Shown here piece by piece: positions 1 through 61,298 of a stretch of 61,298 bases of DNA. A program made the translations under genes and the position numbers. The notes beneath the pieces are model-generated. The model ran no database searches. It was not told the origin of the DNA and saw nothing but the letters and a program-made list of their open reading frames with translations. The DNA is from a virus. The stretch is taken from positions 1-61,298 of the IMG/VR virus record IMGVR_UViG_3300010885_047852. One strand, 5' to 3'. The stretch's first letter is position 1. Each line of letters opens with the position of its first letter.

Positions 1-137
1 CTCAACCACACGCCCCACCGACACACCCCCAACCTCATCCATACCCGAAACATATCACACCCAACACCCAACACCCCCCCCACAAACGTGCGCTTAGCCA
101 GGGACGCCTGGTCGAGACCGGGCACGGTTGGAATGCG
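1..137. other. C/A-rich gene-free end of the window
   Basis: No coding frame that I trust. The first ~90 bases are almost only C and A on the plus strand, matching the composition of the last ~80 bases of the window. If the genome is circular or circularly permuted, the two would join into one ~170-bp C/A tract upstream of the C5-methyltransferase gene. I found no identical terminal repeat between the ends. Confidence 0.5.
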
Positions 138-173
138 TCAGCGCCCGCGATCGATGTCGACCGCGGGCGCTGA
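138..173 (-). terminator. Strong hairpin downstream of the 344-aa minus-strand gene
   Basis: A perfect 12-bp inverted repeat (TCAGCGCCCGCG and its complement) with a 12-nt loop lies 20 bp beyond the stop of the minus-strand gene ending at 194. There is no T-run after it, so it may slow or stop transcription only with a factor, or may act as an mRNA 3' end. Terminator function is inferred from position and stem strength. Confidence 0.5.
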
Positions 174-193
174 GCGAGCGCGCTAGCGAGTGG

Positions 194-1228
194 CTAGGCG
201 TACTTCTGCACGTTCTTCAGAAGCGCTGAGAGTTTCCGATGTACGGACGGCGTGGCTCGCGATTCGCTCGCCAGTTTCACGGACAGTCGGAACCGTTCGC
301 GTGCCATGTCGGTTCCGACCGTAAAGGTCGTTCCATCTGCCAGACGAACGCGAACGCGGCCGTCCCTCTTTGCGTCGAACATGGAACGGAGCGCTTCATC
401 GATGAACGCTGCTGCTGTGCGCATGTCGGGAACCTCGGCAGTCGGGACGGCCGCAAGACGGATCGTTTTCGACTTGTGCCGCGCCGTCCTTGTTGAGTCT
501 TGCCAAGTGCCGTGTCCGTCGATGTAGCGGCCGTCGAACGACATACGGAGCGTTGTGCCGTCGATGGTGCGGTACGACGCTTTCCGAACGCGGTAGGCGC
601 GGCGCTTACGGTTCCGCGGGTCGAACGGATCGCCCACGATCGGGATCCCCTTTGCGCCGTGCATAGGCGGACGGATGAACCCTGTTGCGTCGACCGTAAA
701 GGTCGGGCGCGCGTGCACCACTTCGGCCCATGAGTATTCGTCCGTTCCGATCAGACGGTAGGCAGGATCGACTGTCTCGCCATCGTGGTCGATGCGCAGC
801 AGGTCGTTAGCCATCGCGAGCGCGCTCGCATAGGTGGCACGGTTCCCCCAACCGTCGATGACTTCACCGCGTCGACGGCCGCGAACCGTCCCGTCTGGGA
901 GTCGACGGTTTACGGTCGGATCGAATGGCGTACGTCCCTCACGGAACAACGCGACGTCTGTCTCGGTGAACGTGTACGGCATTCGTTCCACGATGATCGC
1001 GCAACGCGTGAGGAAGTCATCTGGGGCGATGCCGTAACGGGACAGGGTCGAGATGTAGTCGGCCTCTCCGTCGATCGCGAGAAGCGCGTAGAACGGTTCG
1101 GCATCGATGCCCACCTCAGCGCGCCTTGCCTCAAGAGCGACGCGGACGGCCTCGGCCGCGGAACGGCATCGCTCGTTTAGAGCGGCGGCCTCGGCCGTCC
1201 AGATCTCAGGGAACGGATAGGGACTCAT
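194..1228 (-). CDS. Hypothetical protein, 344 aa
   Basis: No family recognised. The start is ATG at 1228 because an AGGAGG box sits at 1236-1241, 7 bases upstream; a longer frame to 1288 lacks any such site. The protein is soluble-looking, without signal or membrane segments. Its N-terminal third is Ala/Glu/Arg-rich and probably helical, and the middle is basic (a GRRRGE stretch, then NRKRRAYRVRK), which suggests nucleic-acid contact. The gene stands alone on the minus strand at the left end, with the repeat and palindrome tract at 1251-1415 as its upstream region and a 12-bp hairpin downstream. If the map is circular it follows the C5-methyltransferase on the same strand only after a C/A tract. 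It could be a DNA-binding or host-takeover protein, but nothing in the sequence proves this. Confidence 0.75.
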   Translation of the reverse strand: MSPYPFPEIWTAEAAALNERCRSAAEAVRVALEARRAEVGIDAEPFYALLAIDGEADYISTLSRYGIAPDDFLTRCAIIVERMPYTFTETDVALFREGRTPFDPTVNRRLPDGTVRGRRRGEVIDGWGNRATYASALAMANDLLRIDHDGETVDPAYRLIGTDEYSWAEVVHARPTFTVDATGFIRPPMHGAKGIPIVGDPFDPRNRKRRAYRVRKASYRTIDGTTLRMSFDGRYIDGHGTWQDSTRTARHKSKTIRLAAVPTAEVPDMRTAAAFIDEALRSMFDAKRDGRVRVRLADGTTFTVGTDMARERFRLSVKLASESRATPSVHRKLSALLKNVQKYA

Positions 1229-1250
1229 AGGTGAACCTCCTGACGATGGA

Positions 1251-1310
1251 CTAGGCACCATGCCTAGCCAAGAAGTGTTGTACCACACTTTCGCGCCAAG
1301 TGTCTAGACA
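1251..1310 (-). promoter_or_regulatory. Palindromes upstream of the 344-aa gene
   Basis: Two perfect palindromic elements lie just upstream of the minus-strand start at 1228: CTAGGCA-cca-TGCCTAG (1251-1267) and TGTCTAGACA (1301-1310). Between them GTGT/ACAC arms flank TGTACC. They look like operator sites for a dimeric regulator of the divergent region. No convincing -35/-10 pair was found. Confidence 0.45.
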
Positions 1311-1344
1311 AGGTGGAAGGTTCGACGGACGGTCGACAGTCGGC

Positions 1345-1415
1345 AGGATCGACGGTCGACAGGATCGACGGTCGACAGTCGACAGGATCGACGGTCGACA
1401 GGATCGACGGTCGAC
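1345..1415. repeat. Four 16-bp tandem repeats (iteron-like)
   Basis: The unit AGGATCGACGGTCGAC occurs at 1345-1360, 1361-1376, 1384-1399 and 1400-1415. A 7-bp partial copy (AGTCGAC) splits the array into two pairs, and degenerate copies start at ~1321. Each unit contains GTCGAC and ATCGAC half-sites. Iterons for replication initiation, a partition-type site, or a multi-operator array are all possible. The repeats sit in a gene-free tract between divergent genes. Confidence 0.8.
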
Positions 1416-1425
1416 CAGGTCGTAA

Positions 1426-1456
1426 GGCTGGCCTAACACACTCTGGTAGGCCAGCC
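1426..1456. terminator. Perfect 10-bp hairpin, with a second small hairpin after it
   Basis: GGCTGGCCTA (1426-1435) pairs with TAGGCCAGCC (1447-1456) across an 11-nt loop. A second stem, GTTAGC/GCTAAC (1468-1483, 4-nt loop), follows. Neither has a T-run. They may be transcription barriers between the divergent units or folded 5' leader RNA of the plus-strand early operon. Confidence 0.5.
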
Positions 1457-1483
1457 CAACCGCCGGCGTTAGCTCAAGCTAAC

Positions 1484-1768
1484 ACCTGGGGGTACTCCCC
1501 CCCCCACCCCACCCGCCGCAACCCCTGGCCCTCGCCGGCACCACCCACCCCACCCCTGGGGAAAACCGCCGGCCACCCCCCACCAACCATAGGGGGGGGG
1601 GCCAAACTTTCCTGGGGCACCCCACAGAACCCCCCCCTGTAGGGACCACCCCACCCCTCGACCACTCCGGTGGTGAAGCCGATACAACCCGGCCGAGGGA
1701 CCACGCCCTCCCTGAGCGAGAGGGCTCCTGTTCTCCCCCCCTGGGGGGCTTACAGAAAGGGGCGCTTC
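1484..1768. other. C-rich leader before the first plus-strand gene
   Basis: No coding frame that I trust. The tract has long C runs on the plus strand, a GGGGGTACTCCCCC hairpin (near 1486-1499), a G-run near 1595, and a CCCCCC/GGGGGG pair at 1735-1748 just before the ribosome site of the first early gene. I could not find a canonical promoter, although the early operon must start somewhere in 1420-1750. Confidence 0.6.
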
Positions 1769-1912
1769 ATGAAGCGTCGTACCAAGCTCACTGTGAAGAC
1801 CGCTGTCGGGTCGAATGGCACCCATTACAGGTTGTTGTCGTCCCGTCTGACGTATCCGGCTCTTTCGGAGTTGGATGCTGCTTCTCTCAAGGAGGCGTTG
1901 GGTCTTCGGTGA
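1769..1912 (+). CDS. Hypothetical small basic protein, 47 aa
   Basis: First gene of the plus-strand early operon. ATG at 1769 follows a GAAAGGGG ribosome site (1755-1762) at good spacing. The product begins MKRRTKLTVK, so the N-terminus is strongly basic, and the C-terminus is helical with acidic residues. No family recognised. Its leading position and size fit an early regulatory or host-directed microprotein. Confidence 0.6.
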   Translation: MKRRTKLTVKTAVGSNGTHYRLLSSRLTYPALSELDAASLKEALGLR

Positions 1913-2224
1913 GGATTGTCGCTGCCCTTTTGTTGGGTGGTGTGTGTGTCCCGTAGAGGCGGGTCATCCTCTCGCCCTTGTCGGTGTCGTAGCCGGCGGG
2001 GGCACCCTTATTGGCTACCTAGGAGGTGGACTACCGGAGAGTGTTCATATTGCGACGTCAGTCCGACGCTGAGGCTGTGGCTGACTGTAACCCTTGCACC
2101 GGGGGTATATCCGGTGGCTCTAACGGCAGGTGACTGCCATGCCCCATCCGGGGAAAGGGTTTCCCTCTGTTGGGAGTGTGTCCCTAGAGGGCACTTCACC
2201 GAGTCATCCGAAAGGAGGTGACGA
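1913..2224 (+). other. Structured gap with at most tiny genes
   Basis: 312 bp between the 47-aa and 67-aa genes. It holds an AGGAGG box at 2021-2026, a possible 30-codon frame (listed separately), GGCAG/CTGCC and CCCC/GGGG stems around 2125-2155, and a GGGAAA/TTTCCC stem (2151-2165). The tRNA T-arm pattern is absent. It may be mainly a structured leader for the 2225 gene. Confidence 0.45.
2041..2133 (+). CDS. Possible 30-aa microprotein
   Basis: GTG at 2041 opens a 30-codon frame ending in TGA at 2131-2133. An AGGAGG box lies at 2021-2026, but the spacing (14 nt) is too long for comfort; GTG at 2026 in the same frame would abut the box. The C-terminus carries a CNPC pair and is Gly/Ser-rich. 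It is included because the surrounding operon is full of Cys-pair microproteins, but it may be leader RNA only. Confidence 0.25.
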   Translation: MFILRRQSDAEAVADCNPCTGGISGGSNGR

Positions 2225-2428
2225 ATGGATACTGACATCCGTGACGAGCGGAGCCGGTTGATCTCCGAGTGGTCGAGTCTGAGTTGGCGTGCCCACCAGG
2301 CCGAGGTCAAGTCTCAGCGGCTCCGTCGGGCATCGCATCTGAAGCATCTGGAGCTTATTTTGGCCGAGAACATCCAGGATGAGATCGAGCGTGCCTACGC
2401 CATCAAGATTTGCCGGGGACTCAAGTAG
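2225..2428 (+). CDS. Hypothetical small helical protein, 67 aa
   Basis: A near-perfect ribosome site (GAAAGGAGGTGACGA then ATG) fixes the start. The product is highly charged, rich in Arg, Glu and Leu, and probably all alpha-helical with coiled-coil character (HLKHLELILAE region). No membrane segment and no family recognised. It shares the same type of ribosome site with the next genes, so all are probably co-expressed early. Confidence 0.75.
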   Translation: MDTDIRDERSRLISEWSSLSWRAHQAEVKSQRLRRASHLKHLELILAENIQDEIERAYAIKICRGLK

Positions 2429-2438
2429 CCGGCGACCT

Positions 2439-2455
2439 CACCCCCACTGGGGGTG
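2439..2455 (+). other. CACCCCC/GGGGGTG hairpin
   Basis: A perfect 7-bp stem with a 3-nt loop lies between the 67-aa and 92-aa genes, with no T-run. Similar C-run/G-run stems precede the 1769 and 2225 genes. It may be an mRNA-processing or attenuating structure in the early transcript. Confidence 0.4.
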
Positions 2456-2522
2456 GGGCAGAGTTGGTCTGTCAAGAATCTGGCAGGCTAACTCTGTCCT
2501 ACCTGCGAAAGGAGGTGACCAT

Positions 2523-2801
2523 ATGGATATTTACTGCCCGAAGTGTCGGGAGCCGTGGGACAACGAATGTCTCCACGAGGAAGCTGAGGCCCGTAATGAC
2601 ATGGGGTCTGGTGCGACCTACGACACCGTGAAGAGAGAGTTCTTCCGTGACGGCTGTTCCGCCCTGCGGGAGGCTTACGGTTCGGAGTGTGCCGGCCCGT
2701 TGGAGGGTCGTTCCGTTGTCCTTGACGAGTTGTACTCCTTGTTCGGCGACGACCTCGACGGACTGATGTCCGACCTTGAGGACTTCCCAATCGACTTCTG
2801 A
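2523..2801 (+). CDS. Zinc-ribbon-like small protein, 92 aa
   Basis: ATG at 2523 follows AAAGGAGGTGACC. The N-terminus has a CPKC pair, then a third Cys about eight residues on (CPKCREPWDNEC) and a His two after it, consistent with one small zinc site. The C-terminus is very acidic (DDLDGLMSDLEDF). No named family; zinc binding is inferred from Cys spacing. It could contact a host protein or nucleic acid. It lies in an uninterrupted run of early genes. Confidence 0.75.
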   Translation: MDIYCPKCREPWDNECLHEEAEARNDMGSGATYDTVKREFFRDGCSALREAYGSECAGPLEGRSVVLDELYSLFGDDLDGLMSDLEDFPIDF

Positions 2802-2812
2802 AAGGAGGTGCC

Positions 2813-2941
2813 ATGACTGCACCGTTCATCGCGGCCGAGGATTTGCTCCTTGACCGCACCGTGGAGGGCCGGGTGCTGTTCGGCGAGGTTGTTCTCGTCG
2901 TTCTCCCCCGGCCGGACACCGACGACTCCGAAAGGGGGTAA
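2813..2941 (+). CDS. Hypothetical microprotein, 42 aa
   Basis: ATG at 2813 follows GAAAGGAGGTGCC directly after the stop of the 92-aa gene. The product is hydrophobic in the middle (VLFGEVVLVVLP) but too short for a confident membrane helix. It ends in an acidic tail. The 3' end includes the ribosome site of the next gene, so expression is coupled. No family recognised. Confidence 0.6.
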   Translation: MTAPFIAAEDLLLDRTVEGRVLFGEVVLVVLPRPDTDDSERG

Positions 2942-2944
2942 CCA

Positions 2945-3052
2945 GTGGACACCGACAAGTGCCCAGAGTGTCTGCGAGTGTTCGACCTCGCAGACCCGAC
3001 CGATGCCGAGGAATGGGCCTACGGCCACGACTGCGAGGACAGCAATGGATGA
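2945..3052 (+). CDS. Cys-pair microprotein, 35 aa
   Basis: GTG at 2945 sits behind GAAAGGGGGTAACCA. The product starts with a CPEC pair and has a His-Asp-Cys near the end, a minimal zinc-knuckle arrangement (CPEC ... HDC). It overlaps the next gene by 8 bp in another frame. It is similar in style to the zinc-ribbon protein at 2523. The function is unknown. Confidence 0.6.
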   Translation: MDTDKCPECLRVFDLADPTDAEEWAYGHDCEDSNG

Positions 3053-3242
3053 TGCCACCCTCTTGAAGCGAATCATCATCGTCGCCGCAGCGTCACGGCA
3101 AGTGCCACCGACAGCCGTCGTGATGCACGAATCCGTGTTCTTTCACTCGAAAGTCGAGGGTAAAGGAGCCGAGAACGACACCACGTTCGTTCTCGCTTTC
3201 CTTCTCCTATTCGGCAAATCAATGGACCAGGAGGCCAAGTGA
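3045..3242 (+). CDS. Hypothetical protein, 65 aa
   Basis: ATG at 3045 overlaps the 35-aa gene. The product has a hydrophobic segment near the end (FVLAFLLLF) that could be a short membrane anchor, following a basic and polar middle. It ends by GTGA overlap with the following gene, which indicates translational coupling. No family recognised. Confidence 0.55.
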   Translation: MDDATLLKRIIIVAAASRQVPPTAVVMHESVFFHSKVEGKGAENDTTFVLAFLLLFGKSMDQEAK

Positions 3243-3385
3243 CCCTCATCGCCGCCGCACGCAACGTCCCACTACAGGATGCGGACGTTGCGATCTTCCT
3301 GTGGCTGGTCACCAACCTGGTGATCCATGCCACCAACCGAATCCGTGAGGTGTGGGACGACCACACCGGAAAGGACATCAACTGA
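3239..3385 (+). CDS. Possible single-pass membrane protein, 48 aa
   Basis: GTG at 3239 overlaps the previous stop (GTGA) and follows CAGGAGGCCAA. The centre is hydrophobic (VAIFLWLVTNLVI), long enough for one membrane helix, with a charged C-terminus (TNRIREVWDDHTGKD). It could be a small early membrane protein. The assignment rests on hydrophobicity alone. Confidence 0.55.
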   Translation: MTLIAAARNVPLQDADVAIFLWLVTNLVIHATNRIREVWDDHTGKDIN

Positions 3386-3666
3386 ACCGACATTTCCTCA
3401 ACCGGCAAGTCAAGGACATTCTTGACTTCTTCGGGTATCCGACTGACCATGTCGGCCCCGACGTCGTGGAAGACTTTGCCGGCCTCTGGACGGACAAGCC
3501 GCCGGCACCAACCATCATCTGGGAGGGCGGGCCGCACGAGTGGGCTGTCATCTACAGCCTCTCCCGTCGAGGTCACAGCGTCACCCACAACTGGTTCTCC
3601 GAACCGGAGAACAACTTCATTCTCTCCTACTACCACATCAAGGAGCCGACATCGACCGCTGGCTGA
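3382..3666 (+). CDS. Hypothetical protein, 94 aa, apparent CTG start
   Basis: The open frame carries a real-looking protein (Trp-rich, with a PTIIWEGGPHEW stretch) but no ATG, GTG or TTG at a sensible place. GGAAAGGA (3368-3375) is exactly 6 nt before CTG at 3382, and that CTG overlaps the previous stop as CTGA, just as the neighbours do with ATGA and GTGA. The only other start is GTG at 3352, deep inside the previous gene with a poorly spaced site. I therefore prefer CTG. No family recognised. Confidence 0.6.
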   Translation: MNRHFLNRQVKDILDFFGYPTDHVGPDVVEDFAGLWTDKPPAPTIIWEGGPHEWAVIYSLSRRGHSVTHNWFSEPENNFILSYYHIKEPTSTAG

Positions 3667-3905
3667 CATGGTGGGAAGCTGAGTGCGAGGGCCAATACGA
3701 CGCCGACTACGAGGTGTTCGAGTACGCCCATGAAGCGCTCGCTGCTACCCCACGAATCCTCTACTACCTGAACGACTATCGGGCCAGGTGCGAATGGTTC
3801 CGACTGTTCGTCGTGCGACTCATCAATCCGCCAGCCGGCTTCGACTGGTGCGCCTGGGACATCGAAGCCGGCGAAACACTTCTCACCCACAAGGAGGGGA
3901 TATGA
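3651..3905 (+). CDS. Hypothetical protein, ~84 aa, apparent ATC (or CTG) start
   Basis: The frame has no standard start near the end of the preceding gene. AAGGAG (3640-3645) is followed 5 nt later by ATC at 3651; a CTG at 3663 would give a CTGA overlap but sits 17 nt from the site. GTG at 3540 is possible but far upstream and inside the previous gene. The protein is acidic and aromatic-rich (WLTWWEAECEGQYDADYEVFEY in two pieces: WLTWWEAEC then GQYDADYEVFEY). No family recognised; the start is uncertain. Confidence 0.5.
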   Translation: MDRWLTWWEAECEGQYDADYEVFEYAHEALAATPRILYYLNDYRARCEWFRLFVVRLINPPAGFDWCAWDIEAGETLLTHKEGI

Positions 3906-4099
3906 CCACTCGCTACGTCATCTGTGGCGAATTCTATTTCACCGACGACTACGACGGCACATGGCACTACTGGAACAACGAACACGGATGGGTCGACCTT
4001 GAGTCGGCCACCGTCTTCACCAACGACGAACGAAAGGCGTTCCTCAACCGGATGCCCCAAGGTTCTTGGGGCTGGATTCTTCACCAACGAAAGGAATGA
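3902..4099 (+). CDS. Hypothetical protein, 65 aa
   Basis: ATGA overlap with the preceding stop and a GGAGGGGAT ribosome site fix the start. Small, acidic and very rich in aromatic residues (Tyr, Trp, Phe), especially in the first half (EFYFTDDYDGTWHYW). This suggests a compact beta fold. No family recognised. Confidence 0.7.
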   Translation: MTTRYVICGEFYFTDDYDGTWHYWNNEHGWVDLESATVFTNDERKAFLNRMPQGSWGWILHQRKE

Positions 4100-4100
4100 C

Positions 4101-4466
4101 ATGACAGACACACCCGACGACATCGAGGTGGCGCTCCAACGTCACCGCGACGACATCGCACTCATCGCAGCGCGCTTCTACCAGGAGGCCAACGACCAAC
4201 ATTGGTGCGACGCCGTCGATGAAATCGTCGCCGACATCAACCACGGCATCTCCATCAAGATGCCGCTCCGCAAGCACAAATGGCGCGTCACCATGACCGC
4301 ACCCGTCGTGGTCGCCAAGTTCATCGAAGCCACCACGAACGAGCAAGCCAAACTCCTCGCCAACAACGACTGGTTCGAGCATGTCTCCGTCGACGGGATG
4401 AACGGCTGGACCGTCGTTCGCAAGAACGCACTCCGCACAGACACCGAAATCACCGCTAGCCGGTGA
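4101..4466 (+). CDS. Hypothetical protein, 121 aa
   Basis: ATG at 4101 follows CGAAAGGAATGAC. Mixed alpha/beta character, with a helical N-terminal half (residues ~5-50) and a strand-rich C-terminal half (KWRVTMTAPVVVAKF). It resembles small phage proteins that share a variable N-terminus and a common alpha/beta C-terminus, but I cannot name a family. Co-directional with tight spacing. Confidence 0.7.
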   Translation: MTDTPDDIEVALQRHRDDIALIAARFYQEANDQHWCDAVDEIVADINHGISIKMPLRKHKWRVTMTAPVVVAKFIEATTNEQAKLLANNDWFEHVSVDGMNGWTVVRKNALRTDTEITASR

Positions 4467-4483
4467 CCGACAGAAAGGAACCC

Positions 4484-4822
4484 ATGGAAACCATCACATT
4501 GGCCTGGGTCGAACGGCAACACCGTAACGACATCGACCACATCACCAGCGTGCTCACCAGAAACGCCGACCTGCACGACGAGGTCGGCCTCTACAACGAG
4601 GTAGTTCGTGACCTCAACCAACAGCTCAAGTACGGGCTGCAGGAGTACAAGCAAACCTACACCGTGACCGCCACGCTCACCGTCCGCCTCACCCGAGAGG
4701 TGGATGCCGAAACCGAAGAGGAAGCGGTTGAAGAGGCCGGCGAATATTTCGACATGTACACCAACAGCGAATGGGACGTCGAAGACTACAACATCGAAGA
4801 CATGGAGGCAAGAGCACAGTGA
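4484..4822 (+). CDS. Hypothetical protein, 112 aa
   Basis: ATG at 4484 follows AGAAAGGAACCC; an upstream GTG at 4463 overlaps the previous gene and is less likely. Residues 1-55 are helical and polar. The second half has a Thr-rich beta segment (TYTVTATLTVRL) and a strongly acidic C-terminus (AETEEEAVEEAGEYF). Beta-then-acidic-helix tails of this sort recur in small early phage proteins of unknown role. Confidence 0.7.
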   Translation: METITLAWVERQHRNDIDHITSVLTRNADLHDEVGLYNEVVRDLNQQLKYGLQEYKQTYTVTATLTVRLTREVDAETEEEAVEEAGEYFDMYTNSEWDVEDYNIEDMEARAQ

Positions 4823-5073
4823 ACATCACCACCTACACCACCTGGAGCGCCAGCGACGACATGGGTTACATGGTCGAATGCCGCTGGTATGGCTCCGCCA
4901 CCATCAACATCTTCGCCGGTATCCCTGCCGAAGACGGAGAGTCAATTCTTGACGCCGTCGAGGTTGACGTCTTCACCATCTACGGCCCTGACGGCCAGCG
5001 CCCGTCGCTCGCCGACGTCGACCAGGCGTGCCGGGACTACCTGATCGAAGCGTTCCACAACTACAACAACTGA
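4819..5073 (+). CDS. Hypothetical protein, 84 aa
   Basis: GTG at 4819 overlaps the previous stop (GTGA) with a GGAGG box upstream. Acidic, beta-rich N-terminal half and a helical C-terminus (LADVDQACRDYLIEAF). No family recognised. Coupled to its neighbour by overlap. Confidence 0.65.
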   Translation: MNITTYTTWSASDDMGYMVECRWYGSATINIFAGIPAEDGESILDAVEVDVFTIYGPDGQRPSLADVDQACRDYLIEAFHNYNN

Positions 5074-5082
5074 AAGGACACC

Positions 5083-5574
5083 GTGGGTTACTACATCGAC
5101 ACCATCGAAGCCGTCAACCTTGTCATCAAGGCCGACGACTTCGACGCCGCCTACCGGGCGTTGTGCGACCTCAACAATCGCAACGACCTCAAGAAAGGCG
5201 GTGTGTGGCCGCAAGAAGAAGCTGAGGGACCGAATCCGAACGTCTGGTTCTCGTGGATGCAATGGAACTACCCGGAAGTGTGCGAAACACTGCGGGACAT
5301 CCTGACGCATATTGGTTACGAAACCAGCATGGAAGACGGCAACCTGCGCATCGACAGCTACCACGACAAGCACGGCTGCGAGGATGTGTTCCTCTGCGCC
5401 CTCACGCCGTGGCTTCCTCGAGGGTCAAGCATCCTCTTCCAGGGGGAAGACAACCACCAGTGGATGTACGTGTTCAACGTCGACCACTACACCGAAGACC
5501 ACGGCGAACCGGCCGTCACATGGGACGGGCCGTCGTGCATCGCTGCCGGCACATTCCCGTGGGGAATGAGTTGA
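5083..5574 (+). CDS. Hypothetical protein, 163 aa
   Basis: GTG at 5083 follows TGAAAGGACACC. One of the larger early proteins; acidic, with many aromatic residues and His-Asp-rich segments (DSYHDKHGCEDVF, NVDHYTEDHGE). The first ~75 residues look like a helical repeat-type fold. No catalytic motif recognised. It may be a host-interaction protein. Confidence 0.75.
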   Translation: MGYYIDTIEAVNLVIKADDFDAAYRALCDLNNRNDLKKGGVWPQEEAEGPNPNVWFSWMQWNYPEVCETLRDILTHIGYETSMEDGNLRIDSYHDKHGCEDVFLCALTPWLPRGSSILFQGEDNHQWMYVFNVDHYTEDHGEPAVTWDGPSCIAAGTFPWGMS

Positions 5575-5614
5575 CAGCCGCTATCATGTCAAGAGCAACT
5601 ACACAGGAGACATC

Positions 5615-5839
5615 ATGACCACCAGCACCATCAACATCCACAACCCAATCATCCACAGTCTCTACCAGCACGGCGTGGCCGACGGGCCGGCAGGTCCGCA
5701 CTACTGGACGAGCATCTCGTTCCATACCGGCGGCTCGCTCACCGTGTCGTTCGGTTCCATCGAGGAGCGTGCAGCGTTCTGGCAGACCATCGCCGACTCG
5801 CTTCCCGCTGCCGCTGACAGCGTGACGGTGACGCAATGA
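5615..5839 (+). CDS. Hypothetical protein, 74 aa
   Basis: ATG at 5615 follows ACACAGGAGACATC. Thr/Ser-rich N-terminus, then a compact alpha/beta region ending with a helix (AAFWQTIADSLPAAA). The 40-bp gap before it is the first spacer of note in this part of the operon, but it has no usable promoter. Overlaps the next gene by ATGA. Function unknown. Confidence 0.7.
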   Translation: MTTSTINIHNPIIHSLYQHGVADGPAGPHYWTSISFHTGGSLTVSFGSIEERAAFWQTIADSLPAAADSVTVTQ

Positions 5840-6102
5840 CCATCGAAGACCGACGCGGAGCCACCATCTGGTACACACCGAACGGTGGCGAAATGAGCAT
5901 CGACATCATCGGGGACAGCTTTGTTCTCCGCTACCACACCGAATACGACTACAGCGAAGAAACCTACGGGTCGATGAGTTGCGCGCTCGCTCGTGCAGCC
6001 ATCGTGGTGGAGTGCCTCCGCTTCGATGACCCCGATGCAGCCGGCACCGAAGACGAGTTCACCCTGCAATGGTGCAACTTCTGCGACAACTACATCTCAT
6101 GA
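5836..6102 (+). CDS. Hypothetical protein, 88 aa
   Basis: ATGA overlap with the previous gene. Acidic protein with a Tyr/Glu-rich centre (YHTEYDYSEETYG) and a Cys pair near the end (CNFC) that could form half a metal site. No family recognised. Confidence 0.65.
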   Translation: MTIEDRRGATIWYTPNGGEMSIDIIGDSFVLRYHTEYDYSEETYGSMSCALARAAIVVECLRFDDPDAAGTEDEFTLQWCNFCDNYIS

Positions 6103-6112
6103 AAGGAACCAC

Positions 6113-6517
6113 ATGACCGACTGCCGATACTGCGGCAAGCCTGGATGCACCTACATCGCATGTCGTGAATGCTTCTACGACGGCGCAGTGCTCACCGAGA
6201 ACTTCATCCATGTCATCAACCTGCTCGAGCGTGTCACCGGCACACCGTGGCAGGGTGAACACACCGGCGGCGGATGCGCATGGCTCGCAACCCGTATCCC
6301 AAAGGACGGCGGCGACGAACAACTCATCGCTATCACGTTCGATGATGACACGTTCCACCTGACCACCACGTTCGCCGAAGTCGACCGTGCCTACTGGGGC
6401 ATCGGTGCCTACTCAAGCTGTTACGAAGACTCCCAGGCGGTGTTCTTCCGTTGCAGCACCGAAGAAGTGATGGGCAAGGTACGTGAGGCCCACGAGATTC
6501 TGAAAGGACAGATATGA
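6113..6517 (+). CDS. Cys-rich N-terminal zinc-type protein, 134 aa
   Basis: ATG at 6113 follows TGAAAGGAACCAC. The first 25 residues hold five Cys (CRYCGKPGC ... CREC), consistent with a zinc-binding knuckle. The remainder is alpha/beta, with an acidic segment (ITFDDDTFHLTTTF). It overlaps the next gene by ATGA. The pairing of a zinc knuckle with a small globular domain suggests a nucleic-acid or protein adaptor; no family name. Confidence 0.7.
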   Translation: MTDCRYCGKPGCTYIACRECFYDGAVLTENFIHVINLLERVTGTPWQGEHTGGGCAWLATRIPKDGGDEQLIAITFDDDTFHLTTTFAEVDRAYWGIGAYSSCYEDSQAVFFRCSTEEVMGKVREAHEILKGQI

Positions 6518-6678
6518 GTTGGACTGAACAACGCATCTACCACGACACCTGGCTACGACAACCGCGCTCGCCGAAGTGGTGTCAGGTATGCGACGGTCTC
6601 GCTGACAACTGCAACTGCTGCTGGGACTGCGGCTCAATGTCCTGCAAATGCGGGACCGACAACGAGGAGGATGAATGA
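6514..6678 (+). CDS. Cys-rich microprotein, 54 aa
   Basis: ATGA overlap and GAAAGGACAGAT fix the start. Nine Cys lie in the last 35 residues (CQVC ... CNCCWDC ... CKC), enough for two zinc sites. Short acidic tail. It sits directly upstream of the GP88-like gene, itself Cys-rich, with an ATGA overlap, so the two may act together. Function unknown. Confidence 0.7.
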   Translation: MSWTEQRIYHDTWLRQPRSPKWCQVCDGLADNCNCCWDCGSMSCKCGTDNEEDE

Positions 6679-7475
6679 CAACGACACAAGTCGCCATAAC
6701 TCGACGGTCGGGCGACCGTAAGGTTTCGCCCACCATCCGTCGACAGGGCAGCAAGGACGCGCCGGCACTGCTCAATGCGTACGGTTTGCCGGCCGGCCTG
6801 TCGTGCCCTGACCGTACCGAGTTCTGCAAGTCTTGCTACGCCGAGGCAACAGAGCAGATGTACACATCGGTGAGTGCGTTGATGCTGGCGAACTGGGAGG
6901 CGCACTCCGCTGCCGACACCGTCAAGCATCACGAGAACATCCTGACCGTCATGATCGACGGCTACCAGGCCGAGTTCATCAAGCTGAAGAACAAGGGTCG
7001 AGCGGTCGACCGTGAGAACATCTTCCGTATCCACTGGGACGGCGACATGTTCAGCCGCAACTACGCACAAGCCTGGGCGAACTGTATCGGCAAGTATCCG
7101 CAGACACAGTTCTGGGTGTACACACGGTCGTTCCGATGGGCGCATCTGTTCGCTGGCATCGACAACATCGCTGTCTATCTGTCGGTCGATGAGTACAACG
7201 TCGACATTGCACGGGGCGTGCTCAAGAGTCATCCGTGGCTCCATGTCGCGTTCTGTGCTGAGACTCAAGCGGCAGCGGCGCATCTTGCGACTCGACTGGG
7301 TCGTAAGTCGGTGCCATGTCCTGAGAACGTGAAGCGTATTCCGCTCGTGATGCACAAGTCGGGCCGGCGTAGTCAGACCGTAGAGGTTGGCACCGACGGT
7401 CAGGGTGCGTGCGCAGCTTGCCGGCTGTGCGTCGACGGCGTACGTGATGTCGGATTCGCCATCAAGGGGAGGTAA
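6675..7475 (+). CDS. GP88-like phage protein (putative Fe-S protein), 266 aa
   Basis: It resembles the family known as gene product 88 of mycobacteriophages, found in many actinobacterial phages. Shared features I can see are an N-terminal Cys triad C44-C51-C54 ending in CYA, a central RIHWDGDMFSRNYAQAW region, a FWVYTRS motif, and a C-terminal C246-C249-C252 triad. Two Cys triads suggest one or two metal or iron-sulfur clusters, with a barrel-like arrangement reminiscent of radical-SAM proteins; that is inference, as no CxxxCxxC motif is present. Overlaps the upstream Cys-rich 54-aa gene by ATGA. The biochemical role of this family is not known to me. Confidence 0.75.
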   Translation: MTTTQVAITRRSGDRKVSPTIRRQGSKDAPALLNAYGLPAGLSCPDRTEFCKSCYAEATEQMYTSVSALMLANWEAHSAADTVKHHENILTVMIDGYQAEFIKLKNKGRAVDRENIFRIHWDGDMFSRNYAQAWANCIGKYPQTQFWVYTRSFRWAHLFAGIDNIAVYLSVDEYNVDIARGVLKSHPWLHVAFCAETQAAAAHLATRLGRKSVPCPENVKRIPLVMHKSGRRSQTVEVGTDGQGACAACRLCVDGVRDVGFAIKGR

Positions 7476-7478
7476 CCA

Positions 7479-7742
7479 ATGAAGACAACCAATCAACGAG
7501 AACAACAACTCTGGCCGTCAAGTACCAATCATCGTGAGGCGGTGATTGCGCTACTCGTAGCGGGCTGGTACTTCAACCACGCCACCGGAGAGTGGACAAA
7601 CAGCGACGCAACCATCACCGGCCGGCTCGAGTGGAACGACAGCGGCACTGCCTGGATTCGTCGTGCAGCTCCGCCACAGGACGCTGACACTCCGTTCAAC
7701 CTCTCTCGCATCCCAGAGCGACTCATCATCACAAGGAGGTGA
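7479..7742 (+). CDS. Hypothetical protein, 87 aa
   Basis: ATG at 7479 follows GGGGAGGTAACCA. Residues 18-35 form a helix leading to an aromatic strand (VAGWYFNHATGEWTN), followed by a basic, polar C-terminus. No family recognised. Confidence 0.7.
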   Translation: MKTTNQREQQLWPSSTNHREAVIALLVAGWYFNHATGEWTNSDATITGRLEWNDSGTAWIRRAAPPQDADTPFNLSRIPERLIITRR

Positions 7743-7745
7743 CCC

Positions 7746-7985
7746 ATGATCGAACATGACGTAGAGATGCTCACCGTTGGTGAGCTGATCGACATCCTCA
7801 AGAACGTCAACCCGGCGTGCTTCATCGTCATCGACAACGGTGGATGGTACGACCACATCCGCCTAGTCGACGTACCGACACCTGACGCAGACGGATGGGA
7901 CGATGCAGGACTCATCGCAGTCACGCTACTCCCGAATCACAGCCGTCCACTAGACCCACGTTTCGACCAAGTAGAGGGATGGTGA
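7746..7985 (+). CDS. Hypothetical protein, 79 aa
   Basis: ATG at 7746 follows ACAAGGAGGTGACCC. Begins with a helical segment LTVGELIDILKNVNP, then a strand and GGW turn. This pattern (a 'T-V-x-E-L-I-x-x-L' helix followed by strands) is common in small phage proteins of unknown role. Followed closely by the 65-aa gene. Confidence 0.7.
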   Translation: MIEHDVEMLTVGELIDILKNVNPACFIVIDNGGWYDHIRLVDVPTPDADGWDDAGLIAVTLLPNHSRPLDPRFDQVEGW

Positions 7986-7989
7986 AACC

Positions 7990-8187
7990 ATGACAACGTC
8001 TGACGTTTCCTACGTCGACATCGGCATCGGCGACGACATCGTCGTCATCGTCCAGGGCACACCCTGCAACGTCGAGATCGACTACATCGGTGTCCACTGC
8101 TGGCTGTGGGCCGCGGAAGCGGACGCACCACACGCAAAGGTCACGATCTCGTGGCCCGAGATTCTTGAGCGGGCACTTCCGCTCTAA
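7990..8187 (+). CDS. Hypothetical protein, 65 aa
   Basis: ATG at 7990 follows an AGAGGGATGGTGAAACC region. The product is acidic and beta-rich (DIGIGDDIVVIVQG). Short C-terminal helix. No family recognised. Confidence 0.65.
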   Translation: MTTSDVSYVDIGIGDDIVVIVQGTPCNVEIDYIGVHCWLWAAEADAPHAKVTISWPEILERALPL

Positions 8188-8204
8188 CCAACAAGAAAGG
8201 AAAC

Positions 8205-8438
8205 ATGGACAAGACAGAATTCATCAGCAATCGAATCAACAGGATTCGCGACGTCATGGAGATCGACTTCACCGACACCGACGACGACGCAGTAGCAATC
8301 GGGGTCAGCTTCACGAAAGGCGACCTGGAGTTGTTCGCATTGCCGACAATCGGCGACGGCTTCATCGCAATCGACCTCGCCGGCTTCTGGTTCGAGCAGC
8401 AATACATCAACGAGACAATCATCCTGAGGGAGCCATGA
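8205..8438 (+). CDS. Hypothetical protein, 77 aa
   Basis: ATG at 8205 follows AAGAAAGGAAAC. N-terminal helix, then an acidic strand-rich core (DFTDTDDDAVAIGVSF). Overlaps the next gene by ATGA. No family recognised. Confidence 0.7.
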   Translation: MDKTEFISNRINRIRDVMEIDFTDTDDDAVAIGVSFTKGDLELFALPTIGDGFIAIDLAGFWFEQQYINETIILREP

Positions 8439-8686
8439 ACGACATCGACATGTGGCTGAGTCACCATCTCACACACAACTGTTACCCGTCACCGCCAGCA
8501 TGTTTCGTCGGACTGTGTAACCAGGCGATCGACGCGTTCCTTGAGGAGGATTACGAACGCATGATCGTCCTCCCATACGGCGTTACGTGGCGTGACAACG
8601 AAGAAGCACCGGCCAGTGCTCTGGTCAAGAACTTCAACCTGTGGTACTTCATCAACCAACCTGAGCATCTGGAGGACGCACAATGA
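8435..8686 (+). CDS. Hypothetical protein, 83 aa
   Basis: ATGA overlap with the preceding gene and a GAGGGAGCC site. His-rich N-terminus (LSHHLTHNC), then a mixed helical region ending with an aromatic stretch (NFNLWYFINQP). It again overlaps its downstream neighbour. No family recognised. Confidence 0.65.
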   Translation: MNDIDMWLSHHLTHNCYPSPPACFVGLCNQAIDAFLEEDYERMIVLPYGVTWRDNEEAPASALVKNFNLWYFINQPEHLEDAQ

Positions 8687-8916
8687 GCATCAACCGTGAC
8701 TGGCACCACGAGTACAAAGTCCTGTTCAGCGAGATCGACCATCTCCTCACCGAACTTGCCGACTTCATGTACGACAACGCTCATCACATGACCTGCGGCG
8801 AGGTCGACACGTTCAACGAGTTCTGCCAGTTCGTGAACTTCGCCAAACTCGGCCAGCAGGTGCTTGAGCAGCACGGCTGGCACGACGAAGAAGACGACCG
8901 ACATTACACCGGATGA
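8683..8916 (+). CDS. Hypothetical helical protein, 77 aa
   Basis: ATGA overlap and GGAGGACGCACA fix the start. Predicted to be a helical hairpin with many His and aromatic residues (LLTELADFMYDNAHHM; FCQFVNFAKLGQQV). Acidic tail. No family recognised. Confidence 0.7.
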   Translation: MSINRDWHHEYKVLFSEIDHLLTELADFMYDNAHHMTCGEVDTFNEFCQFVNFAKLGQQVLEQHGWHDEEDDRHYTG

Positions 8917-8922
8917 GAACAC

Positions 8923-8967
8923 ATGTTCTCTCTACAACACCTCACCGATAGACTCAAGAACCAATGA
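8923..8967 (+). CDS. 14-codon micro-ORF coupled to the wHTH gene
   Basis: ATG at 8923 opens a 14-codon frame whose TGA overlaps the ATG of the winged-helix gene (ATGA, 8964-8967). The downstream gene lacks a good ribosome site of its own, so translation of this micro-ORF could deliver ribosomes to it. The micro-ORF's own site is weak (ATGAGAAC). It may be a leader peptide instead of a functional product. Confidence 0.35.
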   Translation: MFSLQHLTDRLKNQ

Positions 8968-9452
8968 GAAGCACCAAAACCAACCTCGAGCAAGACATCA
9001 TCAAGAAAGCACGAGCGTTCATCGCCACACGGTCGCCACTTGATGAACTTGACCTACGGGCAGCAGTGCTCAGCCTGGACAGCTACATCGAGGCCATCAC
9101 AGATGACCCCGGAGCTGCGAACCACGAATCGTGGACAAGCATCAACGCTGCTCAACTCTCTGCGATCACCGCTGGCTCCCTGCGCCGGCGCATCGTTGAC
9201 CAGATCTACCTCGTGTCGACTTCGCCGCTGCGAGGTCTGACCGACGACGAACTTGAGCGCCGGCTCAACAAGCCTCACACCAGTGTCTCATCGGCACGGA
9301 ACTGGCTTGTGCAGCGTGGCTGGCTCATCGACTCTGGCGATGTCCGTCAGACACGAAGCCTTCGGCCTGCCACCGTGTGGATCATGACCGACCAGGCGAA
9401 GCAACGAATCCGTCGGTCCCAATGGCCGACCTACCTTGAAAGGGCAAAGTAA
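8964..9452 (+). CDS. Winged-helix DNA-binding protein, 162 aa
   Basis: Residues ~85-150 read as a winged helix-turn-helix: GLTDDELERRLN, a turn, HTSVSSARNWLVQRG as recognition helix, then a wing with RQTRSLRPATVWIMT. The N-terminal ~80 residues are helical and may dimerise. MarR/PadR-like regulators have this arrangement, though I do not assign a family. It probably regulates phage or host transcription. The start overlaps the stop of a 14-codon micro-ORF and has no strong ribosome site; the end overlaps the next gene (TAATG). Confidence 0.7.
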   Translation: MRSTKTNLEQDIIKKARAFIATRSPLDELDLRAAVLSLDSYIEAITDDPGAANHESWTSINAAQLSAITAGSLRRRIVDQIYLVSTSPLRGLTDDELERRLNKPHTSVSSARNWLVQRGWLIDSGDVRQTRSLRPATVWIMTDQAKQRIRRSQWPTYLERAK

Positions 9453-9733
9453 TGGCACCAGATGCAACCGACGATGTCGTGTGGGAAGAGCCACCCGAAA
9501 TCCCGGCCTATCAGCAGCGGTGGGGACGAGTGAGAGGTTTCGTCGCCGTGCTTGAGGCGAACCCTGGCAAGTGGGCGCGGTACGGCAAGGACTTCAACCG
9601 GTCGTACCTGTCCTATCTGCGGCGGGCCTATCCGCATGTCGAATGGAAGCAACAGCAGGAAGACAAGCGTGGCCTCTACACCGTGTGGGGACGCTACAAC
9701 GACAAGGAGGGCAGCGATGCTGCAACAGACTGA
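9452..9733 (+). CDS. Hypothetical protein, 93 aa
   Basis: TAATG overlap with the preceding gene and a GAAAGGGCAAAG site. The acidic N-terminus (DATDDVVWEEPPEIP) is followed by an aromatic, basic segment (KWARYGKDFNRSYLSYLRRAYP). No family recognised. It lies between a DNA-binding protein and the recombination genes. Confidence 0.65.
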   Translation: MAPDATDDVVWEEPPEIPAYQQRWGRVRGFVAVLEANPGKWARYGKDFNRSYLSYLRRAYPHVEWKQQQEDKRGLYTVWGRYNDKEGSDAATD

Positions 9734-9980
9734 AGAGCGCCAGCAGCGCATGACCGTGCTCGCTGAGAGTGCCAAGAGGAACACGACGTACGTTCGTGAA
9801 CTTTGGTACATCATCGACCACATCGAGTTTGGCTTCACGAAGCCACTCAGCAACAACGACCATGTCAAGAAGTCCGCAACCGCAGTGTTGCGTCACATGG
9901 TTGACAGTTACAACAAGGCAATCGCCGACGATCAGCGCCGACTCCAAACGCTGGAAAACATCACAAAGGGGACAGCATGA
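9717..9980 (+). CDS. Hypothetical helical protein, 87 aa
   Basis: ATG at 9717 follows AAGGAGGGCAGCG inside the end of the preceding gene. Predicted to be almost all helical, with a C-terminal coiled-coil-like stretch (YNKAIADDQRRLQTLENI). Ends by ATGA overlap with the transglycosylase-like gene. No family recognised. Confidence 0.65.
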   Translation: MLQQTEERQQRMTVLAESAKRNTTYVRELWYIIDHIEFGFTKPLSNNDHVKKSATAVLRHMVDSYNKAIADDQRRLQTLENITKGTA

Positions 9981-10516
9981 ACATGCCGAAGATTCAGATG
10001 ACCGAAAGCGAACTTCACCGCAAAGCTGCCTACCGAATCGATCCGCTGATGGCCGCACAGGTCGAAGTGATCGAACGGTACGGCCGGCTTGACGGCGAAC
10101 ACTACGGCTCGTCGCTGTGGAAGAACCGCATCAATACTGCGGCAGTCATCATGGCAATGACGGCATCAATGTTCGTCGCAACCGCACCTGGACAGGCCGA
10201 AGCATACGGACGCTGCCCACAGTACGAAGCGGCACTCGCACAGTACGCCCCTCGAGGTGGCTGGAACGTGACCCGCATGTCGCAACTTGCATGGCGTGAA
10301 AGCCGTTGCACACCGAACGTCCGATCGAAGTCTCGGGACACCGGGCTTCTCCAGATCAACGACGTCAACTTGTCGTACCTAACACAGAAACTCGGGTTTC
10401 CTGTGACTGTTGCGGCGCTCAAGGACCCAATCACGAACATCAGGGCTGCAGCGAAGCTGTGCGAATTCGCCCGACGGGCCTGGGGTTCGTGCTACTTCCC
10501 GTGGAGGAAATCATGA
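9977..10516 (+). CDS. Exported SLT-type lytic transglycosylase-like protein, 179 aa
   Basis: Predicted to cut peptidoglycan glycan strands. Residues ~1-50 are polar and probably cytoplasmic. Residues 53-72 form one hydrophobic segment (AAVIMAMTASMFVATA) followed by an Ala-x-Ala signal-type site (QAEA). Residues 75-175 look like a small lysozyme-fold domain: WRESRC with E108 as the catalytic acid, then GLLQIND, and a late DPITNIRAAAKL helix. Six Cys flank this domain and could form disulfides outside the membrane. It is odd that the gene sits in the early DNA-metabolism block, directly before ERF (ATGA overlap), far from the amidase lysin at 20-21 kb. It could alter the envelope early, block superinfection, or be a packaged enzyme. 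Confidence 0.65.
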   Translation: MNMPKIQMTESELHRKAAYRIDPLMAAQVEVIERYGRLDGEHYGSSLWKNRINTAAVIMAMTASMFVATAPGQAEAYGRCPQYEAALAQYAPRGGWNVTRMSQLAWRESRCTPNVRSKSRDTGLLQINDVNLSYLTQKLGFPVTVAALKDPITNIRAAAKLCEFARRAWGSCYFPWRKS

Positions 10517-11172
10517 ATGATGTAACCAGCGCCCTCGCCAACGTGATGGCCGAACTGGGTGGCATCGAGAAGATGACCGCCGACGAACGCCGCCGGCGAG
10601 GCATGGGTGGCGGTGAACAAGGCATCGCCTACGCCTACCGTGGCATCGACCAGATCGCCGCTGCGGTACAGCCGCTGCTCGCGAAGCACGGTGTGGTGAT
10701 CGTGCCGACCGAAACCGAATCTCGGATCACGGAGGTCACCGTCAACAACAAGCCGTGGACCGACACCCACATCCGTATCCAATGGACAATCCTCGGTCCC
10801 AACAACTCGATGGTCACGGCGATGTCCGAAGGCCAGGGCCGTGACAATTCGGACAAGGGCATCAACAAGGCCACAACGTCAGCGTTCAAGAACCTGCTGC
10901 TGCGCTTGTTCTGCATCGGTGACCCGTCCGATGACACCGACGGGCACACCGCCGAAGCTGATGCGCAGGCACCGGTTTACCCGGCGAAGGTGAAAGAATT
11001 GTTCGACCGTGTCGTTGCGTCGAAAGACACGCCGGCCGCAGCCGAACTGAAGCAGGCCGCAGCAGAGAACAACATGAAGTTGAGTCTGTCAGCTTTGGCT
11101 GATGACCCGATGTGGGCTGCGGTGGTCGAAGGAATTCTCAACTCACACATCAAGGAGGCCAAGAATGGCTGA
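10513..11172 (+). CDS. ERF-family single-strand annealing recombinase, 219 aa
   Basis: Resembles the ERF superfamily of phage recombinases, which anneal complementary single strands. Seen: N-terminal helix, the conserved FAYRGIDQI-like segment (here YAYRGIDQIAAAVQPLL), then KHGVVIVPTE and the NSDKGINKATTSAFKNLLL helix that is typical of the family core (residues ~35-150). The variable C-terminus is Ala/Glu-rich and likely contacts partners. The start is ATG at 10513 (ATGA overlap, GGAGGAAATC site). The next gene is SSB, the usual partner, so the pair forms a recombination module. Confidence 0.85.
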   Translation: MNDVTSALANVMAELGGIEKMTADERRRRGMGGGEQGIAYAYRGIDQIAAAVQPLLAKHGVVIVPTETESRITEVTVNNKPWTDTHIRIQWTILGPNNSMVTAMSEGQGRDNSDKGINKATTSAFKNLLLRLFCIGDPSDDTDGHTAEADAQAPVYPAKVKELFDRVVASKDTPAAAELKQAAAENNMKLSLSALADDPMWAAVVEGILNSHIKEAKNG

Positions 11173-11563
11173 CAGCACAATCACCGTCATCGGGAACCTT
11201 TCCCGTGACGTAGAACTGCGATACACGAACGGCGGCAAGGCACAAGTGTCAGGTTCCGTTGCCGTGAATCGCCGATACCAGGTGAACGGCGAATGGAAGG
11301 AAGAGGTGTCCTTCATCAATTTCGCCGCCTGGGACAAACTCGCAGAGAACCTCGCACAATCCGCAACGAAGGGCACACGGCTGATCATCACTGGCCGGCT
11401 CGAGCAGCGTGAGTACGAGAAGAAGGACGGCACGAAGCAGTCGATCGTGCAGATCGTCGCTGACGATGCCGGCCTGTCCCTGCGATGGGATAGCGCCCAG
11501 TCCGACAGGGTGGAGCGCAGCAAGCCACGAGCCAAGGTCGAAGACGACCTCGAACCGTTCTGA
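11165..11563 (+). CDS. Single-stranded DNA-binding protein, 132 aa
   Basis: OB-fold SSB. Seen: ITVIGNLSRDVELRYT at the N-terminus, then VSFINFAAWDKLAENL and KGTRLIITGRLEQREYEKKDG, all diagnostic of SSB. The C-terminal tail ends in DDLEPF, an acidic tip like the one that recruits partner proteins in bacterial SSBs. Length is shorter than host SSBs (~160-180 aa) because the linker is short. ATG at 11165 follows AGGAGGCCAAGA, overlapping the end of ERF. It protects ssDNA and supports ERF-driven annealing. Confidence 0.92.
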   Translation: MADSTITVIGNLSRDVELRYTNGGKAQVSGSVAVNRRYQVNGEWKEEVSFINFAAWDKLAENLAQSATKGTRLIITGRLEQREYEKKDGTKQSIVQIVADDAGLSLRWDSAQSDRVERSKPRAKVEDDLEPF

Positions 11564-11579
11564 CGAACAGAAGGACAAC

Positions 11580-12053
11580 ATGTACATCATCATTGGAGAC
11601 ATCACCGCAATCGAAGATGTCATCAACGAACTTGCGGAACAAACCGAACAGATGTCGGTGGAGGAGAACCTTCGGATGTGCGACGCACTTGACGCACTGT
11701 CGAAGAAGATCGCCACGACACGTTCACTGTGCGAGACAGCAGCGAAGAAGCTGATGGACGGCCAGCCAGCCCAGGTTGACAACAAGGTCTACGTCGAGAA
11801 GACCACCGGCAAATGGCGACCAGATCAGAACAAGATTCGCCGTCACGTTGCGACACGTTCAGTCTGCGACGCGAACGGCGAAATGATGTCGCCGCACGAC
11901 GCAGCACAACGAGCAGTCGATCTCATGTACGCACTGTTCGTGTCACCGTCACAGATGCCGAAGCAGGCCGGCATGAAGCAACTCGGCCTGGATGCACCAG
12001 ACGTAGCCGAATGGGAACGCACAGGCTCGACCCTCAAAGTTGTCGAGGTGTGA
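11580..12053 (+). CDS. Hypothetical protein of the recombination module, 157 aa
   Basis: ATG at 11580 follows AGAAGGACAAC. Helical N-terminal half (residues 10-70), then a mixed region with KTTGKWRPDQNKIRRHVATRS split by a turn, ending with a C-terminal strand. The position right after ERF and SSB, and the repeated occurrence of such a gene there in actinophages, suggests a DNA-metabolism accessory role. No family name or catalytic motif can be assigned. Confidence 0.65.
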   Translation: MYIIIGDITAIEDVINELAEQTEQMSVEENLRMCDALDALSKKIATTRSLCETAAKKLMDGQPAQVDNKVYVEKTTGKWRPDQNKIRRHVATRSVCDANGEMMSPHDAAQRAVDLMYALFVSPSQMPKQAGMKQLGLDAPDVAEWERTGSTLKVVEV

Positions 12054-12057
12054 TGCC

Positions 12058-12381
12058 GTGTTTCCCGATTCCACTCACTACATTCCTCAACCGCCATTCG
12101 CTGCCGTAGTCATCACCGATACGACAGCGGATGTTGTCTCAGGGTTTGACAACCTCAAAGAGGCAACTTGGGCGATGTACCGGCACGACGATCACCGTGA
12201 CGTTCTGCGAGCGGTGATTGATTCCGCCGGCTACATCGTCCTAGCGATCCGTGGTGATGACGATATGTACACCACACGGGCAGCTTTAGGAATCCTCAAC
12301 GACATTGTGCTGGAACAAGGAAACACCGACTTGTACCTCGCATTCCTGTCCCTCGAGATGCAACTCAACAATCGGGACTGA
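12058..12381 (+). CDS. Hypothetical protein, 107 aa
   Basis: GTG at 12058 is preferred because GAGGTG sits 7 nt upstream, inside the end of the previous gene. Alpha/beta, with an N-terminal strand (FAAVVITDTTADVV) and a C-terminal helix (DIVLEQGNTDLYLAFL). No family recognised. It ends 2 bp before the methyltransferase gene, so it is part of the same operon. Confidence 0.6.
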   Translation: MFPDSTHYIPQPPFAAVVITDTTADVVSGFDNLKEATWAMYRHDDHRDVLRAVIDSAGYIVLAIRGDDDMYTTRAALGILNDIVLEQGNTDLYLAFLSLEMQLNNRD

Positions 12382-12383
12382 CC

Positions 12384-13079
12384 ATGACAAACACAATCTG
12401 GGAAGAACCGACAGGCGAACAACCGATCCTCGCCGCCACCAAATGGCGATCGAACGCCGAACTGATCGAAACCATCGTCAAACTCGGCTACATTCGACCC
12501 GACGACAACCTCCTTGACCTCACATACGGTCGAGGCACCTGGTGGAACAACTACAAACACCCAGGGCCATTCACCAAGAACGCTCTCCTCCCCGACGACG
12601 AAATAGTCGACGGCACAACACAGCACGACTACACCCTTCTGCCAGACGAATGGGCCAGCACCTACGACGTAGTCGCGTTTGACCCTCCATACATCGCAAT
12701 GGGTGGCCGAACCAAAACAAGTCTCCCCGACTTCGTCAACCGATACGGACTGATGGACGCACCAAGGACACCAGCCGACCTAAATGACTACAACACTCTC
12801 GGACTCGGCGAAGCTGCGTACGTGTGCAAACCCAACGGCCTCATTCTCGTCAAATGCTGTGACTACATCTCAAGCGGTCAACTACAACTAGCCTCGCATT
12901 GGATGCTCCAGTCGGCACTTGAGATGGGACTCCAGGTCCAAGACAAGTTGATTCACATCGGAAATGTCCGTCCGCAACCAGCCGGCAGACGTATCGTTCA
13001 CGCACGGCAAAACTGTTCCTACCTTTGGGTATTCAGAAAGCCGAACCATTACTCCACTGGACGACGCAATGGGCGCTGA
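12384..13079 (+). CDS. Amino-type DNA methyltransferase, 231 aa
   Basis: Predicted SAM-dependent N6-adenine or N4-cytosine methyltransferase. Seen: DLTYGRGTWW (residues 45-54) as motif I for SAM and FDPPYIAMGG with DPPY at 100-103 as catalytic motif IV; a GLILVKCCDY strand lies further on. The DPPY form favours N6-adenine but N4-cytosine is possible. It is small and lacks a clear target-recognition domain, as is common for phage enzymes. It likely protects phage DNA from host restriction, together with the C5-cytosine enzyme at the right end. ATG at 12384 is 3 nt after the previous stop. Confidence 0.75.
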   Translation: MTNTIWEEPTGEQPILAATKWRSNAELIETIVKLGYIRPDDNLLDLTYGRGTWWNNYKHPGPFTKNALLPDDEIVDGTTQHDYTLLPDEWASTYDVVAFDPPYIAMGGRTKTSLPDFVNRYGLMDAPRTPADLNDYNTLGLGEAAYVCKPNGLILVKCCDYISSGQLQLASHWMLQSALEMGLQVQDKLIHIGNVRPQPAGRRIVHARQNCSYLWVFRKPNHYSTGRRNGR

Positions 13080-13311
13080 CGAACAACTTCTTCCCATCTT
13101 GGCTGCAATTCATCGGACCATCAATGACACCGGCTTCCCGCCATCACAACGAGAAATAGCTCGACTGATCGGCAAGACCAGCCCGAACACCGGCAACTCG
13201 TACGTCAAAAAACTGCGCCGAGCCGGCCTCATCGAAACCTCCGACGGACTCAACAGATCACTGCGCGTCACCGCAACCGGAATGAAAGCACTCACCGAGC
13301 ATCTGGTATGA
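13069..13311 (+). CDS. LexA-type winged-helix DNA-binding protein, 80 aa
   Basis: Matches the LexA N-terminal DNA-binding domain along its whole length: ILAAIHRTINDTGFPPSQRE, then IARLIGKTSPNTGNSYVKKL as the recognition helix region, then RAGLIE. No peptidase domain follows, so it is a stand-alone binder with no self-cleavage. It could act as a repressor or compete with host LexA for SOS operators. ATG at 13069 overlaps the methyltransferase by 11 bp with a weak ribosome site. Confidence 0.75.
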   Translation: MGADEQLLPILAAIHRTINDTGFPPSQREIARLIGKTSPNTGNSYVKKLRRAGLIETSDGLNRSLRVTATGMKALTEHLV

Positions 13312-13502
13312 AGAACACACAACTTGAACAACTGCTGGACATGTCTCGCCAATGCGACGACGTCAAAACCATGATCCGTGTTGTCTGCATTGCCGAAGGC
13401 GCAACCAGCGCCGGCCATCTCTACGACATCAGCAAAGACGCGTTCAACGAACTGTTCGACGCAGCCGCAGAAATGATCACCCAACTAGGAGTGGACAGAT
13501 GA
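13308..13502 (+). CDS. Hypothetical helical protein, 64 aa
   Basis: ATGA overlap with the LexA-like gene. All-helical, acidic, with Cys and Met in the middle (MIRVVCIAEGATSAG). No family recognised. Its coupling to a DNA-binding protein suggests a partner or modulator, which is inference only. Confidence 0.65.
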   Translation: MKNTQLEQLLDMSRQCDDVKTMIRVVCIAEGATSAGHLYDISKDAFNELFDAAAEMITQLGVDR

Positions 13503-13813
13503 GAGTGACCGACCGAATCGCCGACGAACTTGAGGCCATCCTCGGAGCACTTGCATGGAAAGAAGTCGGCCAATCGGTCGACTGGGATGTCCAGGTTGGC
13601 ATCATGCCCACACAGGACGGACAGAACATGGTGATCGCCCAGTTCTTCTTCTTCCTCAAGAATCCGATCCTCGGACAGGGCGATCTCGCCACCGTCGAGA
13701 TCATGCCACTCGCCCTCACCACCGTCGGCGGCGCACTCAACGGCATGGTGAAGCGATGCCTGGAGAATCTCGCCGAACAGCACAAATCTGCGACAGCGTT
13801 GCCGAAGCCATGA
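13499..13813 (+). CDS. Hypothetical protein, 104 aa
   Basis: ATGA overlap with the previous gene and an AGGAGTGGACAG site. Alpha/beta, with an aromatic central strand (VIAQFFFFLKNPI) that could be a buried strand or a weak membrane contact. C-terminal helix (LNGMVKRCLENLAEQ). No family recognised. Confidence 0.65.
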   Translation: MRVTDRIADELEAILGALAWKEVGQSVDWDVQVGIMPTQDGQNMVIAQFFFFLKNPILGQGDLATVEIMPLALTTVGGALNGMVKRCLENLAEQHKSATALPKP

Positions 13814-14328
13814 TCGTTGCGCTCACACCACGACAAGTCGAGTACGTGGTCAATAGCGCGCCACCGCAGATACGCGACCTTGTCACCGAGCATTCCGAAT
13901 CGTCCCGTAAAGGGTCACGGATAGCTGTCGAACTTCCCTACATCGCATGGGAGATCATCAAGCAACGGCTGGCCGGCCGCTTTCTGTCACCGAACCTTGC
14001 CCGCACCAAGACGACACCGTTCCCCGTCATGAGCGCAATGCAACACATAGCTCGTGAACAGAACACCGTTGCCCGTCACCCTGGGATGCGCCGGCTCGCA
14101 ATGATGGGTGTGCAGAACGTCTGGTTCCCAGCATGGACAAGCGACGACGGCCGTTACAGCCCTGAGCCAACCGATGGACGTTTCGTCGTTTTGGGACCGG
14201 TTGTGAACAAGGTCGCTCGAGGCGGTTCGTTCACTGTGTGGACTGAGACCGGTCTCTACCCAGAAGGGCATTGGCTTGCGTCAGAAGAGGCCCACACGGG
14301 CTTGCTGACGGAACACACCCCACGCTAG
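13810..14328 (+). CDS. Hypothetical protein, last of the plus-strand early operon, 172 aa
   Basis: ATGA overlap with the previous gene. Mixed fold with helices in residues 5-60 and a beta-rich C-terminal half containing aromatic strands (VQNVWFPAWTSDDG; GSFTVWTETGLYP). No family recognised. Its 3' end overlaps the convergent terL gene by 48 bp, so early and late transcripts meet here with no room for an ordinary terminator. Confidence 0.7.
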   Translation: MIVALTPRQVEYVVNSAPPQIRDLVTEHSESSRKGSRIAVELPYIAWEIIKQRLAGRFLSPNLARTKTTPFPVMSAMQHIAREQNTVARHPGMRRLAMMGVQNVWFPAWTSDDGRYSPEPTDGRFVVLGPVVNKVARGGSFTVWTETGLYPEGHWLASEEAHTGLLTEHTPR

Positions 14329-15792
14329 GTCCTCTGGGTCTTCGCCTGGTATCCACAGTTCGGACACGCCTTCACCGATGAGGTCGTGAACACAGTAGGA
14401 GCCGGTGTCGATCTGGTCGTCGTGTCGTGGTCGGCGACCGTCGCCCATCATCTTGGCGTGTTCCTCAATGAATGCTTTGCACAGTTCTGGTCGTTCTTCT
14501 GGTAGCCACACCCGCTGATTGTTTTGCATGGCGCTGTACGGGCGGGCACGTACTTCTTTCGCACCGTCAATCTTTGCGGGCGCAACAAAGAAGCCTGGGA
14601 GCATCCGCTGATAGTGCTCCACCAATGCTTTGCCTGCGCCAGCCTTCTCTTGTTCGATGAGCACCTTTGTCTCGAAGCCGTCCTGGCTTGCGCATTCCGC
14701 CACAGCTCGTTCGACGTCGGCGCTGTTCTTTCGGAACCGTTGAACATCCAGCACGTAAAGGTCACCGTTGGAACCGATGCCCATTTTGGTGCCTACGGTC
14801 CAGTCGCCGCCACCTTCGGTTGCTGCCAAGTCCCATGCTCGAACGGTTCTGCTGATCGGGGGGATGTTGCTGTTGTTCCAGAACCGCCAGTTCGATTTTG
14901 GGAACATGCCACCCTCGGCGAGTGACGGTTTCTGCTGGTACACCGCTGACCAGGTGAACGGGTCGATTGAGGCCCGCCGTTTCTCGTAGAACCGCTGGGT
15001 GTATCTACCCTCAAGGGCTTCACCGTGTTTGCGACCGAGAAAGTCTCGCCATGTTTCGATTTCGTCTGAGTCAAGTTCGTCGGGTGCTTCGGCAATCGCT
15101 GGGATGGAGATCACTTCCCATTTGTCGCCGTCGTAGCCGGCCTTGTCCATACGTTCAATCAGCGCACCGGACAGGTCGTCTTCGGCGAAGCGGGTAGCGG
15201 TGATCAGTACGGTGGTGCCGGCCTGGAAACGGCTCGAGATAGCTCCGTCGTATTCGGCGAGATGTTTCCGTTTGGTAGTGAGCGACGATGCTTCTTCCAT
15301 TGTCTTGATGACGTCGTCAATCACGATGAGGTTGCCGGGATTACCAGTGATGCCGCCACCAATGCCAGTCGACAGCATTCCACCGAACCCTTGGCTGGTC
15401 TTCCAGTTCTTCGCTGCCGACTGCTGGTTTGATACCCCGACACCGAAATACTTCATGCCGTAGCGGTCAAGAAGATTCCGCGTCTTCAGTCCCCACGATT
15501 CCGCGTACTCTTCGGCGTAGGCGATGAAGATGGACTGGTTGTTGGGAAACATGCCGAGATACCAGGCGGTGAGGAACATGCCGAACGTGGTGGTTTTGCC
15601 GTTCTGGGGTGGCACGTTCAAGATGATGAACCGTTCAAGCGGATCGGCGATCGCGTCCAGCACTCGTTGTTCGACGGCAAGGATCCACGGGTACGGGATG
15701 TATTGGACTCCCATGAAGTCCTTGGAGACTGACATGGCGAACCGTGACGGTGTTGCCATTTCTTCCCATGACGGTTCAGCCGGCACTGTCAT
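14281..15792 (-). CDS. Terminase large subunit, 503 aa
   Basis: DNA-packaging motor: ATPase plus nuclease that drives and cuts DNA at the portal. Seen: Walker A VPPQNGKTT (about residues 60-68), Walker B LIVIDD (about 155-160), coupling motif ITATRFAEDD, and a C-terminal RNase H-like nuclease with RAWDLAATEGGGDW, VLIEQEKAGAG and a late HDDQIDTGSY. The start is taken at 15792, overlapping the end of terS by 17 bp; ATG at 15759 is an alternative. It is the last gene of the late region, ~40 kb from the portal gene, which is unusual because terminases normally open the late operon. Confidence 0.93.
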   Translation of the reverse strand: MTVPAEPSWEEMATPSRFAMSVSKDFMGVQYIPYPWILAVEQRVLDAIADPLERFIILNVPPQNGKTTTFGMFLTAWYLGMFPNNQSIFIAYAEEYAESWGLKTRNLLDRYGMKYFGVGVSNQQSAAKNWKTSQGFGGMLSTGIGGGITGNPGNLIVIDDVIKTMEEASSLTTKRKHLAEYDGAISSRFQAGTTVLITATRFAEDDLSGALIERMDKAGYDGDKWEVISIPAIAEAPDELDSDEIETWRDFLGRKHGEALEGRYTQRFYEKRRASIDPFTWSAVYQQKPSLAEGGMFPKSNWRFWNNSNIPPISRTVRAWDLAATEGGGDWTVGTKMGIGSNGDLYVLDVQRFRKNSADVERAVAECASQDGFETKVLIEQEKAGAGKALVEHYQRMLPGFFVAPAKIDGAKEVRARPYSAMQNNQRVWLPEERPELCKAFIEEHAKMMGDGRRPRHDDQIDTGSYCVHDLIGEGVSELWIPGEDPEDLAWGVFRQQARVGLF

Positions 15793-16222
15793 CCTCTGAA
15801 CTGGTTGCTTCGATTGCTCGCATCGCAGCCGGCTGCAAAGCTGCTGCGCCTTGTTCACGCATCATCTCAAGCACCGCCTGCTTCGTGGAGTTGACGATGC
15901 CGAGGTTGATGGTGGTGTCGTTCTTGATTTCGATGCGGCGCACATCTTTCCACCGGTCGGGTGTCCGGTTGTACAGCCACATCTGCATTGCGCCTAGGTT
16001 GCCTGCTCGAGCAAGTTTGAACAGAGCGGTTTCAATTGTGCCGTCGGCTCGTGTCTTGGCGGCTTCGACCATTTCTCTGAACATCGGATCGCCAAGGTTG
16101 CGGCGTGTCTGTGACGGTGTCCAACCAACTTCGTACCCGGCGTTGACTTCGGGTACGCCGTCGGCGACAAGTTCGATGAACAGGTCGCGTTCGACTATGT
16201 CGTTGAACAGTTCGTCGGACAT
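15776..16222 (-). CDS. Probable terminase small subunit, 148 aa
   Basis: Likely DNA-recognition subunit of the packaging enzyme. Residues ~20-45 (VNAGYEVGWTPSQTRRNLGD) fit a helix-turn-helix as in small terminases, followed by a helical oligomerisation region and a segment with WLYNRTPDRWKDVRRIEIK that recurs in such proteins. The C-terminus is variable and acidic. It lies directly upstream of terL on the same strand with overlapping ends, the classic arrangement. Not certain, because small subunits diverge strongly. Confidence 0.75.
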   Translation of the reverse strand: MSDELFNDIVERDLFIELVADGVPEVNAGYEVGWTPSQTRRNLGDPMFREMVEAAKTRADGTIETALFKLARAGNLGAMQMWLYNRTPDRWKDVRRIEIKNDTTINLGIVNSTKQAVLEMMREQGAAALQPAAMRAIEATSSEDDSAG

Positions 16223-16223
16223 G

Positions 16224-16526
16224 TCATTCCGTCGCGTTCCAGATGATTACGGAGCCGCCGGCGGATGCCATCCACATGAGGAATGGGAGATCGATGTCTA
16301 CGGCCGTGGATGCGCCGAGCGTGATGAGGCCGGCAATCCAGATGCTGAGACAGTATTGGCAGGTGATCAACTGGTAGAAGACCCAGCGCACCTTGGATGT
16401 CTTGCCGAGAAGGTACTGGTGGAGCCACATGCGGGGCGTGTCGAAGATGGAGTCGGAGATCGCGAGCCGGGTGATCCGGTAGGTGGCGAGGGAGAGCAGG
16501 ACGAGCAGGGTCAGCATGTTTCGCAT
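16224..16526 (-). CDS. DUF1360-type membrane protein, 100 aa
   Basis: Resembles DUF1360 proteins, small membrane proteins of unknown role. Seen: hydrophobic N-terminus (LTLLVLLSLATYRITRL), the family's RITRLAISDSIFDTPR motif, LITCQYCLSIWIAG with the CxxC pair, and a C-terminal hydrophobic segment. Probably two to three membrane helices. It sits between terS and the 106-aa gene in an overlapping run. Such proteins occur in several actinophage late regions; a lysis or membrane role is conceivable, without proof. Confidence 0.7.
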   Translation of the reverse strand: MRNMLTLLVLLSLATYRITRLAISDSIFDTPRMWLHQYLLGKTSKVRWVFYQLITCQYCLSIWIAGLITLGASTAVDIDLPFLMWMASAGGSVIIWNATE

Positions 16527-16831
16527 CCTTTGTAGGTGACTTCCCAGGTGACTTTGGCGTTGTCGGCGGCGACACCGACATCCTCGATGAGTTGTTGTGA
16601 GATGCCGGTGATGGTGAATCCGTCGCTGCCTTCACGGATTTCGCCTTGGGTGATGGTGTCGAATTCTCTGAACCGTCCGAGGCCGTTGGTGGGTTGGATC
16701 CAGATGAAGAGGCGGGCGGTCGCGTTCGGTGAACCACCGAGGAGGGTGATCTTGGCTTTGGTGATTGTTTCACCTTCGGGGTAGATCGAGCCGAAGAGGG
16801 CGACGTCTACGGGGCCGTATGAGGAATCCAT
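16511..16831 (-). CDS. Hypothetical protein, 106 aa
   Basis: Beta-rich protein beginning MDSSYGPVDVALFGS, with YPEGETITKAKITLLG and WEVTYKGC strands; it looks like a small immunoglobulin- or jelly-roll-like virion or accessory domain. The 3' end overlaps the DUF1360 gene by 16 bp. No family recognised. Confidence 0.65.
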   Translation of the reverse strand: MDSSYGPVDVALFGSIYPEGETITKAKITLLGGSPNATARLFIWIQPTNGLGRFREFDTITQGEIREGSDGFTITGISQQLIEDVGVAADNAKVTWEVTYKGCETC

Positions 16832-16840
16832 GCCGCCATA

Positions 16841-17251
16841 TTAGTCTGATAGACGGAGGGCCGTGACGAACGTGTGTAAAGGTTGCGCCGCAGCTTCGGC
16901 TATTTCGATGACGGTGAGAGGATCGACGGTGTTCTGTAGCCAGGACAGGTTGGTGATTCCCATCGCCCATGTGCCGGCTCGCATCTGTCCTTGGACGGCG
17001 TAGCGGGCGCAGTCATATTGGGCTTGGCATGTTGCGCACACCATCAATGCCATCTTGATCATTTCGGAGCCGCGTACACCGTCGATGACTTGTGATTTGT
17101 CAACCTGCCACGGTGTGGGTTTGTCGTGGTGTGTCCAGGCTAGGCACGCGGCATGGGATACCCATGACCTGTCCAGCCCGATTGCTGCGGTGATGAGGTC
17201 TCCGAGGTCAAGTTCTCCGTCTGGAGTTCGATGCCGAGTCAACTGTGACAT
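16841..17251 (-). CDS. WhiB-family iron-sulfur regulator, 136 aa
   Basis: WhiB proteins bind a [4Fe-4S] cluster through four Cys and control transcription, often by gripping the primary sigma factor. Seen: C36, then C72-x2-C75-x5-C81 (MVCATCQAQYDC), and a turn resembling the family G[VI]WGG motif (GTWAMG) soon after. The basic C-terminal tail of host WhiBs is missing. WhiB is restricted to Actinobacteria and their phages, so this is the best host marker in the window. It is divergent from the small plus-strand gene at 17263, and the two 5' ends almost touch. Confidence 0.85.
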   Translation of the reverse strand: MSQLTRHRTPDGELDLGDLITAAIGLDRSWVSHAACLAWTHHDKPTPWQVDKSQVIDGVRGSEMIKMALMVCATCQAQYDCARYAVQGQMRAGTWAMGITNLSWLQNTVDPLTVIEIAEAAAQPLHTFVTALRLSD

Positions 17252-17256
17252 ATGCT
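17251..17256 (+). promoter_or_regulatory. -10 element (TATGCT) for a leaderless transcript
   Basis: TATGCT ends exactly 6 nt before ATG at 17263, so transcription would begin at the start codon. No ribosome site is present in front of that ATG. A poor TTCGAT lies 18 nt upstream at the -35 place. The element overlaps the start codon of the divergent whiB-like gene, so the two could regulate each other. Confidence 0.45.
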
Positions 17257-17262
17257 AACCAG

Positions 17263-17484
17263 ATGGCAAGCGGAGACATCGTCATTGAAGCGAAGCGGCG
17301 CAAACTGTTCGACTATGCAGCAAAGTTCGGACTGCGTCGGGACGAACGTATCGAGTTGGCAGAAATGATTCTGCGGCGAGACATCATGTCGTGGTCAGAT
17401 TTGGATGAACGCCAGATCGATCAGCTGCTGGATGCGTTTGAGGCTGCAGCGTTCGTGTTCTATCTCATCAACCAGCGACGGTAG
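17263..17484 (+). CDS. Hypothetical helical protein, 73 aa
   Basis: The only plus-strand gene within this minus-strand stretch. The product looks real: helical and charged, with FDYAAKFGLRRDERIELAEM and RDIMSWSDLDERQIDQLLDA segments and an aromatic end. No ribosome site, but a -10-like TATGCT 6 nt upstream fits a leaderless mRNA. It ends 17 bp inside the convergent 91-aa gene. Function unknown; regulation opposite to WhiB is plausible. Confidence 0.6.
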   Translation: MASGDIVIEAKRRKLFDYAAKFGLRRDERIELAEMILRRDIMSWSDLDERQIDQLLDAFEAAAFVFYLINQRR

Positions 17485-17743
17485 GTCGCTCATAGGTGTC
17501 GATGACCGCCTGGTCGCAGAGTTCTGCGGTGGCGAGCGCCTCGATTGTTCCGAAGCATGTCTTTGAGTAGTCGGAGGCTTCGGCCAGTTCTGTGCGTTTG
17601 AATAGCCGTTCGTCAACTGTGTTGCGTGCAACAACGAAGATGGTGAGACCGACGTACTTGCCTGAGTGCAGCACAGTGCAATCCGGGTATGTCATGAGAA
17701 GATACCCGTTGTCCGTAGGGTTCGATCGGGCCACACGGACCAT
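17468..17743 (-). CDS. Hypothetical protein, 91 aa
   Basis: ATG at 17743 follows CAGGGACGAG. Beta-rich first half (GYLLMTYPDCTVLHSGKY, VGLTIFVVARN) and helical second half. It overlaps the small plus-strand gene tail to tail. No family recognised. Confidence 0.6.
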   Translation of the reverse strand: MVRVARSNPTDNGYLLMTYPDCTVLHSGKYVGLTIFVVARNTVDERLFKRTELAEASDYSKTCFGTIEALATAELCDQAVIDTYERPTVAG

Positions 17744-17793
17744 CTCGTCCCTGATCTTCTTCTGTCCGCCTCAACCCATATGACAGAGTCACC

Positions 17794-18048
17794 TCAAGGT
17801 TCGATCAACTGTGACAACCGTACCTGACCGAGCGATGCTTTCAACGATCGGGCCAGTTGGTCATCCGGTAGACGGTCGCAGGCGAGTCGTGTCAACTCAA
17901 GGAGATCGTCCAGTTGGTCGGCTCGAACAAGTACAAGTCGTCCTTCAAGCGCGTTCATAGAGTCCATATTACTCTTGCTCACCAGCGCCTGCAAACATCG
18001 CGCAAACCTGCCTAACCAGTAGGCGATCTCCAACACTACGCCGGTCAT
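17794..18048 (-). CDS. Hypothetical protein, 84 aa
   Basis: ATGA overlap with the upstream gene fixes the start at 18048; ATG at ~17967 (MDSMNALEGRL) is an alternative. Helical throughout, Leu/Asp/Arg-rich (VRADQLDDLLELTRLACDRL). No family recognised. Part of the late run. Confidence 0.55.
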   Translation of the reverse strand: MTGVVLEIAYWLGRFARCLQALVSKSNMDSMNALEGRLVLVRADQLDDLLELTRLACDRLPDDQLARSLKASLGQVRLSQLIEP

Positions 18049-18275
18049 AGATATGTGACCTTGAGGATGTTCTGGCGGGGAATTGAGAACACACCAGTCA
18101 GGTTTCCATCGGGGTCAAATGACTGTGCGATAACGATTGCGTGCTTGTTCTTGTCAAGGACGAAACCGACTGAGGTGATGGTGACGATGGTGTCGTCGGG
18201 GACAGCGGCAATCCATTCGCCTGGACCGATGTGTGCAGCGTCAGCCCATCGGATGCGCGCAGCTTTGTACTTCAT
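18045..18275 (-). CDS. Hypothetical protein, 76 aa
   Basis: ATG at 18275 overlaps the upstream stop (ATGA), so the shorter start is preferred over 18302. Basic N-terminus (MKYKAARIRW), then a beta-rich body (DDTIVTITSVGFVLD, HAIVIAQSFDPDG). Possibly a small beta-barrel. No family recognised. Confidence 0.6.
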   Translation of the reverse strand: MKYKAARIRWADAAHIGPGEWIAAVPDDTIVTITSVGFVLDKNKHAIVIAQSFDPDGNLTGVFSIPRQNILKVTYL

Positions 18276-18406
18276 CGTCCACCAGACAGTCGTTTGATCC
18301 ACGCCTCAACGTCACGGGCTTCCTGCGCGTTGCGAGGCCGGCATGTTGCAGCCATCAAGTTCGCTAGGTGCATCGCTTCGCCTTCACCGGGTCGCAACTT
18401 GATCAT
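18272..18406 (-). CDS. Hypothetical microprotein, 44 aa
   Basis: ATG at 18406 overlaps the metallophosphoesterase stop (ATGA) and is preceded by AAGGAG 8 nt upstream. Helical, basic, with one Cys (MAATCRPRNAQEARDVEAW). The tight ATGA overlaps on both sides support it as a gene. Function unknown. Confidence 0.55.
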   Translation of the reverse strand: MIKLRPGEGEAMHLANLMAATCRPRNAQEARDVEAWIKRLSGGR

Positions 18407-19554
18407 GCTGTGTACTCCTTGCCTCTCCATACTGCCTTCCCGTTCGCGATGTGGATTATCTCTTTCGACCAGGTGCCATCCGGTTGCACGGTGACGACAG
18501 CGCAACCTTGTTGCCATGCTTCCTGGCGTTGCAGGGGTCGGCCTCGAACGTCGGCAGAACCTTTCGTGGAAGGGACTGCTCCGTCGACACGGCAGAGACA
18601 TCCGCACGACCATGCGTTCACCGTGACGGGTTCACCATCCAACTCAAAAGTCTCGAAGTGGTCTTGGATCCTGTGAATGTGTCCTTGGACATAGCTTTGT
18701 CGTTCGTTCTTGGCGACAGCGGACACAGTCAGCCGTTCCCCGTGAATGGCGAAGAGCGGTGTGATGCGATCGGAACCGGCAGCAAGTTTGACTCGGCCGG
18801 CGGGGTAGCCGTCGTGGTAGATGGCACCCAGATCGTCTAGCCGCAGCAAATGTTGCATGGAGAGCACAGGCCATGATTCTGGTGTGTTTGCTTGCCGTAG
18901 ACGCAGTGCGGCCATTGCGTTCTTGGTGATGCTGGTAGCGAGCCGTGCATCATGGTTGCCCTCGAGCAGTTCGATTTTGGTGCCGTCGGGTGCTTCGGTG
19001 GTCTGTTCAGCGAGATAGCGGTGGAGCCGATCCAACGCTGGTTGTGTGGTCAGTACGAACTCGGGTGCGACTAGGAACTTGGATGACCATTCGGGTGCGT
19101 CGAATGAGTCACCGAGGTTGATTACACGGTGCGGTGTGGCGTCGCGAATGATTTGTAACGAGATGTCGATGGCACGGTCGTCGTGGAACGGGTCAAGACT
19201 GCCGTCTTCGTAGCGGCGGTAGCCGATCTGAGGATCAGGGGCGATGAAGATGGTTTCTGTCGCCGACACGGTCTTCGGTGCGGGCCGAGGTTTCGCGATG
19301 ACAGGTGCCGCCTGCTGGGCGATAGGCCACTGTGGTCCGTCTGCCCAATGGGGAGAGATCTGTACGCCGACAAGGTCAACAACTTTGGCTTCGTTGTTGT
19401 CATCTTTATGGAACCCTTGCCAGAGGTTGATTTTGTTGAGCCGGCCGATGTCGTCAAGGTCGATGCCTGCACGGTCAAGCAAATCGGCGATCTTGCTGAT
19501 TGTCGCAGTTCGGTTCGGTAGCGACTCGTTGGCAAGAGAATCAGATAAGGCCAT
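18403..19554 (-). CDS. Calcineurin-like metallophosphoesterase, 383 aa
   Basis: Predicted to hydrolyse phosphodiesters or phosphomonoesters with two metal ions. Seen: DPQIG (107-111), GDSFD (148-152), GNHDAR (199-204) and GHIHR (~290), the ordered metal-binding motifs of the superfamily. Residues 1-100 form an extra N-terminal domain ending in a Pro/Ala linker. ATG at 19554 overlaps the upstream HTH gene. Such a pair, a small HTH protein followed by a metallophosphoesterase, recurs in actinophages. Roles in DNA processing or nucleotide turnover are possible. Confidence 0.85.
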   Translation of the reverse strand: MALSDSLANESLPNRTATISKIADLLDRAGIDLDDIGRLNKINLWQGFHKDDNNEAKVVDLVGVQISPHWADGPQWPIAQQAAPVIAKPRPAPKTVSATETIFIAPDPQIGYRRYEDGSLDPFHDDRAIDISLQIIRDATPHRVINLGDSFDAPEWSSKFLVAPEFVLTTQPALDRLHRYLAEQTTEAPDGTKIELLEGNHDARLATSITKNAMAALRLRQANTPESWPVLSMQHLLRLDDLGAIYHDGYPAGRVKLAAGSDRITPLFAIHGERLTVSAVAKNERQSYVQGHIHRIQDHFETFELDGEPVTVNAWSCGCLCRVDGAVPSTKGSADVRGRPLQRQEAWQQGCAVVTVQPDGTWSKEIIHIANGKAVWRGKEYTA

Positions 19555-19792
19555 GTCGCACCAGACAATCACATCGATTCTTGCGATGTCGGCCGATGGT
19601 ACTGGACGAGATCGGAAGTCCTTCGCTGGTCAACGCGCGTGAGATCGCCGGGTGTGACATCTTCGAGTCCAGAGCGGCAATCAACGCTTTGCGGTCGTCG
19701 TCAGAGAGTTGGGCAGCGATGTCGACCAGTTTGCAGTGGTGGTGTTTGGTGCTCCCGGCGATCTCGCGTTGAAACGCGTCGCTAAGAGCCAT
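19541..19792 (-). CDS. Helix-turn-helix protein, 83 aa
   Basis: Central region (LSDDDRKALIAALDSKMSH then PAISRALTSEGLPISSSTIG, RHRKN) reads as a helix-turn-helix resembling those that recognise phage DNA ends; some actinophage terminase small subunits look like this. Because another terS candidate lies beside terL, this one may be a second DNA-recognition protein working with the metallophosphoesterase it overlaps. ATG at 19792 overlaps the upstream gene. Confidence 0.65.
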   Translation of the reverse strand: MALSDAFQREIAGSTKHHHCKLVDIAAQLSDDDRKALIAALDSKMSHPAISRALTSEGLPISSSTIGRHRKNRCDCLVRHGLI

Positions 19793-19977
19793 CAGCTTCC
19801 CTTTGAATACCAGGAACGTCCGAACTGCAACGCAGCCTCCAACGCAACCTGGACCGACGCCACCTGCTCAGCGGTGAACTTGAGGCCGAACGAGGTGGCG
19901 ACAACGAACAAGGCGCGCAGCAGCGAGCGAAGTGCCGAAGCACGGGAATCGGAACCGAACAGGTGTTGCATGATCAT
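19792..19977 (-). CDS. Small lysis-cassette protein, 61 aa
   Basis: Hydrophobic-to-amphipathic helices (SLLRALFVVATSFGLKF, then TAEQVASVQVALEAALQFG) form a pattern often seen in short actinophage proteins next to holins and lysins. A single weak membrane helix is likely. It overlaps both neighbours. It could be a holin accessory; assignment is by position and pattern. Confidence 0.6.
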   Translation of the reverse strand: MIMQHLFGSDSRASALRSLLRALFVVATSFGLKFTAEQVASVQVALEAALQFGRSWYSKGS

Positions 19978-20252
19978 GCCTTTGGTTGTGTGATGTGGTC
20001 TTCGATCAGAATGAGTCGACCGGAAAGGTCGTCGTGCCGGTGGTGGAGACCGGTTACTGCGTCCTCAAGCCTGTTGATTGCGTCACGCAAACTTGAGCCA
20101 CCGTTGGGTTTGAATTCTGCGACAGCAATCTTGGTATCTCGTCGTGTCTGCTTTGCTGCCCACACGTTGTAGACGGTAGCGATGATCACGGGAACGACTG
20201 CAGCAGCAACGACTGCGTCACTGGACGAGAACAACGCGGCTGTCACGGCCAT
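19974..20252 (-). CDS. Probable holin or lysis membrane protein (DUF2746-like), 92 aa
   Basis: One N-terminal membrane helix (residues ~12-32, DAVVAAAVVPVIIATVYNVW) is followed by a charged stalk and a coiled-coil-like tail (LRDAINRLEDAVTGLHHRHD). This is the layout of DUF2746 proteins found beside lysins in actinophages, with the N-terminus outside. It overlaps the amidase gene by 10 bp, which supports a role in releasing or timing the lysin. The holin function is inferred. Confidence 0.65.
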   Translation of the reverse strand: MAVTAALFSSSDAVVAAAVVPVIIATVYNVWAAKQTRRDTKIAVAEFKPNGGSSLRDAINRLEDAVTGLHHRHDDLSGRLILIEDHITQPKA

Positions 20253-21166
20253 ACTCCGTACAGGTCAATGACGACATGGGTGGCCTGGCTGCTGTAGATC
20301 TGGATTGCACCGTTGGTGACCGGTACAGGTACGGCGTTGGCGATTGCGTTACCGGGCTGGTAGTTCAGCGCAGAGGTGTTGGGACGGTTACCGGCTCCCC
20401 ACGCAGTGATGAACCCTGCGGCCTGAGGTTGTACGGCAGTGATGTTCACGAAGGCTGCTTTGCCGATGACACCGAGATTGATGGTGCGGATCTCGCCAGC
20501 CGACAACTTGTTGTTCGTTGTACGGGTATCGATGATTCGCATCGGCGGGTTGAGGATTTGCATGTTGTCCTCCACGATGACGGGATTGTGGTCGATGAGA
20601 TGTTGTACGTCGTTACGGAACTTCGTCATGTCCCAGGTGCGGGTATCGGGTGACCAGTAGGACGGGCCGGCTGGGTCGATCTTGCGTCCTGGTGACCATT
20701 CGGCGTGTGCCCGCACATGGTTCACTGGGATGTTGTATGCCTTGCAGAGGGCTGCACACATCTGGATGTACGCGTCCATCTGTATGGTCGGCCATTTCTC
20801 GCCGACGCCGTCGTTGGCAGCTTCGATGGCGATGCTGTAGTGGTTCATCGCATTGTCGGGAACGCCGCCACCCCACGAATCGTGGCCCTTGCCGTTGGTG
20901 ACTGCTTGTCCTGCGGCGACCAGCCATGCGACACCATCTCGAGCGAGGTAGATATTGCCGATCGGCGACAGTTTTGAGTTGATGATGTAGGCAAGATCTG
21001 CTGCCACCGAGGTCTTCGATGCGGTGTGGTGAACCATCACATGGGTTGGGGGATGATCGAAGCCGCCCCATTGTCCGTAAGCGCGTGTCTTCCAACCGGG
21101 GGTTTCAAATACCCGTACACCGGAATCCCGTAGGACGTCAGCCATGTTGGTCAGCCAAATGCTCAC
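20243..21166 (-). CDS. Endolysin: N-acetylmuramoyl-L-alanine amidase, 307 aa
   Basis: Predicted to cleave the bond between muramic acid and the stem peptide. Residues ~35-175 are an amidase_2-type zinc domain: HVMVHHTASK (H46/H47), SIAIEAANDG, and RAHAEWSPGRKIDP with H154, K162 and D164. Residues ~205-307 form a beta domain starting PMRIIDTRT and ending VVIDLYGVWP; such domains are common at the C-termini of secreted actinobacterial proteins and probably bind the wall. No signal peptide, so it depends on the adjacent holin candidate. Confidence 0.88.
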   Translation of the reverse strand: MSIWLTNMADVLRDSGVRVFETPGWKTRAYGQWGGFDHPPTHVMVHHTASKTSVAADLAYIINSKLSPIGNIYLARDGVAWLVAAGQAVTNGKGHDSWGGGVPDNAMNHYSIAIEAANDGVGEKWPTIQMDAYIQMCAALCKAYNIPVNHVRAHAEWSPGRKIDPAGPSYWSPDTRTWDMTKFRNDVQHLIDHNPVIVEDNMQILNPPMRIIDTRTTNNKLSAGEIRTINLGVIGKAAFVNITAVQPQAAGFITAWGAGNRPNTSALNYQPGNAIANAVPVPVTNGAIQIYSSQATHVVIDLYGVWP

Positions 21167-21765
21167 GAATACCTCGTCGTCATTCTGTATCGACCGGATA
21201 CCGAGATCACATCACCTGTGCCCCATGCTTCTGCTGCTGCGCCGACACGGAACGGGACGCTGCCGGCAAGTGCCGCGCTGTACACCGACACGGTGACTGC
21301 CGCAGCTTCGACTTGCGTCGCGAGAAGCGTCAGGGTCGTGGTGGTGGAGGTGACGACGCCAATGTAGGTCTGGGATGCAGACGAGTTCAGATAGGTGACC
21401 TCGAAACTTGATCCTGTTCCTGCGAATGCCGCGACGGGAAGTGTCAGAGTGACGTTGCCGGTGATTGCCGATCCAGCACCAAGGGTGAATGATGCGGTCA
21501 TGTCTAGCCAGCCGTCGCTGCGGTGGTAGCTACCTGTGTTTGTTCCACCGGTGGTCGTGACGCCTGACGCCCAGGTTGGGGTGAACGTCAGGGTCGGTTC
21601 GTTCATGATCACCCAGCCGCTGCCGTCGTACAGCAATGTTCGCTGGGTGTCGGTTTCGTAGATGTATTTGCCGACGTAGAGATCGGAACCGGATGGCCGG
21701 CTGGCAGAGGTGCAGACGGTTACACGACCGGCAGAGTCAGCAACGAACGGGGTGCAAATCGCCAT
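21163..21765 (-). CDS. Minor tail or fibre-tip protein, 200 aa
   Basis: Ser/Thr/Gly-rich beta protein. The N-terminus (MAICTPFVADSAGRV) and YVGKYIYETDTQRTLLYDGSGW recur in tail-tip proteins of actinophages, and the rest looks like a beta-sandwich (TLTFTPTWASGV, TGNVTLTLPVAAFAG). It lies between another minor tail gene and the lysin in the standard place for receptor-binding or tip proteins. It ends by ATGA overlap with the amidase gene. Confidence 0.65.
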   Translation of the reverse strand: MAICTPFVADSAGRVTVCTSASRPSGSDLYVGKYIYETDTQRTLLYDGSGWVIMNEPTLTFTPTWASGVTTTGGTNTGSYHRSDGWLDMTASFTLGAGSAITGNVTLTLPVAAFAGTGSSFEVTYLNSSASQTYIGVVTSTTTTLTLLATQVEAAAVTVSVYSAALAGSVPFRVGAAAEAWGTGDVISVSGRYRMTTRYS

Positions 21766-21798
21766 GCCATAAGTGTGGCAGGTGCGACCGAAATTGGG

Positions 21799-22356
21799 CT
21801 ACACCTTGGCTTCATACAGGACGAAGAACGAGATCCGGTAGGTCGCCGCCCATGCCCACGGGTTGTTGTAAGCGACAATCGTTTCGGTGCCGACGGGCCA
21901 TGCGTTTGGATAGCGGCAGGTCATGTAGTTCGTGTTGCCGACGGCCTGGATGTCGTTGAATTCGGCCATGCCGAAACCGGTCATACGCCAGTGTCCCATC
22001 ACGGTGTAGGTGAGAGCGGGCGATGGTCCGCCAGCGGTTTTGATGTCTACGACGGTGGTGGGGAGGCTGATGCGGTAGTTGCCGTTGCCTGCAGTCGAGG
22101 CGGCACCGAATACGAGATCTCCGAGCACGTACACGAGGTTGCCGATTCGCATGTACTTGCCGTTGATTGACCCTGTGCCAGTTGGATTACTGACTGCGTC
22201 GTAGACGTCAAGGTTGGGGTTCGTGACTGTCGCTGTGAGTCGTGGCGTGTATTCGATGAATTCGCCTGATGCTGCATACCGTTCAAGTGTGGTGACGCGA
22301 TTGGTGAGCGTCCTCAAGGTTTCGGTGAGCCGGTTGAAGTAGAACGTGGTGGGCAT
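21799..22356 (-). CDS. Minor tail protein, 185 aa
   Basis: Starts MPTTFYFNRLTETLRTLTNR, a coiled-coil-like helix, then a beta domain (FIEYTPRLTATVTNPNLDVY ... YRISFFVLYEAKV) that resembles tail-fibre head domains. It may trimerise through the N-terminal helix and display the beta domain. An AGGACACA ribosome site precedes the ATG. Function assigned by position in the tail-tip block. Confidence 0.65.
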   Translation of the reverse strand: MPTTFYFNRLTETLRTLTNRVTTLERYAASGEFIEYTPRLTATVTNPNLDVYDAVSNPTGTGSINGKYMRIGNLVYVLGDLVFGAASTAGNGNYRISLPTTVVDIKTAGGPSPALTYTVMGHWRMTGFGMAEFNDIQAVGNTNYMTCRYPNAWPVGTETIVAYNNPWAWAATYRISFFVLYEAKV

Positions 22357-22362
22357 TGTGTC

Positions 22363-23568
22363 CTACAGGATCGGATAGTCGACGGCGGCTGCGGTGAGGG
22401 ACATCGTTACTCGTTCCTCGAGTCCAGTATTGCTGGCGCTGACGCTGAAGTTGATCTGTTCAATGCGTGCGTTCAAGATTTCTTCGTTGGTGGCGGAGTA
22501 GAAGCCGCCGGCGTAGAACGTGGTAATTGGGCGTTGCAGTATCGGATGGTCGGGAAAGTCGATCGGCACGATTGAACCTGGCAGGAACGAGGAGAGGTCG
22601 TCCGCAAAGTTTGAGCCACCGTATGACGGTGCAAGTTGCACTTCTGACAGTTGAACTACTGGCTGTGCGGTTTGATCATCGAACGGAAAGAATGGGGCAC
22701 CAGCGACGTCTACGAAGTAGCCAAGTCCGACTTGTGCATCGCTTTGCATTCCTTGAAGGGAATAGTTGGAGTAGGTGTTGTAGGTGTCACCGACGTAGTT
22801 CGGGAAGCCTGCCACGCCTTGTCCAGTAGTGCCACGATAGATCTGTGTGACAAGGTTGCTTGCGTCGACTCCGACGTTGAGTGTGTCAATGATGGTGTCT
22901 TCGCTGATACGACCGGCGTATTCGGTAACGGTCGATCGGTAAGGTCGAAGCGCGAAGTCGCCGATGTGCATGTTGTCGCAGACACAGGTGTGTGATAACT
23001 GGGCCTGCTGGACAAGGTCGCCGAGGATTTTGCCGACTGTCTCTAGTCGTTGAACACGGAACGAGCCTTCAATCGTGACACCGATTTGTGAGAGAGTGGT
23101 CGGGTAGCCGTAGTAGTTCGATGCAAGCGTCAACGAATACGGTGTGACGAGCAGGTTGAGGACGTTGGCGTCGTTGAGAAGGTTCGTAACGACGGTGTAC
23201 ATGTCGTCAACGAGGCCGTGGTAGTCGCGATCGGCTCCGACGAGTCGTTTGTTGACGATTGCAGAGCGGTCGGTAGCACTGACCGTGACGTCGTAGCCGT
23301 TCTGGCTGAGACCGAAGCAGGGGCCATCCCATACGCAATGACCGTCACGATAGATGACGAGGAGGTCTTCCCACATGATGATGTTGTTCAACCCTTGAGC
23401 GCATTGGGTTGATACTGCTTCGCCGGCAACAACGACCGATGCTTGACTGAATCCGTTGAGGATTCGTTGGTGCTCGATATTCATCCACGGGATTTGCATC
23501 TTTGTTGCACCAGATGGCCCATGAACAATGAACGCCTCATACTCGCTTGGTGTACCAAGGATTCCCAT
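22363..23568 (-). CDS. Tail-tip hub protein (minor tail), 401 aa
   Basis: ATG at 23568 overlaps the upstream stop (TAATG). The protein reads as a tail-associated hub: GPSGATKMQIPWMNIEHQRI, a segment with AGLNNIIMWEDLLVIYRDG-type strands (QGLNNIIMWEDLLVIYRDG), WDGPCFGLSQNG, and later a large beta domain. Actinophage proteins in the second place after the tape measure show this arrangement and correspond to the baseplate-hub fold. Two CxC Cys pairs (TCVCDN) are unusual. It likely joins the distal tail protein to the tip. Confidence 0.75.
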   Translation of the reverse strand: MGILGTPSEYEAFIVHGPSGATKMQIPWMNIEHQRILNGFSQASVVVAGEAVSTQCAQGLNNIIMWEDLLVIYRDGHCVWDGPCFGLSQNGYDVTVSATDRSAIVNKRLVGADRDYHGLVDDMYTVVTNLLNDANVLNLLVTPYSLTLASNYYGYPTTLSQIGVTIEGSFRVQRLETVGKILGDLVQQAQLSHTCVCDNMHIGDFALRPYRSTVTEYAGRISEDTIIDTLNVGVDASNLVTQIYRGTTGQGVAGFPNYVGDTYNTYSNYSLQGMQSDAQVGLGYFVDVAGAPFFPFDDQTAQPVVQLSEVQLAPSYGGSNFADDLSSFLPGSIVPIDFPDHPILQRPITTFYAGGFYSATNEEILNARIEQINFSVSASNTGLEERVTMSLTAAAVDYPIL

Positions 23569-26306
23569 TAGACGCATCCGAAACGAGTGATGAGATCTAG
23601 GTTGACGCTCCACTGGCTGACATAGGAGGCAGAGAGATCGTTCAGGCCGTCGGACAGATAGATGTTTGGTTCAACAACGAACACAGCCTGGTCACAGTTG
23701 TCGGTGCCGAACCACCGTTTCAGACCGGCGTTACTTCCGAAGATATGCGGATAACTGTATGGAGGGAGGCCGATCATGTTGGATGCGTCTTCCCATGTTT
23801 CGGAATCTCCACCAAGTGCGCGTCGTTCAATGGTTCGAGCTGCGAAGTTGATGCGAATTTCTTGACCCGAGAACAAACCGGATGCGTAGCCGCTTCGATA
23901 TTCGGAGAGCACCATCGCACCGATGGGATACATACGATCCAGTTCCGTTGAGGTGGCGTTGTCAGGGTTGGCGTATGCGACGATCCGAAGTTCGGGGATG
24001 AGAAGTGGTGTCCAATCCCAAATCTCGTTTGGTACGGGCGTGTTGGTGTCGTAGTCGACGAAGGTGCGTACACCTTGCAATGGTGCCGAGATCGTCACGT
24101 AAGGACAGGTGACACCGTAGGAGGGTGCGTTGACCGAGATCAGATATTGGGCTGATGTGCCCACAAAGGGAGACCTTGTGGTCACATATGCCGGCGGTGT
24201 GCTAGAGCTGGCCGCAGCGTTCACGGCAGCTTGTTGCGTTGTGCCGCTTGTGCCGGTGACAACGTCACGGAACATGCAGGGGCTTTCTGATGCCAACACG
24301 AACGATGCGCGTCGAACGAAGCAACCAGCGTCTTCGATCGGTGGTGCTTCCCATTGCGGTCCAGAGATCAACGCCACTCGTTCCATCTTTCCGAGACCAT
24401 CGGTGAGGCTTGACGTTGACGGACAGTATTCACGGAACCACAGTGATGGTTTGTCACATGAGCACGAATCCAGCAGGGTTGTTTCAAGCCATCTGAACAG
24501 GTGGTTGAGACCTCGTTCGCTTGATCCGGTGAGAATCACGTTGAATGCCATCGTGCGGGCAGATGAGGTTTGTGGACCGATGAATCCGCCGCCGCGCCTG
24601 TTTGCCACCGGTGCTAGAGCACGGGAGTGGTGGACGCCGTCTAGGCCTGTCCATTCTTCGATGTAGAAGCCGTATGCCTCCTGTGAAGCTGTGTTGTCGC
24701 TCGCATACCAGGGGGCGTTTGTGATGTCGGTGTCCATGAGACTCCACAACACTGCTCCGCCTTCATTGTAGGCGGGAGGTGTTGCAGAGTAATAGTTGTG
24801 CCATTCGGCGATCTCTACGGCGGAGAGGGCACGGTTCCAGATTGCGAGACCGTAGAGAACGAACTCTTGGTAGGCGGTCGTGTTTGCCATGCGACCAATA
24901 CGCATCGGCAATGCATTCGAGGTGTCCTGCACGTTGGCCGCAGATACTCCTGCGGTAGTTGCACCGTTCAATATGGCATTGAAGGTAGCGGTGCTTCTGT
25001 TGAGAACGAATCCGATACTTGAGGTCGCGCCGGCTGTGATAGTGACCGTCGAGGATATGCCGTCTGGCCCATCGTCAGCAGCAGCAGCAATGCTGAACGT
25101 GGCACCGGTAGTGGCAAGTTCCCAACCTGTATTCGGGAGGTTCGTATCGCGTTTGGACACGAACCGGCCGGTTGCCAGAGGTGTGTTCCACTGGCGCACC
25201 ATCATGAGGACGGTGAACGATTTGTCTGCCGTGATGTCCAAGGCAGGATGGTCGCGTACCTCTAGGTAGTCGTCCACGCCGAAGAGGAGACCCGGCCGAT
25301 TGACCACTTCGGTCTTTCTTCCTGCGGTGCTTCGGTTGATCGTCACCGTGGCTGCGTTTGCAGATGACTCAACGAACGATGTGGTTTGTGCAGAGATCAG
25401 GCCGGCAGTGAAGTAGATGTCTGCTGCTGCCACCGTGTTGGGTGCTGTACCGGATCGGATGGCAAGCCGATAGAACTTGCCCTCAACGATACCAATGAGA
25501 AGCCCGCCGGTCGAAGATGCGAAGGTGTTGCCACCGAACACGCCTGCGGCTTGAGGTGTGCCGAGTTGTGTCCATGTCGTAGGTTCGGTCGAACTGTCTG
25601 CAGCGGTGTAGTAGGTGACGGTTCCGCCGGCGGGATCACAGGTGATGCGCCACCAGAAGCCGACGTCGTTACCGGCCGTGACGCTGGCGCCTGACGTTGT
25701 GTCCTTTGAGGCCAGAAGTGAGTCACGACACCACAGTCCGAGTGCGCCTGTCGTCGTGAGCACGACCGAATATTCACGGTCTGCATAGGCTGTGCCTTTG
25801 ATGACGAGATAGTTGGTCGCGCTGGGACGGGTGTTGCCACGCCACCGTCCGACAATCTCGATTGCACCGGTGATCTGTAGGGGCACCGAGTTTGCCATTG
25901 AGGCGTTGTTCCCGTTCGTCCCTGACGTCCACAGATAAGTTTCACCGCTGTAGGTCAACAACTTCGGGGATGTACCTGGGGTGGGGTATGAGGCGTTCAA
26001 TGCGCCGCCGGCAGTGCCGTTGTTCGTGAGGCCGTATTCGCCTTCGTTCGAGAATGCGGGGTCGTACCAAGCGACGGCGTCGTTCAATGCTGAGACACGA
26101 GTCTTGACGTAGTCGGGGGAGAATTCGGAGCACGGCTGGTAGGCGAGTGCGGGACAGTTAGCGTATGCGCTGACCCGGTGGAAGCGTGCGGTGATGTTGG
26201 AGTTGATCGCAGTCTGCAGGTTGGCGGCGGTGCGTGCTTCGTTGATGACTTCGGACGGATTTCCATATCCGTCGGTCATGTACAAGAACCCGGTGTGATA
26301 ACTCAT
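23568..26306 (-). CDS. Distal tail protein with LamG-like insertions, 912 aa
   Basis: The first gene after the tape measure usually encodes the distal tail protein. Residues ~540-912 fit that role (TSSARTMAFNVILTGSSERG, LLDSCSCDKPSLWFREYCPS, WSVNLDLITRFGCV). Ahead of it are two concanavalin/LamG-like jelly rolls at about 140-300 and 350-505; the second has FTVLMMVRQWNTPL, WELATTGATFSIAA and LYGLAIWNRALSAVEIAEW, typical of LamG_3. These domains usually bind carbohydrate, so the tail tip may touch host glycans. The combination makes the protein two to three times the usual size. Confidence 0.75.
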   Translation of the reverse strand: MSYHTGFLYMTDGYGNPSEVINEARTAANLQTAINSNITARFHRVSAYANCPALAYQPCSEFSPDYVKTRVSALNDAVAWYDPAFSNEGEYGLTNNGTAGGALNASYPTPGTSPKLLTYSGETYLWTSGTNGNNASMANSVPLQITGAIEIVGRWRGNTRPSATNYLVIKGTAYADREYSVVLTTTGALGLWCRDSLLASKDTTSGASVTAGNDVGFWWRITCDPAGGTVTYYTAADSSTEPTTWTQLGTPQAAGVFGGNTFASSTGGLLIGIVEGKFYRLAIRSGTAPNTVAAADIYFTAGLISAQTTSFVESSANAATVTINRSTAGRKTEVVNRPGLLFGVDDYLEVRDHPALDITADKSFTVLMMVRQWNTPLATGRFVSKRDTNLPNTGWELATTGATFSIAAAADDGPDGISSTVTITAGATSSIGFVLNRSTATFNAILNGATTAGVSAANVQDTSNALPMRIGRMANTTAYQEFVLYGLAIWNRALSAVEIAEWHNYYSATPPAYNEGGAVLWSLMDTDITNAPWYASDNTASQEAYGFYIEEWTGLDGVHHSRALAPVANRRGGGFIGPQTSSARTMAFNVILTGSSERGLNHLFRWLETTLLDSCSCDKPSLWFREYCPSTSSLTDGLGKMERVALISGPQWEAPPIEDAGCFVRRASFVLASESPCMFRDVVTGTSGTTQQAAVNAAASSSTPPAYVTTRSPFVGTSAQYLISVNAPSYGVTCPYVTISAPLQGVRTFVDYDTNTPVPNEIWDWTPLLIPELRIVAYANPDNATSTELDRMYPIGAMVLSEYRSGYASGLFSGQEIRINFAARTIERRALGGDSETWEDASNMIGLPPYSYPHIFGSNAGLKRWFGTDNCDQAVFVVEPNIYLSDGLNDLSASYVSQWSVNLDLITRFGCV

Positions 26307-26321
26307 AGCAGTCCTTGGAAT

Positions 26322-29300
26322 TTACATGATGAACGCAAGCCGGTTTGCGACTGCGAGAGCGGTGGCTTGAGGATCACCAGTCGGGGTGTGGAGTTCGATG
26401 TTCACATTCTTCACCGTGCTGGTCTCGTTCGTTGTCTGATTCGTCGCATTGTTGACGACGTTCGTCGTTGCTGTCTGCATCGAGGTGAACGCCTGCTTCG
26501 GAGAGGTGGAGGCCGGCATTGTCACCGGAGGCAGAACTGTCGGGACGGTGGTATTTGCTGCGATGTCACCAATCTCAGCAACCTGCTGACCAAATGCTTC
26601 TAGCGCATCCGACGACAGACCAAGTTGATCAACCAGCGTGTTGATCTGATCTGCGTTGAAGCCCATCGACACCAACGTCTGAGTGAACTGGTCAACATAG
26701 TTGGAGATTGTTGCCGTCACTTCCGATAGAGGATGGCCCGTCGCAAGCAGAGTCTCGCCGTAGTCGGCAATGTCGTTCAGATAACTGGAGATCGTCGCAA
26801 GGTTCTGGGCACCAAGAACATCCGCTGCGTTCAGCGATACCGACGACTCACCTTGGATGTCCAACTGTTGAGCCGTTGCACCCATACCTGCTGCGGTCGC
26901 ATCCCACAGACTTTGTGCCGATCCTGCGAGAGAACCGAGCATCGAGTTGAACGACGTCGTCACGGTGCCGAGTGCTGTCTGTGCAGCGTTCGGACCACGA
27001 CCGCCAGGTGCGGCCGCATCAGTACCAGTGAGGCCGGCCCACAACGTCGACACGGTGGCCGTGCCAGCGGAGATCGCACCGTTGACATTCGCGATGATGT
27101 TGTTCACCACCTGGACCGCAGCATCAACAACCGACTGCGAACTGTCCTCAATACCTTTACGGAGACCCTCTCCGATCATCTTGCCGATGTTCTGGAACAC
27201 ACGCGATGGCGAGCGAATACCAAGTGTCTTCTCAGACATTTCAATCGAGTCTGACGTAACCCTGCCGATTGCATCGGTTGCTTCATCGCTCGACGAGATA
27301 CCAACAGCAAGCCCGCGCACCACGTTCTTGCCGATCTCAGCGAACACTTTGGAAGGTGAGCGAACGCCAAGCGCACGTTCTGCCTCCAACTTGGCAGCGA
27401 TTGCCAGAGCGCGCATCTCAGAGATCACAATCGCTTTGTTATCTCGAACGCCCTTCTTTACTCCCTCGTCGGCAGCCTTACCAACGTCGATGAAGTCGGT
27501 TTTGACTTGATCTGTCTTCGGCTTCTCCACCTTGACCTTTGCGGGAAGTTCGACACCGTCGCTCCACTTGCCGAATACGCCAGCAGCAAACGCCTCAGGG
27601 TTACGCTCGATTGACTTGCCAGTCGAATCGCTCAGAGCGACCGACTTCATCTTCAACTTGACCTCAACATCCAACGCAAGTTCCTGGCTCTTCACAGCGA
27701 ATTCAGCATCGGCAATCGTCAACCCCTCCTGCGGATGCGCCTCAAGATACGCCTTCACCTTCTCCTGGAACTTCGCTGCCTGCTCCGACGCCTTCGCAGC
27801 ATCAATCACGGGCTGGACACCAGCCAGAGCCCGGTTGTACTCGTCAGCAATCTTCTTGTACGCCTCAGACCCAGGGTCAAGACCCGCTGTCGCAGCGTCA
27901 AAAATGTCCTTGGTCAGCATCATCGCGTCGGCCGGCGTCAGGATAGTTTCGGTGTCAATACCGGTCTTGATCACATCCGACAGGCTCCTACCGAGCGTGC
28001 GAAGATTTTCTCGAGCGTTTGCCGCACCGACCTTTGTTCCAAGTTCCAACTGACCGGAGATACGCGGACCGATACCTTCGACAGCCACAAGCGCATTGTC
28101 GACTGACTCCTGGAAATTTCCACCACCAAAGTCAAAGAGTTGATCAATCAAACCCTTGGCTTGATCGGCGTTGACACCGAGGATCTCAATCTTCTTTGCT
28201 ACCTCGGTCAGATTCTCTTCGACGTCAGTGACCTTGGTTCCCTCTCGCAGAGCCTTGTTCATCTTGCCGATCCATGACTCCGTATGCTGACTCGCCTTAC
28301 CAACGTCAGCAGTAATGCGTGCATAACGCATCGCTTCATCGGCTGCGTCAAAGATCGCCTTTGCTTGTTTTGTGATTTCACTATTTGTATCAAACAGCGG
28401 CTTCACCAGATCTTTATGCGCCCATGCCAAATCGACAATGCGACGCTCATTCTCAAGCAGAGCAATGTTGGCAGGATCGGCACCGACACTTGCTTTCATC
28501 GCAGCAATGGACATCGCAAGAGTATTCGAACGTGTTACAAGATTATCCCATCCTTCACCCGAGTCGATCATCTGCTTGATGTACTTTGCGACAGCAATGG
28601 TGTCTTTGCCGAAACCATCTCTGAACTGCTTGCTTGACGTAGTGACGTCATACATCTTTTGCGAAAACAATCTTGCAAACTTGTCGACGTCACCGTTGGC
28701 TTCTTTCAACATCGGCAACAGATCCGTGCGAATGCTCATGTTGTACTCATCAATCAGTTTGCGCGGCCCTTCACCAATGTTTTCATAGATCTGGTTTGTG
28801 ATGGCCGTATCAACGCCGATTGCCCCTACGACACCTTTGAAGTCCAAGCCTTCCTTGAAATTGTTGAACGCAACAACACCCTTCTCAATCGCGTCAACAA
28901 GTTCACCCTTGAACATCTGGGAGAAGCCTTTGACCAGATTCTTGAAATCCTCAGCTTTTTTCTTGGCATCACCAATCGCTGCACCCAACAATCCAAATCC
29001 AGCAGTTGCGACACCAATGATCGGGTTGCCGGTAGCAAGACCTGCTGTTAGACCTGACATGGCGGATGTCAACAGGCCGGCTCGGAAGCCGCCAGATTCA
29101 CCGGCTGCCTTGCTAGCCATGAAACCGCCAACAGATGATGCAATACCAGCAGCGACCGTCTGGGCGGCAACCTTGCCGACCGACGTACCCTGGTCCTTTG
29201 CAATCTTCTTCATCTCAGTCCAGACAGCTCGGAAGCCGACACGCATCTGAGTAAATCCGAGATCGAGTCCGGTCTTCAATGCCTGGGTGAACGATGTGCC

Positions 29301-32300
29301 TGCTGCTCTGCCTGCTGGCGTGAGGGTTTTGAGTGCCTGTCCGAATGAGCGTGCCATTGTCCCGACGCCCGTCGCAATCTTGCCCATCGCCGAACCAAGC
29401 CGGCGAAATGACTGAAACTGCTGGTCGAGCGCATATCGGAAGCGCATACCGGCCAACTGTGCTTTTGAATAGCCGTCTTGCAACGCTTTCAAATCACTTT
29501 CCGCTGTTTTCAACATCTTGTCGGTCAACGGCCGATTACCGAACCCGATGTTGCCTGCACCCATCACTCGACGTTCACGGTTGATGTCCGCCAACCGTTT
29601 CCGCATCGTCTTCTGCTCACGTTCAACCTCACTGCCAGCAGCCCGGAACACGCCACGCACAAAGTCGACCGACCCTGTTGCTGCCCCCTTCAACCCACCG
29701 AAGAAACCGCCGCCCGCCTCAGAACCAGCCCTGCCAAACATGCGACGGATAAGCGGCATGATCATGATCAGCCCGGCGGCGATGGTGAGGAAAATCGCTT
29801 TGTTGTCCCAGATTGCTCCAAGACCTGCCATGAACGCGTCCCAGACCATGCCAAGAAGACCTGGCAAGTTGTCGATGACACCCTTCACAAAACCGAGAAT
29901 GAACTTGCCGCCGATCGCAACAGCAGCGGCAACCAGAATGCCGACGGCCTTGATGAAGTTCGGGTGCGACACGATGCCACCGAGAACACGGCCGACTGTC
30001 TCAACGAAGTCGAGAAACCCCATGATCATGTTCTTGATGTTCTGTGCGGAGAACACACTGCGGAACCACTTGAGCACCTTCTGGGCAACAGGAGCTAGGA
30101 GTTCGCCGATGCGACCCGCAATGTTTGTGATCGACTGGATGATTCCGCTGAACAGATCGGATGCTCCGCCAGCCATCTTGGATGCGTCCCCGCCGAACAG
30201 TGAACCGATTGCGCTCACCAGGCTCTTCACGCCATCAATGGCGGGCTGGATCAGAGGAATGAGTTCGTTCCAAAAACTGCGGACAGCATTCACTGCTGTC
30301 ATGAACGCGTCGGCAATGAAACTGCCGATCTGTTTGATGACCGGGTACACCTTCGTCAGGATGAAGGCGACGAAGATGTATAACCCTGGCACCACAGAGT
30401 TCTTGATGAACGACACGACAGCGTTGAACGCAGGAACCAGATGGTCAATCAGCCAGTTCACCGCAGTCTTGATGACCGGCACCACGTATTTCGAGATTGC
30501 ATCGCTGATCGACCGGAACACGCTGCCGACGACATCTTTGATGCCACTCCACACCGAAGACAGGGTTTTGCCGAGCGAACTCATCGTGTCCCGGAAACCC
30601 TCAGACTTCTTCATCAGCAGAGCGATGCCACCACCGACGGCGGCAGCAACAACCACGACCATTCCCAACGGTGACAAAGCCAACTTGATAGTTGGCCCCA
30701 ACACCTTGAAAATCTCGACAACACCCTTCAGAGCGAGCAGGGCACCGACGCCGGCGGCAGCACCAACAAGAACAGTCCTCAAGGTTTTGATGATCGGATT
30801 GGTGTCATTCGAGATGATCTCGTTCAAGCCCATGAACGCCTTTGTCATCAAGTTGATGACAATCGTCGTGTAAGGCAACACCTTTGACATGAGCGATGCT
30901 GCAAGTTCTTTGAACGACTTTGCCATCACGCGCTGAGCGTTCGCACCCTCTTTCGAGGTGCGAGCAAAGTCGCCCTGAGCAAGACTGGTCTGCTTGAAGA
31001 TCTCCACAAACGCTGCCGCAGCCTTCGCATTTGCATCAAGTGGTTTTTTTGCATCCATGACCTTGCCAAGGTCAACTGCTGCTGCCTTCAACGTGGTTTC
31101 GTTCAGCATGATGCCGAAGCGACGCAACGGTTCCATCTCGCCGACAAGACCGGAACGCAACGCGTCGAAGACATCGTTGATCGGCACGTTGTTGAACGAC
31201 GACAGGTCGCCGGCAAGGTTGACCAGGTAGGCCGACATGTTCGCAGCCTGCTGCTCATCGAAGTTTGCTGCACGGAACAGGTTGCCGAAGGTGCCAGCGG
31301 CTTCCAAAGCCTCAGCCTTCGTGGCACCGAACGTCTTCACTGAGGTGTTGGCAAAGTCGATGATGGTCTTCGATGCTTCGCCGAACAGCACCTTGTTCTT
31401 GTTCAACTGCTCGTTCAGATTGACGGCTTCCTGATAGCCCTCTCTCATAAACTGGGCAATGGAAAAGCCACCGGCGATCGCTGCGATACCGCCACCCATT
31501 CCTCGACCGGTGAGAGCGCCGAGAACACCACGAGAACTTCGCTGGTTCAGTTCATCCAGTTTCGCTTTCTGCTTCGCGACCGATCTACCAACGATGCCTT
31601 CTTCCTGAGAAAACGAAGATCGCATCATTCCCGTGCGACGGTGCAGAGCGCTACCGAGGCCGGCGTCCATATCGGAGTTGTTGCGTCGGAGCAGACCACC
31701 GATTGATGATCCTGTCTTGACAAGAAGGTTCTTTGTGCCGGTGGCGATACGACCGAGTGCCGAGGTAAGCGTTCGTGCCACACCTTGGATTGCCTTGCCG
31801 ATACCTCGTTCCAGCATCACGATGGTTTTGAGAACGGTCTTGGTGATGGCGACGCGACGTTCACCGGCGAATCTGGCGGCGGCTGTCGCCTGGTCGGCTG
31901 CTGCTCGAGCCTCAATCGCTACAAGATTCCCAGCCTGCTTCTCTGCTTGAAGTTGGGCACGAGCAGCGGTCTGCCGATCAGAAAGTTCAAGTTTGACCTC
32001 ATGTGACCGGTCGGTACGGGCATCACGCATCGCCTCAAGCTGCGTCTTTGCTGCGTGACGAACACCGGTAGTGATCCGATCCTGTTCACTCTTGAGAACG
32101 ATCGCTTCCTGCTTGTAACCCGACTTTGCTGCCTGTTGAGCCAAATGTTGCTGGTGTTTCTGATCGTCAAGCAGTGAGCGTTCCGCAAACGCACGTTCCC
32201 GACCGGCGTCACGTACCGCCTGTATCTCAAGGGTTACACCCTTGCGGCGCTCCATCACCGCAATCTGGGATGCTTCACGAGCCTGGACAGACGCAAGCGT

Positions 32301-33020
32301 GCCGACCTGCTTCTGTTCTTGCAACGCATACCGCAAAGCGTGCGCCTCGTTCACCGAGACACGTTTCTGGGCTTCGATCTTGAGCGCCGAATCCTCACGA
32401 AGTTGCACCATGTCCAACTGGTGCTGACGAGTCACAATCCCTCGAGCCTCAGCAGCGAGTTGTTCACGTTCACGGTTAGCGATGCGCTGAGCACTTGCCT
32501 CTGCGTTCACTTCCGCCGCATATACACGCGCAACAGCAGCGGTCTGGGTTGCAAGGGTTTGCTGCACGTTGGTGACACCGGTGCCAACCCGTTGCATCGC
32601 TTGTCGGCGGGCGCTCAGTTCGTCGGGCCGCAACCGCTTTGTTGCGCCGGTTTCGACGTCACGCAACATGCGTTCCGCATGGCCTTGCGATGCTTGCAGC
32701 AGGTGACTGAAACCGCTCAACATGTCACGGGTTTCGGAACCGAACGCTTGAGCCATACCGTCAAGCATCTTGTTCATCGCATCGGACAGGTTGGAGATGC
32801 GGTCAGCGAACTGTTTGTACCACAGGTCGCCGGCGTCACCCCCAGATTCGCCAGCGATATTGGCGATCGGCTTCAGCATCGACTGGAACTGTTTGACCGA
32901 CTGCGAAATACCGGCCTGCACACCTTGCGACATTGCGTCGGTGAGGGCTTGCGTCAAACGCGCCAAAGACGCCTGATCGGCGTCAATGGGTACTTGTACG
33001 GCATCCGGGTTATCGGCCAC
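26322..33020 (-). CDS. Tape measure protein, 2232 aa
   Basis: The longest gene in the window and in the canonical place after the G/GT chaperones. Residues 1-500 are Ala/Gln/Arg-rich coiled coil. Residues ~540-665 hold the conserved tape-measure core (FGEASKTIIDFANTSVKTFG, LAGDLSSFNNVPINDVFDAL). Hydrophobic stretches near 790, 1030 and 1080 (VVVVAAAVGGGIALL; AIFLTIAAGLIMIMPLI) could enter the host membrane during DNA injection. Using the known ratio of ~0.15 nm of tail per residue, the tail should be about 330 nm, long for a 61-kb genome. The start is GTG at 33020 with a weak site. No lysozyme domain recognised. Confidence 0.93.
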   Translation of the reverse strand: MADNPDAVQVPIDADQASLARLTQALTDAMSQGVQAGISQSVKQFQSMLKPIANIAGESGGDAGDLWYKQFADRISNLSDAMNKMLDGMAQAFGSETRDMLSGFSHLLQASQGHAERMLRDVETGATKRLRPDELSARRQAMQRVGTGVTNVQQTLATQTAAVARVYAAEVNAEASAQRIANREREQLAAEARGIVTRQHQLDMVQLREDSALKIEAQKRVSVNEAHALRYALQEQKQVGTLASVQAREASQIAVMERRKGVTLEIQAVRDAGRERAFAERSLLDDQKHQQHLAQQAAKSGYKQEAIVLKSEQDRITTGVRHAAKTQLEAMRDARTDRSHEVKLELSDRQTAARAQLQAEKQAGNLVAIEARAAADQATAAARFAGERRVAITKTVLKTIVMLERGIGKAIQGVARTLTSALGRIATGTKNLLVKTGSSIGGLLRRNNSDMDAGLGSALHRRTGMMRSSFSQEEGIVGRSVAKQKAKLDELNQRSSRGVLGALTGRGMGGGIAAIAGGFSIAQFMREGYQEAVNLNEQLNKNKVLFGEASKTIIDFANTSVKTFGATKAEALEAAGTFGNLFRAANFDEQQAANMSAYLVNLAGDLSSFNNVPINDVFDALRSGLVGEMEPLRRFGIMLNETTLKAAAVDLGKVMDAKKPLDANAKAAAAFVEIFKQTSLAQGDFARTSKEGANAQRVMAKSFKELAASLMSKVLPYTTIVINLMTKAFMGLNEIISNDTNPIIKTLRTVLVGAAAGVGALLALKGVVEIFKVLGPTIKLALSPLGMVVVVAAAVGGGIALLMKKSEGFRDTMSSLGKTLSSVWSGIKDVVGSVFRSISDAISKYVVPVIKTAVNWLIDHLVPAFNAVVSFIKNSVVPGLYIFVAFILTKVYPVIKQIGSFIADAFMTAVNAVRSFWNELIPLIQPAIDGVKSLVSAIGSLFGGDASKMAGGASDLFSGIIQSITNIAGRIGELLAPVAQKVLKWFRSVFSAQNIKNMIMGFLDFVETVGRVLGGIVSHPNFIKAVGILVAAAVAIGGKFILGFVKGVIDNLPGLLGMVWDAFMAGLGAIWDNKAIFLTIAAGLIMIMPLIRRMFGRAGSEAGGGFFGGLKGAATGSVDFVRGVFRAAGSEVEREQKTMRKRLADINRERRVMGAGNIGFGNRPLTDKMLKTAESDLKALQDGYSKAQLAGMRFRYALDQQFQSFRRLGSAMGKIATGVGTMARSFGQALKTLTPAGRAAGTSFTQALKTGLDLGFTQMRVGFRAVWTEMKKIAKDQGTSVGKVAAQTVAAGIASSVGGFMASKAAGESGGFRAGLLTSAMSGLTAGLATGNPIIGVATAGFGLLGAAIGDAKKKAEDFKNLVKGFSQMFKGELVDAIEKGVVAFNNFKEGLDFKGVVGAIGVDTAITNQIYENIGEGPRKLIDEYNMSIRTDLLPMLKEANGDVDKFARLFSQKMYDVTTSSKQFRDGFGKDTIAVAKYIKQMIDSGEGWDNLVTRSNTLAMSIAAMKASVGADPANIALLENERRIVDLAWAHKDLVKPLFDTNSEITKQAKAIFDAADEAMRYARITADVGKASQHTESWIGKMNKALREGTKVTDVEENLTEVAKKIEILGVNADQAKGLIDQLFDFGGGNFQESVDNALVAVEGIGPRISGQLELGTKVGAANARENLRTLGRSLSDVIKTGIDTETILTPADAMMLTKDIFDAATAGLDPGSEAYKKIADEYNRALAGVQPVIDAAKASEQAAKFQEKVKAYLEAHPQEGLTIADAEFAVKSQELALDVEVKLKMKSVALSDSTGKSIERNPEAFAAGVFGKWSDGVELPAKVKVEKPKTDQVKTDFIDVGKAADEGVKKGVRDNKAIVISEMRALAIAAKLEAERALGVRSPSKVFAEIGKNVVRGLAVGISSSDEATDAIGRVTSDSIEMSEKTLGIRSPSRVFQNIGKMIGEGLRKGIEDSSQSVVDAAVQVVNNIIANVNGAISAGTATVSTLWAGLTGTDAAAPGGRGPNAAQTALGTVTTSFNSMLGSLAGSAQSLWDATAAGMGATAQQLDIQGESSVSLNAADVLGAQNLATISSYLNDIADYGETLLATGHPLSEVTATISNYVDQFTQTLVSMGFNADQINTLVDQLGLSSDALEAFGQQVAEIGDIAANTTVPTVLPPVTMPASTSPKQAFTSMQTATTNVVNNATNQTTNETSTVKNVNIELHTPTGDPQATALAVANRLAFIM

Positions 33021-33031
33021 GGATGCGAATG

Positions 33032-33448
33032 CTACTCTGACACAACGAAATTGTCAGGCTTGGTTGCACCCATCAATGCTCGAGCAGCCTCAAGTTCCGA
33101 CCGTGTTGCAGGACGACCCGGTTCGGGCGGCGTCTTCGATACACCTTTCGGTGTGCGGTCCTCGTCGCGTGCCCGATGCTCCGCAAGAACCTCATCAACC
33201 GTACGTGTCTCGTTGTACGCCATTGAGGCTTTCATGACGTCGCGATAATCGAACTGGTTCATCGAAGACGAACCAAGCGACAACAGATGTGCCCAGATTA
33301 GGTCACACCATTGTGCGACCGAGTATGAGCCGTCTAGTTGACGGCCTGTACCGAAGAGGAACTTGCCCCGGATTTCCGCTGCGATGTCTTCTTGGCAGCC
33401 CCAGACGAGGAGTCGGACTGCGGTGTCGTAGGGCGTTCCGATGCCGCC
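33032..33448 (-). CDS. GT part of the tail assembly chaperone, made by -1 frameshift
   Basis: This frame is open from 33448 (after a TGA) to 33032 but has no ATG, GTG or TTG before 33283. Its sequence looks like protein well upstream of that point (VWGCQEDIAAEIRGKF, VAQWCDLIWAHLLSLG, FDYRDVMKASMAY). It overlaps the end of gene G, whose own last ~35 residues are low-complexity Ser/Lys. A ribosome slipping -1 within the overlap would make the G-T fusion used by siphoviruses to assemble the tail around the tape measure. A GCCCTAC stretch at ~33428-33434 (Pro codon CCT re-pairing as CCC) is one slip candidate; no textbook heptamer was found. Confidence 0.75.
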   Translation of the reverse strand, partial: GGIGTPYDTAVRLLVWGCQEDIAAEIRGKFLFGTGRQLDGSYSVAQWCDLIWAHLLSLGSSSMNQFDYRDVMKASMAYNETRTVDEVLAEHRARDEDRTPKGVSKTPPEPGRPATRSELEAARALMGATKPDNFVVSE

Positions 33449-33729
33449 TCAACGAGCGCCGTCAGGATCTTGCCCAGACGGTCAGCGGACAGGTTCGGTT
33501 GCGAGGAGATCGCGTTGCGGAACTCGATGCGTTCGGCCGGCAGGATCACCGAGTCGATGAAGCGCACCACAGCAGCCGGTTCGCCGGTCGTCAGATCCGA
33601 CAAGGCGAAACTGTTGAGGTCGCACATCATCGTCCAGGTTCGTCCGAACAACTTGAACGGCTTGGTGTATGCGGGCGTATCTTCGATCCCGAGTTCGGAA
33701 TCAAGGTCAAGGATCTTGTTCGATGCCAT
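33334..33729 (-). CDS. Tail assembly chaperone G, 131 aa
   Basis: In the standard position before the tape measure. The first ~95 residues form the conserved region (FKLFGRTWTMMCDLNSFALS, FIDSVILPAERIEFRNAI, ILTALVEAASERP); the Ser/Lys-rich C-terminus looks like read-out of a frame whose overlap is constrained by the T frame. Binds the tape measure during tail assembly. ATG at 33729 with a weak ribosome site. Confidence 0.8.
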   Translation of the reverse strand: MASNKILDLDSELGIEDTPAYTKPFKLFGRTWTMMCDLNSFALSDLTTGEPAAVVRFIDSVILPAERIEFRNAISSQPNLSADRLGKILTALVEAASERPTTPQSDSSSGAAKKTSQRKSGASSSSVQAVN

Positions 33730-33776
33730 GTCCGCATCATACCTATTAGGAACGGTCAGGTGGTGTGATACTTGAT

Positions 33777-34448
33777 CTATCGGCGGGGAAGCTTGACACG
33801 CTGCCGTAGCACCTTGTCGACAGCGGTTTCAAGCGACTGCTCCATGAAGTAGGACGGCTGGATACCAGGGTGCTTGACCTCAAACGTCCTCACCATGTCA
33901 CCGCTGCGGCGTGCCTGACGTCGTGCGCCCGCCGACTTTGAGAACCGGCGTGGCTTACCGAGCCGTTCACCCGGTGCGGCACGAATCGGACGTTGCAACT
34001 CTTTCCGCTGTTGCGACATCGAATATGGAACAGACATTCCAAGACCACGCTTCGGGAACACCAACATCTTTCCCTTACTAGGTGTGATCTTGTGCGGGTT
34101 TGCACCAAAGTTCAACGCGTTCACCGCTTCGGTGGGCGCATCGGAGAACAGATAGATGGTGAACGGAAACGTCGGATACTTCCCCTCCGACGACCCCTCC
34201 ACATCGAACCGCATCGAGCCTGCAAGGTGAGCCGCACCCTTGTACCGGCGGCGACGTTCATCACCACGGAATTGGTACAACTCTGCGATGCGACGTTCGG
34301 CGTCGTCAACAGCGGCCTGACCGATCAAATCGATCTTGTCGCCAACCTTTGCAGCACCAGCCCGTTTCACATTCTTTGCGAACGACGATTCTGGACCGAG
34401 GGTACGCGTAAATGTTCCAGGGTTGAGATACCGGATTTTTCCAGGCAT
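33777..34448 (-). CDS. HK97 gp10-like tail completion / minor capsid protein, 223 aa
   Basis: The C-terminal segment VKHPGIQPSYFMEQSLETAV is the signature of HK97-gp10-type proteins that sit at the head-tail joint. The middle is very basic (RRFSKSAGARRQARRSG) and the N-terminus is helical. It is immediately upstream of gene G and overlaps nothing. Expected to join the connector to the tail tube. The family call rests on this motif and on gene order. Confidence 0.75.
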   Translation of the reverse strand: MPGKIRYLNPGTFTRTLGPESSFAKNVKRAGAAKVGDKIDLIGQAAVDDAERRIAELYQFRGDERRRRYKGAAHLAGSMRFDVEGSSEGKYPTFPFTIYLFSDAPTEAVNALNFGANPHKITPSKGKMLVFPKRGLGMSVPYSMSQQRKELQRPIRAAPGERLGKPRRFSKSAGARRQARRSGDMVRTFEVKHPGIQPSYFMEQSLETAVDKVLRQRVKLPRR

Positions 34449-34449
34449 G

Positions 34450-35010
34450 TCATGCCCCCCACGGCAAAGCCAACGTCAACGTCGTCACCCACCCCACGGT
34501 GCCGCCGGAAGGATTCAACGGCAACAATGGTGACACCGTCGCCTTGGAACACGCCATCCCAGCCGGGACGCATTCGCCGTGTGATGCCATGTAGGTCAGT
34601 TTGCGATACAGCCGTTCCCCATGACCGTAAGCATGACGGGCAAGAGAGTTCTGCAACACAGGATCCGGTACGAACAGTTCACCGTTCTCCTCATAGGCCA
34701 TCGGCCAGCCAGACTCCAGAAGTCTGATGGAGAAGTCGACGGTGTACATCGCGAACGGTGAGGTGTCATACCGGCCGCTCGTGTTCACCGACGGCACGAT
34801 CCGCTCCACCGACACTGTCAACGCGTCATAGACAGCGTCGTCGCCTCGACCCATCGTTACGTAGGCCAGCACACCACCTGGGTTGCAGATCGTCGGCTGG
34901 AAACAATCCAGCATTCCTTCGTAAAGCGACGCAAGGATGTGCGATGCGACGTCGTACAGCGATGTGCAACAGACTTCTTCGGTGATGACGCAGTCTTCGT
35001 TGGGGAGCAT
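34450..35010 (-). CDS. Probable tail terminator protein, 186 aa
   Basis: Lies between the major tail gene and the gp10-like gene. Cys-rich N-terminus (DCVITEEVCCTSLYDVASHI), an alpha/beta body, and a C-terminal strand (WVTTLTLALPWGA), compatible with the tail-terminator fold. No direct motif proves it. It follows a terminator after the major tail gene, so it may be expressed at lower level. Confidence 0.55.
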   Translation of the reverse strand: MLPNEDCVITEEVCCTSLYDVASHILASLYEGMLDCFQPTICNPGGVLAYVTMGRGDDAVYDALTVSVERIVPSVNTSGRYDTSPFAMYTVDFSIRLLESGWPMAYEENGELFVPDPVLQNSLARHAYGHGERLYRKLTYMASHGECVPAGMACSKATVSPLLPLNPSGGTVGWVTTLTLALPWGA

Positions 35011-35036
35011 GAGCGAATCCTAAACGTCGTGATCCG

Positions 35037-35077
35037 AAAAAGGCGACAGCCCACCGCTGTGGTCGCAGTGGGCTGTC
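35037..35077 (-). terminator. Rho-independent terminator after the major tail gene
   Basis: Perfect 10-bp stem GACAGCCCAC / GTGGGCTGTC with a 13-nt loop; on the minus strand the right arm is followed by GCC and TTTTT (35037-35041). It lies 23 bp beyond the stop of the major tail protein. Partial termination here would keep major tail mRNA high and downstream tail genes lower. Confidence 0.9.
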
Positions 35078-35099
35078 TGTGCCGGGGGAGGCGCTCTGG

Positions 35100-35828
35100 T
35101 TACGAACCGGCGGGCAGCGTCTGGTAGCCGCAGGCGACGGTGCCGAGGATCGTGTTGTACTGAGCGGCGGAGTAGCCGACCTGCACGTACGGGCTGTTCG
35201 GGATGTAGCCAGCGCCGGGATAGTCGTTCCAGGGGCCGTTCGTGAGAAGCGGGTTGTTGGTGGAAGTACCGGTGAAGGTGACTCGGGCGACGTCGTTCTC
35301 GAACGTACGCGAGCCGGGAGTGAGGCGGACCTTGCCGAAGATGTGGCCGATGAACGACGGGTAGGCGGCGGAAGCGGCCGGCTGCTGGCAATCACCCTGG
35401 CCTTCCACGACGGTCTGGGTGATGACCTCAAGGTACACACCGCTGCTTGGGTTGACGGTGTAGTTCGGCATGGCGTGGCCGATGACCTTGCCGGCGTGGG
35501 GACCGCCAGCGGCACCGAGGATGAGGTCGCCACCGAACAGCAGCTTCAGCATTTCCCAGTCGAAGAAGTAGAACTCGCCCGAGATGTTGTACCGCTTGAT
35601 GCGGGCGTCCTGCTCGTAGGTGAACACCAACTCGCCACAGGCGTTCTTCGGCTCGAAGCGGGTGCCTTCCTCGATGTCGGGTTCGGCACTGAGGGTGGCG
35701 AGGGCGGCGGTCACGTAGCCGCTGTCCGCACCGCCGGTGGGGGTGCAGTCTGCGTCCAACTTTGCGACACGCACGACACATGCGTTCAACTGACCGAGGC
35801 AGACATTGCCAGCAAGGTTCGTAGCCAT
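35100..35828 (-). CDS. Major tail tube protein, 242 aa
   Basis: Forms the tail tube. ATG at 35828 is chosen because GAAAGGATCC lies 7 nt upstream; a longer frame to 35861 is not supported. Resembles actinophage major tail proteins: N-terminal CVVRVAKLDADCTPTGG, a middle FYFFDWEMLKLLFGGDLILG and a long beta-rich remainder. Expression features support a major product: its own hairpin terminator and a GTAGACAAACA motif 56 nt upstream that is shared with the major capsid gene. It comes earlier than usual, before the tail terminator and gp10-like genes. Confidence 0.8.
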   Translation of the reverse strand: MATNLAGNVCLGQLNACVVRVAKLDADCTPTGGADSGYVTAALATLSAEPDIEEGTRFEPKNACGELVFTYEQDARIKRYNISGEFYFFDWEMLKLLFGGDLILGAAGGPHAGKVIGHAMPNYTVNPSSGVYLEVITQTVVEGQGDCQQPAASAAYPSFIGHIFGKVRLTPGSRTFENDVARVTFTGTSTNNPLLTNGPWNDYPGAGYIPNSPYVQVGYSAAQYNTILGTVACGYQTLPAGS

Positions 35829-35883
35829 GAGGGATCCTTTCAACCGAAGGGGAGATCGCACTCATGTTGTTCTTCTACATGCT

Positions 35884-35894
35884 TGTTTGTCTAC
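35884..35894 (-). promoter_or_regulatory. GTAGACAAACA element upstream of the major tail gene
   Basis: The 11-bp GTAGACAAACA (minus strand, 35894 to 35884) begins 56 nt before the start codon. The same 11 bases occur 59 nt before the major capsid start. It may be part of a late promoter (-35 region) or an mRNA element for strong expression; no clear -10 was found at either copy. Confidence 0.5.
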
Positions 35895-35963
35895 GGCATT
35901 GGTAGCGGGGGACCGAGTTGCACGGCCATTTCCGACTGTTGAGATCGGCGTCGTTCTGTTGGA

Positions 35964-36272
35964 CTACCCCGCAGTGGAGCGTTTCAGCCACCCATTTTGT
36001 TCTGCTTGAGCAGGATGATCGTGGATCCATGTGTGGCAGGCACGGCAGACATGGAGACCGTTGTCGATGGTGCCCATCCCTCCGTGGGAGCGACGCAGGA
36101 TATGATGCACATGCGCAGCCGTATTCTGACAGTGAGTGGTGCGGGCTTCGCATTGTCCACCTGACCGAGCGAAGATTGCGTCCCGTGTTGACTGGTCGAA
36201 ATCGGTCTTTGATCGTTTCGCTTTCCGTTTGAACGGTGTCCGTTTCAACGGTGTACGCCGGCTCAATGTCAT
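35964..36272 (-). CDS. HNH endonuclease, 102 aa
   Basis: Basic N-terminus (SRRTPLKRTPFKRKAKR), then RSGGQCEARTTHC, HVHHILRR with the catalytic HH, and NGLHVCRACHTWIHDHP, the zinc-ribbon HNH fold. Metal ligands are the two Cys pairs. It may be a homing-type element placed between the connector and major tail genes, or it may aid packaging as HNH proteins next to terminases do; here it is far from terminase. ATGA overlap with the connector gene. Confidence 0.85.
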   Translation of the reverse strand: MTLSRRTPLKRTPFKRKAKRSKTDFDQSTRDAIFARSGGQCEARTTHCQNTAAHVHHILRRSHGGMGTIDNGLHVCRACHTWIHDHPAQAEQNGWLKRSTAG

Positions 36273-37048
36273 GAACCGGACGGCCCTTCGACTTCAACAA
36301 GGTTCCAGAACTGTTCAAGTTCCGGTGCCCACACCGACGACACCATGTTTGGGCCGTCATACGCATAGACGGACAGGAACCGTGACACCACCGGAATCTG
36401 TTCGTCGCCGTCACGCAACGCTTCAGCACGGGAACGCACCGACAGCGACGCACCCTGGATGTTGGCTGACACCACACCTCGAGGCAGCGACGACGGCTTG
36501 CCTTTCAGATCCTTCAACAGTTCGCAGGTCAACTCGGTGCAAGCCATGCGGGTCAACTTGTCTGGATCACGACCGAACCGGTAGGTGATTTCAAACGTGT
36601 TGATCTGCAACGACGTCTTCTGAAGATCATTTACCGTCGGCCAGCAGCCAGACTTCCGGTACAGGTATTCGTTGTCCAACAGTCCGTACTCTGACTTGTT
36701 CAGTACGACACCGTCGATCATGACCTCAAGCACATCGACGTTCGGGCCACGGAGCGGGATGGTGTCGATGCCACCGAACTGGCGTCGCCAGTCTCGAGTG
36801 GCGAACGGTGATAGATATTCGGCGTTGTCCCACCAGATGCGGTCGTTGCAGAGGGCGACGGGTCGTACGGTGACGGTGCAGATACCGGAGATTCGTCCGC
36901 CGGTGGCGATGGACAGCATGTCCGACGCCTGGTCAATCATCAGTTCGATCAGTTCGACATCTTCGGACGCGTCAAGGTCGCAGCCGCACATCGAGTCAAG
37001 GATGTCGTCTACGGACACGAAAGGTTGGCAGGCGAACCGGGTAGCCAT
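36269..37048 (-). CDS. Head-tail connector (adaptor) protein, 259 aa
   Basis: N-terminal helical part with EDVELIELMIDQASDMLSIAT resembles the gp6/gp15-type adaptor that docks on the portal. A central beta region (GGIDTIPLRGPNVDVLEVMI) and C-terminal helix follow. Cys-rich start (MATRFACQPFVSVDDILDSM, then CGCD). Connector-type proteins share a 'DxxSxxIxxaTGR' pattern and this one reads QASDMLSIATGGR. It is the first head-tail gene after the glycosyltransferase island. Family by motif and place. Confidence 0.7.
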   Translation of the reverse strand: MATRFACQPFVSVDDILDSMCGCDLDASEDVELIELMIDQASDMLSIATGGRISGICTVTVRPVALCNDRIWWDNAEYLSPFATRDWRRQFGGIDTIPLRGPNVDVLEVMIDGVVLNKSEYGLLDNEYLYRKSGCWPTVNDLQKTSLQINTFEITYRFGRDPDKLTRMACTELTCELLKDLKGKPSSLPRGVVSANIQGASLSVRSRAEALRDGDEQIPVVSRFLSVYAYDGPNMVSSVWAPELEQFWNLVEVEGPSGS

Positions 37049-37057
37049 GCGGCCATG

Positions 37058-38002
37058 TTACTGCTTGCCGAACAGTTGGGCGATAAAGTCTGCGGCCCTC
37101 TGCGCAGCTTGCCCATCCATCGGCCCGTACACCTCTCGCACATGCTGTTGTGCCTGCATAGTCGGGTTGTTCTGAAGAACGTCCCAGAGGTTGAGGGCGA
37201 GAAGTTCCTGTGGTGAATCAACGGTAGGTACACCGTTCGTCCATGTCCAGAATCGGCCACCGTGATTCACATCTTTCCGATACCACGGTGCGTTCATCCA
37301 GACGACAGGCCGGCCTAACGCTAGGAACTCCATCCCGATCGAACTGTTGTCAACAATCAGAATGTTGGCGTTGAGGAACAGTTCGTCCTCGCGTTCAAGG
37401 ACATCCATCCCTGCCTGCCGCAACACATCGTCCAGCAGCCCTCCCCACTTCGGATGGGCATGGCCGAATACGTGGAACCCTTGATCGCGAAATCGTTCGG
37501 CCAGTTCTGGCAGATGGTTGAAGTAGTGATTGATTGCCGATCGTGCTTCAGAACTGATTTGTGCATCCCAATGAAATGCGAAGCAAACAGACTGTTGATG
37601 CAACGGTGCAAAACTGACCCATCGGTCAAGTTTCGGACAGCCGACAGCCATTGACGGCGCAGTCTTCCATCGCATCGCCACGTTGATGTTCGGACAGATG
37701 AATGCCTCAACACCTTGGTGACGGGCACCGCCGCTGGTCGAATAGCCGGGGTTGAGTGCCGATTTCTCGTCGCCGGCATAGCCCTGTCCTGCACCGTGTT
37801 CGACGTAGATCATGCGGTGATGTGGCCGTAATGCTTGGACGTCCTGCCAACTTGCGACCATCGCAATCCTGTTTCGGGGCGGTGGCAGCACAGGAAATCG
37901 GAGGGCGTGGATGTTGCCTTGCATTGATGCTGGCAAGCATTCAAAGATCGGAATCATGTGGTTCTTGTAGTGCTGCATTGACGCAACGACATCAACTTTC
38001 AC
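37058..38002 (-). CDS. CDP-glycerol glycerophosphotransferase-like enzyme, 314 aa
   Basis: Resembles TagF/TarB-type enzymes that transfer glycerol-phosphate (or other polyol-phosphate) from a CDP-activated donor. Seen: MIYVEHGAGQGYAGD, a late FGHAHPKWGG, then NILIVDNSSIGMEFLALGRP and WYRKDVNHGGRFWTW, the family's donor-site region. GTG at 38002 has GAGGTGG just upstream and overlaps the preceding gene by 11 bp. Wall teichoic acid genes of this type are known in hosts; here it belongs to a run of glycosyltransferases in the late region and could put a polyol-phosphate on the virion. Substrate unknown. Confidence 0.7.
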   Translation of the reverse strand: MKVDVVASMQHYKNHMIPIFECLPASMQGNIHALRFPVLPPPRNRIAMVASWQDVQALRPHHRMIYVEHGAGQGYAGDEKSALNPGYSTSGGARHQGVEAFICPNINVAMRWKTAPSMAVGCPKLDRWVSFAPLHQQSVCFAFHWDAQISSEARSAINHYFNHLPELAERFRDQGFHVFGHAHPKWGGLLDDVLRQAGMDVLEREDELFLNANILIVDNSSIGMEFLALGRPVVWMNAPWYRKDVNHGGRFWTWTNGVPTVDSPQELLALNLWDVLQNNPTMQAQQHVREVYGPMDGQAAQRAADFIAQLFGKQ

Positions 38003-39017
38003 AGACCACCTCGAACTGTTGCAGATATTTCTCTCGCCATTCCGACCAGCGTGGCACCATGCTGTACGCATGGTTCATCGCGTTCATCAACCGCTTAGGA
38101 TTGTGAACAAGTTGGTTGATTTCTTGGCCGAGCGTGTAATGGTGAGTATCAGCCATAGTGAGTTGGCCGGACGCGACACGAATCGTTTTGCCTTGCGTGC
38201 ATGGCGAAAGAATCGACGCTAGTTCGCTGTTCGGTGAACAGTTCGGCATCATCACGGCAATTCCTCGAGATGCTGCTTCAAGTGCAGGGAGACAGAGTCC
38301 ACCGTAGCGACGAGGAAGCACAAGGACATGCTGATTGGTATGCATGTCCCACAGATCAGACACCCCTAGGTTCTCCACATGGATAGTCAGGTTCCGTACC
38401 GGCTGAATCTCGGGAAGCGAATACTCCAGCCCGTGAAGGGTGACAGTTGTTGACGGCTGAAGGGCACGCATCGCGTTGATGAAGATGTCGGTGCCGTTGC
38501 GGTCAGCGAACGCCCGTTTGCCGGCGATGTGGTAGACCCGTAACGGTTCACCGGGTTCTGCAGCGGTGCGTTCATGATCTGGCATCGGTACAGGCATGTG
38601 AACACCGGCGGGGAGTGCTGCCAGCCGCCAGGTGGTGGGCCACCACCATTGGTCTGGATCAGCGAAGTGTTCGTAGCCCTCTTGGCCGTGGCGTACAAAC
38701 TCTGGGTTCCCTTGAATGACGGTTTTGACGCCCATTTCGCGTGCCCAGATAGGCAGCGACCAGTCGTATGGGGTTTCTACTGAGAACACGACGTCGAGGC
38801 CGCGCATCCATTCTCGTACCAGTTCCTCGTCAAGTGTGTGCCCTGGAAGGCTGTCGGTGATGGTTGCATTCTGATACCACCATTCACGTACTTCGCAGTC
38901 AGGGTTGGGCATCTTGACGAGAAGCACACGGTCAACCGGCATGTGGTCGTAGAAGTTTTTTGACTGAATGGCGAGACCGCGTGCGTATTCGGCTCGAGCT
39001 ATGAGGCCAATCTTCAT
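37992..39017 (-). CDS. GT4-type glycosyltransferase, 341 aa
   Basis: GT-B fold. Seen: N-terminal MKIGLIARAEYARGLAIQSK, then LDVVFSVETPYDWSLPIWA and the C-terminal donor region with YHIAGKRAFADRNGTDIFI and VLPRRYGGLCLPALEAASRG, where the glycosyltransferase-1 'Y-G-G-x-x-L-P-x-L-E-A' element is clear. NDP-sugar donor and acceptor unknown. It overlaps its neighbours on both sides, so the island is translated as one block. Confidence 0.8.
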   Translation of the reverse strand: MKIGLIARAEYARGLAIQSKNFYDHMPVDRVLLVKMPNPDCEVREWWYQNATITDSLPGHTLDEELVREWMRGLDVVFSVETPYDWSLPIWAREMGVKTVIQGNPEFVRHGQEGYEHFADPDQWWWPTTWRLAALPAGVHMPVPMPDHERTAAEPGEPLRVYHIAGKRAFADRNGTDIFINAMRALQPSTTVTLHGLEYSLPEIQPVRNLTIHVENLGVSDLWDMHTNQHVLVLPRRYGGLCLPALEAASRGIAVMMPNCSPNSELASILSPCTQGKTIRVASGQLTMADTHHYTLGQEINQLVHNPKRLMNAMNHAYSMVPRWSEWREKYLQQFEVVCES

Positions 39018-40687
39018 CGTTGCCGTCCGAAATCCATGTCGAACTTTGGTGCGTCGCCACGACCGTCAAGATGGCCTGACCGGCGGATGTCACCTTCCGG
39101 TTCGTAGATCCAGATCTTCCAGCGGCCCCAGCCGTTACGAGTTGAGGAGCAATCCACCCAGACGCGTCCGTACAGGAAATCTTCGATCATGGTGCGTGAG
39201 TCAAGCGGAATCGGTTCGACCACTTGTTCACGGTAAAAGGTGGTGTCGGCGATATGGGGGCGTTGCCACCATGCTTGAGTACGCCGAAGCCTGACACCGT
39301 TGATGACCTGCGGTTTCGGATCAAGCATCACACCGTAGTGATCAGGATGGATTTCGACGTCCTGATGAAGACGAATGACGTTTGCCATCCCGTTCTCTAC
39401 CTGCTCAAGCAGATCTTCCCACGGGATGTCACCGACGATTGGGGTGTCGTGCTCAACAAACAGAATGTTCGGTGTACGGACATGCTTGAGCAGTTCTCGC
39501 GTCAAGTTTGCTTGATGCCCCCACTCGTTCAACACCACCGGCAGGACGTTGTCCCATTCAAAGTTGCATTTCCAGAGGCACTCACGCACGTAGCGCCGAT
39601 AGTTCGACGCCAACTCTGTCTGCTCTCGGCGCACACCATCGAACCCGACGATGATTTCGCACTCAGGTAGACGTTCACGGATGGATCGGATGGTCTCATC
39701 CAGAATCCATGTGTCGGGATGTGACGGGATAGGTGATGAGGTGATGATCACCGAAATCCTGTCCCGCAGCTTACGCATTGGTAGGAGGTTTGACACGGCG
39801 GCGATGTCATCATGCAACTTGTAGATCTGTCGCCGCTTCCACTGCTGCCACCAGGCGAAACAGACTGCTTGATGGTGTTCCCAGTTCTTCAGCAGGTCAT
39901 CCATCACCTCTTTGGCTTCTGACCACTGGTACACAGTTGGTAGGGGATGTTCGCCGAACACGATTTCCCAGTAGTCGAACTGTGGATCACGGGGCTTGAT
40001 CAGATCCAGCACCGGAATGCAGCCGGCCTCCAGCGCAGCAAGCGGACGGTTCGCATCCAACGTCATCGGCCCAGACGGACACGGAATCAACTTTGCTGAC
40101 ACAGCGTGCTGTGCATACTCGGCAGAAGGCACACCGCCCATGAACCGGTCAGTCTTGATCAGATGACCGTTCGCCCGGCGACGAATCGCCGATACACATT
40201 CCTGGCGGCGAACATTGGTGACCTGTCCACCGAAGAACCAGTCCAATGGCTTCTCCATGTAGAGCGCTTTGTGGTCGACCAGTTCTTCACGCGTCTTCGG
40301 ATACCAGCCGCCAGGAATCTTGTTCGACAGCGGCCAATGTTCCGGTAGCGGATTCATTACCCAGATGCGACGGGTGTTCGTGGTCGGGATCATGCCCCAC
40401 GGGAAGTCCCAGCATTCGTTGCCGGTGATGATGACAAGCGACCAGGCCATCTTGTCCAGTTCGGCAAGGATCCATTCGGCATCGTGAGCGTTGCCCATTC
40501 CCGAGAAGCAGACAACACCACCATCATGGTGAGGAAACTCGTCCCGTACGTCGTGATGCTGGAAGGTGAACCCGTACTGGGGTTGCCAGAGCCGATTGTT
40601 GAGGATCTCCTCAAGGAAGCCGCAGTCGGCGTAGCCGCGTGTGATGAAGTCGTCACGCCGTGACACCCAGAACACATCGATGTTCAC
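39014..40687 (-). CDS. Two-domain glycosyltransferase, 557 aa
   Basis: Residues ~1-305 look like an exostosin/GT47-type or related GT-B domain (VFWVSRRDDFITRGYADCGF; IPCPSGPMTLDANRPLAALE). From residue ~309 a GT-A/GT2-like domain starts: ISVIITSSPIPSHP, ETIRSIRERLPECEIIVGFD, and NILFVEHDTPIVGDIPWED, in which EHD is a DxD-type metal site. So one chain probably carries two transferases that act in sequence. GTG at 40687 overlaps the previous stop (GTGA). Acceptor unknown. Confidence 0.7.
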   Translation of the reverse strand: MNIDVFWVSRRDDFITRGYADCGFLEEILNNRLWQPQYGFTFQHHDVRDEFPHHDGGVVCFSGMGNAHDAEWILAELDKMAWSLVIITGNECWDFPWGMIPTTNTRRIWVMNPLPEHWPLSNKIPGGWYPKTREELVDHKALYMEKPLDWFFGGQVTNVRRQECVSAIRRRANGHLIKTDRFMGGVPSAEYAQHAVSAKLIPCPSGPMTLDANRPLAALEAGCIPVLDLIKPRDPQFDYWEIVFGEHPLPTVYQWSEAKEVMDDLLKNWEHHQAVCFAWWQQWKRRQIYKLHDDIAAVSNLLPMRKLRDRISVIITSSPIPSHPDTWILDETIRSIRERLPECEIIVGFDGVRREQTELASNYRRYVRECLWKCNFEWDNVLPVVLNEWGHQANLTRELLKHVRTPNILFVEHDTPIVGDIPWEDLLEQVENGMANVIRLHQDVEIHPDHYGVMLDPKPQVINGVRLRRTQAWWQRPHIADTTFYREQVVEPIPLDSRTMIEDFLYGRVWVDCSSTRNGWGRWKIWIYEPEGDIRRSGHLDGRGDAPKFDMDFGRQR

Positions 40688-41295
40688 TGCATCACCAGCC
40701 AACGCCACTCATCGTGGATTCGGTTCGGAACGGTTGTCTTCTTCAACTTGAGGCCGGCATCTTTGATAAAGGCCCGCATGTTGGCAGCGGTCTCGGGATG
40801 ACAGACAAATACATCCTCATCAAGACCTTCGACGTATTGGATGACTGCGACACCGTCGTCGGTGAGACACTTACGGATCGAGGTGAGGTAGGACTGCTTG
40901 GTGTGGGCGTCAAGATGCTGGAACACTTCGACGGAGTAGATGAGATCGGCAGTCACATCGTCGGGAAGGGCTGTACCGTCACAGACTTTCGTCATGACGT
41001 TATTCGGCCTGTCATCTACCCCCAGAGAAATCATTGCTTCTGAGATGTCAACGGCCACAAAATTGGTGTCAGGGAACATTCGGGCAAGGCGATTGATGAT
41101 CCGCCCCGGTCCAGCACCCAACTCGACCACCGTGATACCGGGTCTGATGAAGCTGCGAAGGTTCTCAAGTATCGCGTCGATGGTTGGGGCTACCTGTTCG
41201 GCGGTTCCGTCACCACCCCACGCAAGGGTGCGGTATCGCTCATCGGCGAACGCTTCGTTGTTCCACCAGTTTCGCTGTGTTGCCGAGTTTGTCAT
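40684..41295 (-). CDS. Class I SAM methyltransferase, 203 aa
   Basis: Seen: VVELGAGPGRIINRLARMF (motif I), NFVAVDISEAMISLG (motif II acid), DLIYSVEVFQHLD (post-motif). Type-11/25-like small-molecule methyltransferase. Located inside the glycosyltransferase island, so a sugar hydroxyl or carboxyl is the likely target (inference). ATG at 41295 overlaps the preceding stop (ATGA). Confidence 0.8.
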   Translation of the reverse strand: MTNSATQRNWWNNEAFADERYRTLAWGGDGTAEQVAPTIDAILENLRSFIRPGITVVELGAGPGRIINRLARMFPDTNFVAVDISEAMISLGVDDRPNNVMTKVCDGTALPDDVTADLIYSVEVFQHLDAHTKQSYLTSIRKCLTDDGVAVIQYVEGLDEDVFVCHPETAANMRAFIKDAGLKLKKTTVPNRIHDEWRWLVMQ

Positions 41296-41948
41296 TCCTG
41301 CTCCGTGATTTCGTCGTCCCATTGTCCACCGGTGTACGGCGAGCGGGGCCAGTATTGGATCAAGTTGCTGTCATCCATGAACGGTCGATTGGCGTACGTT
41401 TCCCATTCTTGTCCTGGCATACATCCCCATTTGTGTTCAAAGTAGGAATGGATCTGTTCGTTGTCGACAGGGATGCGGGCTTTGCGTAGAGCGTGGGCCA
41501 TGCCGGCGTCTTCGACGTCGATGGCGTATGCGCCCCACGGTGCGTCGGGTTTGACCCGGTACATGCGGATTGCGTAGTCGATGTCCTCGAGGTAGCCGGG
41601 GAAGAAGTTTTCATCGAAGCGGCCGGCTGTTTCGATTGCTTCTCTGCTGAAGGCGATGAGGTGCCAGCCGTAGGTGCCGAGAGCTGAAACGACACGGTGG
41701 TCGGGTCGGCTTTCAAGAAGTTGAATGAAGTCTTGTCCACCGGGTTTCCCGAATCGGATTGCGGCGGACATGACGATGAGCCAGTCAGCGTCGTTGGCAC
41801 GCATCAGGTCGATGCCGATGTTCCATGAGCGAGGTACGCCACGGTTGTTGAGGCTGTTGTCGATGGTGTGGATGTCAATTTTGGCGCGTCTGACTGCTTC
41901 GTGTTTCCAGTTCCAGATCACCCACGGCATCACACAGGTGTACTTCAC
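41292..41948 (-). CDS. GT-A type glycosyltransferase, copy 2 of a tandem pair, 218 aa
   Basis: GTG at 41948 overlaps the previous stop (GTGA). Seen: NRGVPRSWNIGIDLM, ADWLIVMSAAIRFGKPG, YGWHLIAFSREAIE and GRFDENFFPGYLEDIDYAIR, the last being the acceptor-side acidic motif typical of GT2 transferases. About 40% of positions look identical to the next gene upstream, so the two arose by tandem duplication. The usual DxD appears as the SAA segment variant, so catalysis needs checking. Confidence 0.7.
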   Translation of the reverse strand: MKYTCVMPWVIWNWKHEAVRRAKIDIHTIDNSLNNRGVPRSWNIGIDLMRANDADWLIVMSAAIRFGKPGGQDFIQLLESRPDHRVVSALGTYGWHLIAFSREAIETAGRFDENFFPGYLEDIDYAIRMYRVKPDAPWGAYAIDVEDAGMAHALRKARIPVDNEQIHSYFEHKWGCMPGQEWETYANRPFMDDSNLIQYWPRSPYTGGQWDDEITEQE

Positions 41949-42613
41949 AGCGGTTCTGGTGCTTTCGTGTTCCAGTCTGCACCGTTGAAGTGCGGCCAGA
42001 AGTTGATGTTGTTCGTTCGAGTGTTGAACGGCTGGTTCCAATACTCATCGAATTGCGAACCTGGGAGCGCACCCCATTTACGCATCCAATAGTTGAGCAG
42101 CCGATAGCCGTGCTGCGGTTGGAGACCGCCAACTTTGATTGAGTGTGCCATGCCACGATCTTCAAGATCGCATGGGTAGCCGCCCCACAGCAGGTCGGGT
42201 GACATCTTGTGGATACGTACCGACAGGTCGTTGTCGTCGTACCCGTATGGGGTGAAGTTCTCATCCCAGCGACCCATCTTTGCGACAACGTCAGGTCGAA
42301 AAGCGACAAGATGCCAGCCGTATGTGTCGGAGCAGGAGATGACACCGTGGTTTTCGTGTTCGACAAGGTTGTCGATGAAATCAAGACCCCCGGCCGGCCC
42401 GAACCGGACTGCAGCGGACATGATGATGAACCATTCGTCGGGTTGACGCTCATCTAGCCCGAGGTTGTGGGAACGCATGATCCCACGGTTCGTGACCGTG
42501 TTGTCGATGGTGAGAACTCTGCCTTCTTCCTGCAAACGGCAAGAAGAAATACAGCTGTCTGCCCAGTCCTTTACCATGAACGGTAGAACGACAAGATATT
42601 TCGGGCGTGTCAT
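41945..42613 (-). CDS. GT-A type glycosyltransferase, copy 1 of a tandem pair, 222 aa
   Basis: ATG at 42613 overlaps the FkbM stop (ATGA). It shares the segment order of its downstream paralog: NRGIMRSHNLGLD, WFIIMSAAVRFGPAGGLDFI, YGWHLVAFRPDVV, GRWDENFTPYGYDDNDLSVR, ED.GMAHS and KWG.LPG. The duplication with divergence suggests two different sugar additions. Small for the family, with a near-minimal catalytic domain. Confidence 0.7.
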   Translation of the reverse strand: MTRPKYLVVLPFMVKDWADSCISSCRLQEEGRVLTIDNTVTNRGIMRSHNLGLDERQPDEWFIIMSAAVRFGPAGGLDFIDNLVEHENHGVISCSDTYGWHLVAFRPDVVAKMGRWDENFTPYGYDDNDLSVRIHKMSPDLLWGGYPCDLEDRGMAHSIKVGGLQPQHGYRLLNYWMRKWGALPGSQFDEYWNQPFNTRTNNINFWPHFNGADWNTKAPEPL

Positions 42614-43347
42614 GGCAGGAAAAGCCAATACTCCTCTGAACCTTCGCCCAACTTCTCACCGGTGTAGCCGCACGCCTTCATGTGACGAAGCAAATCGTCC
42701 AACGTGTGGTTGTACCAGTCCTTCATGATCGGCTGATGTACCGATACCCACATGATCGGCTTCTTTTCCTTCAGCAGACTCGTGGCACCGTAAAGCGCCA
42801 TCAGTTCAGCGCCCTCGATGTCCATCACAATGGCATCAGGGATGTAGCCGACATGCTTGACCATTGTGTCCAGCGACAGGCACGGCGTGTGATGTGCCTG
42901 CTGGGCAAGGTGACGGAACCCAAAGTCGGGGATGATCTCACCGATCGAGCAGGCCGGCCATCCATCTTCCTGCGGGAAGATGCTTGCGTACCTGCCGTCT
43001 TGAAGTTCTGGGATTAGCGCGTCAGAGAACGATGCGAATCCTGCAAAGTAGCCTTGCAGTGGACCGCAGTCGTTGGCTTCCCAGTGGGCACGGAGTTGCG
43101 GCCAGACCGGCGGTGACGGTTCGACGGGGATGACGGTGCCGGCGGGACCGACCCACATCTTGTAGAGCGCAGTGAAGTCACCGCACTCTGCACCAAGGTC
43201 GTAGACGACCATGCCTTCGGTGATCAGTTCAGCGCACGAGTCCACTCGTTCCTTTTCCCAGCCGGGACGCTTGAGATGAAAATCGTGTCGGTCGGGCGTC
43301 AGGTTGATTGCCCACTTGTCGTTGATCTTGGACGGGATGGTGCTCAT
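42610..43347 (-). CDS. FkbM-family methyltransferase, 245 aa
   Basis: Seen: GMVVYDLGAECGDFTALYKM (motif I), GTVIPVEPSPPVWPQLRAHW, and the FkbM-type DAIVMDIEGAELMALYGA. FkbM enzymes O-methylate sugars and polyketides. ATG at 43347 follows GCGAGGAAGCC and overlaps the fusion gene's stop (ATGA). Together with the SAM methyltransferase at 40.7 kb it gives the island two or three methylation steps. Confidence 0.82.
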   Translation of the reverse strand: MSTIPSKINDKWAINLTPDRHDFHLKRPGWEKERVDSCAELITEGMVVYDLGAECGDFTALYKMWVGPAGTVIPVEPSPPVWPQLRAHWEANDCGPLQGYFAGFASFSDALIPELQDGRYASIFPQEDGWPACSIGEIIPDFGFRHLAQQAHHTPCLSLDTMVKHVGYIPDAIVMDIEGAELMALYGATSLLKEKKPIMWVSVHQPIMKDWYNHTLDDLLRHMKACGYTGEKLGEGSEEYWLFLP

Positions 43348-44888
43348 GGCTTCCTCGCGTTGCACAGCAGGTTGGGGTGGGCATTGGTGGCGATGTTGAT
43401 GTCCACGAATCCTGCTTTCTGCAAAGCTGTTCGCAGAGTGAATTCGGAGAACATTGCGTAGTGGGCGTTCCACCGGAAATCTTGATCGTCACCAACATAG
43501 ATGCCGTCGTGGTGTCCGCCAAGGAGTCGCCATGCTGCACCGGCCATCGGATGCTGCGGCAGGCCGGCCGGTAGACGATCTACGAGCCGGTCAGAGTCAC
43601 CGACATACCAGCGCATGATGGTGTCTGCGTCGGGGACTTGGATGTAGATCCTTCCACCTGGCTGAAGGACACGGAACCAGTCGTCAAGAATCTTCGGTGT
43701 GTCCCAGTAGGAAAGATGTTCTAGAACGTCAACGGCACGGATTTCGCCGACGGAACCTGCAGGGAGATCTAGCGGCCATGCGGTGCCGACGATGTCTACG
43801 TTCGGAGCGTCAGGATTGATGTCCAGATGTGTGAATCCGGGTGTCGGGTGGAAACCGGATCCAAGTTCCAGACGTTCAATGGTACGTACCGGTTCCGGTT
43901 TGGCCCTGATGCCCATCGTTGCGAACGCTTTCGCAAGACGGTGACGGTAGGTGTGATTGCGAGCGACATGTTCTTGTCCTTGTCGGGCGATGCGACGCGC
44001 CTCGGCAGGGTTCGCCAAGTAGTGGTCGACGGTGGAAGCGATCCATTCTAAAGCTGCTTCTTCCGTTAGACCCTCATTGGGATGCTGGTAGTAGACGATG
44101 TGTTTGCCGTTGGTGAGGAACCGGTCGATGTGTGGGACATAGGGGGCGATCATGAAACCGCCGCGTCCTACTGTCTCGAAGTATCGGTCAGTCCAGTATT
44201 CGATGTGGCCGGGGAGATGGAGTGAGTCACCGACAACGACGCGTGCGGTCGCGTAAAGGTCATTGAGGTTCTGTCCTCGAGTTGGGCCTTCGGGCATGTC
44301 GCCACCGAAACGGCGGAATCTGTTGCCGTAGCGGCGGCGGAGGAAGTTGATCAGGTTGGGACGCCACGGCCATTCGTCGTGGTAGCCCTCGGAGCCGACG
44401 AAGACGACGTCGTAGTCGTAGAAATCGTTGAATCTGCCAGGGATACATTCGTCGGATACGACAGCAGGCGAGATCCAATGATGGTTGATGCCTTTGTCGG
44501 CGAAGAACACCGCCGAATTCGGGTCACCGTCGGGCGTGAAGACGTATTCGGTACGCCAGAAAGGATCGTCAAGGATCCCGGCTTCACGTTTCAACCCGAC
44601 GTACAAGTCAAGGTGGTAGGAGCAGGTTTTGATGCCGTTCTGCTCCAGTCGCCGCCACATCGCTGTTGCTTCGGCAGGTAGACCCCAGGTGCGGGTGAAA
44701 ATGACAACGGACGGCCGGCTGGTAAGACACCATTCCTCGAACCGTTTGAGGAACGAGAACTTGTCGGCACGGTTGTCAGGTTCCTGCCAGCGTTCCACCT
44801 TGTAGCCGAGCGATTCCATCTCTCGAGCAAGATGAACTTCGGTACACCATGAGGCAGTGAAGTTCCCGATGTAGGCAACCGTCGTCAC
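43344..44888 (-). CDS. Glycosyltransferase-methyltransferase fusion, 514 aa
   Basis: Residues ~1-330 form a GT-B domain resembling CgeB-type glycosyltransferases (TVAYIGNFTASWCTEVHLAR; YDVVFVGSEGYHDEWPWRPN; YWTDRYFETVGRGGFMIAPY). From residue ~339 a class I methyltransferase begins: RLELGSGFHPTPGFTHLDIN, IRAVDVLEHLSYWDT, LQPGGRIYIQVPD. GTG at 44888 has GGAGGCGAAGAA upstream and overlaps the previous stop. A single chain could glycosylate and then methylate the same site; whether the fusion is common is unknown to me. Confidence 0.75.
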   Translation of the reverse strand: MTTVAYIGNFTASWCTEVHLAREMESLGYKVERWQEPDNRADKFSFLKRFEEWCLTSRPSVVIFTRTWGLPAEATAMWRRLEQNGIKTCSYHLDLYVGLKREAGILDDPFWRTEYVFTPDGDPNSAVFFADKGINHHWISPAVVSDECIPGRFNDFYDYDVVFVGSEGYHDEWPWRPNLINFLRRRYGNRFRRFGGDMPEGPTRGQNLNDLYATARVVVGDSLHLPGHIEYWTDRYFETVGRGGFMIAPYVPHIDRFLTNGKHIVYYQHPNEGLTEEAALEWIASTVDHYLANPAEARRIARQGQEHVARNHTYRHRLAKAFATMGIRAKPEPVRTIERLELGSGFHPTPGFTHLDINPDAPNVDIVGTAWPLDLPAGSVGEIRAVDVLEHLSYWDTPKILDDWFRVLQPGGRIYIQVPDADTIMRWYVGDSDRLVDRLPAGLPQHPMAGAAWRLLGGHHDGIYVGDDQDFRWNAHYAMFSEFTLRTALQKAGFVDINIATNAHPNLLCNARKP

Positions 44889-45040
44889 TTCTTCGCCTCC
44901 GACTCTTGGATGATGCCGATCTGGGCACCAGCAGCTTCGGGTGTGGCATGACATCCGACGACGGAACCGTCAGCGATCTTTACGACCGCATACGGTCGAT
45001 CTTCTGGACAGTCCGACGATTTCGCAACCTTGTAGGGCAT
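44885..45040 (-). CDS. Small conserved-looking phage protein, 51 aa
   Basis: MPYKVAKSSDCP, then YAVVKIADGSVVGCHATPEA and a helical end. Short proteins of this form (a beta-hairpin then a 'GCHATxxxA' helix) appear in many actinophage structural regions and may be part of the capsid. No ribosome site; a TAATAG at 45050-45055 lies 9 nt ahead. GTGA overlap with the fusion gene. It is the last gene before the inverted cassette. Confidence 0.6.
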   Translation of the reverse strand: MPYKVAKSSDCPEDRPYAVVKIADGSVVGCHATPEAAGAQIGIIQESEAKK

Positions 45041-45130
45041 GACCGGAGCCTATTAGGTTTCGGTGACCATGCGATACATCACCAAAATTGCGTACCATCC
45101 CCATATCCGTGTCCTCTGAAAGGAACAACG

Positions 45131-45502
45131 ATGGCAACCGGTATCGCCTCAGCCCAAGCCGACGTCGCACTCAACGCGATCCGCACCGACACCCCATACA
45201 TCCAACTCCATGTCGGCGACCCCGGTGCAGCCGGCACCGCCAACAAAGCAACCGAAGTCACCCGCAAGGCTGTCACGTTCGGTGTCGCCTCAGGTGGTGT
45301 GATGACGAACTCTGCTCAGGTGCAATGGACGAGCATTGCGGGCAGTCAGGATGCCACCCATTTCTCGATCTGGAACACTGCGACCGACGGGACCGGCACG
45401 TTCAAGTATTCGGGCACCATCACCGCAAATGCCTATACGGCTGGTGATACCTACACGGCTGCGATCGGTGGTATCACGCTCACTATCACCGGCGCATCGT
45501 GA
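45131..45502 (+). CDS. Virion (fibre or decoration) protein, 123 aa
   Basis: First gene of the inverted cassette. ATG at 45131 follows TGAAAGGAACAACG. Contains YIQLHVGDPGAAGTANKATE, VTFGVASGGVMTNSA and a beta-rich Ser/Thr-rich end, a fold seen in actinophage tail/head fibre-type proteins. Divergent from the minus-strand 51-aa gene; the 90 bp between them must contain both promoters (a weak TTAGGT/TACATC pair on the plus strand). Located beside the glycosyltransferase island. Confidence 0.65.
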   Translation: MATGIASAQADVALNAIRTDTPYIQLHVGDPGAAGTANKATEVTRKAVTFGVASGGVMTNSAQVQWTSIAGSQDATHFSIWNTATDGTGTFKYSGTITANAYTAGDTYTAAIGGITLTITGAS

Positions 45503-45511
45503 GGTTCATAA

Positions 45512-46315
45512 ATGCCTGATTCAGCAGTTCCGATTACAGCCGGCAGCGGCACCAACATTGACACCCGCACTGAAGCAACCAACGGCGACCATCGCCAGGT
45601 TGTGGTCATCGGTGATCCGTCAACAACGAATGGTGTGGCAACGGTCGATGCCACCTACGGTCTAGACGTCGATGTCAGTCGAGTCGTCCCTGGTACTGGC
45701 GCAACCAACCTTGGTAAAGCCGAAGACACCGCTCATGCCGACGGCGATGTTGGTGTTCTCTTCCTTGGTGTACGCAACCACTACACAGGCTCAACAACCG
45801 ATGGCGACTACGCCGCCGTTTCGGTATCCAGTTACGGCGACCTTCACACGATCGCCCGTCGCGACCTGCAACGTATCTCCGTTACTTCTGCCGGTCTGAC
45901 CACTGCTACTACTACATACGCAAGTGGTGATCAGACTGGAAACCAGTTCACTCTTGCCAACGCTGCTCGAGTCACCGGTGGTGGAGGTGTGATCACAGGA
46001 GTCACGCTGATCTGTGCAACGACTGTCCTTGGCAACATGGACGTCGTATTCTTCGACTCCTCCGTAACGCTTGCAGCAGACAACGCAGCGTTTTCGATTT
46101 CGTCTGCCAATGCACTCAAAATCGTTGGCATCGTCCAACTCGCTGGCGCATATTCATTCGCATTGAACCGCATGGCACAAGCCGTCAACATTTCATTGCC
46201 CTATGTGTGCTCCGGTGGGACCAGCCTGTACGCCGCACTCATCACCCGAACTGCCAACGGTGTCTACTCAGCCGTTACCGATCTTCAGTTGAACGTGTAT
46301 GTAGAAAGGTATTGA
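45512..46315 (+). CDS. Virion beta-protein, 267 aa
   Basis: Rich in Ser, Thr, Gly and Ala. The first ~120 residues (AGSGTNIDTRTEATNGDHRQ, VVVIGDPSTTNGVATVDATY, GDLHTIARRDLQRISVTSAG) are a widespread fibre/decoration region; the rest is an all-beta domain (FTLANAARVTGGGGVITGVT). Likely on the particle surface. 9 bp after the previous gene, with a GTGAGGTTCATAA site. Plus strand only here. Confidence 0.65.
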   Translation: MPDSAVPITAGSGTNIDTRTEATNGDHRQVVVIGDPSTTNGVATVDATYGLDVDVSRVVPGTGATNLGKAEDTAHADGDVGVLFLGVRNHYTGSTTDGDYAAVSVSSYGDLHTIARRDLQRISVTSAGLTTATTTYASGDQTGNQFTLANAARVTGGGGVITGVTLICATTVLGNMDVVFFDSSVTLAADNAAFSISSANALKIVGIVQLAGAYSFALNRMAQAVNISLPYVCSGGTSLYAALITRTANGVYSAVTDLQLNVYVERY

Positions 46316-46316
46316 T

Positions 46317-47144
46317 ATGCCTTTCACGTTCGGAGCAAATACAACAGATAACGCGACGATTATTTCCACTTTTGGTAACGCTGGTGGCGGTATCGGAGGA
46401 CTGTTTTGTGGATGGTTTTATCCGACTACGTTGACCGCTGGCCGTTACTACATGTCTCCCGGTGCTGGAGGTGTCACAAACAATTTCGGTATCAGAGTCG
46501 GGACGACGACTAGCACTCTCCAAATGGCTTCAAACACGGCTACTCCGGGTTTGTGGACGGCAACCGCAGATGCACTAGCGTTTCCATCAGGCATCACTGT
46601 TGGCAACTGGTGGTTTATTGCAGCACTCTGCAATTTCGTCAATACTCCCGTTTGTCAATGGAACGTGTGGCTTGGAACACTCGAGACACCGCCAACAGCG
46701 ATGACAGTCGTGCAGAACACTGCACCATCTGGACTGTCAGGCACCGGAAGTTTGTTGATAGGCAACGGCTCAAGTGGTGGCACTGTGTCATTCCAAGGGG
46801 ACATTGCAACCATTGTCTACATTACGTCCACGCAAGGTTCTACTGGTAACTACCTTGGTTTGCGAACCAACGGTTCAACCTCTGCCGATGAGGCTGAATT
46901 TGTAAAGACGATGTGGATTGATCCGATATGGCGTGGACAATTTCCGCAACAGCAACAACCGCGTGAAACTCTGACCAACGTCTACATGGTTGTCGATATG
47001 CGAACATCAATTTCGGCTCTACAACAAGGCGGGCTGACGGTAACGCGTACAAATCCGACTACAACGGCCACAAACTCAAATGCCGACCAGCCCCGATGGT
47101 TAGACCCAAACACAAATATCATCATGCGCCCTGTAAGGCGATGA
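46317..47144 (+). CDS. Virion protein with concanavalin-like fold, 275 aa
   Basis: All-beta with aromatic residues (GIGGLFCGWFYPTTLTAGRY; ITVGNWWFIAALCNFVNTP; VCQWNVWLG) matching a LamG-like jelly roll over residues ~25-185. The C-terminus is Thr/Asn-rich. Suggests glycan binding on the virion. AGAAAGGTATTGAT precedes the ATG. Part of the inverted cassette. Confidence 0.6.
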   Translation: MPFTFGANTTDNATIISTFGNAGGGIGGLFCGWFYPTTLTAGRYYMSPGAGGVTNNFGIRVGTTTSTLQMASNTATPGLWTATADALAFPSGITVGNWWFIAALCNFVNTPVCQWNVWLGTLETPPTAMTVVQNTAPSGLSGTGSLLIGNGSSGGTVSFQGDIATIVYITSTQGSTGNYLGLRTNGSTSADEAEFVKTMWIDPIWRGQFPQQQQPRETLTNVYMVVDMRTSISALQQGGLTVTRTNPTTTATNSNADQPRWLDPNTNIIMRPVRR

Positions 47145-47147
47145 CCG

Positions 47148-47924
47148 ATGAGTCTGCTGCTTCTCTTTCAGACATCCGGTCCCGCCGCCACCGTCGTCAC
47201 CTTCACCGCTGACGGCCTCACCAGCAGCAGCGCAACAGCCACACTCACCGTAGACCACCCTGCGGTCCTCACTGGCACTACAACCTCCACAGGCACCCTC
47301 ACTGCGACCGTAGAGCACCCTGTAACCGGCCAAGGCACCACCAGCAGCACAGGCACCCTCACAGCCGTCGTAGAACACCCTGCAACCCTTGCAGGCACAA
47401 CCACAACCGCCGGCACAGCCTCATTCGCCCCCGACCGGCCATTCACCGGCAGCGGAACCAGCAGCACCTCAGGTACAGCAACCTTCCAGGCTGAGAAACC
47501 GTTCACCGCTAGCGGAACTAGCTCCTCGAGCGGCACCGCCACATTCGGTGTCGCCCATGAGGTAACCGTAGCCGGCCCGACCGGTACATCCGGTACAGCA
47601 ACCATCGGAGTCAACCACACCGCCGTATTTGCTGGCGCGTCCACAACCGCTGCCACAGCATTCTTCAGTGTCGGCCTTGCCGTGATGGCGGGCACCACCA
47701 ACACGACCGGTGCAAGCACGTTCACGGTTACCCGCTACTTCACAGCCAACGGCACCACCATCACCGTCGGCACCTACACCGAGAAGACATACCCGTTGAA
47801 GGTGTGGACCGGCACAGCGTGGGTGGCGAAACCGATCAAAAAATGGAACGGATCAGCCTGGGTGAAAGCGACGAACGTCAGGGTCTATGACCCTGTTCTT
47901 CACCGCTGGACAAACATCAGTTAG
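47148..47924 (+). CDS. Thr/Ser-rich 20-residue-repeat virion protein, 258 aa
   Basis: Residues 21-200 are nine repeats of 20 residues with pattern G-T-[TS]-[TS]-[TS]-[TS]-G-T-[AL]-[TS]-[FA]-x-x-[VE]-[HKR]-P-[VF]-T. About 35-40% of the repeat is Thr or Ser, a mucin-like composition that suits O-glycosylation. Residues 215-245 hold two WTG/WNG units (VWTGTAWV, KKWNGSAWV). The short hydrophobic start (MSLLLLFQTSG) is not a full signal peptide. The 3' end overlaps the convergent fibre gene by 8 bp. It is a candidate acceptor for the neighbouring glycosyltransferases and a probable surface fibre. Confidence 0.75.
   Translation: MSLLLLFQTSGPAATVVTFTADGLTSSSATATLTVDHPAVLTGTTTSTGTLTATVEHPVTGQGTTSSTGTLTAVVEHPATLAGTTTTAGTASFAPDRPFTGSGTSSTSGTATFQAEKPFTASGTSSSSGTATFGVAHEVTVAGPTGTSGTATIGVNHTAVFAGASTTAATAFFSVGLAVMAGTTNTTGASTFTVTRYFTANGTTITVGTYTEKTYPLKVWTGTAWVAKPIKKWNGSAWVKATNVRVYDPVLHRWTNIS
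47208..47747 (+). repeat. Nine 60-bp coding repeats
   Basis: The DNA repeats in register with the 20-residue units of the protein at 47148; ACAGGCACCCTCAC recurs in adjacent units. Units 2-7 are exactly 60 bp; one residue is lost after unit 7. Such arrays can expand or contract by slippage, so copy number may differ between isolates. Confidence 0.85.
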
Positions 47925-48591
47925 TGTCCACCCACAGCAATGAAGTGTTCGCCGGCGGTGACGTACCAACGTAGACACCTGGGTCACCGGCCGGTCCTTG
48001 GACGTTGTTCATCACCGGTGTCACTGTCAACACAAGCGACGCCGTTGACGGCCGGGTAGGGCCGGTGCTCGTCGGGTGGGTTTGCAAACTGACACCTGTG
48101 CCGGTTGTTGACCACCAGAACTCGTAGTAGTCGCCGGCATCGACAGTGAACACAAAGTTCCATGACGGCAACACATGCGCAACATTCCCCGGGTTTTTCG
48201 GTAGCGACACCAACCCGGTGGAGCCGACGACGTTGTTGCCGTTCTTCTTCAACCAGACAGACACATCTGCGTCAGCGTGCACCGTGTTCTGGAACTGTCC
48301 GCTCCATTGCACGTTGTAGGTGCCTGCATAGGCGAACGTGATCTTCGAGCCAGCAACCATTGACACGCCACGCGACTCGTCAGTCGTGTTGAACGTCATC
48401 GCCTGCGCCGTGTTCGGCGTAATCGTCTGATCGGTGTAATCAGAGAACGCACCGTAATAGCCGGGAGCACCCGACGGGCCGGTCGGTCCCTGCGGGCCTT
48501 GCTCACCGATGTAGACACGAACCAGTGCCTCATCCACCTCAGGTTGGATGATTGTTTCGGTCACATCAGGATGAATGACAATGTCAGACAT
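47917..48591 (-). CDS. C1q-like tail fibre protein with collagen-like stretch, 224 aa
   Basis: ATG at 48591 overlaps the previous stop (TGATG). N-terminal part ends in GEQGPQGPTGPSGAPG, a short Gly-x-y collagen-like run that can form a triple helix. It is followed by a beta jelly roll (QAMTFNTTDESRGVSM, GTYNVQWSGQFQNTVHADAD, YYEFWWSTTG) like C1q/TNF heads. A second GPAGDPG lies near the end. Likely trimeric fibre. Confidence 0.8.
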   Translation of the reverse strand: MSDIVIHPDVTETIIQPEVDEALVRVYIGEQGPQGPTGPSGAPGYYGAFSDYTDQTITPNTAQAMTFNTTDESRGVSMVAGSKITFAYAGTYNVQWSGQFQNTVHADADVSVWLKKNGNNVVGSTGLVSLPKNPGNVAHVLPSWNFVFTVDAGDYYEFWWSTTGTGVSLQTHPTSTGPTRPSTASLVLTVTPVMNNVQGPAGDPGVYVGTSPPANTSLLWVDTN

Positions 48592-48944
48592 CACGCCGAC
48601 CAGTCTTGAAGAACCTGCACCGTCCCAGAAGCCCAGGTACGGCCAGCCGTCACATCCTCACAGTCAGCAACATACACACCAGGCTTCAGCAACGCTGTAC
48701 CGGCAGGATTGATCAACAACGCCACCCGCAACGAATCATTCGACGTTGTCACCGTCGTCGTAGACACCGTCACACCGAACCCTGACGCCAGCCTGTTGCC
48801 GCTCTTACGGAGTTGAGCACGCCACGCATGACCGACCAGTGACGCATAGTTCTCGATCACGAAACTGATTGAGAGCGCGTCACCACGCTTCACTGATGTA
48901 GCAAACCGGAACACCGGCCCGTTGCTCAACTGGGTGACGGGCAT
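48591..48944 (-). CDS. Hypothetical virion protein, 117 aa
   Basis: ATG at 48944, just after the upstream stop. Beta-rich, with VFRFATSVKRGDALSISFVI, GHAWRAQLRKSGN and LLKPGVYVADCEDV; such 'xR-G-D-x-x-x-x-x-F' proteins often sit under fibre genes (BppU-like lower parts). It overlaps the C1q fibre gene and may anchor it. Assigned by shape and position. Confidence 0.6.
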   Translation of the reverse strand: MPVTQLSNGPVFRFATSVKRGDALSISFVIENYASLVGHAWRAQLRKSGNRLASGFGVTVSTTTVTTSNDSLRVALLINPAGTALLKPGVYVADCEDVTAGRTWASGTVQVLQDWSA

Positions 48945-48946
48945 GA

Positions 48947-49825
48947 TCAGAGCGTGCTGTAGGTGGCGAGAGCGGCGGTGACGGGGCAGGGATCGAACAC
49001 AAGGACGCCGTAACCAGACACCCAACGGTTGATCGTGTTGCGAGACATGTCGATCATCTCGTTACCGATGCCGAGACCCATGAAGTCGGTCGCCTGGAAG
49101 AACACGGGACCGGACGCGTAGATCCAGTCGGTGCCAGCAGACGGTGCAGGCTGGCCGGTCGGCTGCTTCGGCTGGTAGTAGCCAGAATCAGCAACAACAA
49201 TGTTGCCGTTCACCGTTTCAAACACGCCCTGAGCGTTCGGACTGAGACCGTACGAGGTGACGGCAGTTGACATTAGACCGGGCGGCATGTGGATCATGCC
49301 TCGCTGGTTCGGAATGCTGTCAGCCAGTTCGCTTTCAAGCGCAGCCATCACTTCCCACACCGGCTTCGCTGCTGCACCGAACGCGATGTCGTCAGGTGCG
49401 TGAGCCGAACCGGACAGCGAATAGCCACTTGAGGCGGCACCTGAGATCAGTTCAGCAGCGAAGATCGAGGACATCATGGTCTGTGCTCGAACAGCGAGAT
49501 AGGCGTCCAAGATTTCGACCGTCCACTCCAGCGTCGATGCTTTCATTGCGTCGATGATCTGGAACACCTTTTGGGTGATCGTCGGCTCACAGACCGCAGT
49601 GATTGCGGCGAGTGTCTCTGCCGAACAGTCGGCGGCAGCAACAGCTTGCAACTTGCGGCACGGCCACGGCTCAAACTTGACGCCGTTCAGCCAGCGCATG
49701 TCGTTGCCAGCAGCCTGCCCATCGACAGTGTCCGTACCAGGGATGCGACCAATCACATCAAGAAGACGGCGCGGCTGCGCCCCCGGCAGCGGAATGCGTG
49801 CGACATATTCCATTCCTGTGGTCAT
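48947..49825 (-). CDS. Virion structural protein (capsid-associated), 292 aa
   Basis: Contains PWPCRKLQAVAAADCSAETL, a helical middle (KVFQIIDAMKASTLEWTVEI) and GMIHMPPGLMSTAVTSYGLS; it recurs next to capsid genes in actinophages, where it behaves as a virion protein (possibly a penton-like or second capsid component). Strong AGGAGGATGACC site. Two Cys-containing termini. The exact place in the particle is unknown. Confidence 0.6.
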   Translation of the reverse strand: MTTGMEYVARIPLPGAQPRRLLDVIGRIPGTDTVDGQAAGNDMRWLNGVKFEPWPCRKLQAVAAADCSAETLAAITAVCEPTITQKVFQIIDAMKASTLEWTVEILDAYLAVRAQTMMSSIFAAELISGAASSGYSLSGSAHAPDDIAFGAAAKPVWEVMAALESELADSIPNQRGMIHMPPGLMSTAVTSYGLSPNAQGVFETVNGNIVVADSGYYQPKQPTGQPAPSAGTDWIYASGPVFFQATDFMGLGIGNEMIDMSRNTINRWVSGYGVLVFDPCPVTAALATYSTL

Positions 49826-49831
49826 TATCGG

Positions 49832-50407
49832 TCATCCTCCTGAGGAAGTCGGAATCGGCTTACCGTACGACACTACGTAACCAGGCTTCAACGGCCTGCC
49901 CTTCTTGACGAAAGCGCGAGCGGTACGAGCCGACATAGCTCGACCGACACCCTTCGGATCTGCGAATCCACTCACGCGACCAGCAAAATGACCGCGCTGG
50001 ATGTAGCGCACGTTCTTGTTGCCAGCGATCGGCGAACCAGGTCGAAGACGGCGTTCCAACCCTTTGGGAAGATAACGACCGTAAGGATTTCGTGTGTAAG
50101 CAGCAGCCATCGTCCTTGGTGCCTTACGTGAAACAAACCCACCCTTGGTCACCTTGTAGGTATACGTCGTCGTTCGCTTGCCAGGTAACCCAATCCGACG
50201 AGACTGAACTTGACCTCGACGGATTTGACCGGACGAAGAAATGCCCTTGGTGGTCTGCCTATGCACACCGGTGAAACTCTGCTTCTTCGTCCTGCTTCTC
50301 CCACCACCGCCGCCACCACCACCGCCGCCGGCAAAACGGCCTCGGGAGTCACGACGAAGTTCCGCAGTCCAAGGATCAAGATTGTCGAACACAAGAATTT
50401 GGATCAT
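49832..50407 (-). CDS. Basic structural protein with poly-Gly, 191 aa
   Basis: ATG at 50407 follows AGGAGAGCCTG. Starts with FDNLDPWTAELRRDSRGRFA, then a run of ten Gly, then a strongly basic body (RSRTKKQ, IGLPGKRTTTYTYKVTKGGF, RRLRPGSPIAGNKN). High Arg/Lys content suggests it binds DNA, or an acidic capsid surface. It may be a minor capsid component or ejected protein. A hairpin terminator lies between it and the major capsid gene. Confidence 0.65.
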   Translation of the reverse strand: MIQILVFDNLDPWTAELRRDSRGRFAGGGGGGGGGGRSRTKKQSFTGVHRQTTKGISSSGQIRRGQVQSRRIGLPGKRTTTYTYKVTKGGFVSRKAPRTMAAAYTRNPYGRYLPKGLERRLRPGSPIAGNKNVRYIQRGHFAGRVSGFADPKGVGRAMSARTARAFVKKGRPLKPGYVVSYGKPIPTSSGG

Positions 50408-50420
50408 CAGGCTCTCCTAA

Positions 50421-50457
50421 CGACAAAGGGGCCGAGGCACGAATGCCATCGGCCCCT
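50421..50457 (-). terminator. Hairpin terminator after the major capsid gene
   Basis: AGGGGCCGA / TCGGCCCCT, a 9-bp perfect stem with a 13-nt loop, located 19 bp after the capsid stop; a short TTTGTCGTT follows on the minus strand. Partial termination would explain higher capsid output. The T-run is short, so less efficient than the one after the major tail gene. Confidence 0.8.
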
Positions 50458-50475
50458 CAGTCGTGGCTAGTTGGA

Positions 50476-52092
50476 TCAGGACTGGTAGAGGTATTCGTCA
50501 CGGCCCAAGCAGTTGACCAACTGGTCGTCCACCTGGATACCGGTGTAGCAGACGGGGATGTGAAGGATGTGAGCGGGGCACGAGGTGGTGTTCACGATGC
50601 CCTCGAAGTTCTCGAAGAAGAACGTGAACTGGTTCTTGCTGTTGCTCGTGTTGTCACGGTACAGACCGTTGCCGGTCACACCGATCGCCAGTTCGCCACG
50701 GTCCATGAGGGCGAACTTGCCGGGGGGAGCGATCAGGATGTCGATCGCCTGCGGCAGCAGGTTCAGCGTGTTACCGGTGGCGACAGCGGGAAGAGCCTGC
50801 GCCCAGGTCGGGGTGTCGATGAAGAAGTGGACGTTCACACCGGCGTCACGGAACATTGCCTCGACCTCAGCGTCGCTGATGACTCGCTGCGGAGTGCCGT
50901 TGGTGGTGCGACGACGGAACATGTCCATCTTGATGCCGGTGAGGGCGTAGCGAGGCAACCATGCCTCAAGCGGGCCGGTGATATCCCAACGCTGGGTTTC
51001 CTGGTAGAGAGCGATGTAGTTGAGGATGGTCGACAGGACCGAGGTGGTTGCGCCGTAGCCGAGGAGCGGTGCGTCGATCATGGTGGCACCGGTGCCCATC
51101 GCGTTGAGGAGCTGCTGCTCGGCGAGGCGGGCGTGGGCGGCGGCGAGGCGGTTCAGCCATGCCTCCACCAACTCGGGGTACGACATGGCGAGCATGTTCT
51201 TGATGGTGATGCACCGGTATACGCCGTACATGGTGTACTCCGTCGGGGAGCCACAGGTGATGGTCTGGCAGGTGTCCTTGGTGGCGTTGGCGTCAGCGTC
51301 GTTGGTTGCGGTCCACACGTTCACGCCGGTGGTGATCTGCGACAGCGTCGGCGACGGCATGATCGACACCTTCATGCGAGGTGCCTGGAACTGCGGAAGG
51401 CTGTTGAACACAGGCCGGCGGACGGTGTTCATGCAGGCCAGCCCGTAGTACGGGACGGCGGGGGCGCAGAGGGCGGCGGTGAGTTCGTCGGTCTCGAACT
51501 TTGCCATGTTGAAGTTGAAGTCGTCGGTGAGGATGCGATCCTCGGGGTAGTTGGCGACGATGCGGGCCACCTCGAACCGTTCTGAGGTGTTGCCACGGAT
51601 GCTCGAGGACTTCTCGGCGGCGGCGAGGCCAAGTTCACGCCACGAGTCGAACGACTCGCCAGCACGCTTGCCACCGACACCGTCGACGGCCTTGAGGTGG
51701 CTGATGGGAGCCAGAGCGGTCGACTTCACGACTGCGGCCGGCTGACCGAAACTGGTCTTCACCTTCTGCTTCGTGGCAGCTTCGACAGCGACCGGCTCCT
51801 CTTCCTCAGCGTCGTCTTCGGTGGCCTCTTCGGCCTCGGCGACTTTGGGTTCGGCGTCGGCGTCGTCGGTCTCAAGGGCGGCACGGCGGGCGGCGTCGGC
51901 ATCCTTGTCGGCGGCGAGGGCGATGGCCTCGTCACGGGTGGCGAGGAACTGGGCGACCTCTGCTCGCTCATCGGCGGTCAGATCGGTCTTGGCAAGAGTT
52001 GCCAGTGCCGCAGCCTTGATGTCGCGACCGAGAGCGCGAAGATCGCTGGCCGAGAGGGTATTGAGGGTTTCGGGAACCTGGGGCCACGACAT
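50476..52092 (-). CDS. Major capsid protein (HK97 fold), 538 aa
   Basis: ATG at 52092 is chosen because CAGGAGGCACC stands 9 nt ahead; a longer frame to 52170 is not supported. Residues ~10-115 are an acidic, Ala-rich helical delta domain (scaffold-like, e.g. EEATEDDAEEEEP), likely removed by the upstream protease. The body follows the HK97-type order, with KVSIMPSPTLSQITTGVNVW, YRCITIKNMLAMSYPELVEA, HARLAEQQLLNAMGTGATMI and the late VTGNGLYRDNTSNSKNQ. The gene is followed by a hairpin terminator and preceded by the GTAGACAAACA motif. Large for the family because of the N-terminal domain. Confidence 0.88.
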   Translation of the reverse strand: MSWPQVPETLNTLSASDLRALGRDIKAAALATLAKTDLTADERAEVAQFLATRDEAIALAADKDADAARRAALETDDADAEPKVAEAEEATEDDAEEEEPVAVEAATKQKVKTSFGQPAAVVKSTALAPISHLKAVDGVGGKRAGESFDSWRELGLAAAEKSSSIRGNTSERFEVARIVANYPEDRILTDDFNFNMAKFETDELTAALCAPAVPYYGLACMNTVRRPVFNSLPQFQAPRMKVSIMPSPTLSQITTGVNVWTATNDADANATKDTCQTITCGSPTEYTMYGVYRCITIKNMLAMSYPELVEAWLNRLAAAHARLAEQQLLNAMGTGATMIDAPLLGYGATTSVLSTILNYIALYQETQRWDITGPLEAWLPRYALTGIKMDMFRRRTTNGTPQRVISDAEVEAMFRDAGVNVHFFIDTPTWAQALPAVATGNTLNLLPQAIDILIAPPGKFALMDRGELAIGVTGNGLYRDNTSNSKNQFTFFFENFEGIVNTTSCPAHILHIPVCYTGIQVDDQLVNCLGRDEYLYQS

Positions 52093-52150
52093 TGCGGGGT
52101 GCCTCCTGTGTAGCGGTACGAACGGAGAGAAGTTTCCTGATGTAGGCGAC

Positions 52151-52161
52151 TGTTTGTCTAC
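52151..52161 (-). promoter_or_regulatory. GTAGACAAACA element upstream of the major capsid gene
   Basis: Same 11 bases as before the major tail gene, here 59 nt before the start codon and overlapping a 7-bp inverted repeat (GATGTAG at 52139-52145 and CTACATC at 52158-52164). Candidate late promoter part or mRNA stabiliser. Seen twice only, both before the two most abundant virion proteins. Confidence 0.5.
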
Positions 52162-52162
52162 A

Positions 52163-54220
52163 TCACTCATCTGTCATAAGACGGACAAGGATGGTTGCGA
52201 CGTCGTCCGAAACTGCGACCGGTTCGGTCGTTGCGGTCGTGGCATCGTCGGGTTGTGCAGCCATGTCAGGCATTCCGCTGTCCTCCGATTCGGAATCTTC
52301 TGTGATGGGTCCGCCGGTGATCCATGCGTCGCAGGTTCGTAAAGCGGCACATTTGAAATCAAAGATTTCGCAGTAGCCAAGATCTGCTGCTTCGACGGTT
52401 GCTTCGCCTTCACCACCAAGTCCCTTGTTGATGCAGTCCAGCATGACCGGTGTCTGAATGAATGCTGCGCAGTTACCGCACAGCGACTTCTTCACTTCAT
52501 CAATGGTCACCGACCAGCGTTCTGCCTTTGCAGTCCAGAACGCTTCGTTCGAATCCTCAGGGTTCAGCGGCCCGTAGGTTGCGATGTCGATCGCTTCCTG
52601 CCGGTTCTCAAGATTGACGGCGATGTCCTGTGTTGCCTTCGGGCAAGCGCCTTCCATCTCACCTTCGTCGTCGTCTTTTTCTTCGCCACCGATGATGACC
52701 TTGATTTCCATTTCGTCACCGATAGCCGAATTCGCGTCAAGACGGTCAGAGGTGCGCTTCGCCCACGACCACCCGGTGTTACCGCCCCACAACGCCCATG
52801 CAACACGCCCAGGGCTGGGGTAGCCGGTTTCACCTGGACGCCAGCCGGTGGCTTGCTTGTCGGACTGGTGCCGGTTGAAGAAATCACGCATCCGACGCAC
52901 AGTTTCCGGTGAGCGAACCTCTCCGTTTGCCATGCTGCGGGCACGCGCAACGGTGGCGGGTTCCAAACCGTCACCGGCATGACCGTCAGCAACCCACTGC
53001 AGCCCTCGACGGGCTTCGCGTTGCGCACCAACCGGAGGAACAAGGCTGACATTCGCAGCCATTTCGCTGCATGACGGAAATGACGCCACCAGTTCGGCGA
53101 CACCTTCGTCGGAAGTGACGAACTGGAAATCGGAAGCTGCGAAACCCGAACCGGGAACGTCAAATCCTTCAGCGTTGACCGACACGATCGCCTTCAGTTT
53201 GCCACCGACCCAATGCCCAGAGATACGGCTCGCTCGAGCGGCGTAGATGACGTCGTCATGGATACCGGGGCGGACGATACCGGAGATCCACGGCCCGAAA
53301 CGGCCTTCGGTGATGCGAACATCAGCCCATGCGTTCTCAATACCACCGTACGCATCTTCAAGGCTGTCTACGCCGTTCGATGGGCGATGTCCGCCGTAAG
53401 CGAAGATGGGGCCGGTTTCCACGATGCCACGGTCGGTGAGCACACCAGGCTTGTTGAACGATGCGTAGTTGTCTGCCTGACGGGGAATGCGTACACAGCG
53501 GGCAGCGATGCCGTCATGGCAGGATTCCCACAGACCGAGATGGCCGTACACCTTGTTGTCGGCATCCACGATGATCTTCTGCGGCTTGTCGGCCTCAGGG
53601 ATGTAGAACGAGTCGAAGTCCTGTACCGCCGACGCTGAGGCGACGATTTCTTCTTCGTCGTCGGGAAGGATGATTGACACCGACCATTCTTCGGGTTCGC
53701 ACACCAACTCTTCGTCACCCAGCGACGCCATCACCTCTTCGTCGGACAGTTCTGCGTACGCCTCAGCGAACGCCGGCTTTGCCACACCAGTGGTGGCAGC
53801 GAGCCGATACTTGGAGAACTTGACAATCCTGCTGTCGGAATGTTCGTCGTACTCGAAGGACGCTTCGACGTCGGCGAGATCAACAGAGTTCCCACGCATT
53901 GCCTTGGTTTTGATGAGCCGTGCGTGCCGGCGACCGTATTCGTCGTCCAGAAGATAGCCACGGCCCGACATCACACCCTTGTCAGGATCGACGGTCACCT
54001 CAAAGAGAGCACCGGTGACATCTGCGCCGTCGTGTCCACCGGCGGACAGTTTGAACTGGCCGAGGATCGGCAATGGCAGGTCACGCGTTGCTGCACCGGA
54101 CGACTGGAGAAGTCGACCGTCGCCTGTCTTCTTGTCCAACATCGCAAGGACAGGAAAGTTGACGGCGGTCAAGAAACCGTCGGGCATTTCGTCGGGCATT
54201 TTGCCAAAGGTGGTGATCAT
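52163..54220 (-). CDS. Capsid maturation protease with C-terminal Cys-rich domains, 685 aa
   Basis: Residues ~1-165 resemble the prohead protease of actinophages (MPDGFLTAVNFPVLAMLDKK, DLPLPILGQFKLSAGGHDGA, KTKAMRGNSVDLADVE). Residues ~400-490 hold a phage domain with GLQWVADGHAGDGLEP, MRDFFNRHQSDK and VAWALWGGNTGWSWAKR. Residues ~545-655 are Cys-rich (ACPKATQDI, LCGNCAAFIQTP, GYCEIFDFKCAALRTCDAW), possibly a metal-binding capsid module. It is unusual for all three to be in one chain. GGGAGCATC precedes the ATG. Right before the major capsid gene, as expected. Confidence 0.75.
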   Translation of the reverse strand: MITTFGKMPDEMPDGFLTAVNFPVLAMLDKKTGDGRLLQSSGAATRDLPLPILGQFKLSAGGHDGADVTGALFEVTVDPDKGVMSGRGYLLDDEYGRRHARLIKTKAMRGNSVDLADVEASFEYDEHSDSRIVKFSKYRLAATTGVAKPAFAEAYAELSDEEVMASLGDEELVCEPEEWSVSIILPDDEEEIVASASAVQDFDSFYIPEADKPQKIIVDADNKVYGHLGLWESCHDGIAARCVRIPRQADNYASFNKPGVLTDRGIVETGPIFAYGGHRPSNGVDSLEDAYGGIENAWADVRITEGRFGPWISGIVRPGIHDDVIYAARASRISGHWVGGKLKAIVSVNAEGFDVPGSGFAASDFQFVTSDEGVAELVASFPSCSEMAANVSLVPPVGAQREARRGLQWVADGHAGDGLEPATVARARSMANGEVRSPETVRRMRDFFNRHQSDKQATGWRPGETGYPSPGRVAWALWGGNTGWSWAKRTSDRLDANSAIGDEMEIKVIIGGEEKDDDEGEMEGACPKATQDIAVNLENRQEAIDIATYGPLNPEDSNEAFWTAKAERWSVTIDEVKKSLCGNCAAFIQTPVMLDCINKGLGGEGEATVEAADLGYCEIFDFKCAALRTCDAWITGGPITEDSESEDSGMPDMAAQPDDATTATTEPVAVSDDVATILVRLMTDE

Positions 54221-54230
54221 GATGCTCCCG

Positions 54231-55790
54231 TCAGGCCGGTCTCATACGTCGCGGCGTGTCAGATTTGATGTCGTTCGGTGAACCCGGATCCCCAACACCG
54301 GGACCAACTCGAGGTTCGTCTGCAGGCGAAGTTGCCGACGGACCAGGCTTCTTCGACCCGACCTTTGCCCAGTCAATCTTGTTTTGAATGTCAAGACCGT
54401 AGGTGGCAAGATACGGGTCGTCGGTTTTGATGCCAACCATGCGCACATACTCCTCGTCCGACGGTGCATCGGTCTTGGAGATACCGGAAAGCCGGCGGGC
54501 CGCATCGTCGGAGATCAGCAGGCGGTCACGCATCTGACGGGAATCCTCAGCAAGGTTCGTCTTTGCTGCAGCATCCGACATGTCATACCAGATCATGCAG
54601 TTCGTGATCTTCCCTGGCTTCATGCCACGGTCCTGCATCTCACGCCACAACACCAGACGAGTCAACGCCCAACACATTGTTTCGATATCGGGCACGATGT
54701 TGACTCGTCGTTCTTCGTCACTTGCCGACCATGCAGACCAATGGTTTGAGTTGGCAGATCCCTGTACCGATGACGGCTGGTTATCCAGGCCGGCTAGCAC
54801 ACGGTCGATGAGTTCGGCACGCAATTTCATGTCGACCTCGTAGATCTGACGGTCGTACGTGATGTGCTTGATCATGTCGGCGTACTGGCCGGGACCGGTC
54901 ATGAAGATCGGTACTGCAGATTCGGGCTGCTCATGGTTTGCGACAGCCCATGTTGCTGCCGAGATCAGCCGGTCAAGCACCTTGTTGTCGTGGAACTGTT
55001 CGTTTGCTTTGCCGGTGGGTTGACCGGTGCGGATGGTGGAGATTTCCGATGGCACGAAGAAAATGCCGTTCAACGCGAACCGTGACAGCAGCTTGGCTCG
55101 AATGTTGAGCGTGAGCAGGTAGAGCAGTTCGCAGGTGACGTCCAGCGAACGCATCGGTGAGTCTGCCATCGCAACAAATTGGCCGGCAGGTCGCCACACT
55201 CGCCCGATGAAGTCTCGTGCCTGCACCGGAACGGTGAGCATCTGACCGTTGCCTTCCTGTGCAGGAAGAAGCATCCGGTTGAACGTCTGGGTCGGTGTGA
55301 ACACTGGGTCACGATCGACACCGACGCCGGATTCGCCGAGGCTGGTGCGTTCGATCTCGTCAGCGGATAGCCAGTCGTAGCCCTCAGGGTCGCCGTCTTC
55401 GTCACGGCACCTGATCAGATAGGCGTCGCCTGGGATCTTCATCAGGGTAAAGAAGCGTTCGATGAACCCTCGAGTGCCACCGTACGGCGACTGAAGCATC
55501 TGAAGGATCTCGTTCTCCACACCACCCTTGATTTCCTCGCCGGATGATCCGTCCTGGTTGCGGCGGACCACACGAAGGTTGGTGTAGCCAGCGACTTTGG
55601 CGTTGCGGGAGATGCCGTAGTGGATTTCGCCGATGTCGCGATACCACTGCCAGCCTCGAGCCGACTTGTTCCGTGTCATTGCTGTCACGGTGCGCACATA
55701 GCGTGTGTCGATCGGATTTGTCAGGTCGATAGGCGCGGTTGAAAAATCTTCGGCAGATGCAGGCCGAAATTGTTTCTTACGAAGTGCCAT
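54231..55790 (-). CDS. Portal protein, 519 aa
   Basis: Forms the dodecameric DNA gate. ATG at 55790 is preferred (CAGGAGCGGTG, 5-nt spacing). Seen: YSPYGGTRGFIERFFTLMKI-type segments (here QSPYGGTRGFIERFFTLMKI), DAYLIRCRDEDGDPEGYDWL, RSLDVTCELLYLLTLNIRAK and ALTRLVLWREMQDRGM, typical of actinophage portals. The C-terminus is Pro/Gly/Asp-rich and disordered. It begins the structural genes, upstream of the protease/capsid fusion; terminase is not next to it. Confidence 0.85.
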   Translation of the reverse strand: MALRKKQFRPASAEDFSTAPIDLTNPIDTRYVRTVTAMTRNKSARGWQWYRDIGEIHYGISRNAKVAGYTNLRVVRRNQDGSSGEEIKGGVENEILQMLQSPYGGTRGFIERFFTLMKIPGDAYLIRCRDEDGDPEGYDWLSADEIERTSLGESGVGVDRDPVFTPTQTFNRMLLPAQEGNGQMLTVPVQARDFIGRVWRPAGQFVAMADSPMRSLDVTCELLYLLTLNIRAKLLSRFALNGIFFVPSEISTIRTGQPTGKANEQFHDNKVLDRLISAATWAVANHEQPESAVPIFMTGPGQYADMIKHITYDRQIYEVDMKLRAELIDRVLAGLDNQPSSVQGSANSNHWSAWSASDEERRVNIVPDIETMCWALTRLVLWREMQDRGMKPGKITNCMIWYDMSDAAAKTNLAEDSRQMRDRLLISDDAARRLSGISKTDAPSDEEYVRMVGIKTDDPYLATYGLDIQNKIDWAKVGSKKPGPSATSPADEPRVGPGVGDPGSPNDIKSDTPRRMRPA

Positions 55791-56226
55791 CACCGCTCCT
55801 GTTCGACGTTTGATAGTAGGCAGCAAACTGTTCGTATGTCAGTACCGCATTTTTGAGGACATCTTTCTGACGCAACGGTTTCGGTTGAAGACCGTCACGC
55901 CAGCGCTCCTCTGCGTACAGCACAGCGAACACATCGGGAAAGAAAGTTGCGAGCCGGCGAAGCGCACGGATGCGCGCAAGGTCTGCTCTGACGACATTCT
56001 TGCTGTTGCTGCGCCGTTTCGCTTTCTTCTTGTGCGTTGCAGGCTGGTTCGCCCCAGGGAGTGTCACCGTGTGGCGTGTGGCGCGTTGCACCACCTCGAT
56101 CTGGCGGAGCCGTGACAGGTCACCCTTCACGAAACACTCAAAGCAGATGCCACCGGTTTGCCATGCGACGAAATCAAGCACCTGTTCTTGACAGGTGGCA
56201 CACGCCTTGTAGCCGGCTATTTCCAC
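55777..56226 (-). CDS. Zinc-knuckle basic protein upstream of the portal, 149 aa
   Basis: N-terminal CATC ... CFEC Cys pairs (residues ~9-12 and ~28-31) suggest a zinc ribbon; residues 65-80 are very basic (THKKKAKRRSNSKN), and the C-terminal half is helical. It overlaps the portal start by 14 bp. DNA- or RNA-binding is plausible. It occupies the slot where a terminase small subunit would normally stand, but I see no terminase feature. Confidence 0.6.
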   Translation of the reverse strand: MEIAGYKACATCQEQVLDFVAWQTGGICFECFVKGDLSRLRQIEVVQRATRHTVTLPGANQPATHKKKAKRRSNSKNVVRADLARIRALRRLATFFPDVFAVLYAEERWRDGLQPKPLRQKDVLKNAVLTYEQFAAYYQTSNRSGDGTS

Positions 56227-56272
56227 ACCGACAACATAGCAGACCGCCGGTGGGGAAACCTTGTGAGACCCG

Positions 56273-56431
56273 TCAGGTACGTTTGCGAGGATTCCATCGT
56301 CCGGTGCGTTTCATACGCTCATATGCCAGGACGGTGCGCCGGCGAAGGCTGCGGTCACGTTCGTATTCGTCAACCACCATCCATACAAGACCGACGAGAA
56401 GTCTCAGATCGTTGCGGTAGGCGTCATTCAT
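56273..56431 (-). CDS. Hypothetical small protein, 52 aa
   Basis: ATG at 56431 (MNDAYRNDLRLL) overlaps the stop of the replication-type gene by 8 bp. One hydrophobic stretch (LLVGLVWMVVDEY) then a very basic tail (RDRSLRRRT ... RKRT). Could be a small membrane-associated protein. No family recognised. Confidence 0.5.
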   Translation of the reverse strand: MNDAYRNDLRLLVGLVWMVVDEYERDRSLRRRTVLAYERMKRTGRWNPRKRT

Positions 56432-57206
56432 CGCGATCACCGCAATCGCAACGGTCAAGTAGGTTGCGTTCGTAGTCGACTGTCTTCCAGCCAGATCCTG
56501 CGCACTCCACGCAGTCAGGATCGAAGCGCACGGTACGCACCTCGGGCAGCGCCGGCTGTTCTGGACGTTCGTCTGCCCACCGGTCGCTGTTCAGCCATCG
56601 CTCAGGATATGGAACGTACTTCTTGTCCTCGTCGGACAGGATCGCCCACTGTGCAGCCATGTCTCGAGCGCCTTCCATGATCTGTGCCACCGTGGCTCGT
56701 TTCAACGCACGCTCCCACGAGCGTCGTGCAGCACCCTTGCCGACACGTTTCGGCCAGACCTTCCAGAACTCATCGAACGCATCAGCAGGGGGCACGCTCA
56801 ACGACAGTTGAGCAAGAGTGTTTTCTGGATGGTTCAAGGACGGTTCGGGTGACATAGCTGTGTCACCCCGTGGCGTCACCGGTGTCACCCCGTTATCGGA
56901 GCGGGGTGTCGTAGATGTCACCCCGTGACGAGGACGATTGATGGTGTAATAGTTCGGCCGGCGATCGTTCCTTGTGTGCATCGTCCCACCAGCATTCGTC
57001 TGCACATCAATGAGCCGGCGGGTCTCCAACGCCACGATCGACCGTTGCACCGTCCGCTCCGACACACCCGCATACATCGCAAGCGTCGCAATCGACGGCC
57101 ACGACCCGCCATCACCATCATGGTTGGCGATGCCAATCAACACCAACTTGTCAGTCGGCGAAAGATCTTGGACCCGCAACGCCCAGGAGATCGACTCAAC
57201 GCTCAT
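56424..57206 (-). CDS. Replication-initiator-like HTH protein, 260 aa
   Basis: Residues ~14-70 are a winged HTH (LSPTDKLVLIGIANHDGDGG, then WPSIATLAMYAGVSERTVQR, SIVALETRRLIDV) of the HTH_36 type found in phage replication proteins. Residues ~143-190 (FDEFWKVWPKRVGKGAARRS, WERALKRATVAQIMEGARDM) recur in phage O-like proteins. The tail has a CVECAGSGW ... DRCDCG zinc pattern. With no phage polymerase or helicase in the window, this protein may load host machinery at an origin. ATG at 57206 follows GAAAGGAAACC. Confidence 0.7.
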   Translation of the reverse strand: MSVESISWALRVQDLSPTDKLVLIGIANHDGDGGSWPSIATLAMYAGVSERTVQRSIVALETRRLIDVQTNAGGTMHTRNDRRPNYYTINRPRHGVTSTTPRSDNGVTPVTPRGDTAMSPEPSLNHPENTLAQLSLSVPPADAFDEFWKVWPKRVGKGAARRSWERALKRATVAQIMEGARDMAAQWAILSDEDKKYVPYPERWLNSDRWADERPEQPALPEVRTVRFDPDCVECAGSGWKTVDYERNLLDRCDCGDRDE

Positions 57207-57232
57207 GGTTTCCTTTCACCGATGCCACGAGC

Positions 57233-57238
57233 TATGAT
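57233..57238 (+). promoter_or_regulatory. -10 hexamer TATGAT (proximal)
   Basis: TATGAT is 5 nt before a GTG at 57244 that opens the same frame as the downstream gene. A transcript from here would run through the 14-bp hairpin at 57267-57312 before the 57364 gene. No clear -35. It divides the intergenic region with the divergent initiator gene, whose start is 27 bp away. Confidence 0.4.
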
Positions 57239-57266
57239 CGACCGTGGCGTGTTGTCCGACCGCCAG

Positions 57267-57312
57267 AGTAGCGACACGGTGGACCCTCCGCAACCCTCAC
57301 CGTGTCGCTACT
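57267..57312 (+). terminator. 14-bp perfect hairpin (attenuator or operator)
   Basis: AGTAGCGACACGGT (57267-57280) pairs perfectly with ACCGTGTCGCTACT (57299-57312) over an 18-nt loop, followed by CCACTTTT on the plus strand. It could end a ~75-nt leader transcript from the proximal TATGAT, acting as an attenuator or making a small RNA. Because the stem is also an inverted repeat in DNA, a regulator-binding site is an alternative. Confidence 0.6.
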
Positions 57313-57322
57313 CCACTTTTAG

Positions 57323-57357
57323 GGCATGTTTGCGGCATGTTTGCAGGATGCTATGAT
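57323..57357 (+). promoter_or_regulatory. Direct-repeat operator and promoter of the 57364 gene
   Basis: Perfect tandem 11-bp repeats GGCATGTTTGC at 57323-57333 and 57334-57344 overlap the promoter: -35 TTGCGG (57330-57335), 16-bp spacer, -10 TATGAT (57352-57357), then GTG at 57364. A regulator sitting on the repeats would block this promoter. The nearest DNA-binding candidates are the ribbon-helix-helix proteins nearby. Confidence 0.6.
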
Positions 57358-57363
57358 GCTGCG

Positions 57364-57651
57364 GTGAGCATGACACCCAACATCAAACTGCCGCCCGGTA
57401 TGAGCCTCAGAGAAACCGAAAACGGATTCGAGGTCTACGCCAACAAAGAGCCGCTCACGAAGACCGTCGCCTTCCGCCTGACCGCATCCGACTACGTCGC
57501 AGCAATGAGCCTGGTCGAATGCTTCCCCGACAAATCATGGGGTGCAGCAATGCGCTGGCTGCTACAAGACGCCACCGTCAGAGCAGTCATCAACGAAAGA
57601 ATCATCAACGTCACCCGACAGCGCAGCGAGAAGACTCAACCGGATGAATGA
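57364..57651 (+). CDS. Probable ribbon-helix-helix-type protein, 95 aa
   Basis: GTG at 57364 lies 6 nt after TATGAT, with no ribosome site, so a leaderless mRNA is likely; ATG at 57370 is an in-frame alternative. Residues ~35-80 (KTVAFRLTASDYVAAM, then a helix-helix region) fit a strand-helix-helix fold. It is the only plus-strand gene in the right end. Its 3' part overlaps the convergent 60-aa gene by 90 bp. It may bind the 11-bp repeats upstream (inference). Confidence 0.6.
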   Translation: MSMTPNIKLPPGMSLRETENGFEVYANKEPLTKTVAFRLTASDYVAAMSLVECFPDKSWGAAMRWLLQDATVRAVINERIINVTRQRSEKTQPDE

Positions 57652-57744
57652 GTTTCTGCTGACACCCAGCCGGCCAGCAGCCTCATCCAGTCGAGTTACC
57701 AACGACATCGGTAGCCAAGCGGAGATAACACGGGACCGGTCCAC
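57562..57744 (-). CDS. Ribbon-helix-helix (CopG/Arc-like) protein, 60 aa
   Basis: RVISAWLPMSLVTRLDEAAG followed by RLGVSRNSFIRLSLLAAL is the strand-helix-helix of CopG-type DNA binders. The acidic C-terminus (DVDDSFVDDCSDGG) is short. GTG at 57744 is preceded by TAGATT exactly 6 nt away and no ribosome site. It converges with and overlaps the plus-strand 95-aa gene, so the two may oppose each other. Confidence 0.65.
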   Translation of the reverse strand: MDRSRVISAWLPMSLVTRLDEAAGRLGVSRNSFIRLSLLAALSGDVDDSFVDDCSDGGVL

Positions 57745-57750
57745 GCGCCG

Positions 57751-57756
57751 AATCTA
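57751..57756 (-). promoter_or_regulatory. -10 hexamer TAGATT for a leaderless transcript
   Basis: Minus-strand TAGATT (57756-57751) sits 6 nt before GTG at 57744. No convincing -35. Part of the pattern of start codons placed at the transcription start in this region. Confidence 0.35.
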
Positions 57757-57782
57757 ACCGGCGGTCTACACGTTGGGCAGCG

Positions 57783-58010
57783 TCACTCGTGGATGAATGT
57801 CTTGTGGACAGTCATGCCACGCTTCGTCGCGAACTTGAACGAACAGTACGGACATTCCCACACGAGAGGAAGATCCTGTCGTTCACGGCGACCCTGACGA
57901 ATCAACCTGATCGCGTCACGCTTCGCACGACAGCATGTCTCACAGCGGCATCCCTTGTTGTAGGACGCAACTCGATGCTCACTCTTCGGACCTGGGGTCT
58001 TGCTCGGCAT
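57783..58010 (-). CDS. C2H2 zinc-finger protein, 75 aa
   Basis: N-terminal half has GCRCETCCRAKRDA, a Cys cluster seen in small actinophage proteins. The C-terminal half is a classic C2H2 finger: CPYC (53-56), F and hydrophobics at the expected spacing, then H69 and H74 (VHKTFIHE). Classic C2H2 fingers are rare in phages and bacteria. A DNA-binding regulator is plausible. Start: ATG at 58010, just after the RHH gene's stop. Confidence 0.7.
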   Translation of the reverse strand: MPSKTPGPKSEHRVASYNKGCRCETCCRAKRDAIRLIRQGRRERQDLPLVWECPYCSFKFATKRGMTVHKTFIHE

Positions 58011-58012
58011 TC

Positions 58013-58162
58013 TCAGTCCTGCCCCTCGCTGAGGGATGCGATGAAATTACGGAGGAATCGATTGCGATTGATGCCGGCACGCCGAACGGCGGCATCCAAT
58101 ACCTGTTTCTCATCACGGGAGATTGCCATCGACACGTAGACGGTGTTCTTTTCCTTGCGCAT
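58013..58162 (-). CDS. Ribbon-helix-helix (CopG-like) protein, 49 aa
   Basis: MRKEKNTVYVSMAISRDEKQ then VLDAAVRRAGINRNRFLRNF reads as strand, helix, turn, helix of the RHH fold. No ribosome site; TATGAT lies 6 nt upstream, so a leaderless start fits. It ends just before the C2H2 finger gene. Very similar in layout to the 60-aa protein at 57562; they may be paralogs. Confidence 0.6.
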   Translation of the reverse strand: MRKEKNTVYVSMAISRDEKQVLDAAVRRAGINRNRFLRNFIASLSEGQD

Positions 58163-58168
58163 ATCACA

Positions 58169-58174
58169 ATCATA
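58169..58174 (-). promoter_or_regulatory. -10 hexamer TATGAT for a leaderless transcript
   Basis: Minus-strand TATGAT (58174-58169), 6 nt before ATG at 58162. A TATCACAATCATAT stretch on the plus strand overlaps it and looks like a palindromic operator, related to the sites at 59752 and 59791. Confidence 0.45.
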
Positions 58175-58179
58175 TCAGA

Positions 58180-58530
58180 TCACGGAACCTTGCTCACCGT
58201 AACGACCACAAACTCTGACACATGGAACATCGGCTCCACCGTCATCACACGCGTCACATCGTCATCGTCCACGACACGAGCATCAACCATCCCATCGATG
58301 ATCGGCTTCAATGTCGCCACAAAGTTGTGAGCGTCACGCCGCCTGTTGTTCTTCACTGGAAGCACCACCTCAATCAGCACACGCCCAGAAACAGGCCGTA
58401 CCGCTCGAGGCAACTGCTGTGCAGCAAAGAACGCTGCCTCCCGCCAGCAGCGCACCATCTTCGCACGCTTCGCCCAATGCATCCGATCGTTCAGATTCAA
58501 CAACTTGTCGGGCGCTTTGAACGTGAACAT
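58180..58530 (-). CDS. RusA-type Holliday junction resolvase, 116 aa
   Basis: Cuts four-way DNA junctions. Length is right for RusA. Seen: MFTFKAPDKLLNLNDRMHWA (start), then NRRRDAHNFVATLKPIIDG with D66 and K75, and VVDDDDVTRV with D88-D91, the acidic catalytic set. ATG at 58530 has GAGGTGGTTGGG upstream and a frame extending to 58704 is not needed. It would resolve intermediates made by ERF or clear branches before packaging. Confidence 0.85.
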   Translation of the reverse strand: MFTFKAPDKLLNLNDRMHWAKRAKMVRCWREAAFFAAQQLPRAVRPVSGRVLIEVVLPVKNNRRRDAHNFVATLKPIIDGMVDARVVDDDDVTRVMTVEPMFHVSEFVVVTVSKVP

Positions 58531-58540
58531 CCCAACCACC

Positions 58541-58765
58541 TCAGTCCCAGATGTCACGCAACACCTCAGACGACATCTCAGCAGAATCAAAGACTCGCAC
58601 CGAATGAATGCACGGATCGTCACCGGCTTGTCGCGCAGTCCACTCGCTGTCAGCCAGGAAGGGATGTTCGTGGGTGTCGCAGTAGACAGGGCTGCACCAA
58701 CCATTTGCGATACCAGCCCTCAACCATTCGGATGCCTGCTCAGGATTCCATTGTTCTTCACACAC
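58541..58765 (-). CDS. Hypothetical protein, 74 aa
   Basis: GTG at 58765 is preferred (GGAGGAAAAC upstream and overlap with the thermonuclease stop). Acidic, Trp-rich (QWNPEQASEWLRAGI, SEWTARQAGDDP). No family recognised. Between two nucleic-acid enzymes. Confidence 0.6.
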   Translation of the reverse strand: MCEEQWNPEQASEWLRAGIANGWCSPVYCDTHEHPFLADSEWTARQAGDDPCIHSVRVFDSAEMSSEVLRDIWD

Positions 58766-59093
58766 GTTTTCCTCCGAAGTATTCGACACCGAACTGGCCG
58801 GCGATCAACATGTCCGACAACTCGCCATCCGGTGTGTAGACCGCAGCCAACCATCGGCCGTACTTCTCCTCAGCTTTGTACGACACGATCCCGACCTTCG
58901 TACCGACGTACTTTGACACGAACTTCTTGGCCTCGTTGTAGCCAGGTTGTCCACGTTCTGGTGTGTTGACACCGTAGAGCCGTACCCGCTGGTCGATGAA
59001 GATCCGAAACCCAAGATCTAGACGGACATCAATGGTGTCGCCGTCAACGACGTTGACGATAGTTGCGACGTATTTGTAGTCAACAAAGTTCAT
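58758..59093 (-). CDS. Thermonuclease (staphylococcal nuclease-like), 111 aa
   Basis: OB-fold nuclease. Seen: VVDGDTIDV (D17, D19), RVRLYGVNTPERG with R38 and E46, YNEAKKF, and KYGRWLAAVY with R80; these match the Ca-binding Asp, catalytic Glu and two Arg of the family. No signal peptide, so it acts inside the cell, perhaps on host DNA or in recombination. It overlaps the preceding frame and starts at ATG 59093 with a weak ribosome site. Confidence 0.85.
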   Translation of the reverse strand: MNFVDYKYVATIVNVVDGDTIDVRLDLGFRIFIDQRVRLYGVNTPERGQPGYNEAKKFVSKYVGTKVGIVSYKAEEKYGRWLAAVYTPDGELSDMLIAGQFGVEYFGGKRV

Positions 59094-59105
59094 TGTCGAA
59101 GTCTG

Positions 59106-59249
59106 TCATGTTCCATGAGCGTGCTGACAGCACACCATTTCCATGACCGGGTGGTCGTCGGCCATCGCTTCGGGTCGCTGGTGGCAGGCCGGCTCGAGGC
59201 ATTCGACGCAGTAGGATTCGCCATCCCAGTCTGATGGGAAGTCAGCCAC
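59106..59249 (-). CDS. Cys-rich microprotein, 47 aa
   Basis: GTG at 59249 follows GAGGAGGCCGACC. Six Cys/His in CVECLEPACHQ and MVCCQHAH suggest a small zinc site. Acidic. No family recognised; start supported by the strong site and overlap with the upstream gene. Confidence 0.6.
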   Translation of the reverse strand: MADFPSDWDGESYCVECLEPACHQRPEAMADDHPVMEMVCCQHAHGT

Positions 59250-59391
59250 GGTCGGCCTCCTCCGTATAAGCAATGAGTTTGTGTTGCCATTCGTTGTGGA
59301 ACATGGCAATCAATTCTGGATCAGGGTAGTGAACTTCGACATTTGCGTAACCACCATCCGCATCGCGTTCCCCACGATCCGGATCACCCAC
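59242..59391 (-). CDS. Hypothetical small protein, 49 aa
   Basis: GTG at 59391 overlaps the upstream HTH stop. Acidic with an aromatic end (NVEVHYPDPELIAMFHNEWQ, HKLIAYTEEADRG). No ribosome site is visible, so the start is uncertain. No family recognised. Confidence 0.45.
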   Translation of the reverse strand: MGDPDRGERDADGGYANVEVHYPDPELIAMFHNEWQHKLIAYTEEADRG

Positions 59392-59692
59392 GGTTACGAG
59401 GATGGTTGACGATCTGGTGTACACGCTGCCTGGTAACACCGAACCGTGCGCCGATCGCAGCGTAGGTTTCGCCGTTCTCACGAAGCTGCCGCATCTTCGC
59501 CCATGACTCGGGCAGTGTGGTCATCGGTTTGCGACCCTTCTTGTGTTGGATCATCGGCTGGCGGGCTTTGTACTTGAGAAACATGTAGATCGTGTTCCGA
59601 TGCATGTTCTCGAGCGTGGCGATCTCGGTGTAGTGGAGACCTTGGTGGTTGTAGGCAAGCACACGCTGTTTGGCTTGTTCGTCTAGACGCAT
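59384..59692 (-). CDS. Double helix-turn-helix protein, 102 aa
   Basis: Two HTH units: residues ~5-45 (KQRVLAYNHQGLHYTEIATL, ENMHRNTIYMFL) and ~65-100 (AKMRQLRENGETYAAIGARF, GVTRQRVHQIVNH); the second matches Hin/sigma region 4-type helices. A basic linker (RQPMIQHKKGRKP) joins them. ATG at 59692 taken; a TTG at 59731 in frame is possible. The palindromic repeats at 59752 and 59791 lie just upstream, suggesting autoregulation. Head of the minus-strand block that runs to 57.8 kb. Confidence 0.65.
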   Translation of the reverse strand: MRLDEQAKQRVLAYNHQGLHYTEIATLENMHRNTIYMFLKYKARQPMIQHKKGRKPMTTLPESWAKMRQLRENGETYAAIGARFGVTRQRVHQIVNHPRNRG

Positions 59693-59751
59693 TTGGCGTG
59701 ATTCTCTCTGATTTGTGGAATGTTGACGCAACGTGGCGAAAACTGTCGCTG

Positions 59752-59802
59752 TATCACATGATAGAGGATGCGGGGACGCAAAAAGCGCTATGTCATATGA
59801 TA
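59752..59802. promoter_or_regulatory. Two related palindromic operator sites
   Basis: TATCACATGATA (59752-59763) and TGTCATATGATA (59791-59802) match at 10 of 12 positions and are near-palindromes, 39 bp apart (about four helical turns, same face). The first contains minus-strand TATCAT, which could be the -10 of the HTH gene. The spacing invites two dimers and DNA looping. Confidence 0.6.
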
Positions 59803-59803
59803 T

Positions 59804-61216
59804 TTATTGTTGCGGTGTGTGGTTTTCTGCGTTGTTGATTTGTTCGGCGATCCATTGTGCGACGGGTGCGGATATGCCGTTGCCGATTTGTTTGTATCGG
59901 GTGGTGTCGGATTGGGTTTTGCCGTTGGCGTCAAGGAGTGTGTGGTTGTCAGGCCATCCTTGGAGTCGTTCGCATTCGAGTGGGGTGATTCTTCTCACCT
60001 GGTTGGCTGTGGCGACTGCGGGCACTTGGGAGGTGGTGAGGGGGCCGGTTCCGTTGGGGGTGATGCCGAGGCCGTCGTGGGCGTTTCCGTATCCTCCACC
60101 GTTGGCCCAGTTGAATCCGATGGCTTGTTCGACGTTGAGGATGGTGGAGTGGCCTTCTCCGACGTTGTCGAAGCAGTTGAGGGTGGGGGAGATTTCTCCT
60201 TCGACCCAGGTTTCGTCGTCTTGGCTGGTTTGAGCGCGTTTCGATTTTGTGTAGATGGTTTCTACAACGATGTTGGCGTCGCCTTTGTAGTCGCGTGCCC
60301 TGAGGGTGCCGACTTGTTCGATCCAGTTCGCGAATCCGGTCGGTGTGTAGACGGTCGGTGTGTAAACGGGGACGATTGAGCCTGCTCCGACTTCTTGGAG
60401 GTTGCTGTAGTTTTTGCTGTTGAACGCAGTGGTGATACTGCCGAGAATGTCAAGGTGTGGAAGGTTGACGGGGATGAGCCGGCCGGCTTCGGCGTGGGCG
60501 TTGTCGGGGCGTTCCCATCCCTCAAACGCGGTTAGCGCTCCGACGATTCCTCGGTCTGCCTGGAAGCCACGTTTTCTAGGGCGTTTTTCAACAGTTCCGG
60601 TAGATCCCTGCCCCGTCGCCGTGACCTTTCGAGAATCCCCTTTGCGCTTCTCGGCGACAGGTAGTAGCGGGGAGGGACAGTGTTCGGCGGTTCGAGGATC
60701 GAAACAAGCGACGGTGAAGACACGCTGCCGTCTTTGGGGCAGCCCGAAGTGTTGAGAGTCCAGCATTGCCCATTCAACGAATACCGCCCCGATGTCGGCC
60801 AAGTCTTGAACGAGGGTACGGAATCCTTCTCCGTCATCGATGGTGAGGAGACCTCTGACGTTCTCGAACACAACCCATCGAGGGGAAGTTCCTCCTGATG
60901 CATCTCTCATCTCCTTCACGATCCGAACGATCTGTGTGTACAAGTTTGATCGGGTGCCTTCCGTCAGCATCCCTGCCCTCCGGCCGGCCGCAGAAACATC
61001 CTGACAAGGAAACCCACCCACCACCACATCAGCTTGAGGCACCTCAAACCCCGACACCTCCGACACATCCCCCCACCTAGGAACGTCAGGCCACCTTCGC
61101 GCCAACACACCCTGACATCTCACATCCCACTCAACCTGCCCCACACACCCCCACCCGGCAGCCTCCAACCCCAAATCAAACCCGCCAACACCCGAAAAAA
61201 GCGACAAAAACCTCAC
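59804..61216 (-). CDS. C5-cytosine DNA methyltransferase, 470 aa
   Basis: All family motifs are seen: FSGVGGFDLGLEAAG (I), GGFPCQDVSAAG with C71 (IV, catalytic), VFENVRG (VI), QRRQRVF (VIII), CERLQGWPDNHT (IX) and QIGNGISAPVAQWI (X), with a ~200-residue target-recognition region between VIII and IX. GTG at 61216 is the best start; the reading frame continues upstream only as Gly/Trp/Val translated from G-rich DNA. It likely masks phage DNA from restriction. The 5' part uses G/T-rich codons and the 3' part C/A-rich ones, a sharp internal change. Confidence 0.9.
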   Translation of the reverse strand: MRFLSLFSGVGGFDLGLEAAGWGCVGQVEWDVRCQGVLARRWPDVPRWGDVSEVSGFEVPQADVVVGGFPCQDVSAAGRRAGMLTEGTRSNLYTQIVRIVKEMRDASGGTSPRWVVFENVRGLLTIDDGEGFRTLVQDLADIGAVFVEWAMLDSQHFGLPQRRQRVFTVACFDPRTAEHCPSPLLPVAEKRKGDSRKVTATGQGSTGTVEKRPRKRGFQADRGIVGALTAFEGWERPDNAHAEAGRLIPVNLPHLDILGSITTAFNSKNYSNLQEVGAGSIVPVYTPTVYTPTGFANWIEQVGTLRARDYKGDANIVVETIYTKSKRAQTSQDDETWVEGEISPTLNCFDNVGEGHSTILNVEQAIGFNWANGGGYGNAHDGLGITPNGTGPLTTSQVPAVATANQVRRITPLECERLQGWPDNHTLLDANGKTQSDTTRYKQIGNGISAPVAQWIAEQINNAENHTPQQ

Positions 61217-61298
61217 CCCCACACCAAACCACAATCCCCACCCCCCCCCCCCCCACACCACAAACAAAACCCCACCCCACCACCACACCCCCACCACA
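61217..61298. other. C/A-only tract at the right end
   Basis: The last ~80 bases are nearly free of G and T on the plus strand, with a C run near 61235-61250. No coding frame. It would form the G/T-rich leader of the methyltransferase gene. The same composition continues in the first ~90 bases of the window. Confidence 0.6.

Follow-up and report, generated by a model that had tools for sequence, protein, structure and literature searches.

An eight-gene operon among the virion genes of an uncultured bacterial virus is a predicted virion-glycan cassette

The window, a 61,298-nt stretch from an uncultured bacterial virus (IMGVR_UViG_3300010885_047852), carries an operon of eight genes, g8 to g1, on the minus strand from 44888 down to 37058. 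We interpret it, with a probability of roughly 0.77, as a virion-glycan cassette that would build a methylated and perhaps phosphate-containing chain on the phage particle (Table 1). This reading draws on directly established features: which genes are present, how they are coupled, where they lie among the virion genes, an order conserved between loci, discordant identities and catalytic motifs. Virion-glycan synthesis had been proposed in an initial annotation; a glycan-building set in the late region is indeed present, its virion role is judged by position and the polyol-phosphate substrate stays a prediction. Glycosylation of phage particles is known from a few mycobacteriophages, where it has been linked to antibody shielding.

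Table 1. Cassette genes and neighbouring virion genes of the window
Feature	Coordinates	Strand	Evidence
Major tail protein	35100..35861	-	phrog_792 1.7e-20
Head-tail adaptor	36269..37048	-	phrog_783 3.9e-28
g1, TagF/TarL-family (CDP-polyol phosphotransferase-like) GT-B enzyme, last cassette gene	37058..38002	-	PF04464
g2, GT4-type glycosyltransferase	37992..39017	-	PF13692/PF00534 about 1e-5
g3, bifunctional glycosyltransferase, N-terminal GT47/exostosin-like and C-terminal GT-A	39014..40687	-	profile, model, Foldseek
g4, class-I SAM methyltransferase	40684..41295	-	PF13649 1.2e-13 and others
g5, GT-A-like glycosyltransferase, tandem copy 2	41292..41948	-	PHROG galactosyl transferase 8.6e-9
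g6, GT-A-like glycosyltransferase, tandem copy 1	41945..42613	-	PHROG galactosyl transferase 9e-7
g7, FkbM-type methyltransferase	42610..43347	-	PF05050 9e-9
g8, glycosyltransferase (Glyco_trans_1_2 family) and class-I SAM methyltransferase fusion, first cassette gene	43344..44888	-	PF13524 8.8e-22, PF13489 6e-8
Head-fibre-like gene (gp80/phrog_240), divergent neighbour	45131..45502	+	PF23140 1.8e-15, phrog_240 4.9e-21
258-aa Thr/Ser-rich (34%) repeat protein	47148..47924	+	composition
Major capsid protein	50476..52170	-	phrog_777 1.7e-39

Gene starts were refined from ribosome-binding sites and overlaps. All eight genes called in the initial annotation are present and overlapping, but its upper bound of 45040 moved to 44888 after refinement; g8 starts with GTG, with GGAGG upstream. 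Neighbouring genes share four bases (ATGA/GTGA) at six of the seven junctions and 11 bases at the remaining one, a layout of tight translational coupling. The head-tail adaptor gene begins 9 bp after the g1 stop and is co-directional, so that the cassette reads in the late direction together with the connector and tail genes. The neighbouring fibre genes (45131-47924), however, run on the plus strand, and the head genes, which read leftward, end convergently at ~47.9 kb; the capsid operon therefore does not simply run on into the cassette. Its earlier placement between fibre/capsid genes and the connector, in late direction, is thus correct towards the connector and needs amendment on the other side. 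Promoter and terminator scans returned fewer sites than shuffled sequences, and the promoter scan gave no site supporting late expression; the position of the cassette suggests that it is expressed late.

Pfam and PHROG searches and an alignment of g5 with g6 agree with the earlier calls of a glycosyltransferase (GT)-methyltransferase fusion, an FkbM methyltransferase, a tandem GT-A pair and a SAM methyltransferase. GT domains are found in g8, g6, g5, g3 (two) and g2, and Pfam places SAM-methyltransferase domains in g8, g7 and g4, matching the three methylation domains claimed before. The g7 match to PF05050 exceeds the family cut-off and the g7 profile matches the solved FkbM structure 2py6 (E 1.4e-7); the enzyme probably acts in sugar O-methylation. 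The tandem copies g5 and g6 are 39% identical, and g6 apparently has SAA in place of the usual DXD in the alignment. Neither g3, g5 nor g6 gave a significant Pfam match, and a PDB sequence search with the profile built on g8 (GTw) gave no match.

Structure prediction and searches, with models made for g1 and g3, upheld the domain calls, including that of a two-domain transferase: profile and model both assign two GT domains to g3. The g3 profile gave a partial match to the GT47 structures 8q8i/8avq/8asa (E 5e-4), and the nearest solved structures to the N-terminal domain are GT47 entries including AO75L, which we take to be a chlorovirus protein. Foldseek with the g3 model (pLDDT 90.0) ranked EXT1 first, followed by ppGalNAc-T, RmlT and TarS; the EXT1 match, with a TM of 0.31 across the whole length, speaks for layout and fold class only. 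The domain order appears to be that of the exostosin EXT1, and E-H-D is invariant in the GT-A domain. Relatives of g3 in the viral scan were found with an alignment, a single-protein query alone giving none.

The call of g2 as a GT4 transferase is borne out by its Pfam matches, and the protein carries a conserved PRRYGGLCLPxxEA motif. g1 had been described as a CDP-glycerol-type phosphotransferase; score, profile and a His pair place it in the TagF/TarL-type family, with a polyol-phosphate substrate as a prediction. We considered whether virion glycosylation might be the correct function but g1 a common sugar transferase or an epimerase of UDP-sugars, yielding a glycan without phosphate. The Glyphos_transf (PF04464) score is marginal (22.3 bits vs a cut-off of 22.1), the proteins scanned included none for CDP-polyol synthesis, and Foldseek with the g1 model (pLDDT 89.7; TagF TMq 0.67) placed UDP-GlcNAc 2-epimerases as near as TagF. 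Because the fold search cannot separate TagF from UDP-GlcNAc 2-epimerase, motif evidence was used instead. H183 of g1 aligns with TagF H584, while H69-G70 sits in an EHG motif, vs H444 of TagF in WHG, and is equated with it by motif only; both His residues are invariant in 29 homologues and the SS motif is largely kept. At the catalytic-His motif, hexose-phosphate transferases have QHG and other GT-B enzymes QYA (PMC11666461). These motifs argue against a phosphate-free glycan, as does the sequence profile, which ranks Cps3D, TarL (both at 1e-4) and TagF ahead of all other enzyme families; we regard that alternative as serious although, on balance, unlikely. With both TagF catalytic His conserved, a polyol-phosphate step by g1 is plausible. 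TagF-like capsule polymerases and wall-teichoic acid enzymes (PF04464) share the His pair, SS motif and GT-B fold with g1, but g1 is a soluble single domain in a virion-gene operon, without a TPR domain or export genes. In three other loci (L089, L096 and L099) g1 homologues are fused to a second domain that we read as GT8-like, resembling the two-activity layout of the TagF-like capsule polymerases.

No hydrophobic segment of transmembrane strength occurs in the eight cassette proteins (maximum KD19 1.35) and no polymer-export gene is among the eight genes, which fits cytoplasmic protein modification and not a host envelope polymer. The cassette could in principle alter the host cell surface, by receptor masking or serotype conversion that spares progeny from rebinding debris or excludes rivals; GT4, FkbM and TagF-like families are typical of envelope polysaccharide loci, and in phiRKBJ001 a GT and an FkbM gene lie directly behind the tailspike gene. 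However, phage serotype-conversion systems normally employ membrane GTs, and the membrane GT or flippase of Gtr-like sets has no counterpart in the cassette. The operon also holds no other membrane protein and no polyprenyl-phosphate GT, and it sits inside virion genes in different phages, so we judge a host-surface role to be improbable. Phage GTs can also modify DNA, for example in T-even phages (PMC9614988), and the window encodes a C5 cytosine methyltransferase, which would suit glycosylation of phage DNA bases (hypermodification). We give this very little credence: no hydroxymethylase or thymidylate-synthase-like gene was detected among the window proteins scanned, which included part of the small genes, known base-modification sets do not resemble this combination of GTs, phosphotransferase and FkbM, and the genes lie among late virion genes.

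Under the favoured reading of virion glycosylation, soluble cytoplasmic enzymes would assemble a short glycan on new particles late in infection, with host nucleotide sugars and SAM as donors and a capsid, tail-tube or head-fibre protein as the likely acceptor. In the order of action that we infer, the g8 GT and the tandem pair g6/g5 would probably start or extend the chain, exostosin-like g3 and the GT4 enzyme g2 would extend it, the methyltransferase domains would cap or modify its sugars, and g1 would add polyol-phosphate (or hexose-phosphate), either at the chain end or as a link. By analogy, the major capsid protein, as in mycobacteriophages, and the major tail protein are candidate acceptors; the head-fibre-like gene product is a possible acceptor or surface protein, and the 258-aa repeat protein a speculative acceptor. 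The latter agrees with the earlier remark that Thr/Ser-rich surface proteins lie next door, but there is no general enrichment beside cassettes. Across cassette loci the mean S+T fraction was 0.135 and 0.117 for the genes nearest upstream and downstream, respectively, against 0.136 for far genes; adjacent genes equal the background, and Ser/Thr-rich neighbours were rejected as a general cassette mark.

Three or more cassette gene kinds occur in each of 52 non-redundant loci; homologues of every gene are found together among these loci, mostly in the same order, a recurrence that puts the cassette far beyond chance. The order GT(+MT), FkbM, two-domain GT, GT4, TagF-like is strongly kept, a GT precedes the TagF-like gene in 23 of 23 cases, and the GTw profile matches 50 of the 52 loci. 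The window alone has the full set of eight kinds; shorter versions occur in dozens of further unstudied phages, with gene order mostly the same. The best-populated PHROG families among neighbours are capsid, portal, terminase, adaptor, major tail and tape measure (tape measure common to 15 of 41 loci, adaptor to 10). One locus (L001) has cassette parts between a minor head gene and capsid genes, and Virus Rctr41k has a g1 homologue only, between capsid/protease and head-morphogenesis genes. Compared with its nearest kin, the front half of the window cassette is divergent while the back half tracks the tail gene; such discordant sequence identities point to exchange of parts by recombination, as in capsule loci. 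Variable content and seemingly exchanged parts might also be expected of moron cargo serving host fitness and lying in the late region by chance. That reading is highly unlikely given the same place beside connector/capsid genes in many phages, the strong conservation of order and coupling, and the lack of an integrase among the window proteins scanned, in line with the earlier statement that this is not a moron's position. Two queried cassette families had no relative in 84,980 prokaryote species genomes (GTDB contigs) at the sensitivity of a pattern search, phage records contained no near-identical DNA, and tblastn with g3, g6 and g7 gave no match in them.

The set had also been considered new, which is overstated, because Corndogvirus and Che8 already pair virion glycosylation with methylation genes. 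In Corndogvirus (cluster O mycobacteriophages; Krili served as stand-in for comparisons), gp35-gp38 encode an O-methyltransferase and three GTs and lie within the head block, flanked by portal and protease and reading in the same direction, a setting like that of the cassette. However, this set has four genes with GTs of other families and is largely unrelated to the cassette: the FkbM, exostosin-like and TagF-like profiles had no match in it, the one link being a weak GT-A similarity to g5/g6. The four Corndog proteins were detected in infected cells and proposed as capsid modifiers (PMC4351075), and gp38 and Che8 gp110 are described as essential for capsid glycosylation in a passage of PMC12363180 that cites Freeman 2023. 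Cassette profiles did not match these proven enzymes (Che8 gp110 and the Krili homologue of Corndog gp38), with only weak GT-A matches to Che8 gp109 and Krili gp34; the GT Krili gp35 is a relative of gp110, which is PF01755-type. Che8 (cluster F), for which capsid glycosylation is reported, resembles the window in its three GT genes gp108-gp110, including the GT-MT fusion gp108, but these lie at the right genome end, away from virion genes, and are non-homologous save for gp109. True homologues adjoin virion genes (tailspike) in the Streptomyces phages Dryad and phiRKBJ001 (GTw 361 bits, FkbM 61 bits), although that cluster comprises a GT, one unassigned gene and FkbM, genes of the g3, GT4 and TagF-like kinds being absent from the neighbours tested. 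In the chlorovirus PBCV-1, A064R is a GT-GT-MT protein that builds the methylated end of the virus's own N-glycan (PMC9614988). A064R and A061L, a fusion and a further methyltransferase, thus parallel the cassette, but in a eukaryotic virus and with other enzyme families. We know of no operon in the PBCV-1 glycan machinery comparable to the cassette. The novelty lies in the enzyme set, in how large and how modularly conserved it is, in the TagF-like and exostosin-like members, and in the recombination signature.

With modular content, kept order and recombining parts, the cassette may be to particles what a small O-antigen or capsule locus is to cells, and related phages should consequently differ in their surface glycans. 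More tentatively, and with rather less than even confidence, we propose that many uncultured phages carry coats of methylated phospho-glycan (teichoic-acid-like, with polyol- or hexose-phosphate) made by interchangeable cassettes, so that virion 'serotype' would change by recombination in environments without antibody selection. With a cassette family that is distinct, larger and widespread among environmental phages, the question of why virions are glycosylated outside animals becomes testable; possible reasons are protection in adsorption or from proteases, mimicry of the host, or evasion of binding proteins that are secreted or sit on the cell surface. The soluble, apparently virus-specific GTs, methyltransferases and TagF-like transferase are, in addition, a resource for glycoengineering.

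Gene, junction and domain analysis confirmed the eight genes of the candidate virion-glycan synthesis system that the initial annotation had placed at 37058-45040. They form a minus-strand cassette, named g8 to g1 in transcription order, with its start moved to 44888. Consecutive genes overlap throughout, by 4 bases (ATGA/GTGA) at six of the seven junctions and by 11 bases at the other, and 9 bp separate the end of g1 from the head-tail adaptor gene. In G+C and third-position G+C the cassette falls inside or close to the range of the window's virion genes, and no membrane-strength hydrophobic segment was found in any of the eight proteins.

The 61,298-base IMG/VR record is complete in the window; a terminal repeat was looked for and none was found. 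Gene content (portal, protease, major capsid protein, adaptor, major tail protein, terminase and a 2232-aa tape measure protein) identifies a tailed phage, and an actinobacterial host is likely because the capsid protein distantly resembles those of Gordonia, Microbacterium and Arthrobacter phages (23-30% identity among the matches listed). The fibre genes described as adjoining the cassette are present next door but on the opposite strand, in an island of head-fibre-like and repeat proteins with a minus-strand virion block on either side; the island's last gene, ending at ∼47.92 kb, is convergent with a collagen-like fibre gene. The Thr/Ser-rich neighbor noted earlier also exists, but such proteins were not generally enriched near cassettes across loci. 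The tRNA-Leu gene overlaps the end of an HNH endonuclease gene (35964-36272).

Features of the window and of related loci on other viral contigs
Feature	Sequence	Position	Strand	Remark
Eight-gene cassette	window	44888 to 37058	-	starts refined
Plus-strand island	window	45131-47924	+	right of cassette; first gene gp80-type head-fibre gene
Thr/Ser-rich protein gene	window	47148-47924	+	S+T 34%
tRNA-Leu (CAA) gene	window	35900-35973	-	inside virion region
C5 cytosine DNA methyltransferase gene	window	59804-61297	-	right end
Small SLT-type transglycosylase domain protein	window	9977-10516	+	rightward gene block at left end of window
g1 homolog alone	KX853513.1 (L005, Virus Rctr41k)	19971-20939		directly after SU10-like adaptor gene
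g1 homolog fused to second domain	L089	4791-6665		
g1 homolog fused to second domain	L096	3093-4943		
g1 homolog fused to second domain	L099	9896-11791		

The first gene, g8, joins a glycosyltransferase (GT; its family is termed GTw; Glyco_trans_1_2, 8.8e-22) to a class-I methyltransferase (Methyltransf_23, 6e-8); g7 is an FkbM enzyme, g4 a class-I methyltransferase and g2 GT4-like. The tandem GT-A-like enzymes g6 and g5 are 39% identical and share a conserved block, GRFDENF...D-x-D-x-x-x-R. Both carry SAA at the usual DXD site; in the alignment of their homologs the Ser of SAA (S66) is invariant where a metal-binding DXD is expected, so the active site may be altered or work without metal. 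No Pfam match was found for g3, but the N-terminal half matches GT47 exostosin structures (5e-4, 21-sequence profile), and the confident predicted model (pLDDT 90.0) matches EXT1 best; polypeptide GalNAc-transferases, RmlT and TarS follow for the C-terminal GT-A half. Whole-length TM-scores are low, and the layout and fold class are therefore supported rather than close kinship.

The TagF-like g1 lies just above the PF04464 cut-off, and a search with its 29-sequence profile gave Cps3D and TarL at 1e-4 and a weak match to TagF. In the alignment to TagF, H183 falls exactly on H584, and an EHG motif (HG invariant) occupies the place of the TagF WHG, which contains the base H444 (TagF residue roles, PMC11666461). 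Fold alone did not separate TagF from UDP-GlcNAc 2-epimerases. From motif and family evidence, g1 would plausibly perform a phosphate step. In Rctr41k the g1 homolog has capsid/protease genes on one side and head-morphogenesis genes on the other, and no adjacent gene is annotated as a GT. In the fusions of L089, L096 and L099 the second domain looks GT8-type (YIDADTEF and LNSGV motifs), although that of L089 had no Pfam match; TagF-like capsule polymerases have a similar two-activity layout.

Alignment-based scans of viral contigs found 72 loci for the g8 GT, 25 for g1, 7 for g3 and 15 for g5/g6, and when all loci were annotated with profiles of the eight genes, the same kinds appeared side by side. 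In the 52 non-redundant loci that hold three or more kinds, GTw (23/23), GT4 (23/23), FkbM (20/20) and g3 (12/12) lie upstream of the TagF-like gene and GTw precedes GT-A genes in 16/16; other pairs are looser (GTw before GT4 in 36/45). All eight kinds occur together only in the window. Within four genes per side at 40 loci, the most populated PHROG families on the upstream side were major head protein, adaptor, terminase, portal and protease, and those on the downstream side were adaptor, major tail protein, neck protein and tape measure. Compared directly, 15 of 41 loci had a member of the window's tape-measure family near the cassette, and 10 had its adaptor there. The cassette, whole or in part, occurs in different phages: the L001 copy lies between minor head and capsid genes, and Streptomyces phages have GTw and FkbM after the tailspike. 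The gene after the L001 g3 homolog (11847-12644) looks like a polysaccharide pyruvyltransferase, another decoration enzyme. Short exact peptide patterns detected no g3 or GTw relatives in 84,980 prokaryote species genomes, an absence that, with such patterns, is no proof. No description of the cassette family was found in the open-licence literature searched.

Compared with its nearest kin (L079, L081 and L093), the window shows 58-62% identity in the major tail protein and 47-54% in g2 and g1, and 32-34% in GTw, 31-34% in FkbM and 32-36% in g3; among themselves these loci share 55-60%, 39-52% and 46-54% for the latter three. Among the loci tabulated, the closest g3 and FkbM are those of L103/L104 (g3 45%; FkbM 43% to L103), whose capsid protein is 25% identical to the window's. 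These identities would be explained most simply if the front part of the cassette had been exchanged, the break falling between g3 and g2, and if the methyltransferase domain of g8 and the GT-A pair had been gained. Middle-gene exchange in capsule and O-antigen loci is similar.

The closest functional precedent is Corndog, in which the portal and protease genes enclose an O-methyltransferase and GTs that were detected in infected cells and have been proposed to modify the capsid (PMC4351075); Krili, a Corndogvirus, has the same arrangement. A passage in PMC12363180, citing Freeman 2023, reports Corndog gp38 and Che8 gp110 as essential for capsid glycosylation, and Che8 gp108 is a GT-methyltransferase fusion. 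As judged from sequence, the best-supported reading is that the soluble cassette enzymes would use host nucleotide sugars and SAM to build on virion proteins a glycan that is methylated and may carry phosphate. Given these mycobacteriophage precedents, the kind of system is already known, but the enzymes here are almost all different, a weak GT-A similarity being the only link.

Follow-up and report, generated by a model that had tools for sequence, protein, structure and literature searches.

A putative compact control node, with opposing predicted promoters at a terminator-like hairpin, between a lambda-O-like initiator gene and a candidate regulator gene of uncultivated phages

The window analysed here, i.e. 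the whole stretch of 61,298 bases, is an IMG/VR virus record from an uncultivated phage; distant relatives of its structural genes occur in phages of actinobacteria, among others. A gap of 157 bases (57207–57363) separates a replication initiator gene, read leftward, from a small gene, RHH-A, read rightward. The elements recognised in and around this interval, including three putative promoters named P1, P_O and P_A, are the following.

56424–57206, minus strand: lambda-O-like replication initiator gene with an HTH_36 N-terminus (Pfam and PHROG matches)
56847–56936, no strand assigned: iteron-like repeats of the GTGTCACCCCGT type, in direct and inverted copies within the initiator gene; candidate origin
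57210–57217, minus strand: ribosome-binding site of the initiator gene, GAAAGGAA in minus-strand reading (from the sequence)
57224–57248, no strand assigned: imperfect palindrome of 25 nt (GCCACG/CGTGGC) with the P1 −10 box in its loop
57233–57238, plus strand: P1 −10 box TATGAT, predicted start near 57245
57245–57320, plus strand: predicted P1 RNA of about 75 nt, ending at the hairpin and T-run
57265–57270, minus strand: P_O −10 box TACTCT at the stem base, predicted start near 57258
57266–57313, plus strand: perfect 16-bp terminator-like hairpin (arms 57266–57281 and 57298–57313, loop of 16 nt)
57288–57293, minus strand: P_O −35 box TTGCGG in the hairpin loop, 17 bp from the −10 box
57323–57344, plus strand: tandem 11-bp repeats, GGCATGTTTGC twice, probable operator of RHH-A
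57352–57357, plus strand: P_A −10 box TATGAT, 6 nt before the GTG start codon of RHH-A
57364–57651, plus strand: RHH-A gene, 95 aa, candidate ribbon-helix-helix regulator of a conserved family
57562–57744, minus strand: RHH-B gene, CopG-like, convergent with RHH-A, with its own −10 box TAGATT 6 nt before a GTG

The same upstream layout, together with RHH-A relatives, occurs in eight further distinct IMG/VR records (L003, L004, L087, L007 with its near twin L008, L010, L081, L091 and L092). Counts out of nine refer to the window plus these eight, two of which (L081 and L092) are near-identical in the interval. The initiator gene was read adjoining the interval in L003, L004, L007, L010 and L081. 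As the identity of the RHH-A proteins to that of the window ranges from 63% down to about 30%, unconstrained intergenic DNA would be largely randomised, which makes the comparison of the interval informative. Although most bases differ, its anatomy is kept across the nine records, the order, orientation and approximate spacing of the elements being constant. From the initiator side, this order is a short palindrome with a TANNNT, 20–55 bases, a GC hairpin, half-sites spaced by 11 bp, a TANNNT, 6–7 bases and the RHH-A start. A tenth record, L006, has the palindrome (with TAGAGT) and the hairpin but lacks the 11-bp pair, and its divergent gene, which looks leaderless, is unrelated to RHH-A. P1 and the hairpin thus seem to be associated with the initiator gene, whereas the repeats seem to accompany RHH-A. 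The layout is absent beside other initiator relatives (L127, L129, L134, L135, L153 and others), and the cultured Arthrobacter phage Galaxy has a related initiator inside an operon, without the interval. One of these relatives, L127, faces a different divergent small gene (2375–2501, CopG-like sequence) that also looks leaderless.

The initiator protein matches Pfam HTH_36 (E 1e-12), phrog_270 'replication initiation protein' (E 5e-39) and several further PHROG families of the 'replication initiation O-like' type. At the place that matches the iteron-like repeats of the window, the L003 initiator gene has repeats of another sequence and the L010 initiator protein has a repeated PPPVTSDT stretch. 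The L003 gene (3161–4297, minus strand) is longer and encodes an HNH-like motif, CRSCNKRRGDT, in mid-protein, as if an endonuclease domain had been inserted.

The hairpin was first described as a perfect inverted repeat of 14 bp; it is indeed perfect and is actually 16 bp long, and the CCACTTTT said to follow it is present and ends at 57320. Shuffles gave a best inverted repeat of 5.2 on average and 10 at most, so that the 16 of the hairpin is far beyond chance. The stems of the different records are too different in length and sequence to be aligned; pairing was therefore assessed in each record against shuffles and not as a single covariation count. The hairpin lies above nearly all shuffles in every record, the weakest case being L007, where 15 of 500 shuffles reached it. 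Stem sequences vary between records and pairing within each record is kept, with stem lengths of 8–16 and loop lengths of 7–18; a T-rich tail follows in only about half of the records. In the window, the RNA predicted from P1 folds at −40.1 kcal/mol (z = −7.6), and its predicted length is 69–76 nt in seven of the nine records and 97 in the other two. No minus-strand gene lies beneath 57245–57320 and RHH-A starts beyond the hairpin; the predicted RNA would meet the initiator mRNA at the 5' ends only, leaving the ribosome site uncovered.

According to the preliminary description, all elements face away from the initiator gene. This is contradicted by a minus-strand TTGCGG-17-TACTCT that points at it. 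In all nine records, the minus strand of the hairpin loop reads TTGACG, TTGACA, TTGATC, TTGCGG or TTGCGT; the P_O −10 box is a TANNNT in seven, with one-letter departures in L087 (AAAGGT) and L007 (CATGAT). The spacer is fixed at 17–18 bp while the stem, the loop and the position of the −35 box in the loop vary, which argues that the constraint on this box comes from its promoter role and not from a fixed place in the hairpin. The TTGCGG of the window is a 3/6 match only, and L006 has no recognisable −35 box. P_O is most likely the initiator's own promoter, and its nesting in the hairpin, which had been missed, is the most informative part of the interval.

The two TATGAT boxes reported in the same direction are both present on the plus strand, TATGAT not being enriched in the window (6 found against 10.7 expected). 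The P1 box lies 27–32 bp from the initiator start and is directed away from it, and a TANNNT stands at the matching place in all nine RHH-A records and in L006. The palindrome is centred on this plus-strand TANNNT in 9/9 records, with differing arm sequences, and adjoins the initiator ribosome site in the window, L003 and L004. In the leader of the initiator mRNA it would fold into a hairpin, of which the loop TANNNT could instead be a feature. The −35 box of P1 is weak (TTTCCT in the window, TTGATT and the like elsewhere) and coincides with the complement of the initiator ribosome site, so that conservation there may serve translation. Control of P1 by LexA was considered and dropped, as P1 has no SOS-box match: the 55310–58225 region holds no GAACN4GTTC with one mismatch or fewer. 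Elsewhere in the window (8917–8928), a perfect GAACACATGTTC, of the actinobacterial SOS-box type, lies 36 bp before an ORF at 8964; about one match of the GAACACATGTTC type is expected by chance in 61 kb.

P_A has a TANNNT located 6–7 nt ahead of the RHH-A start codon in 9/9 records, and this short distance indicates that the RHH-A mRNA is probably leaderless. In mycobacteria, a 5'-terminal ATG or GTG suffices for leaderless translation (PMC4633059). With boxes that were first picked by eye and then scored on the same records, and with shuffle tests that overstate independence because the nine records are related, P_A scored 78 against 61.3 for shuffles (above all 1000 shuffle sets), P_O 78 against 63.9 ± 2.5 (sum over eight records, reached by 0/1000 shuffle sets) and P1 74 against 64.3 (total reached by 0/1000). 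As judged from the sequences, the most secure elements are P_A and the hairpin and the least secure is P1.

The perfect tandem 11-bp repeats noted earlier are present, GGCATGTTTGC being found at 57323–57333 and again at 57334–57344. They had been said to cover the second promoter; this holds for its −35 and spacer region and not for its −10 box, since they lie upstream of it. The exact tandem repeat has a shuffle P of 0.002 within its own region and recurs in relatives; the exact 22-bp sequence had no match in viral contigs. A half-site pair YGTTTGC-N4-YGTTTGC, 11 bp apart, is found in the window, L004 and L087, and L003 has CGTTTAC-N4-CGTTTGC; a diverged pair of the GTAKAC type is found in L010, L081, L091 and L092. 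Shifted by 11 bp, the sequence matches itself at 6 or 7 of 7 positions in six of the nine records. The presumed DNA-contacting strand of the protein reads TVAFR in the YGTTTGC group and [NV][IV]SFR in the GTAKAC group; L007 fits neither group cleanly, with a TVAFR protein and the 11-bp-spaced pair GCTTGC/GCAAGC. This co-variation of protein strand and half-site is suggestive, and the position of the repeats makes it probable that RHH-A represses its own promoter. A half-site pair with one mismatch also occurs at 17991–18008 (minus strand), ahead of a possible leaderless ORF (about 54 codons, ending at 17794). A wider regulon of YGTTTGC pairs, comprising this copy and pairs elsewhere in the relatives, was rejected, control counts being equally high.

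The RHH-A protein had no match in Pfam, PHROG or PDB sequences and no relative in cultured phages, and one pass over GTDB genomes confirmed none. In its predicted structure (pLDDT 76), the segment TKTVAFRL is extended and precedes helices 41–52 and 59–90; structure searches with Foldseek and VIA-align returned nothing significant, only weak TCP-domain rows. The ribbon-helix-helix name is thus a candidate label. Profile comparison found no similarity between RHH-A and RHH-B, and the latter reaches 19.9 bits against Pfam RHH_1 (PF01402), for a cut-off of 20.5. The RHH-A and RHH-B genes overlap tail to tail by 90 bp, an arrangement kept in L003 and L004. A TANNNT lies 6 nt before the start of RHH-B (TAGATT, 57751–57756, minus strand) and before that of the next gene, 58013–58162 (TATGAT, 58169–58174, minus strand); both boxes are kept in L003 and L004, which would give a run of leaderless small regulators.

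From the observed sequence elements and their conservation, we infer transcription, termination, interference and binding as follows. P1, located just upstream of the initiator ribosome site, would fire away from the initiator gene and give an RNA of about 70–75 nt that stops at the hairpin. As the P_O −35 box is in the hairpin loop and its −10 box at the stem base, P1 and P_O would be convergent, with starts about 13 bp apart, and each polymerase would cross the other promoter. P1 activity would then damp initiator transcription, by occlusion or by the short antisense overlap of the 5' ends. The hairpin would keep P1 transcripts from RHH-A, which would be made from the separate leaderless promoter P_A. 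The two half-sites, one helical turn apart over the P_A −35 region, would most likely be bound by RHH-A itself, in a negative autoregulation that may also act on P_O from upstream. We favour this reading of the interval as a compact control node, in which the short P1 RNA ends at the hairpin, P_O is counter-transcribed and RHH-A is autorepressed, with a probability of roughly 0.55. The recurrence of the layout in the eight other records despite changed bases indicates that the interval is probably a real control node, and it upholds the core of the preliminary description, a compact node with two rightward promoters, a terminator-like hairpin and operator-like repeats.

That description further proposed attenuation in a leader. 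P1 would make the leader of the RHH-A mRNA, the hairpin would be an attenuator that decides on RHH-A transcription, and the repeats would control the second promoter. The conserved order, with P1 and P_A in the same direction and the hairpin followed by CCACTTTT between them, agrees with this. However, P_A is a separate leaderless promoter past the hairpin in 9/9 records, so that P1 would naturally yield a short RNA stopping at the hairpin; neither an alternative anti-terminator structure nor a leader peptide or riboswitch family came to light, as one stem dominates the folded sequences and Rfam gave chance matches only, none above gathering score; and L006 has P1 and the hairpin with an unrelated downstream gene. 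Attenuation is therefore unlikely. The term 'decision', taken in the sense of lysogeny, finds no support either, the record, which may be incomplete, having no match to a tyrosine integrase or serine recombinase.

P1 may also not be a promoter at all, the palindrome being a hairpin in the leader of a P_O-made initiator mRNA and the large hairpin insulating RHH-A from stray rightward transcription. The retention of the palindrome with changed arms is what is expected of an mRNA hairpin, and P1 has a weak −35 box that falls on the ribosome site. However, the loop TANNNT, present in 9/9 records and L006 at a fairly constant distance from the hairpin, fits a unit made of promoter, RNA and terminator, and the fold of the initiator leader in the window is not unusual (z = −1.1); this explanation is doubtful, while deserving some weight. 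It is quite improbable that the promoter-like boxes are incidental and that the inverted repeats serve at the DNA level as sites for an initiator, partition or repressor protein. Palindromes by an initiator gene could be such sites, and a CCGAG/GCGAG flavour is common to the short arms, but the arms of the large hairpin have no sequence in common in the window, L004, L007 and L087, promoter letters at promoter spacing are what is conserved, and the iteron-like repeats have another location, within the initiator gene.

A further, more tentative proposal is a conserved device that times replication in a group of uncultivated phages. An opposing small RNA would have the initiator promoter embedded in the loop of its terminator, which would couple firing, termination and initiator expression mechanically, and an undescribed family of leaderless autorepressors would lie alongside. 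RHH-A would represent a small regulator family that is absent from Pfam and PHROGs and whose half-sites differ between two clades. The 160-bp unit is testable in reporters.

The ribbon-helix-helix repressors Arc, MetJ and CopG bind short tandem half-sites, about one helical turn apart, over their own promoters. The half-sites of the interval are likewise in tandem, with a spacing of about one helical turn, over the RHH-A promoter; unlike those operators, the candidate YGTTTGC and GTAKAC half-sites belong to an undescribed protein family. The pMV158 plasmid, with CopG and the antisense RNAII acting on repB, also combines a small ribbon-helix-helix protein (here a candidate) and a short counter-transcribed RNA (here predicted) by an initiator gene (PMC4485353). 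The two systems differ in that copG and repB share a transcript (PMC5717011) whereas RHH-A and the initiator gene diverge, and in that the RNA predicted here would overlap the initiator mRNA at the 5' ends only, with the ribosome site uncovered.

The lambda promoter pO adjoins O and faces away from it, and its short RNA ends at tO and lowers the opposing transcription from pR (PMC3985674, PMC5869508); the role of this oop promoter in replication has been revisited repeatedly (PMC3985674). The interval resembles pO-oop-tO in its predicted promoter by the initiator start, directed away and predicted to give a short RNA ending at a terminator-like hairpin, in the convergence of this promoter with the one that would transcribe the initiator gene, and in the candidate origin repeats within that gene, the lambda ori lying in O. 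It differs in that O is transcribed from the distant pR whereas the initiator gene here apparently has a promoter of its own within the terminator hairpin, in that cII, to whose 3' end the OOP RNA is antisense, has no counterpart here, in the LexA site of the oop promoter, with no SOS-box match at P1, and in the separate regulator gene beyond the hairpin. Setting aside the cII antisense role and the LexA site, the interval is probably a functional analogue of pO-oop-tO. Such an independent-looking case in distant phages, in which the convergent promoter would sit within the terminator, would suggest counter-transcription next to the initiator gene as a general means of timing replication in phages.
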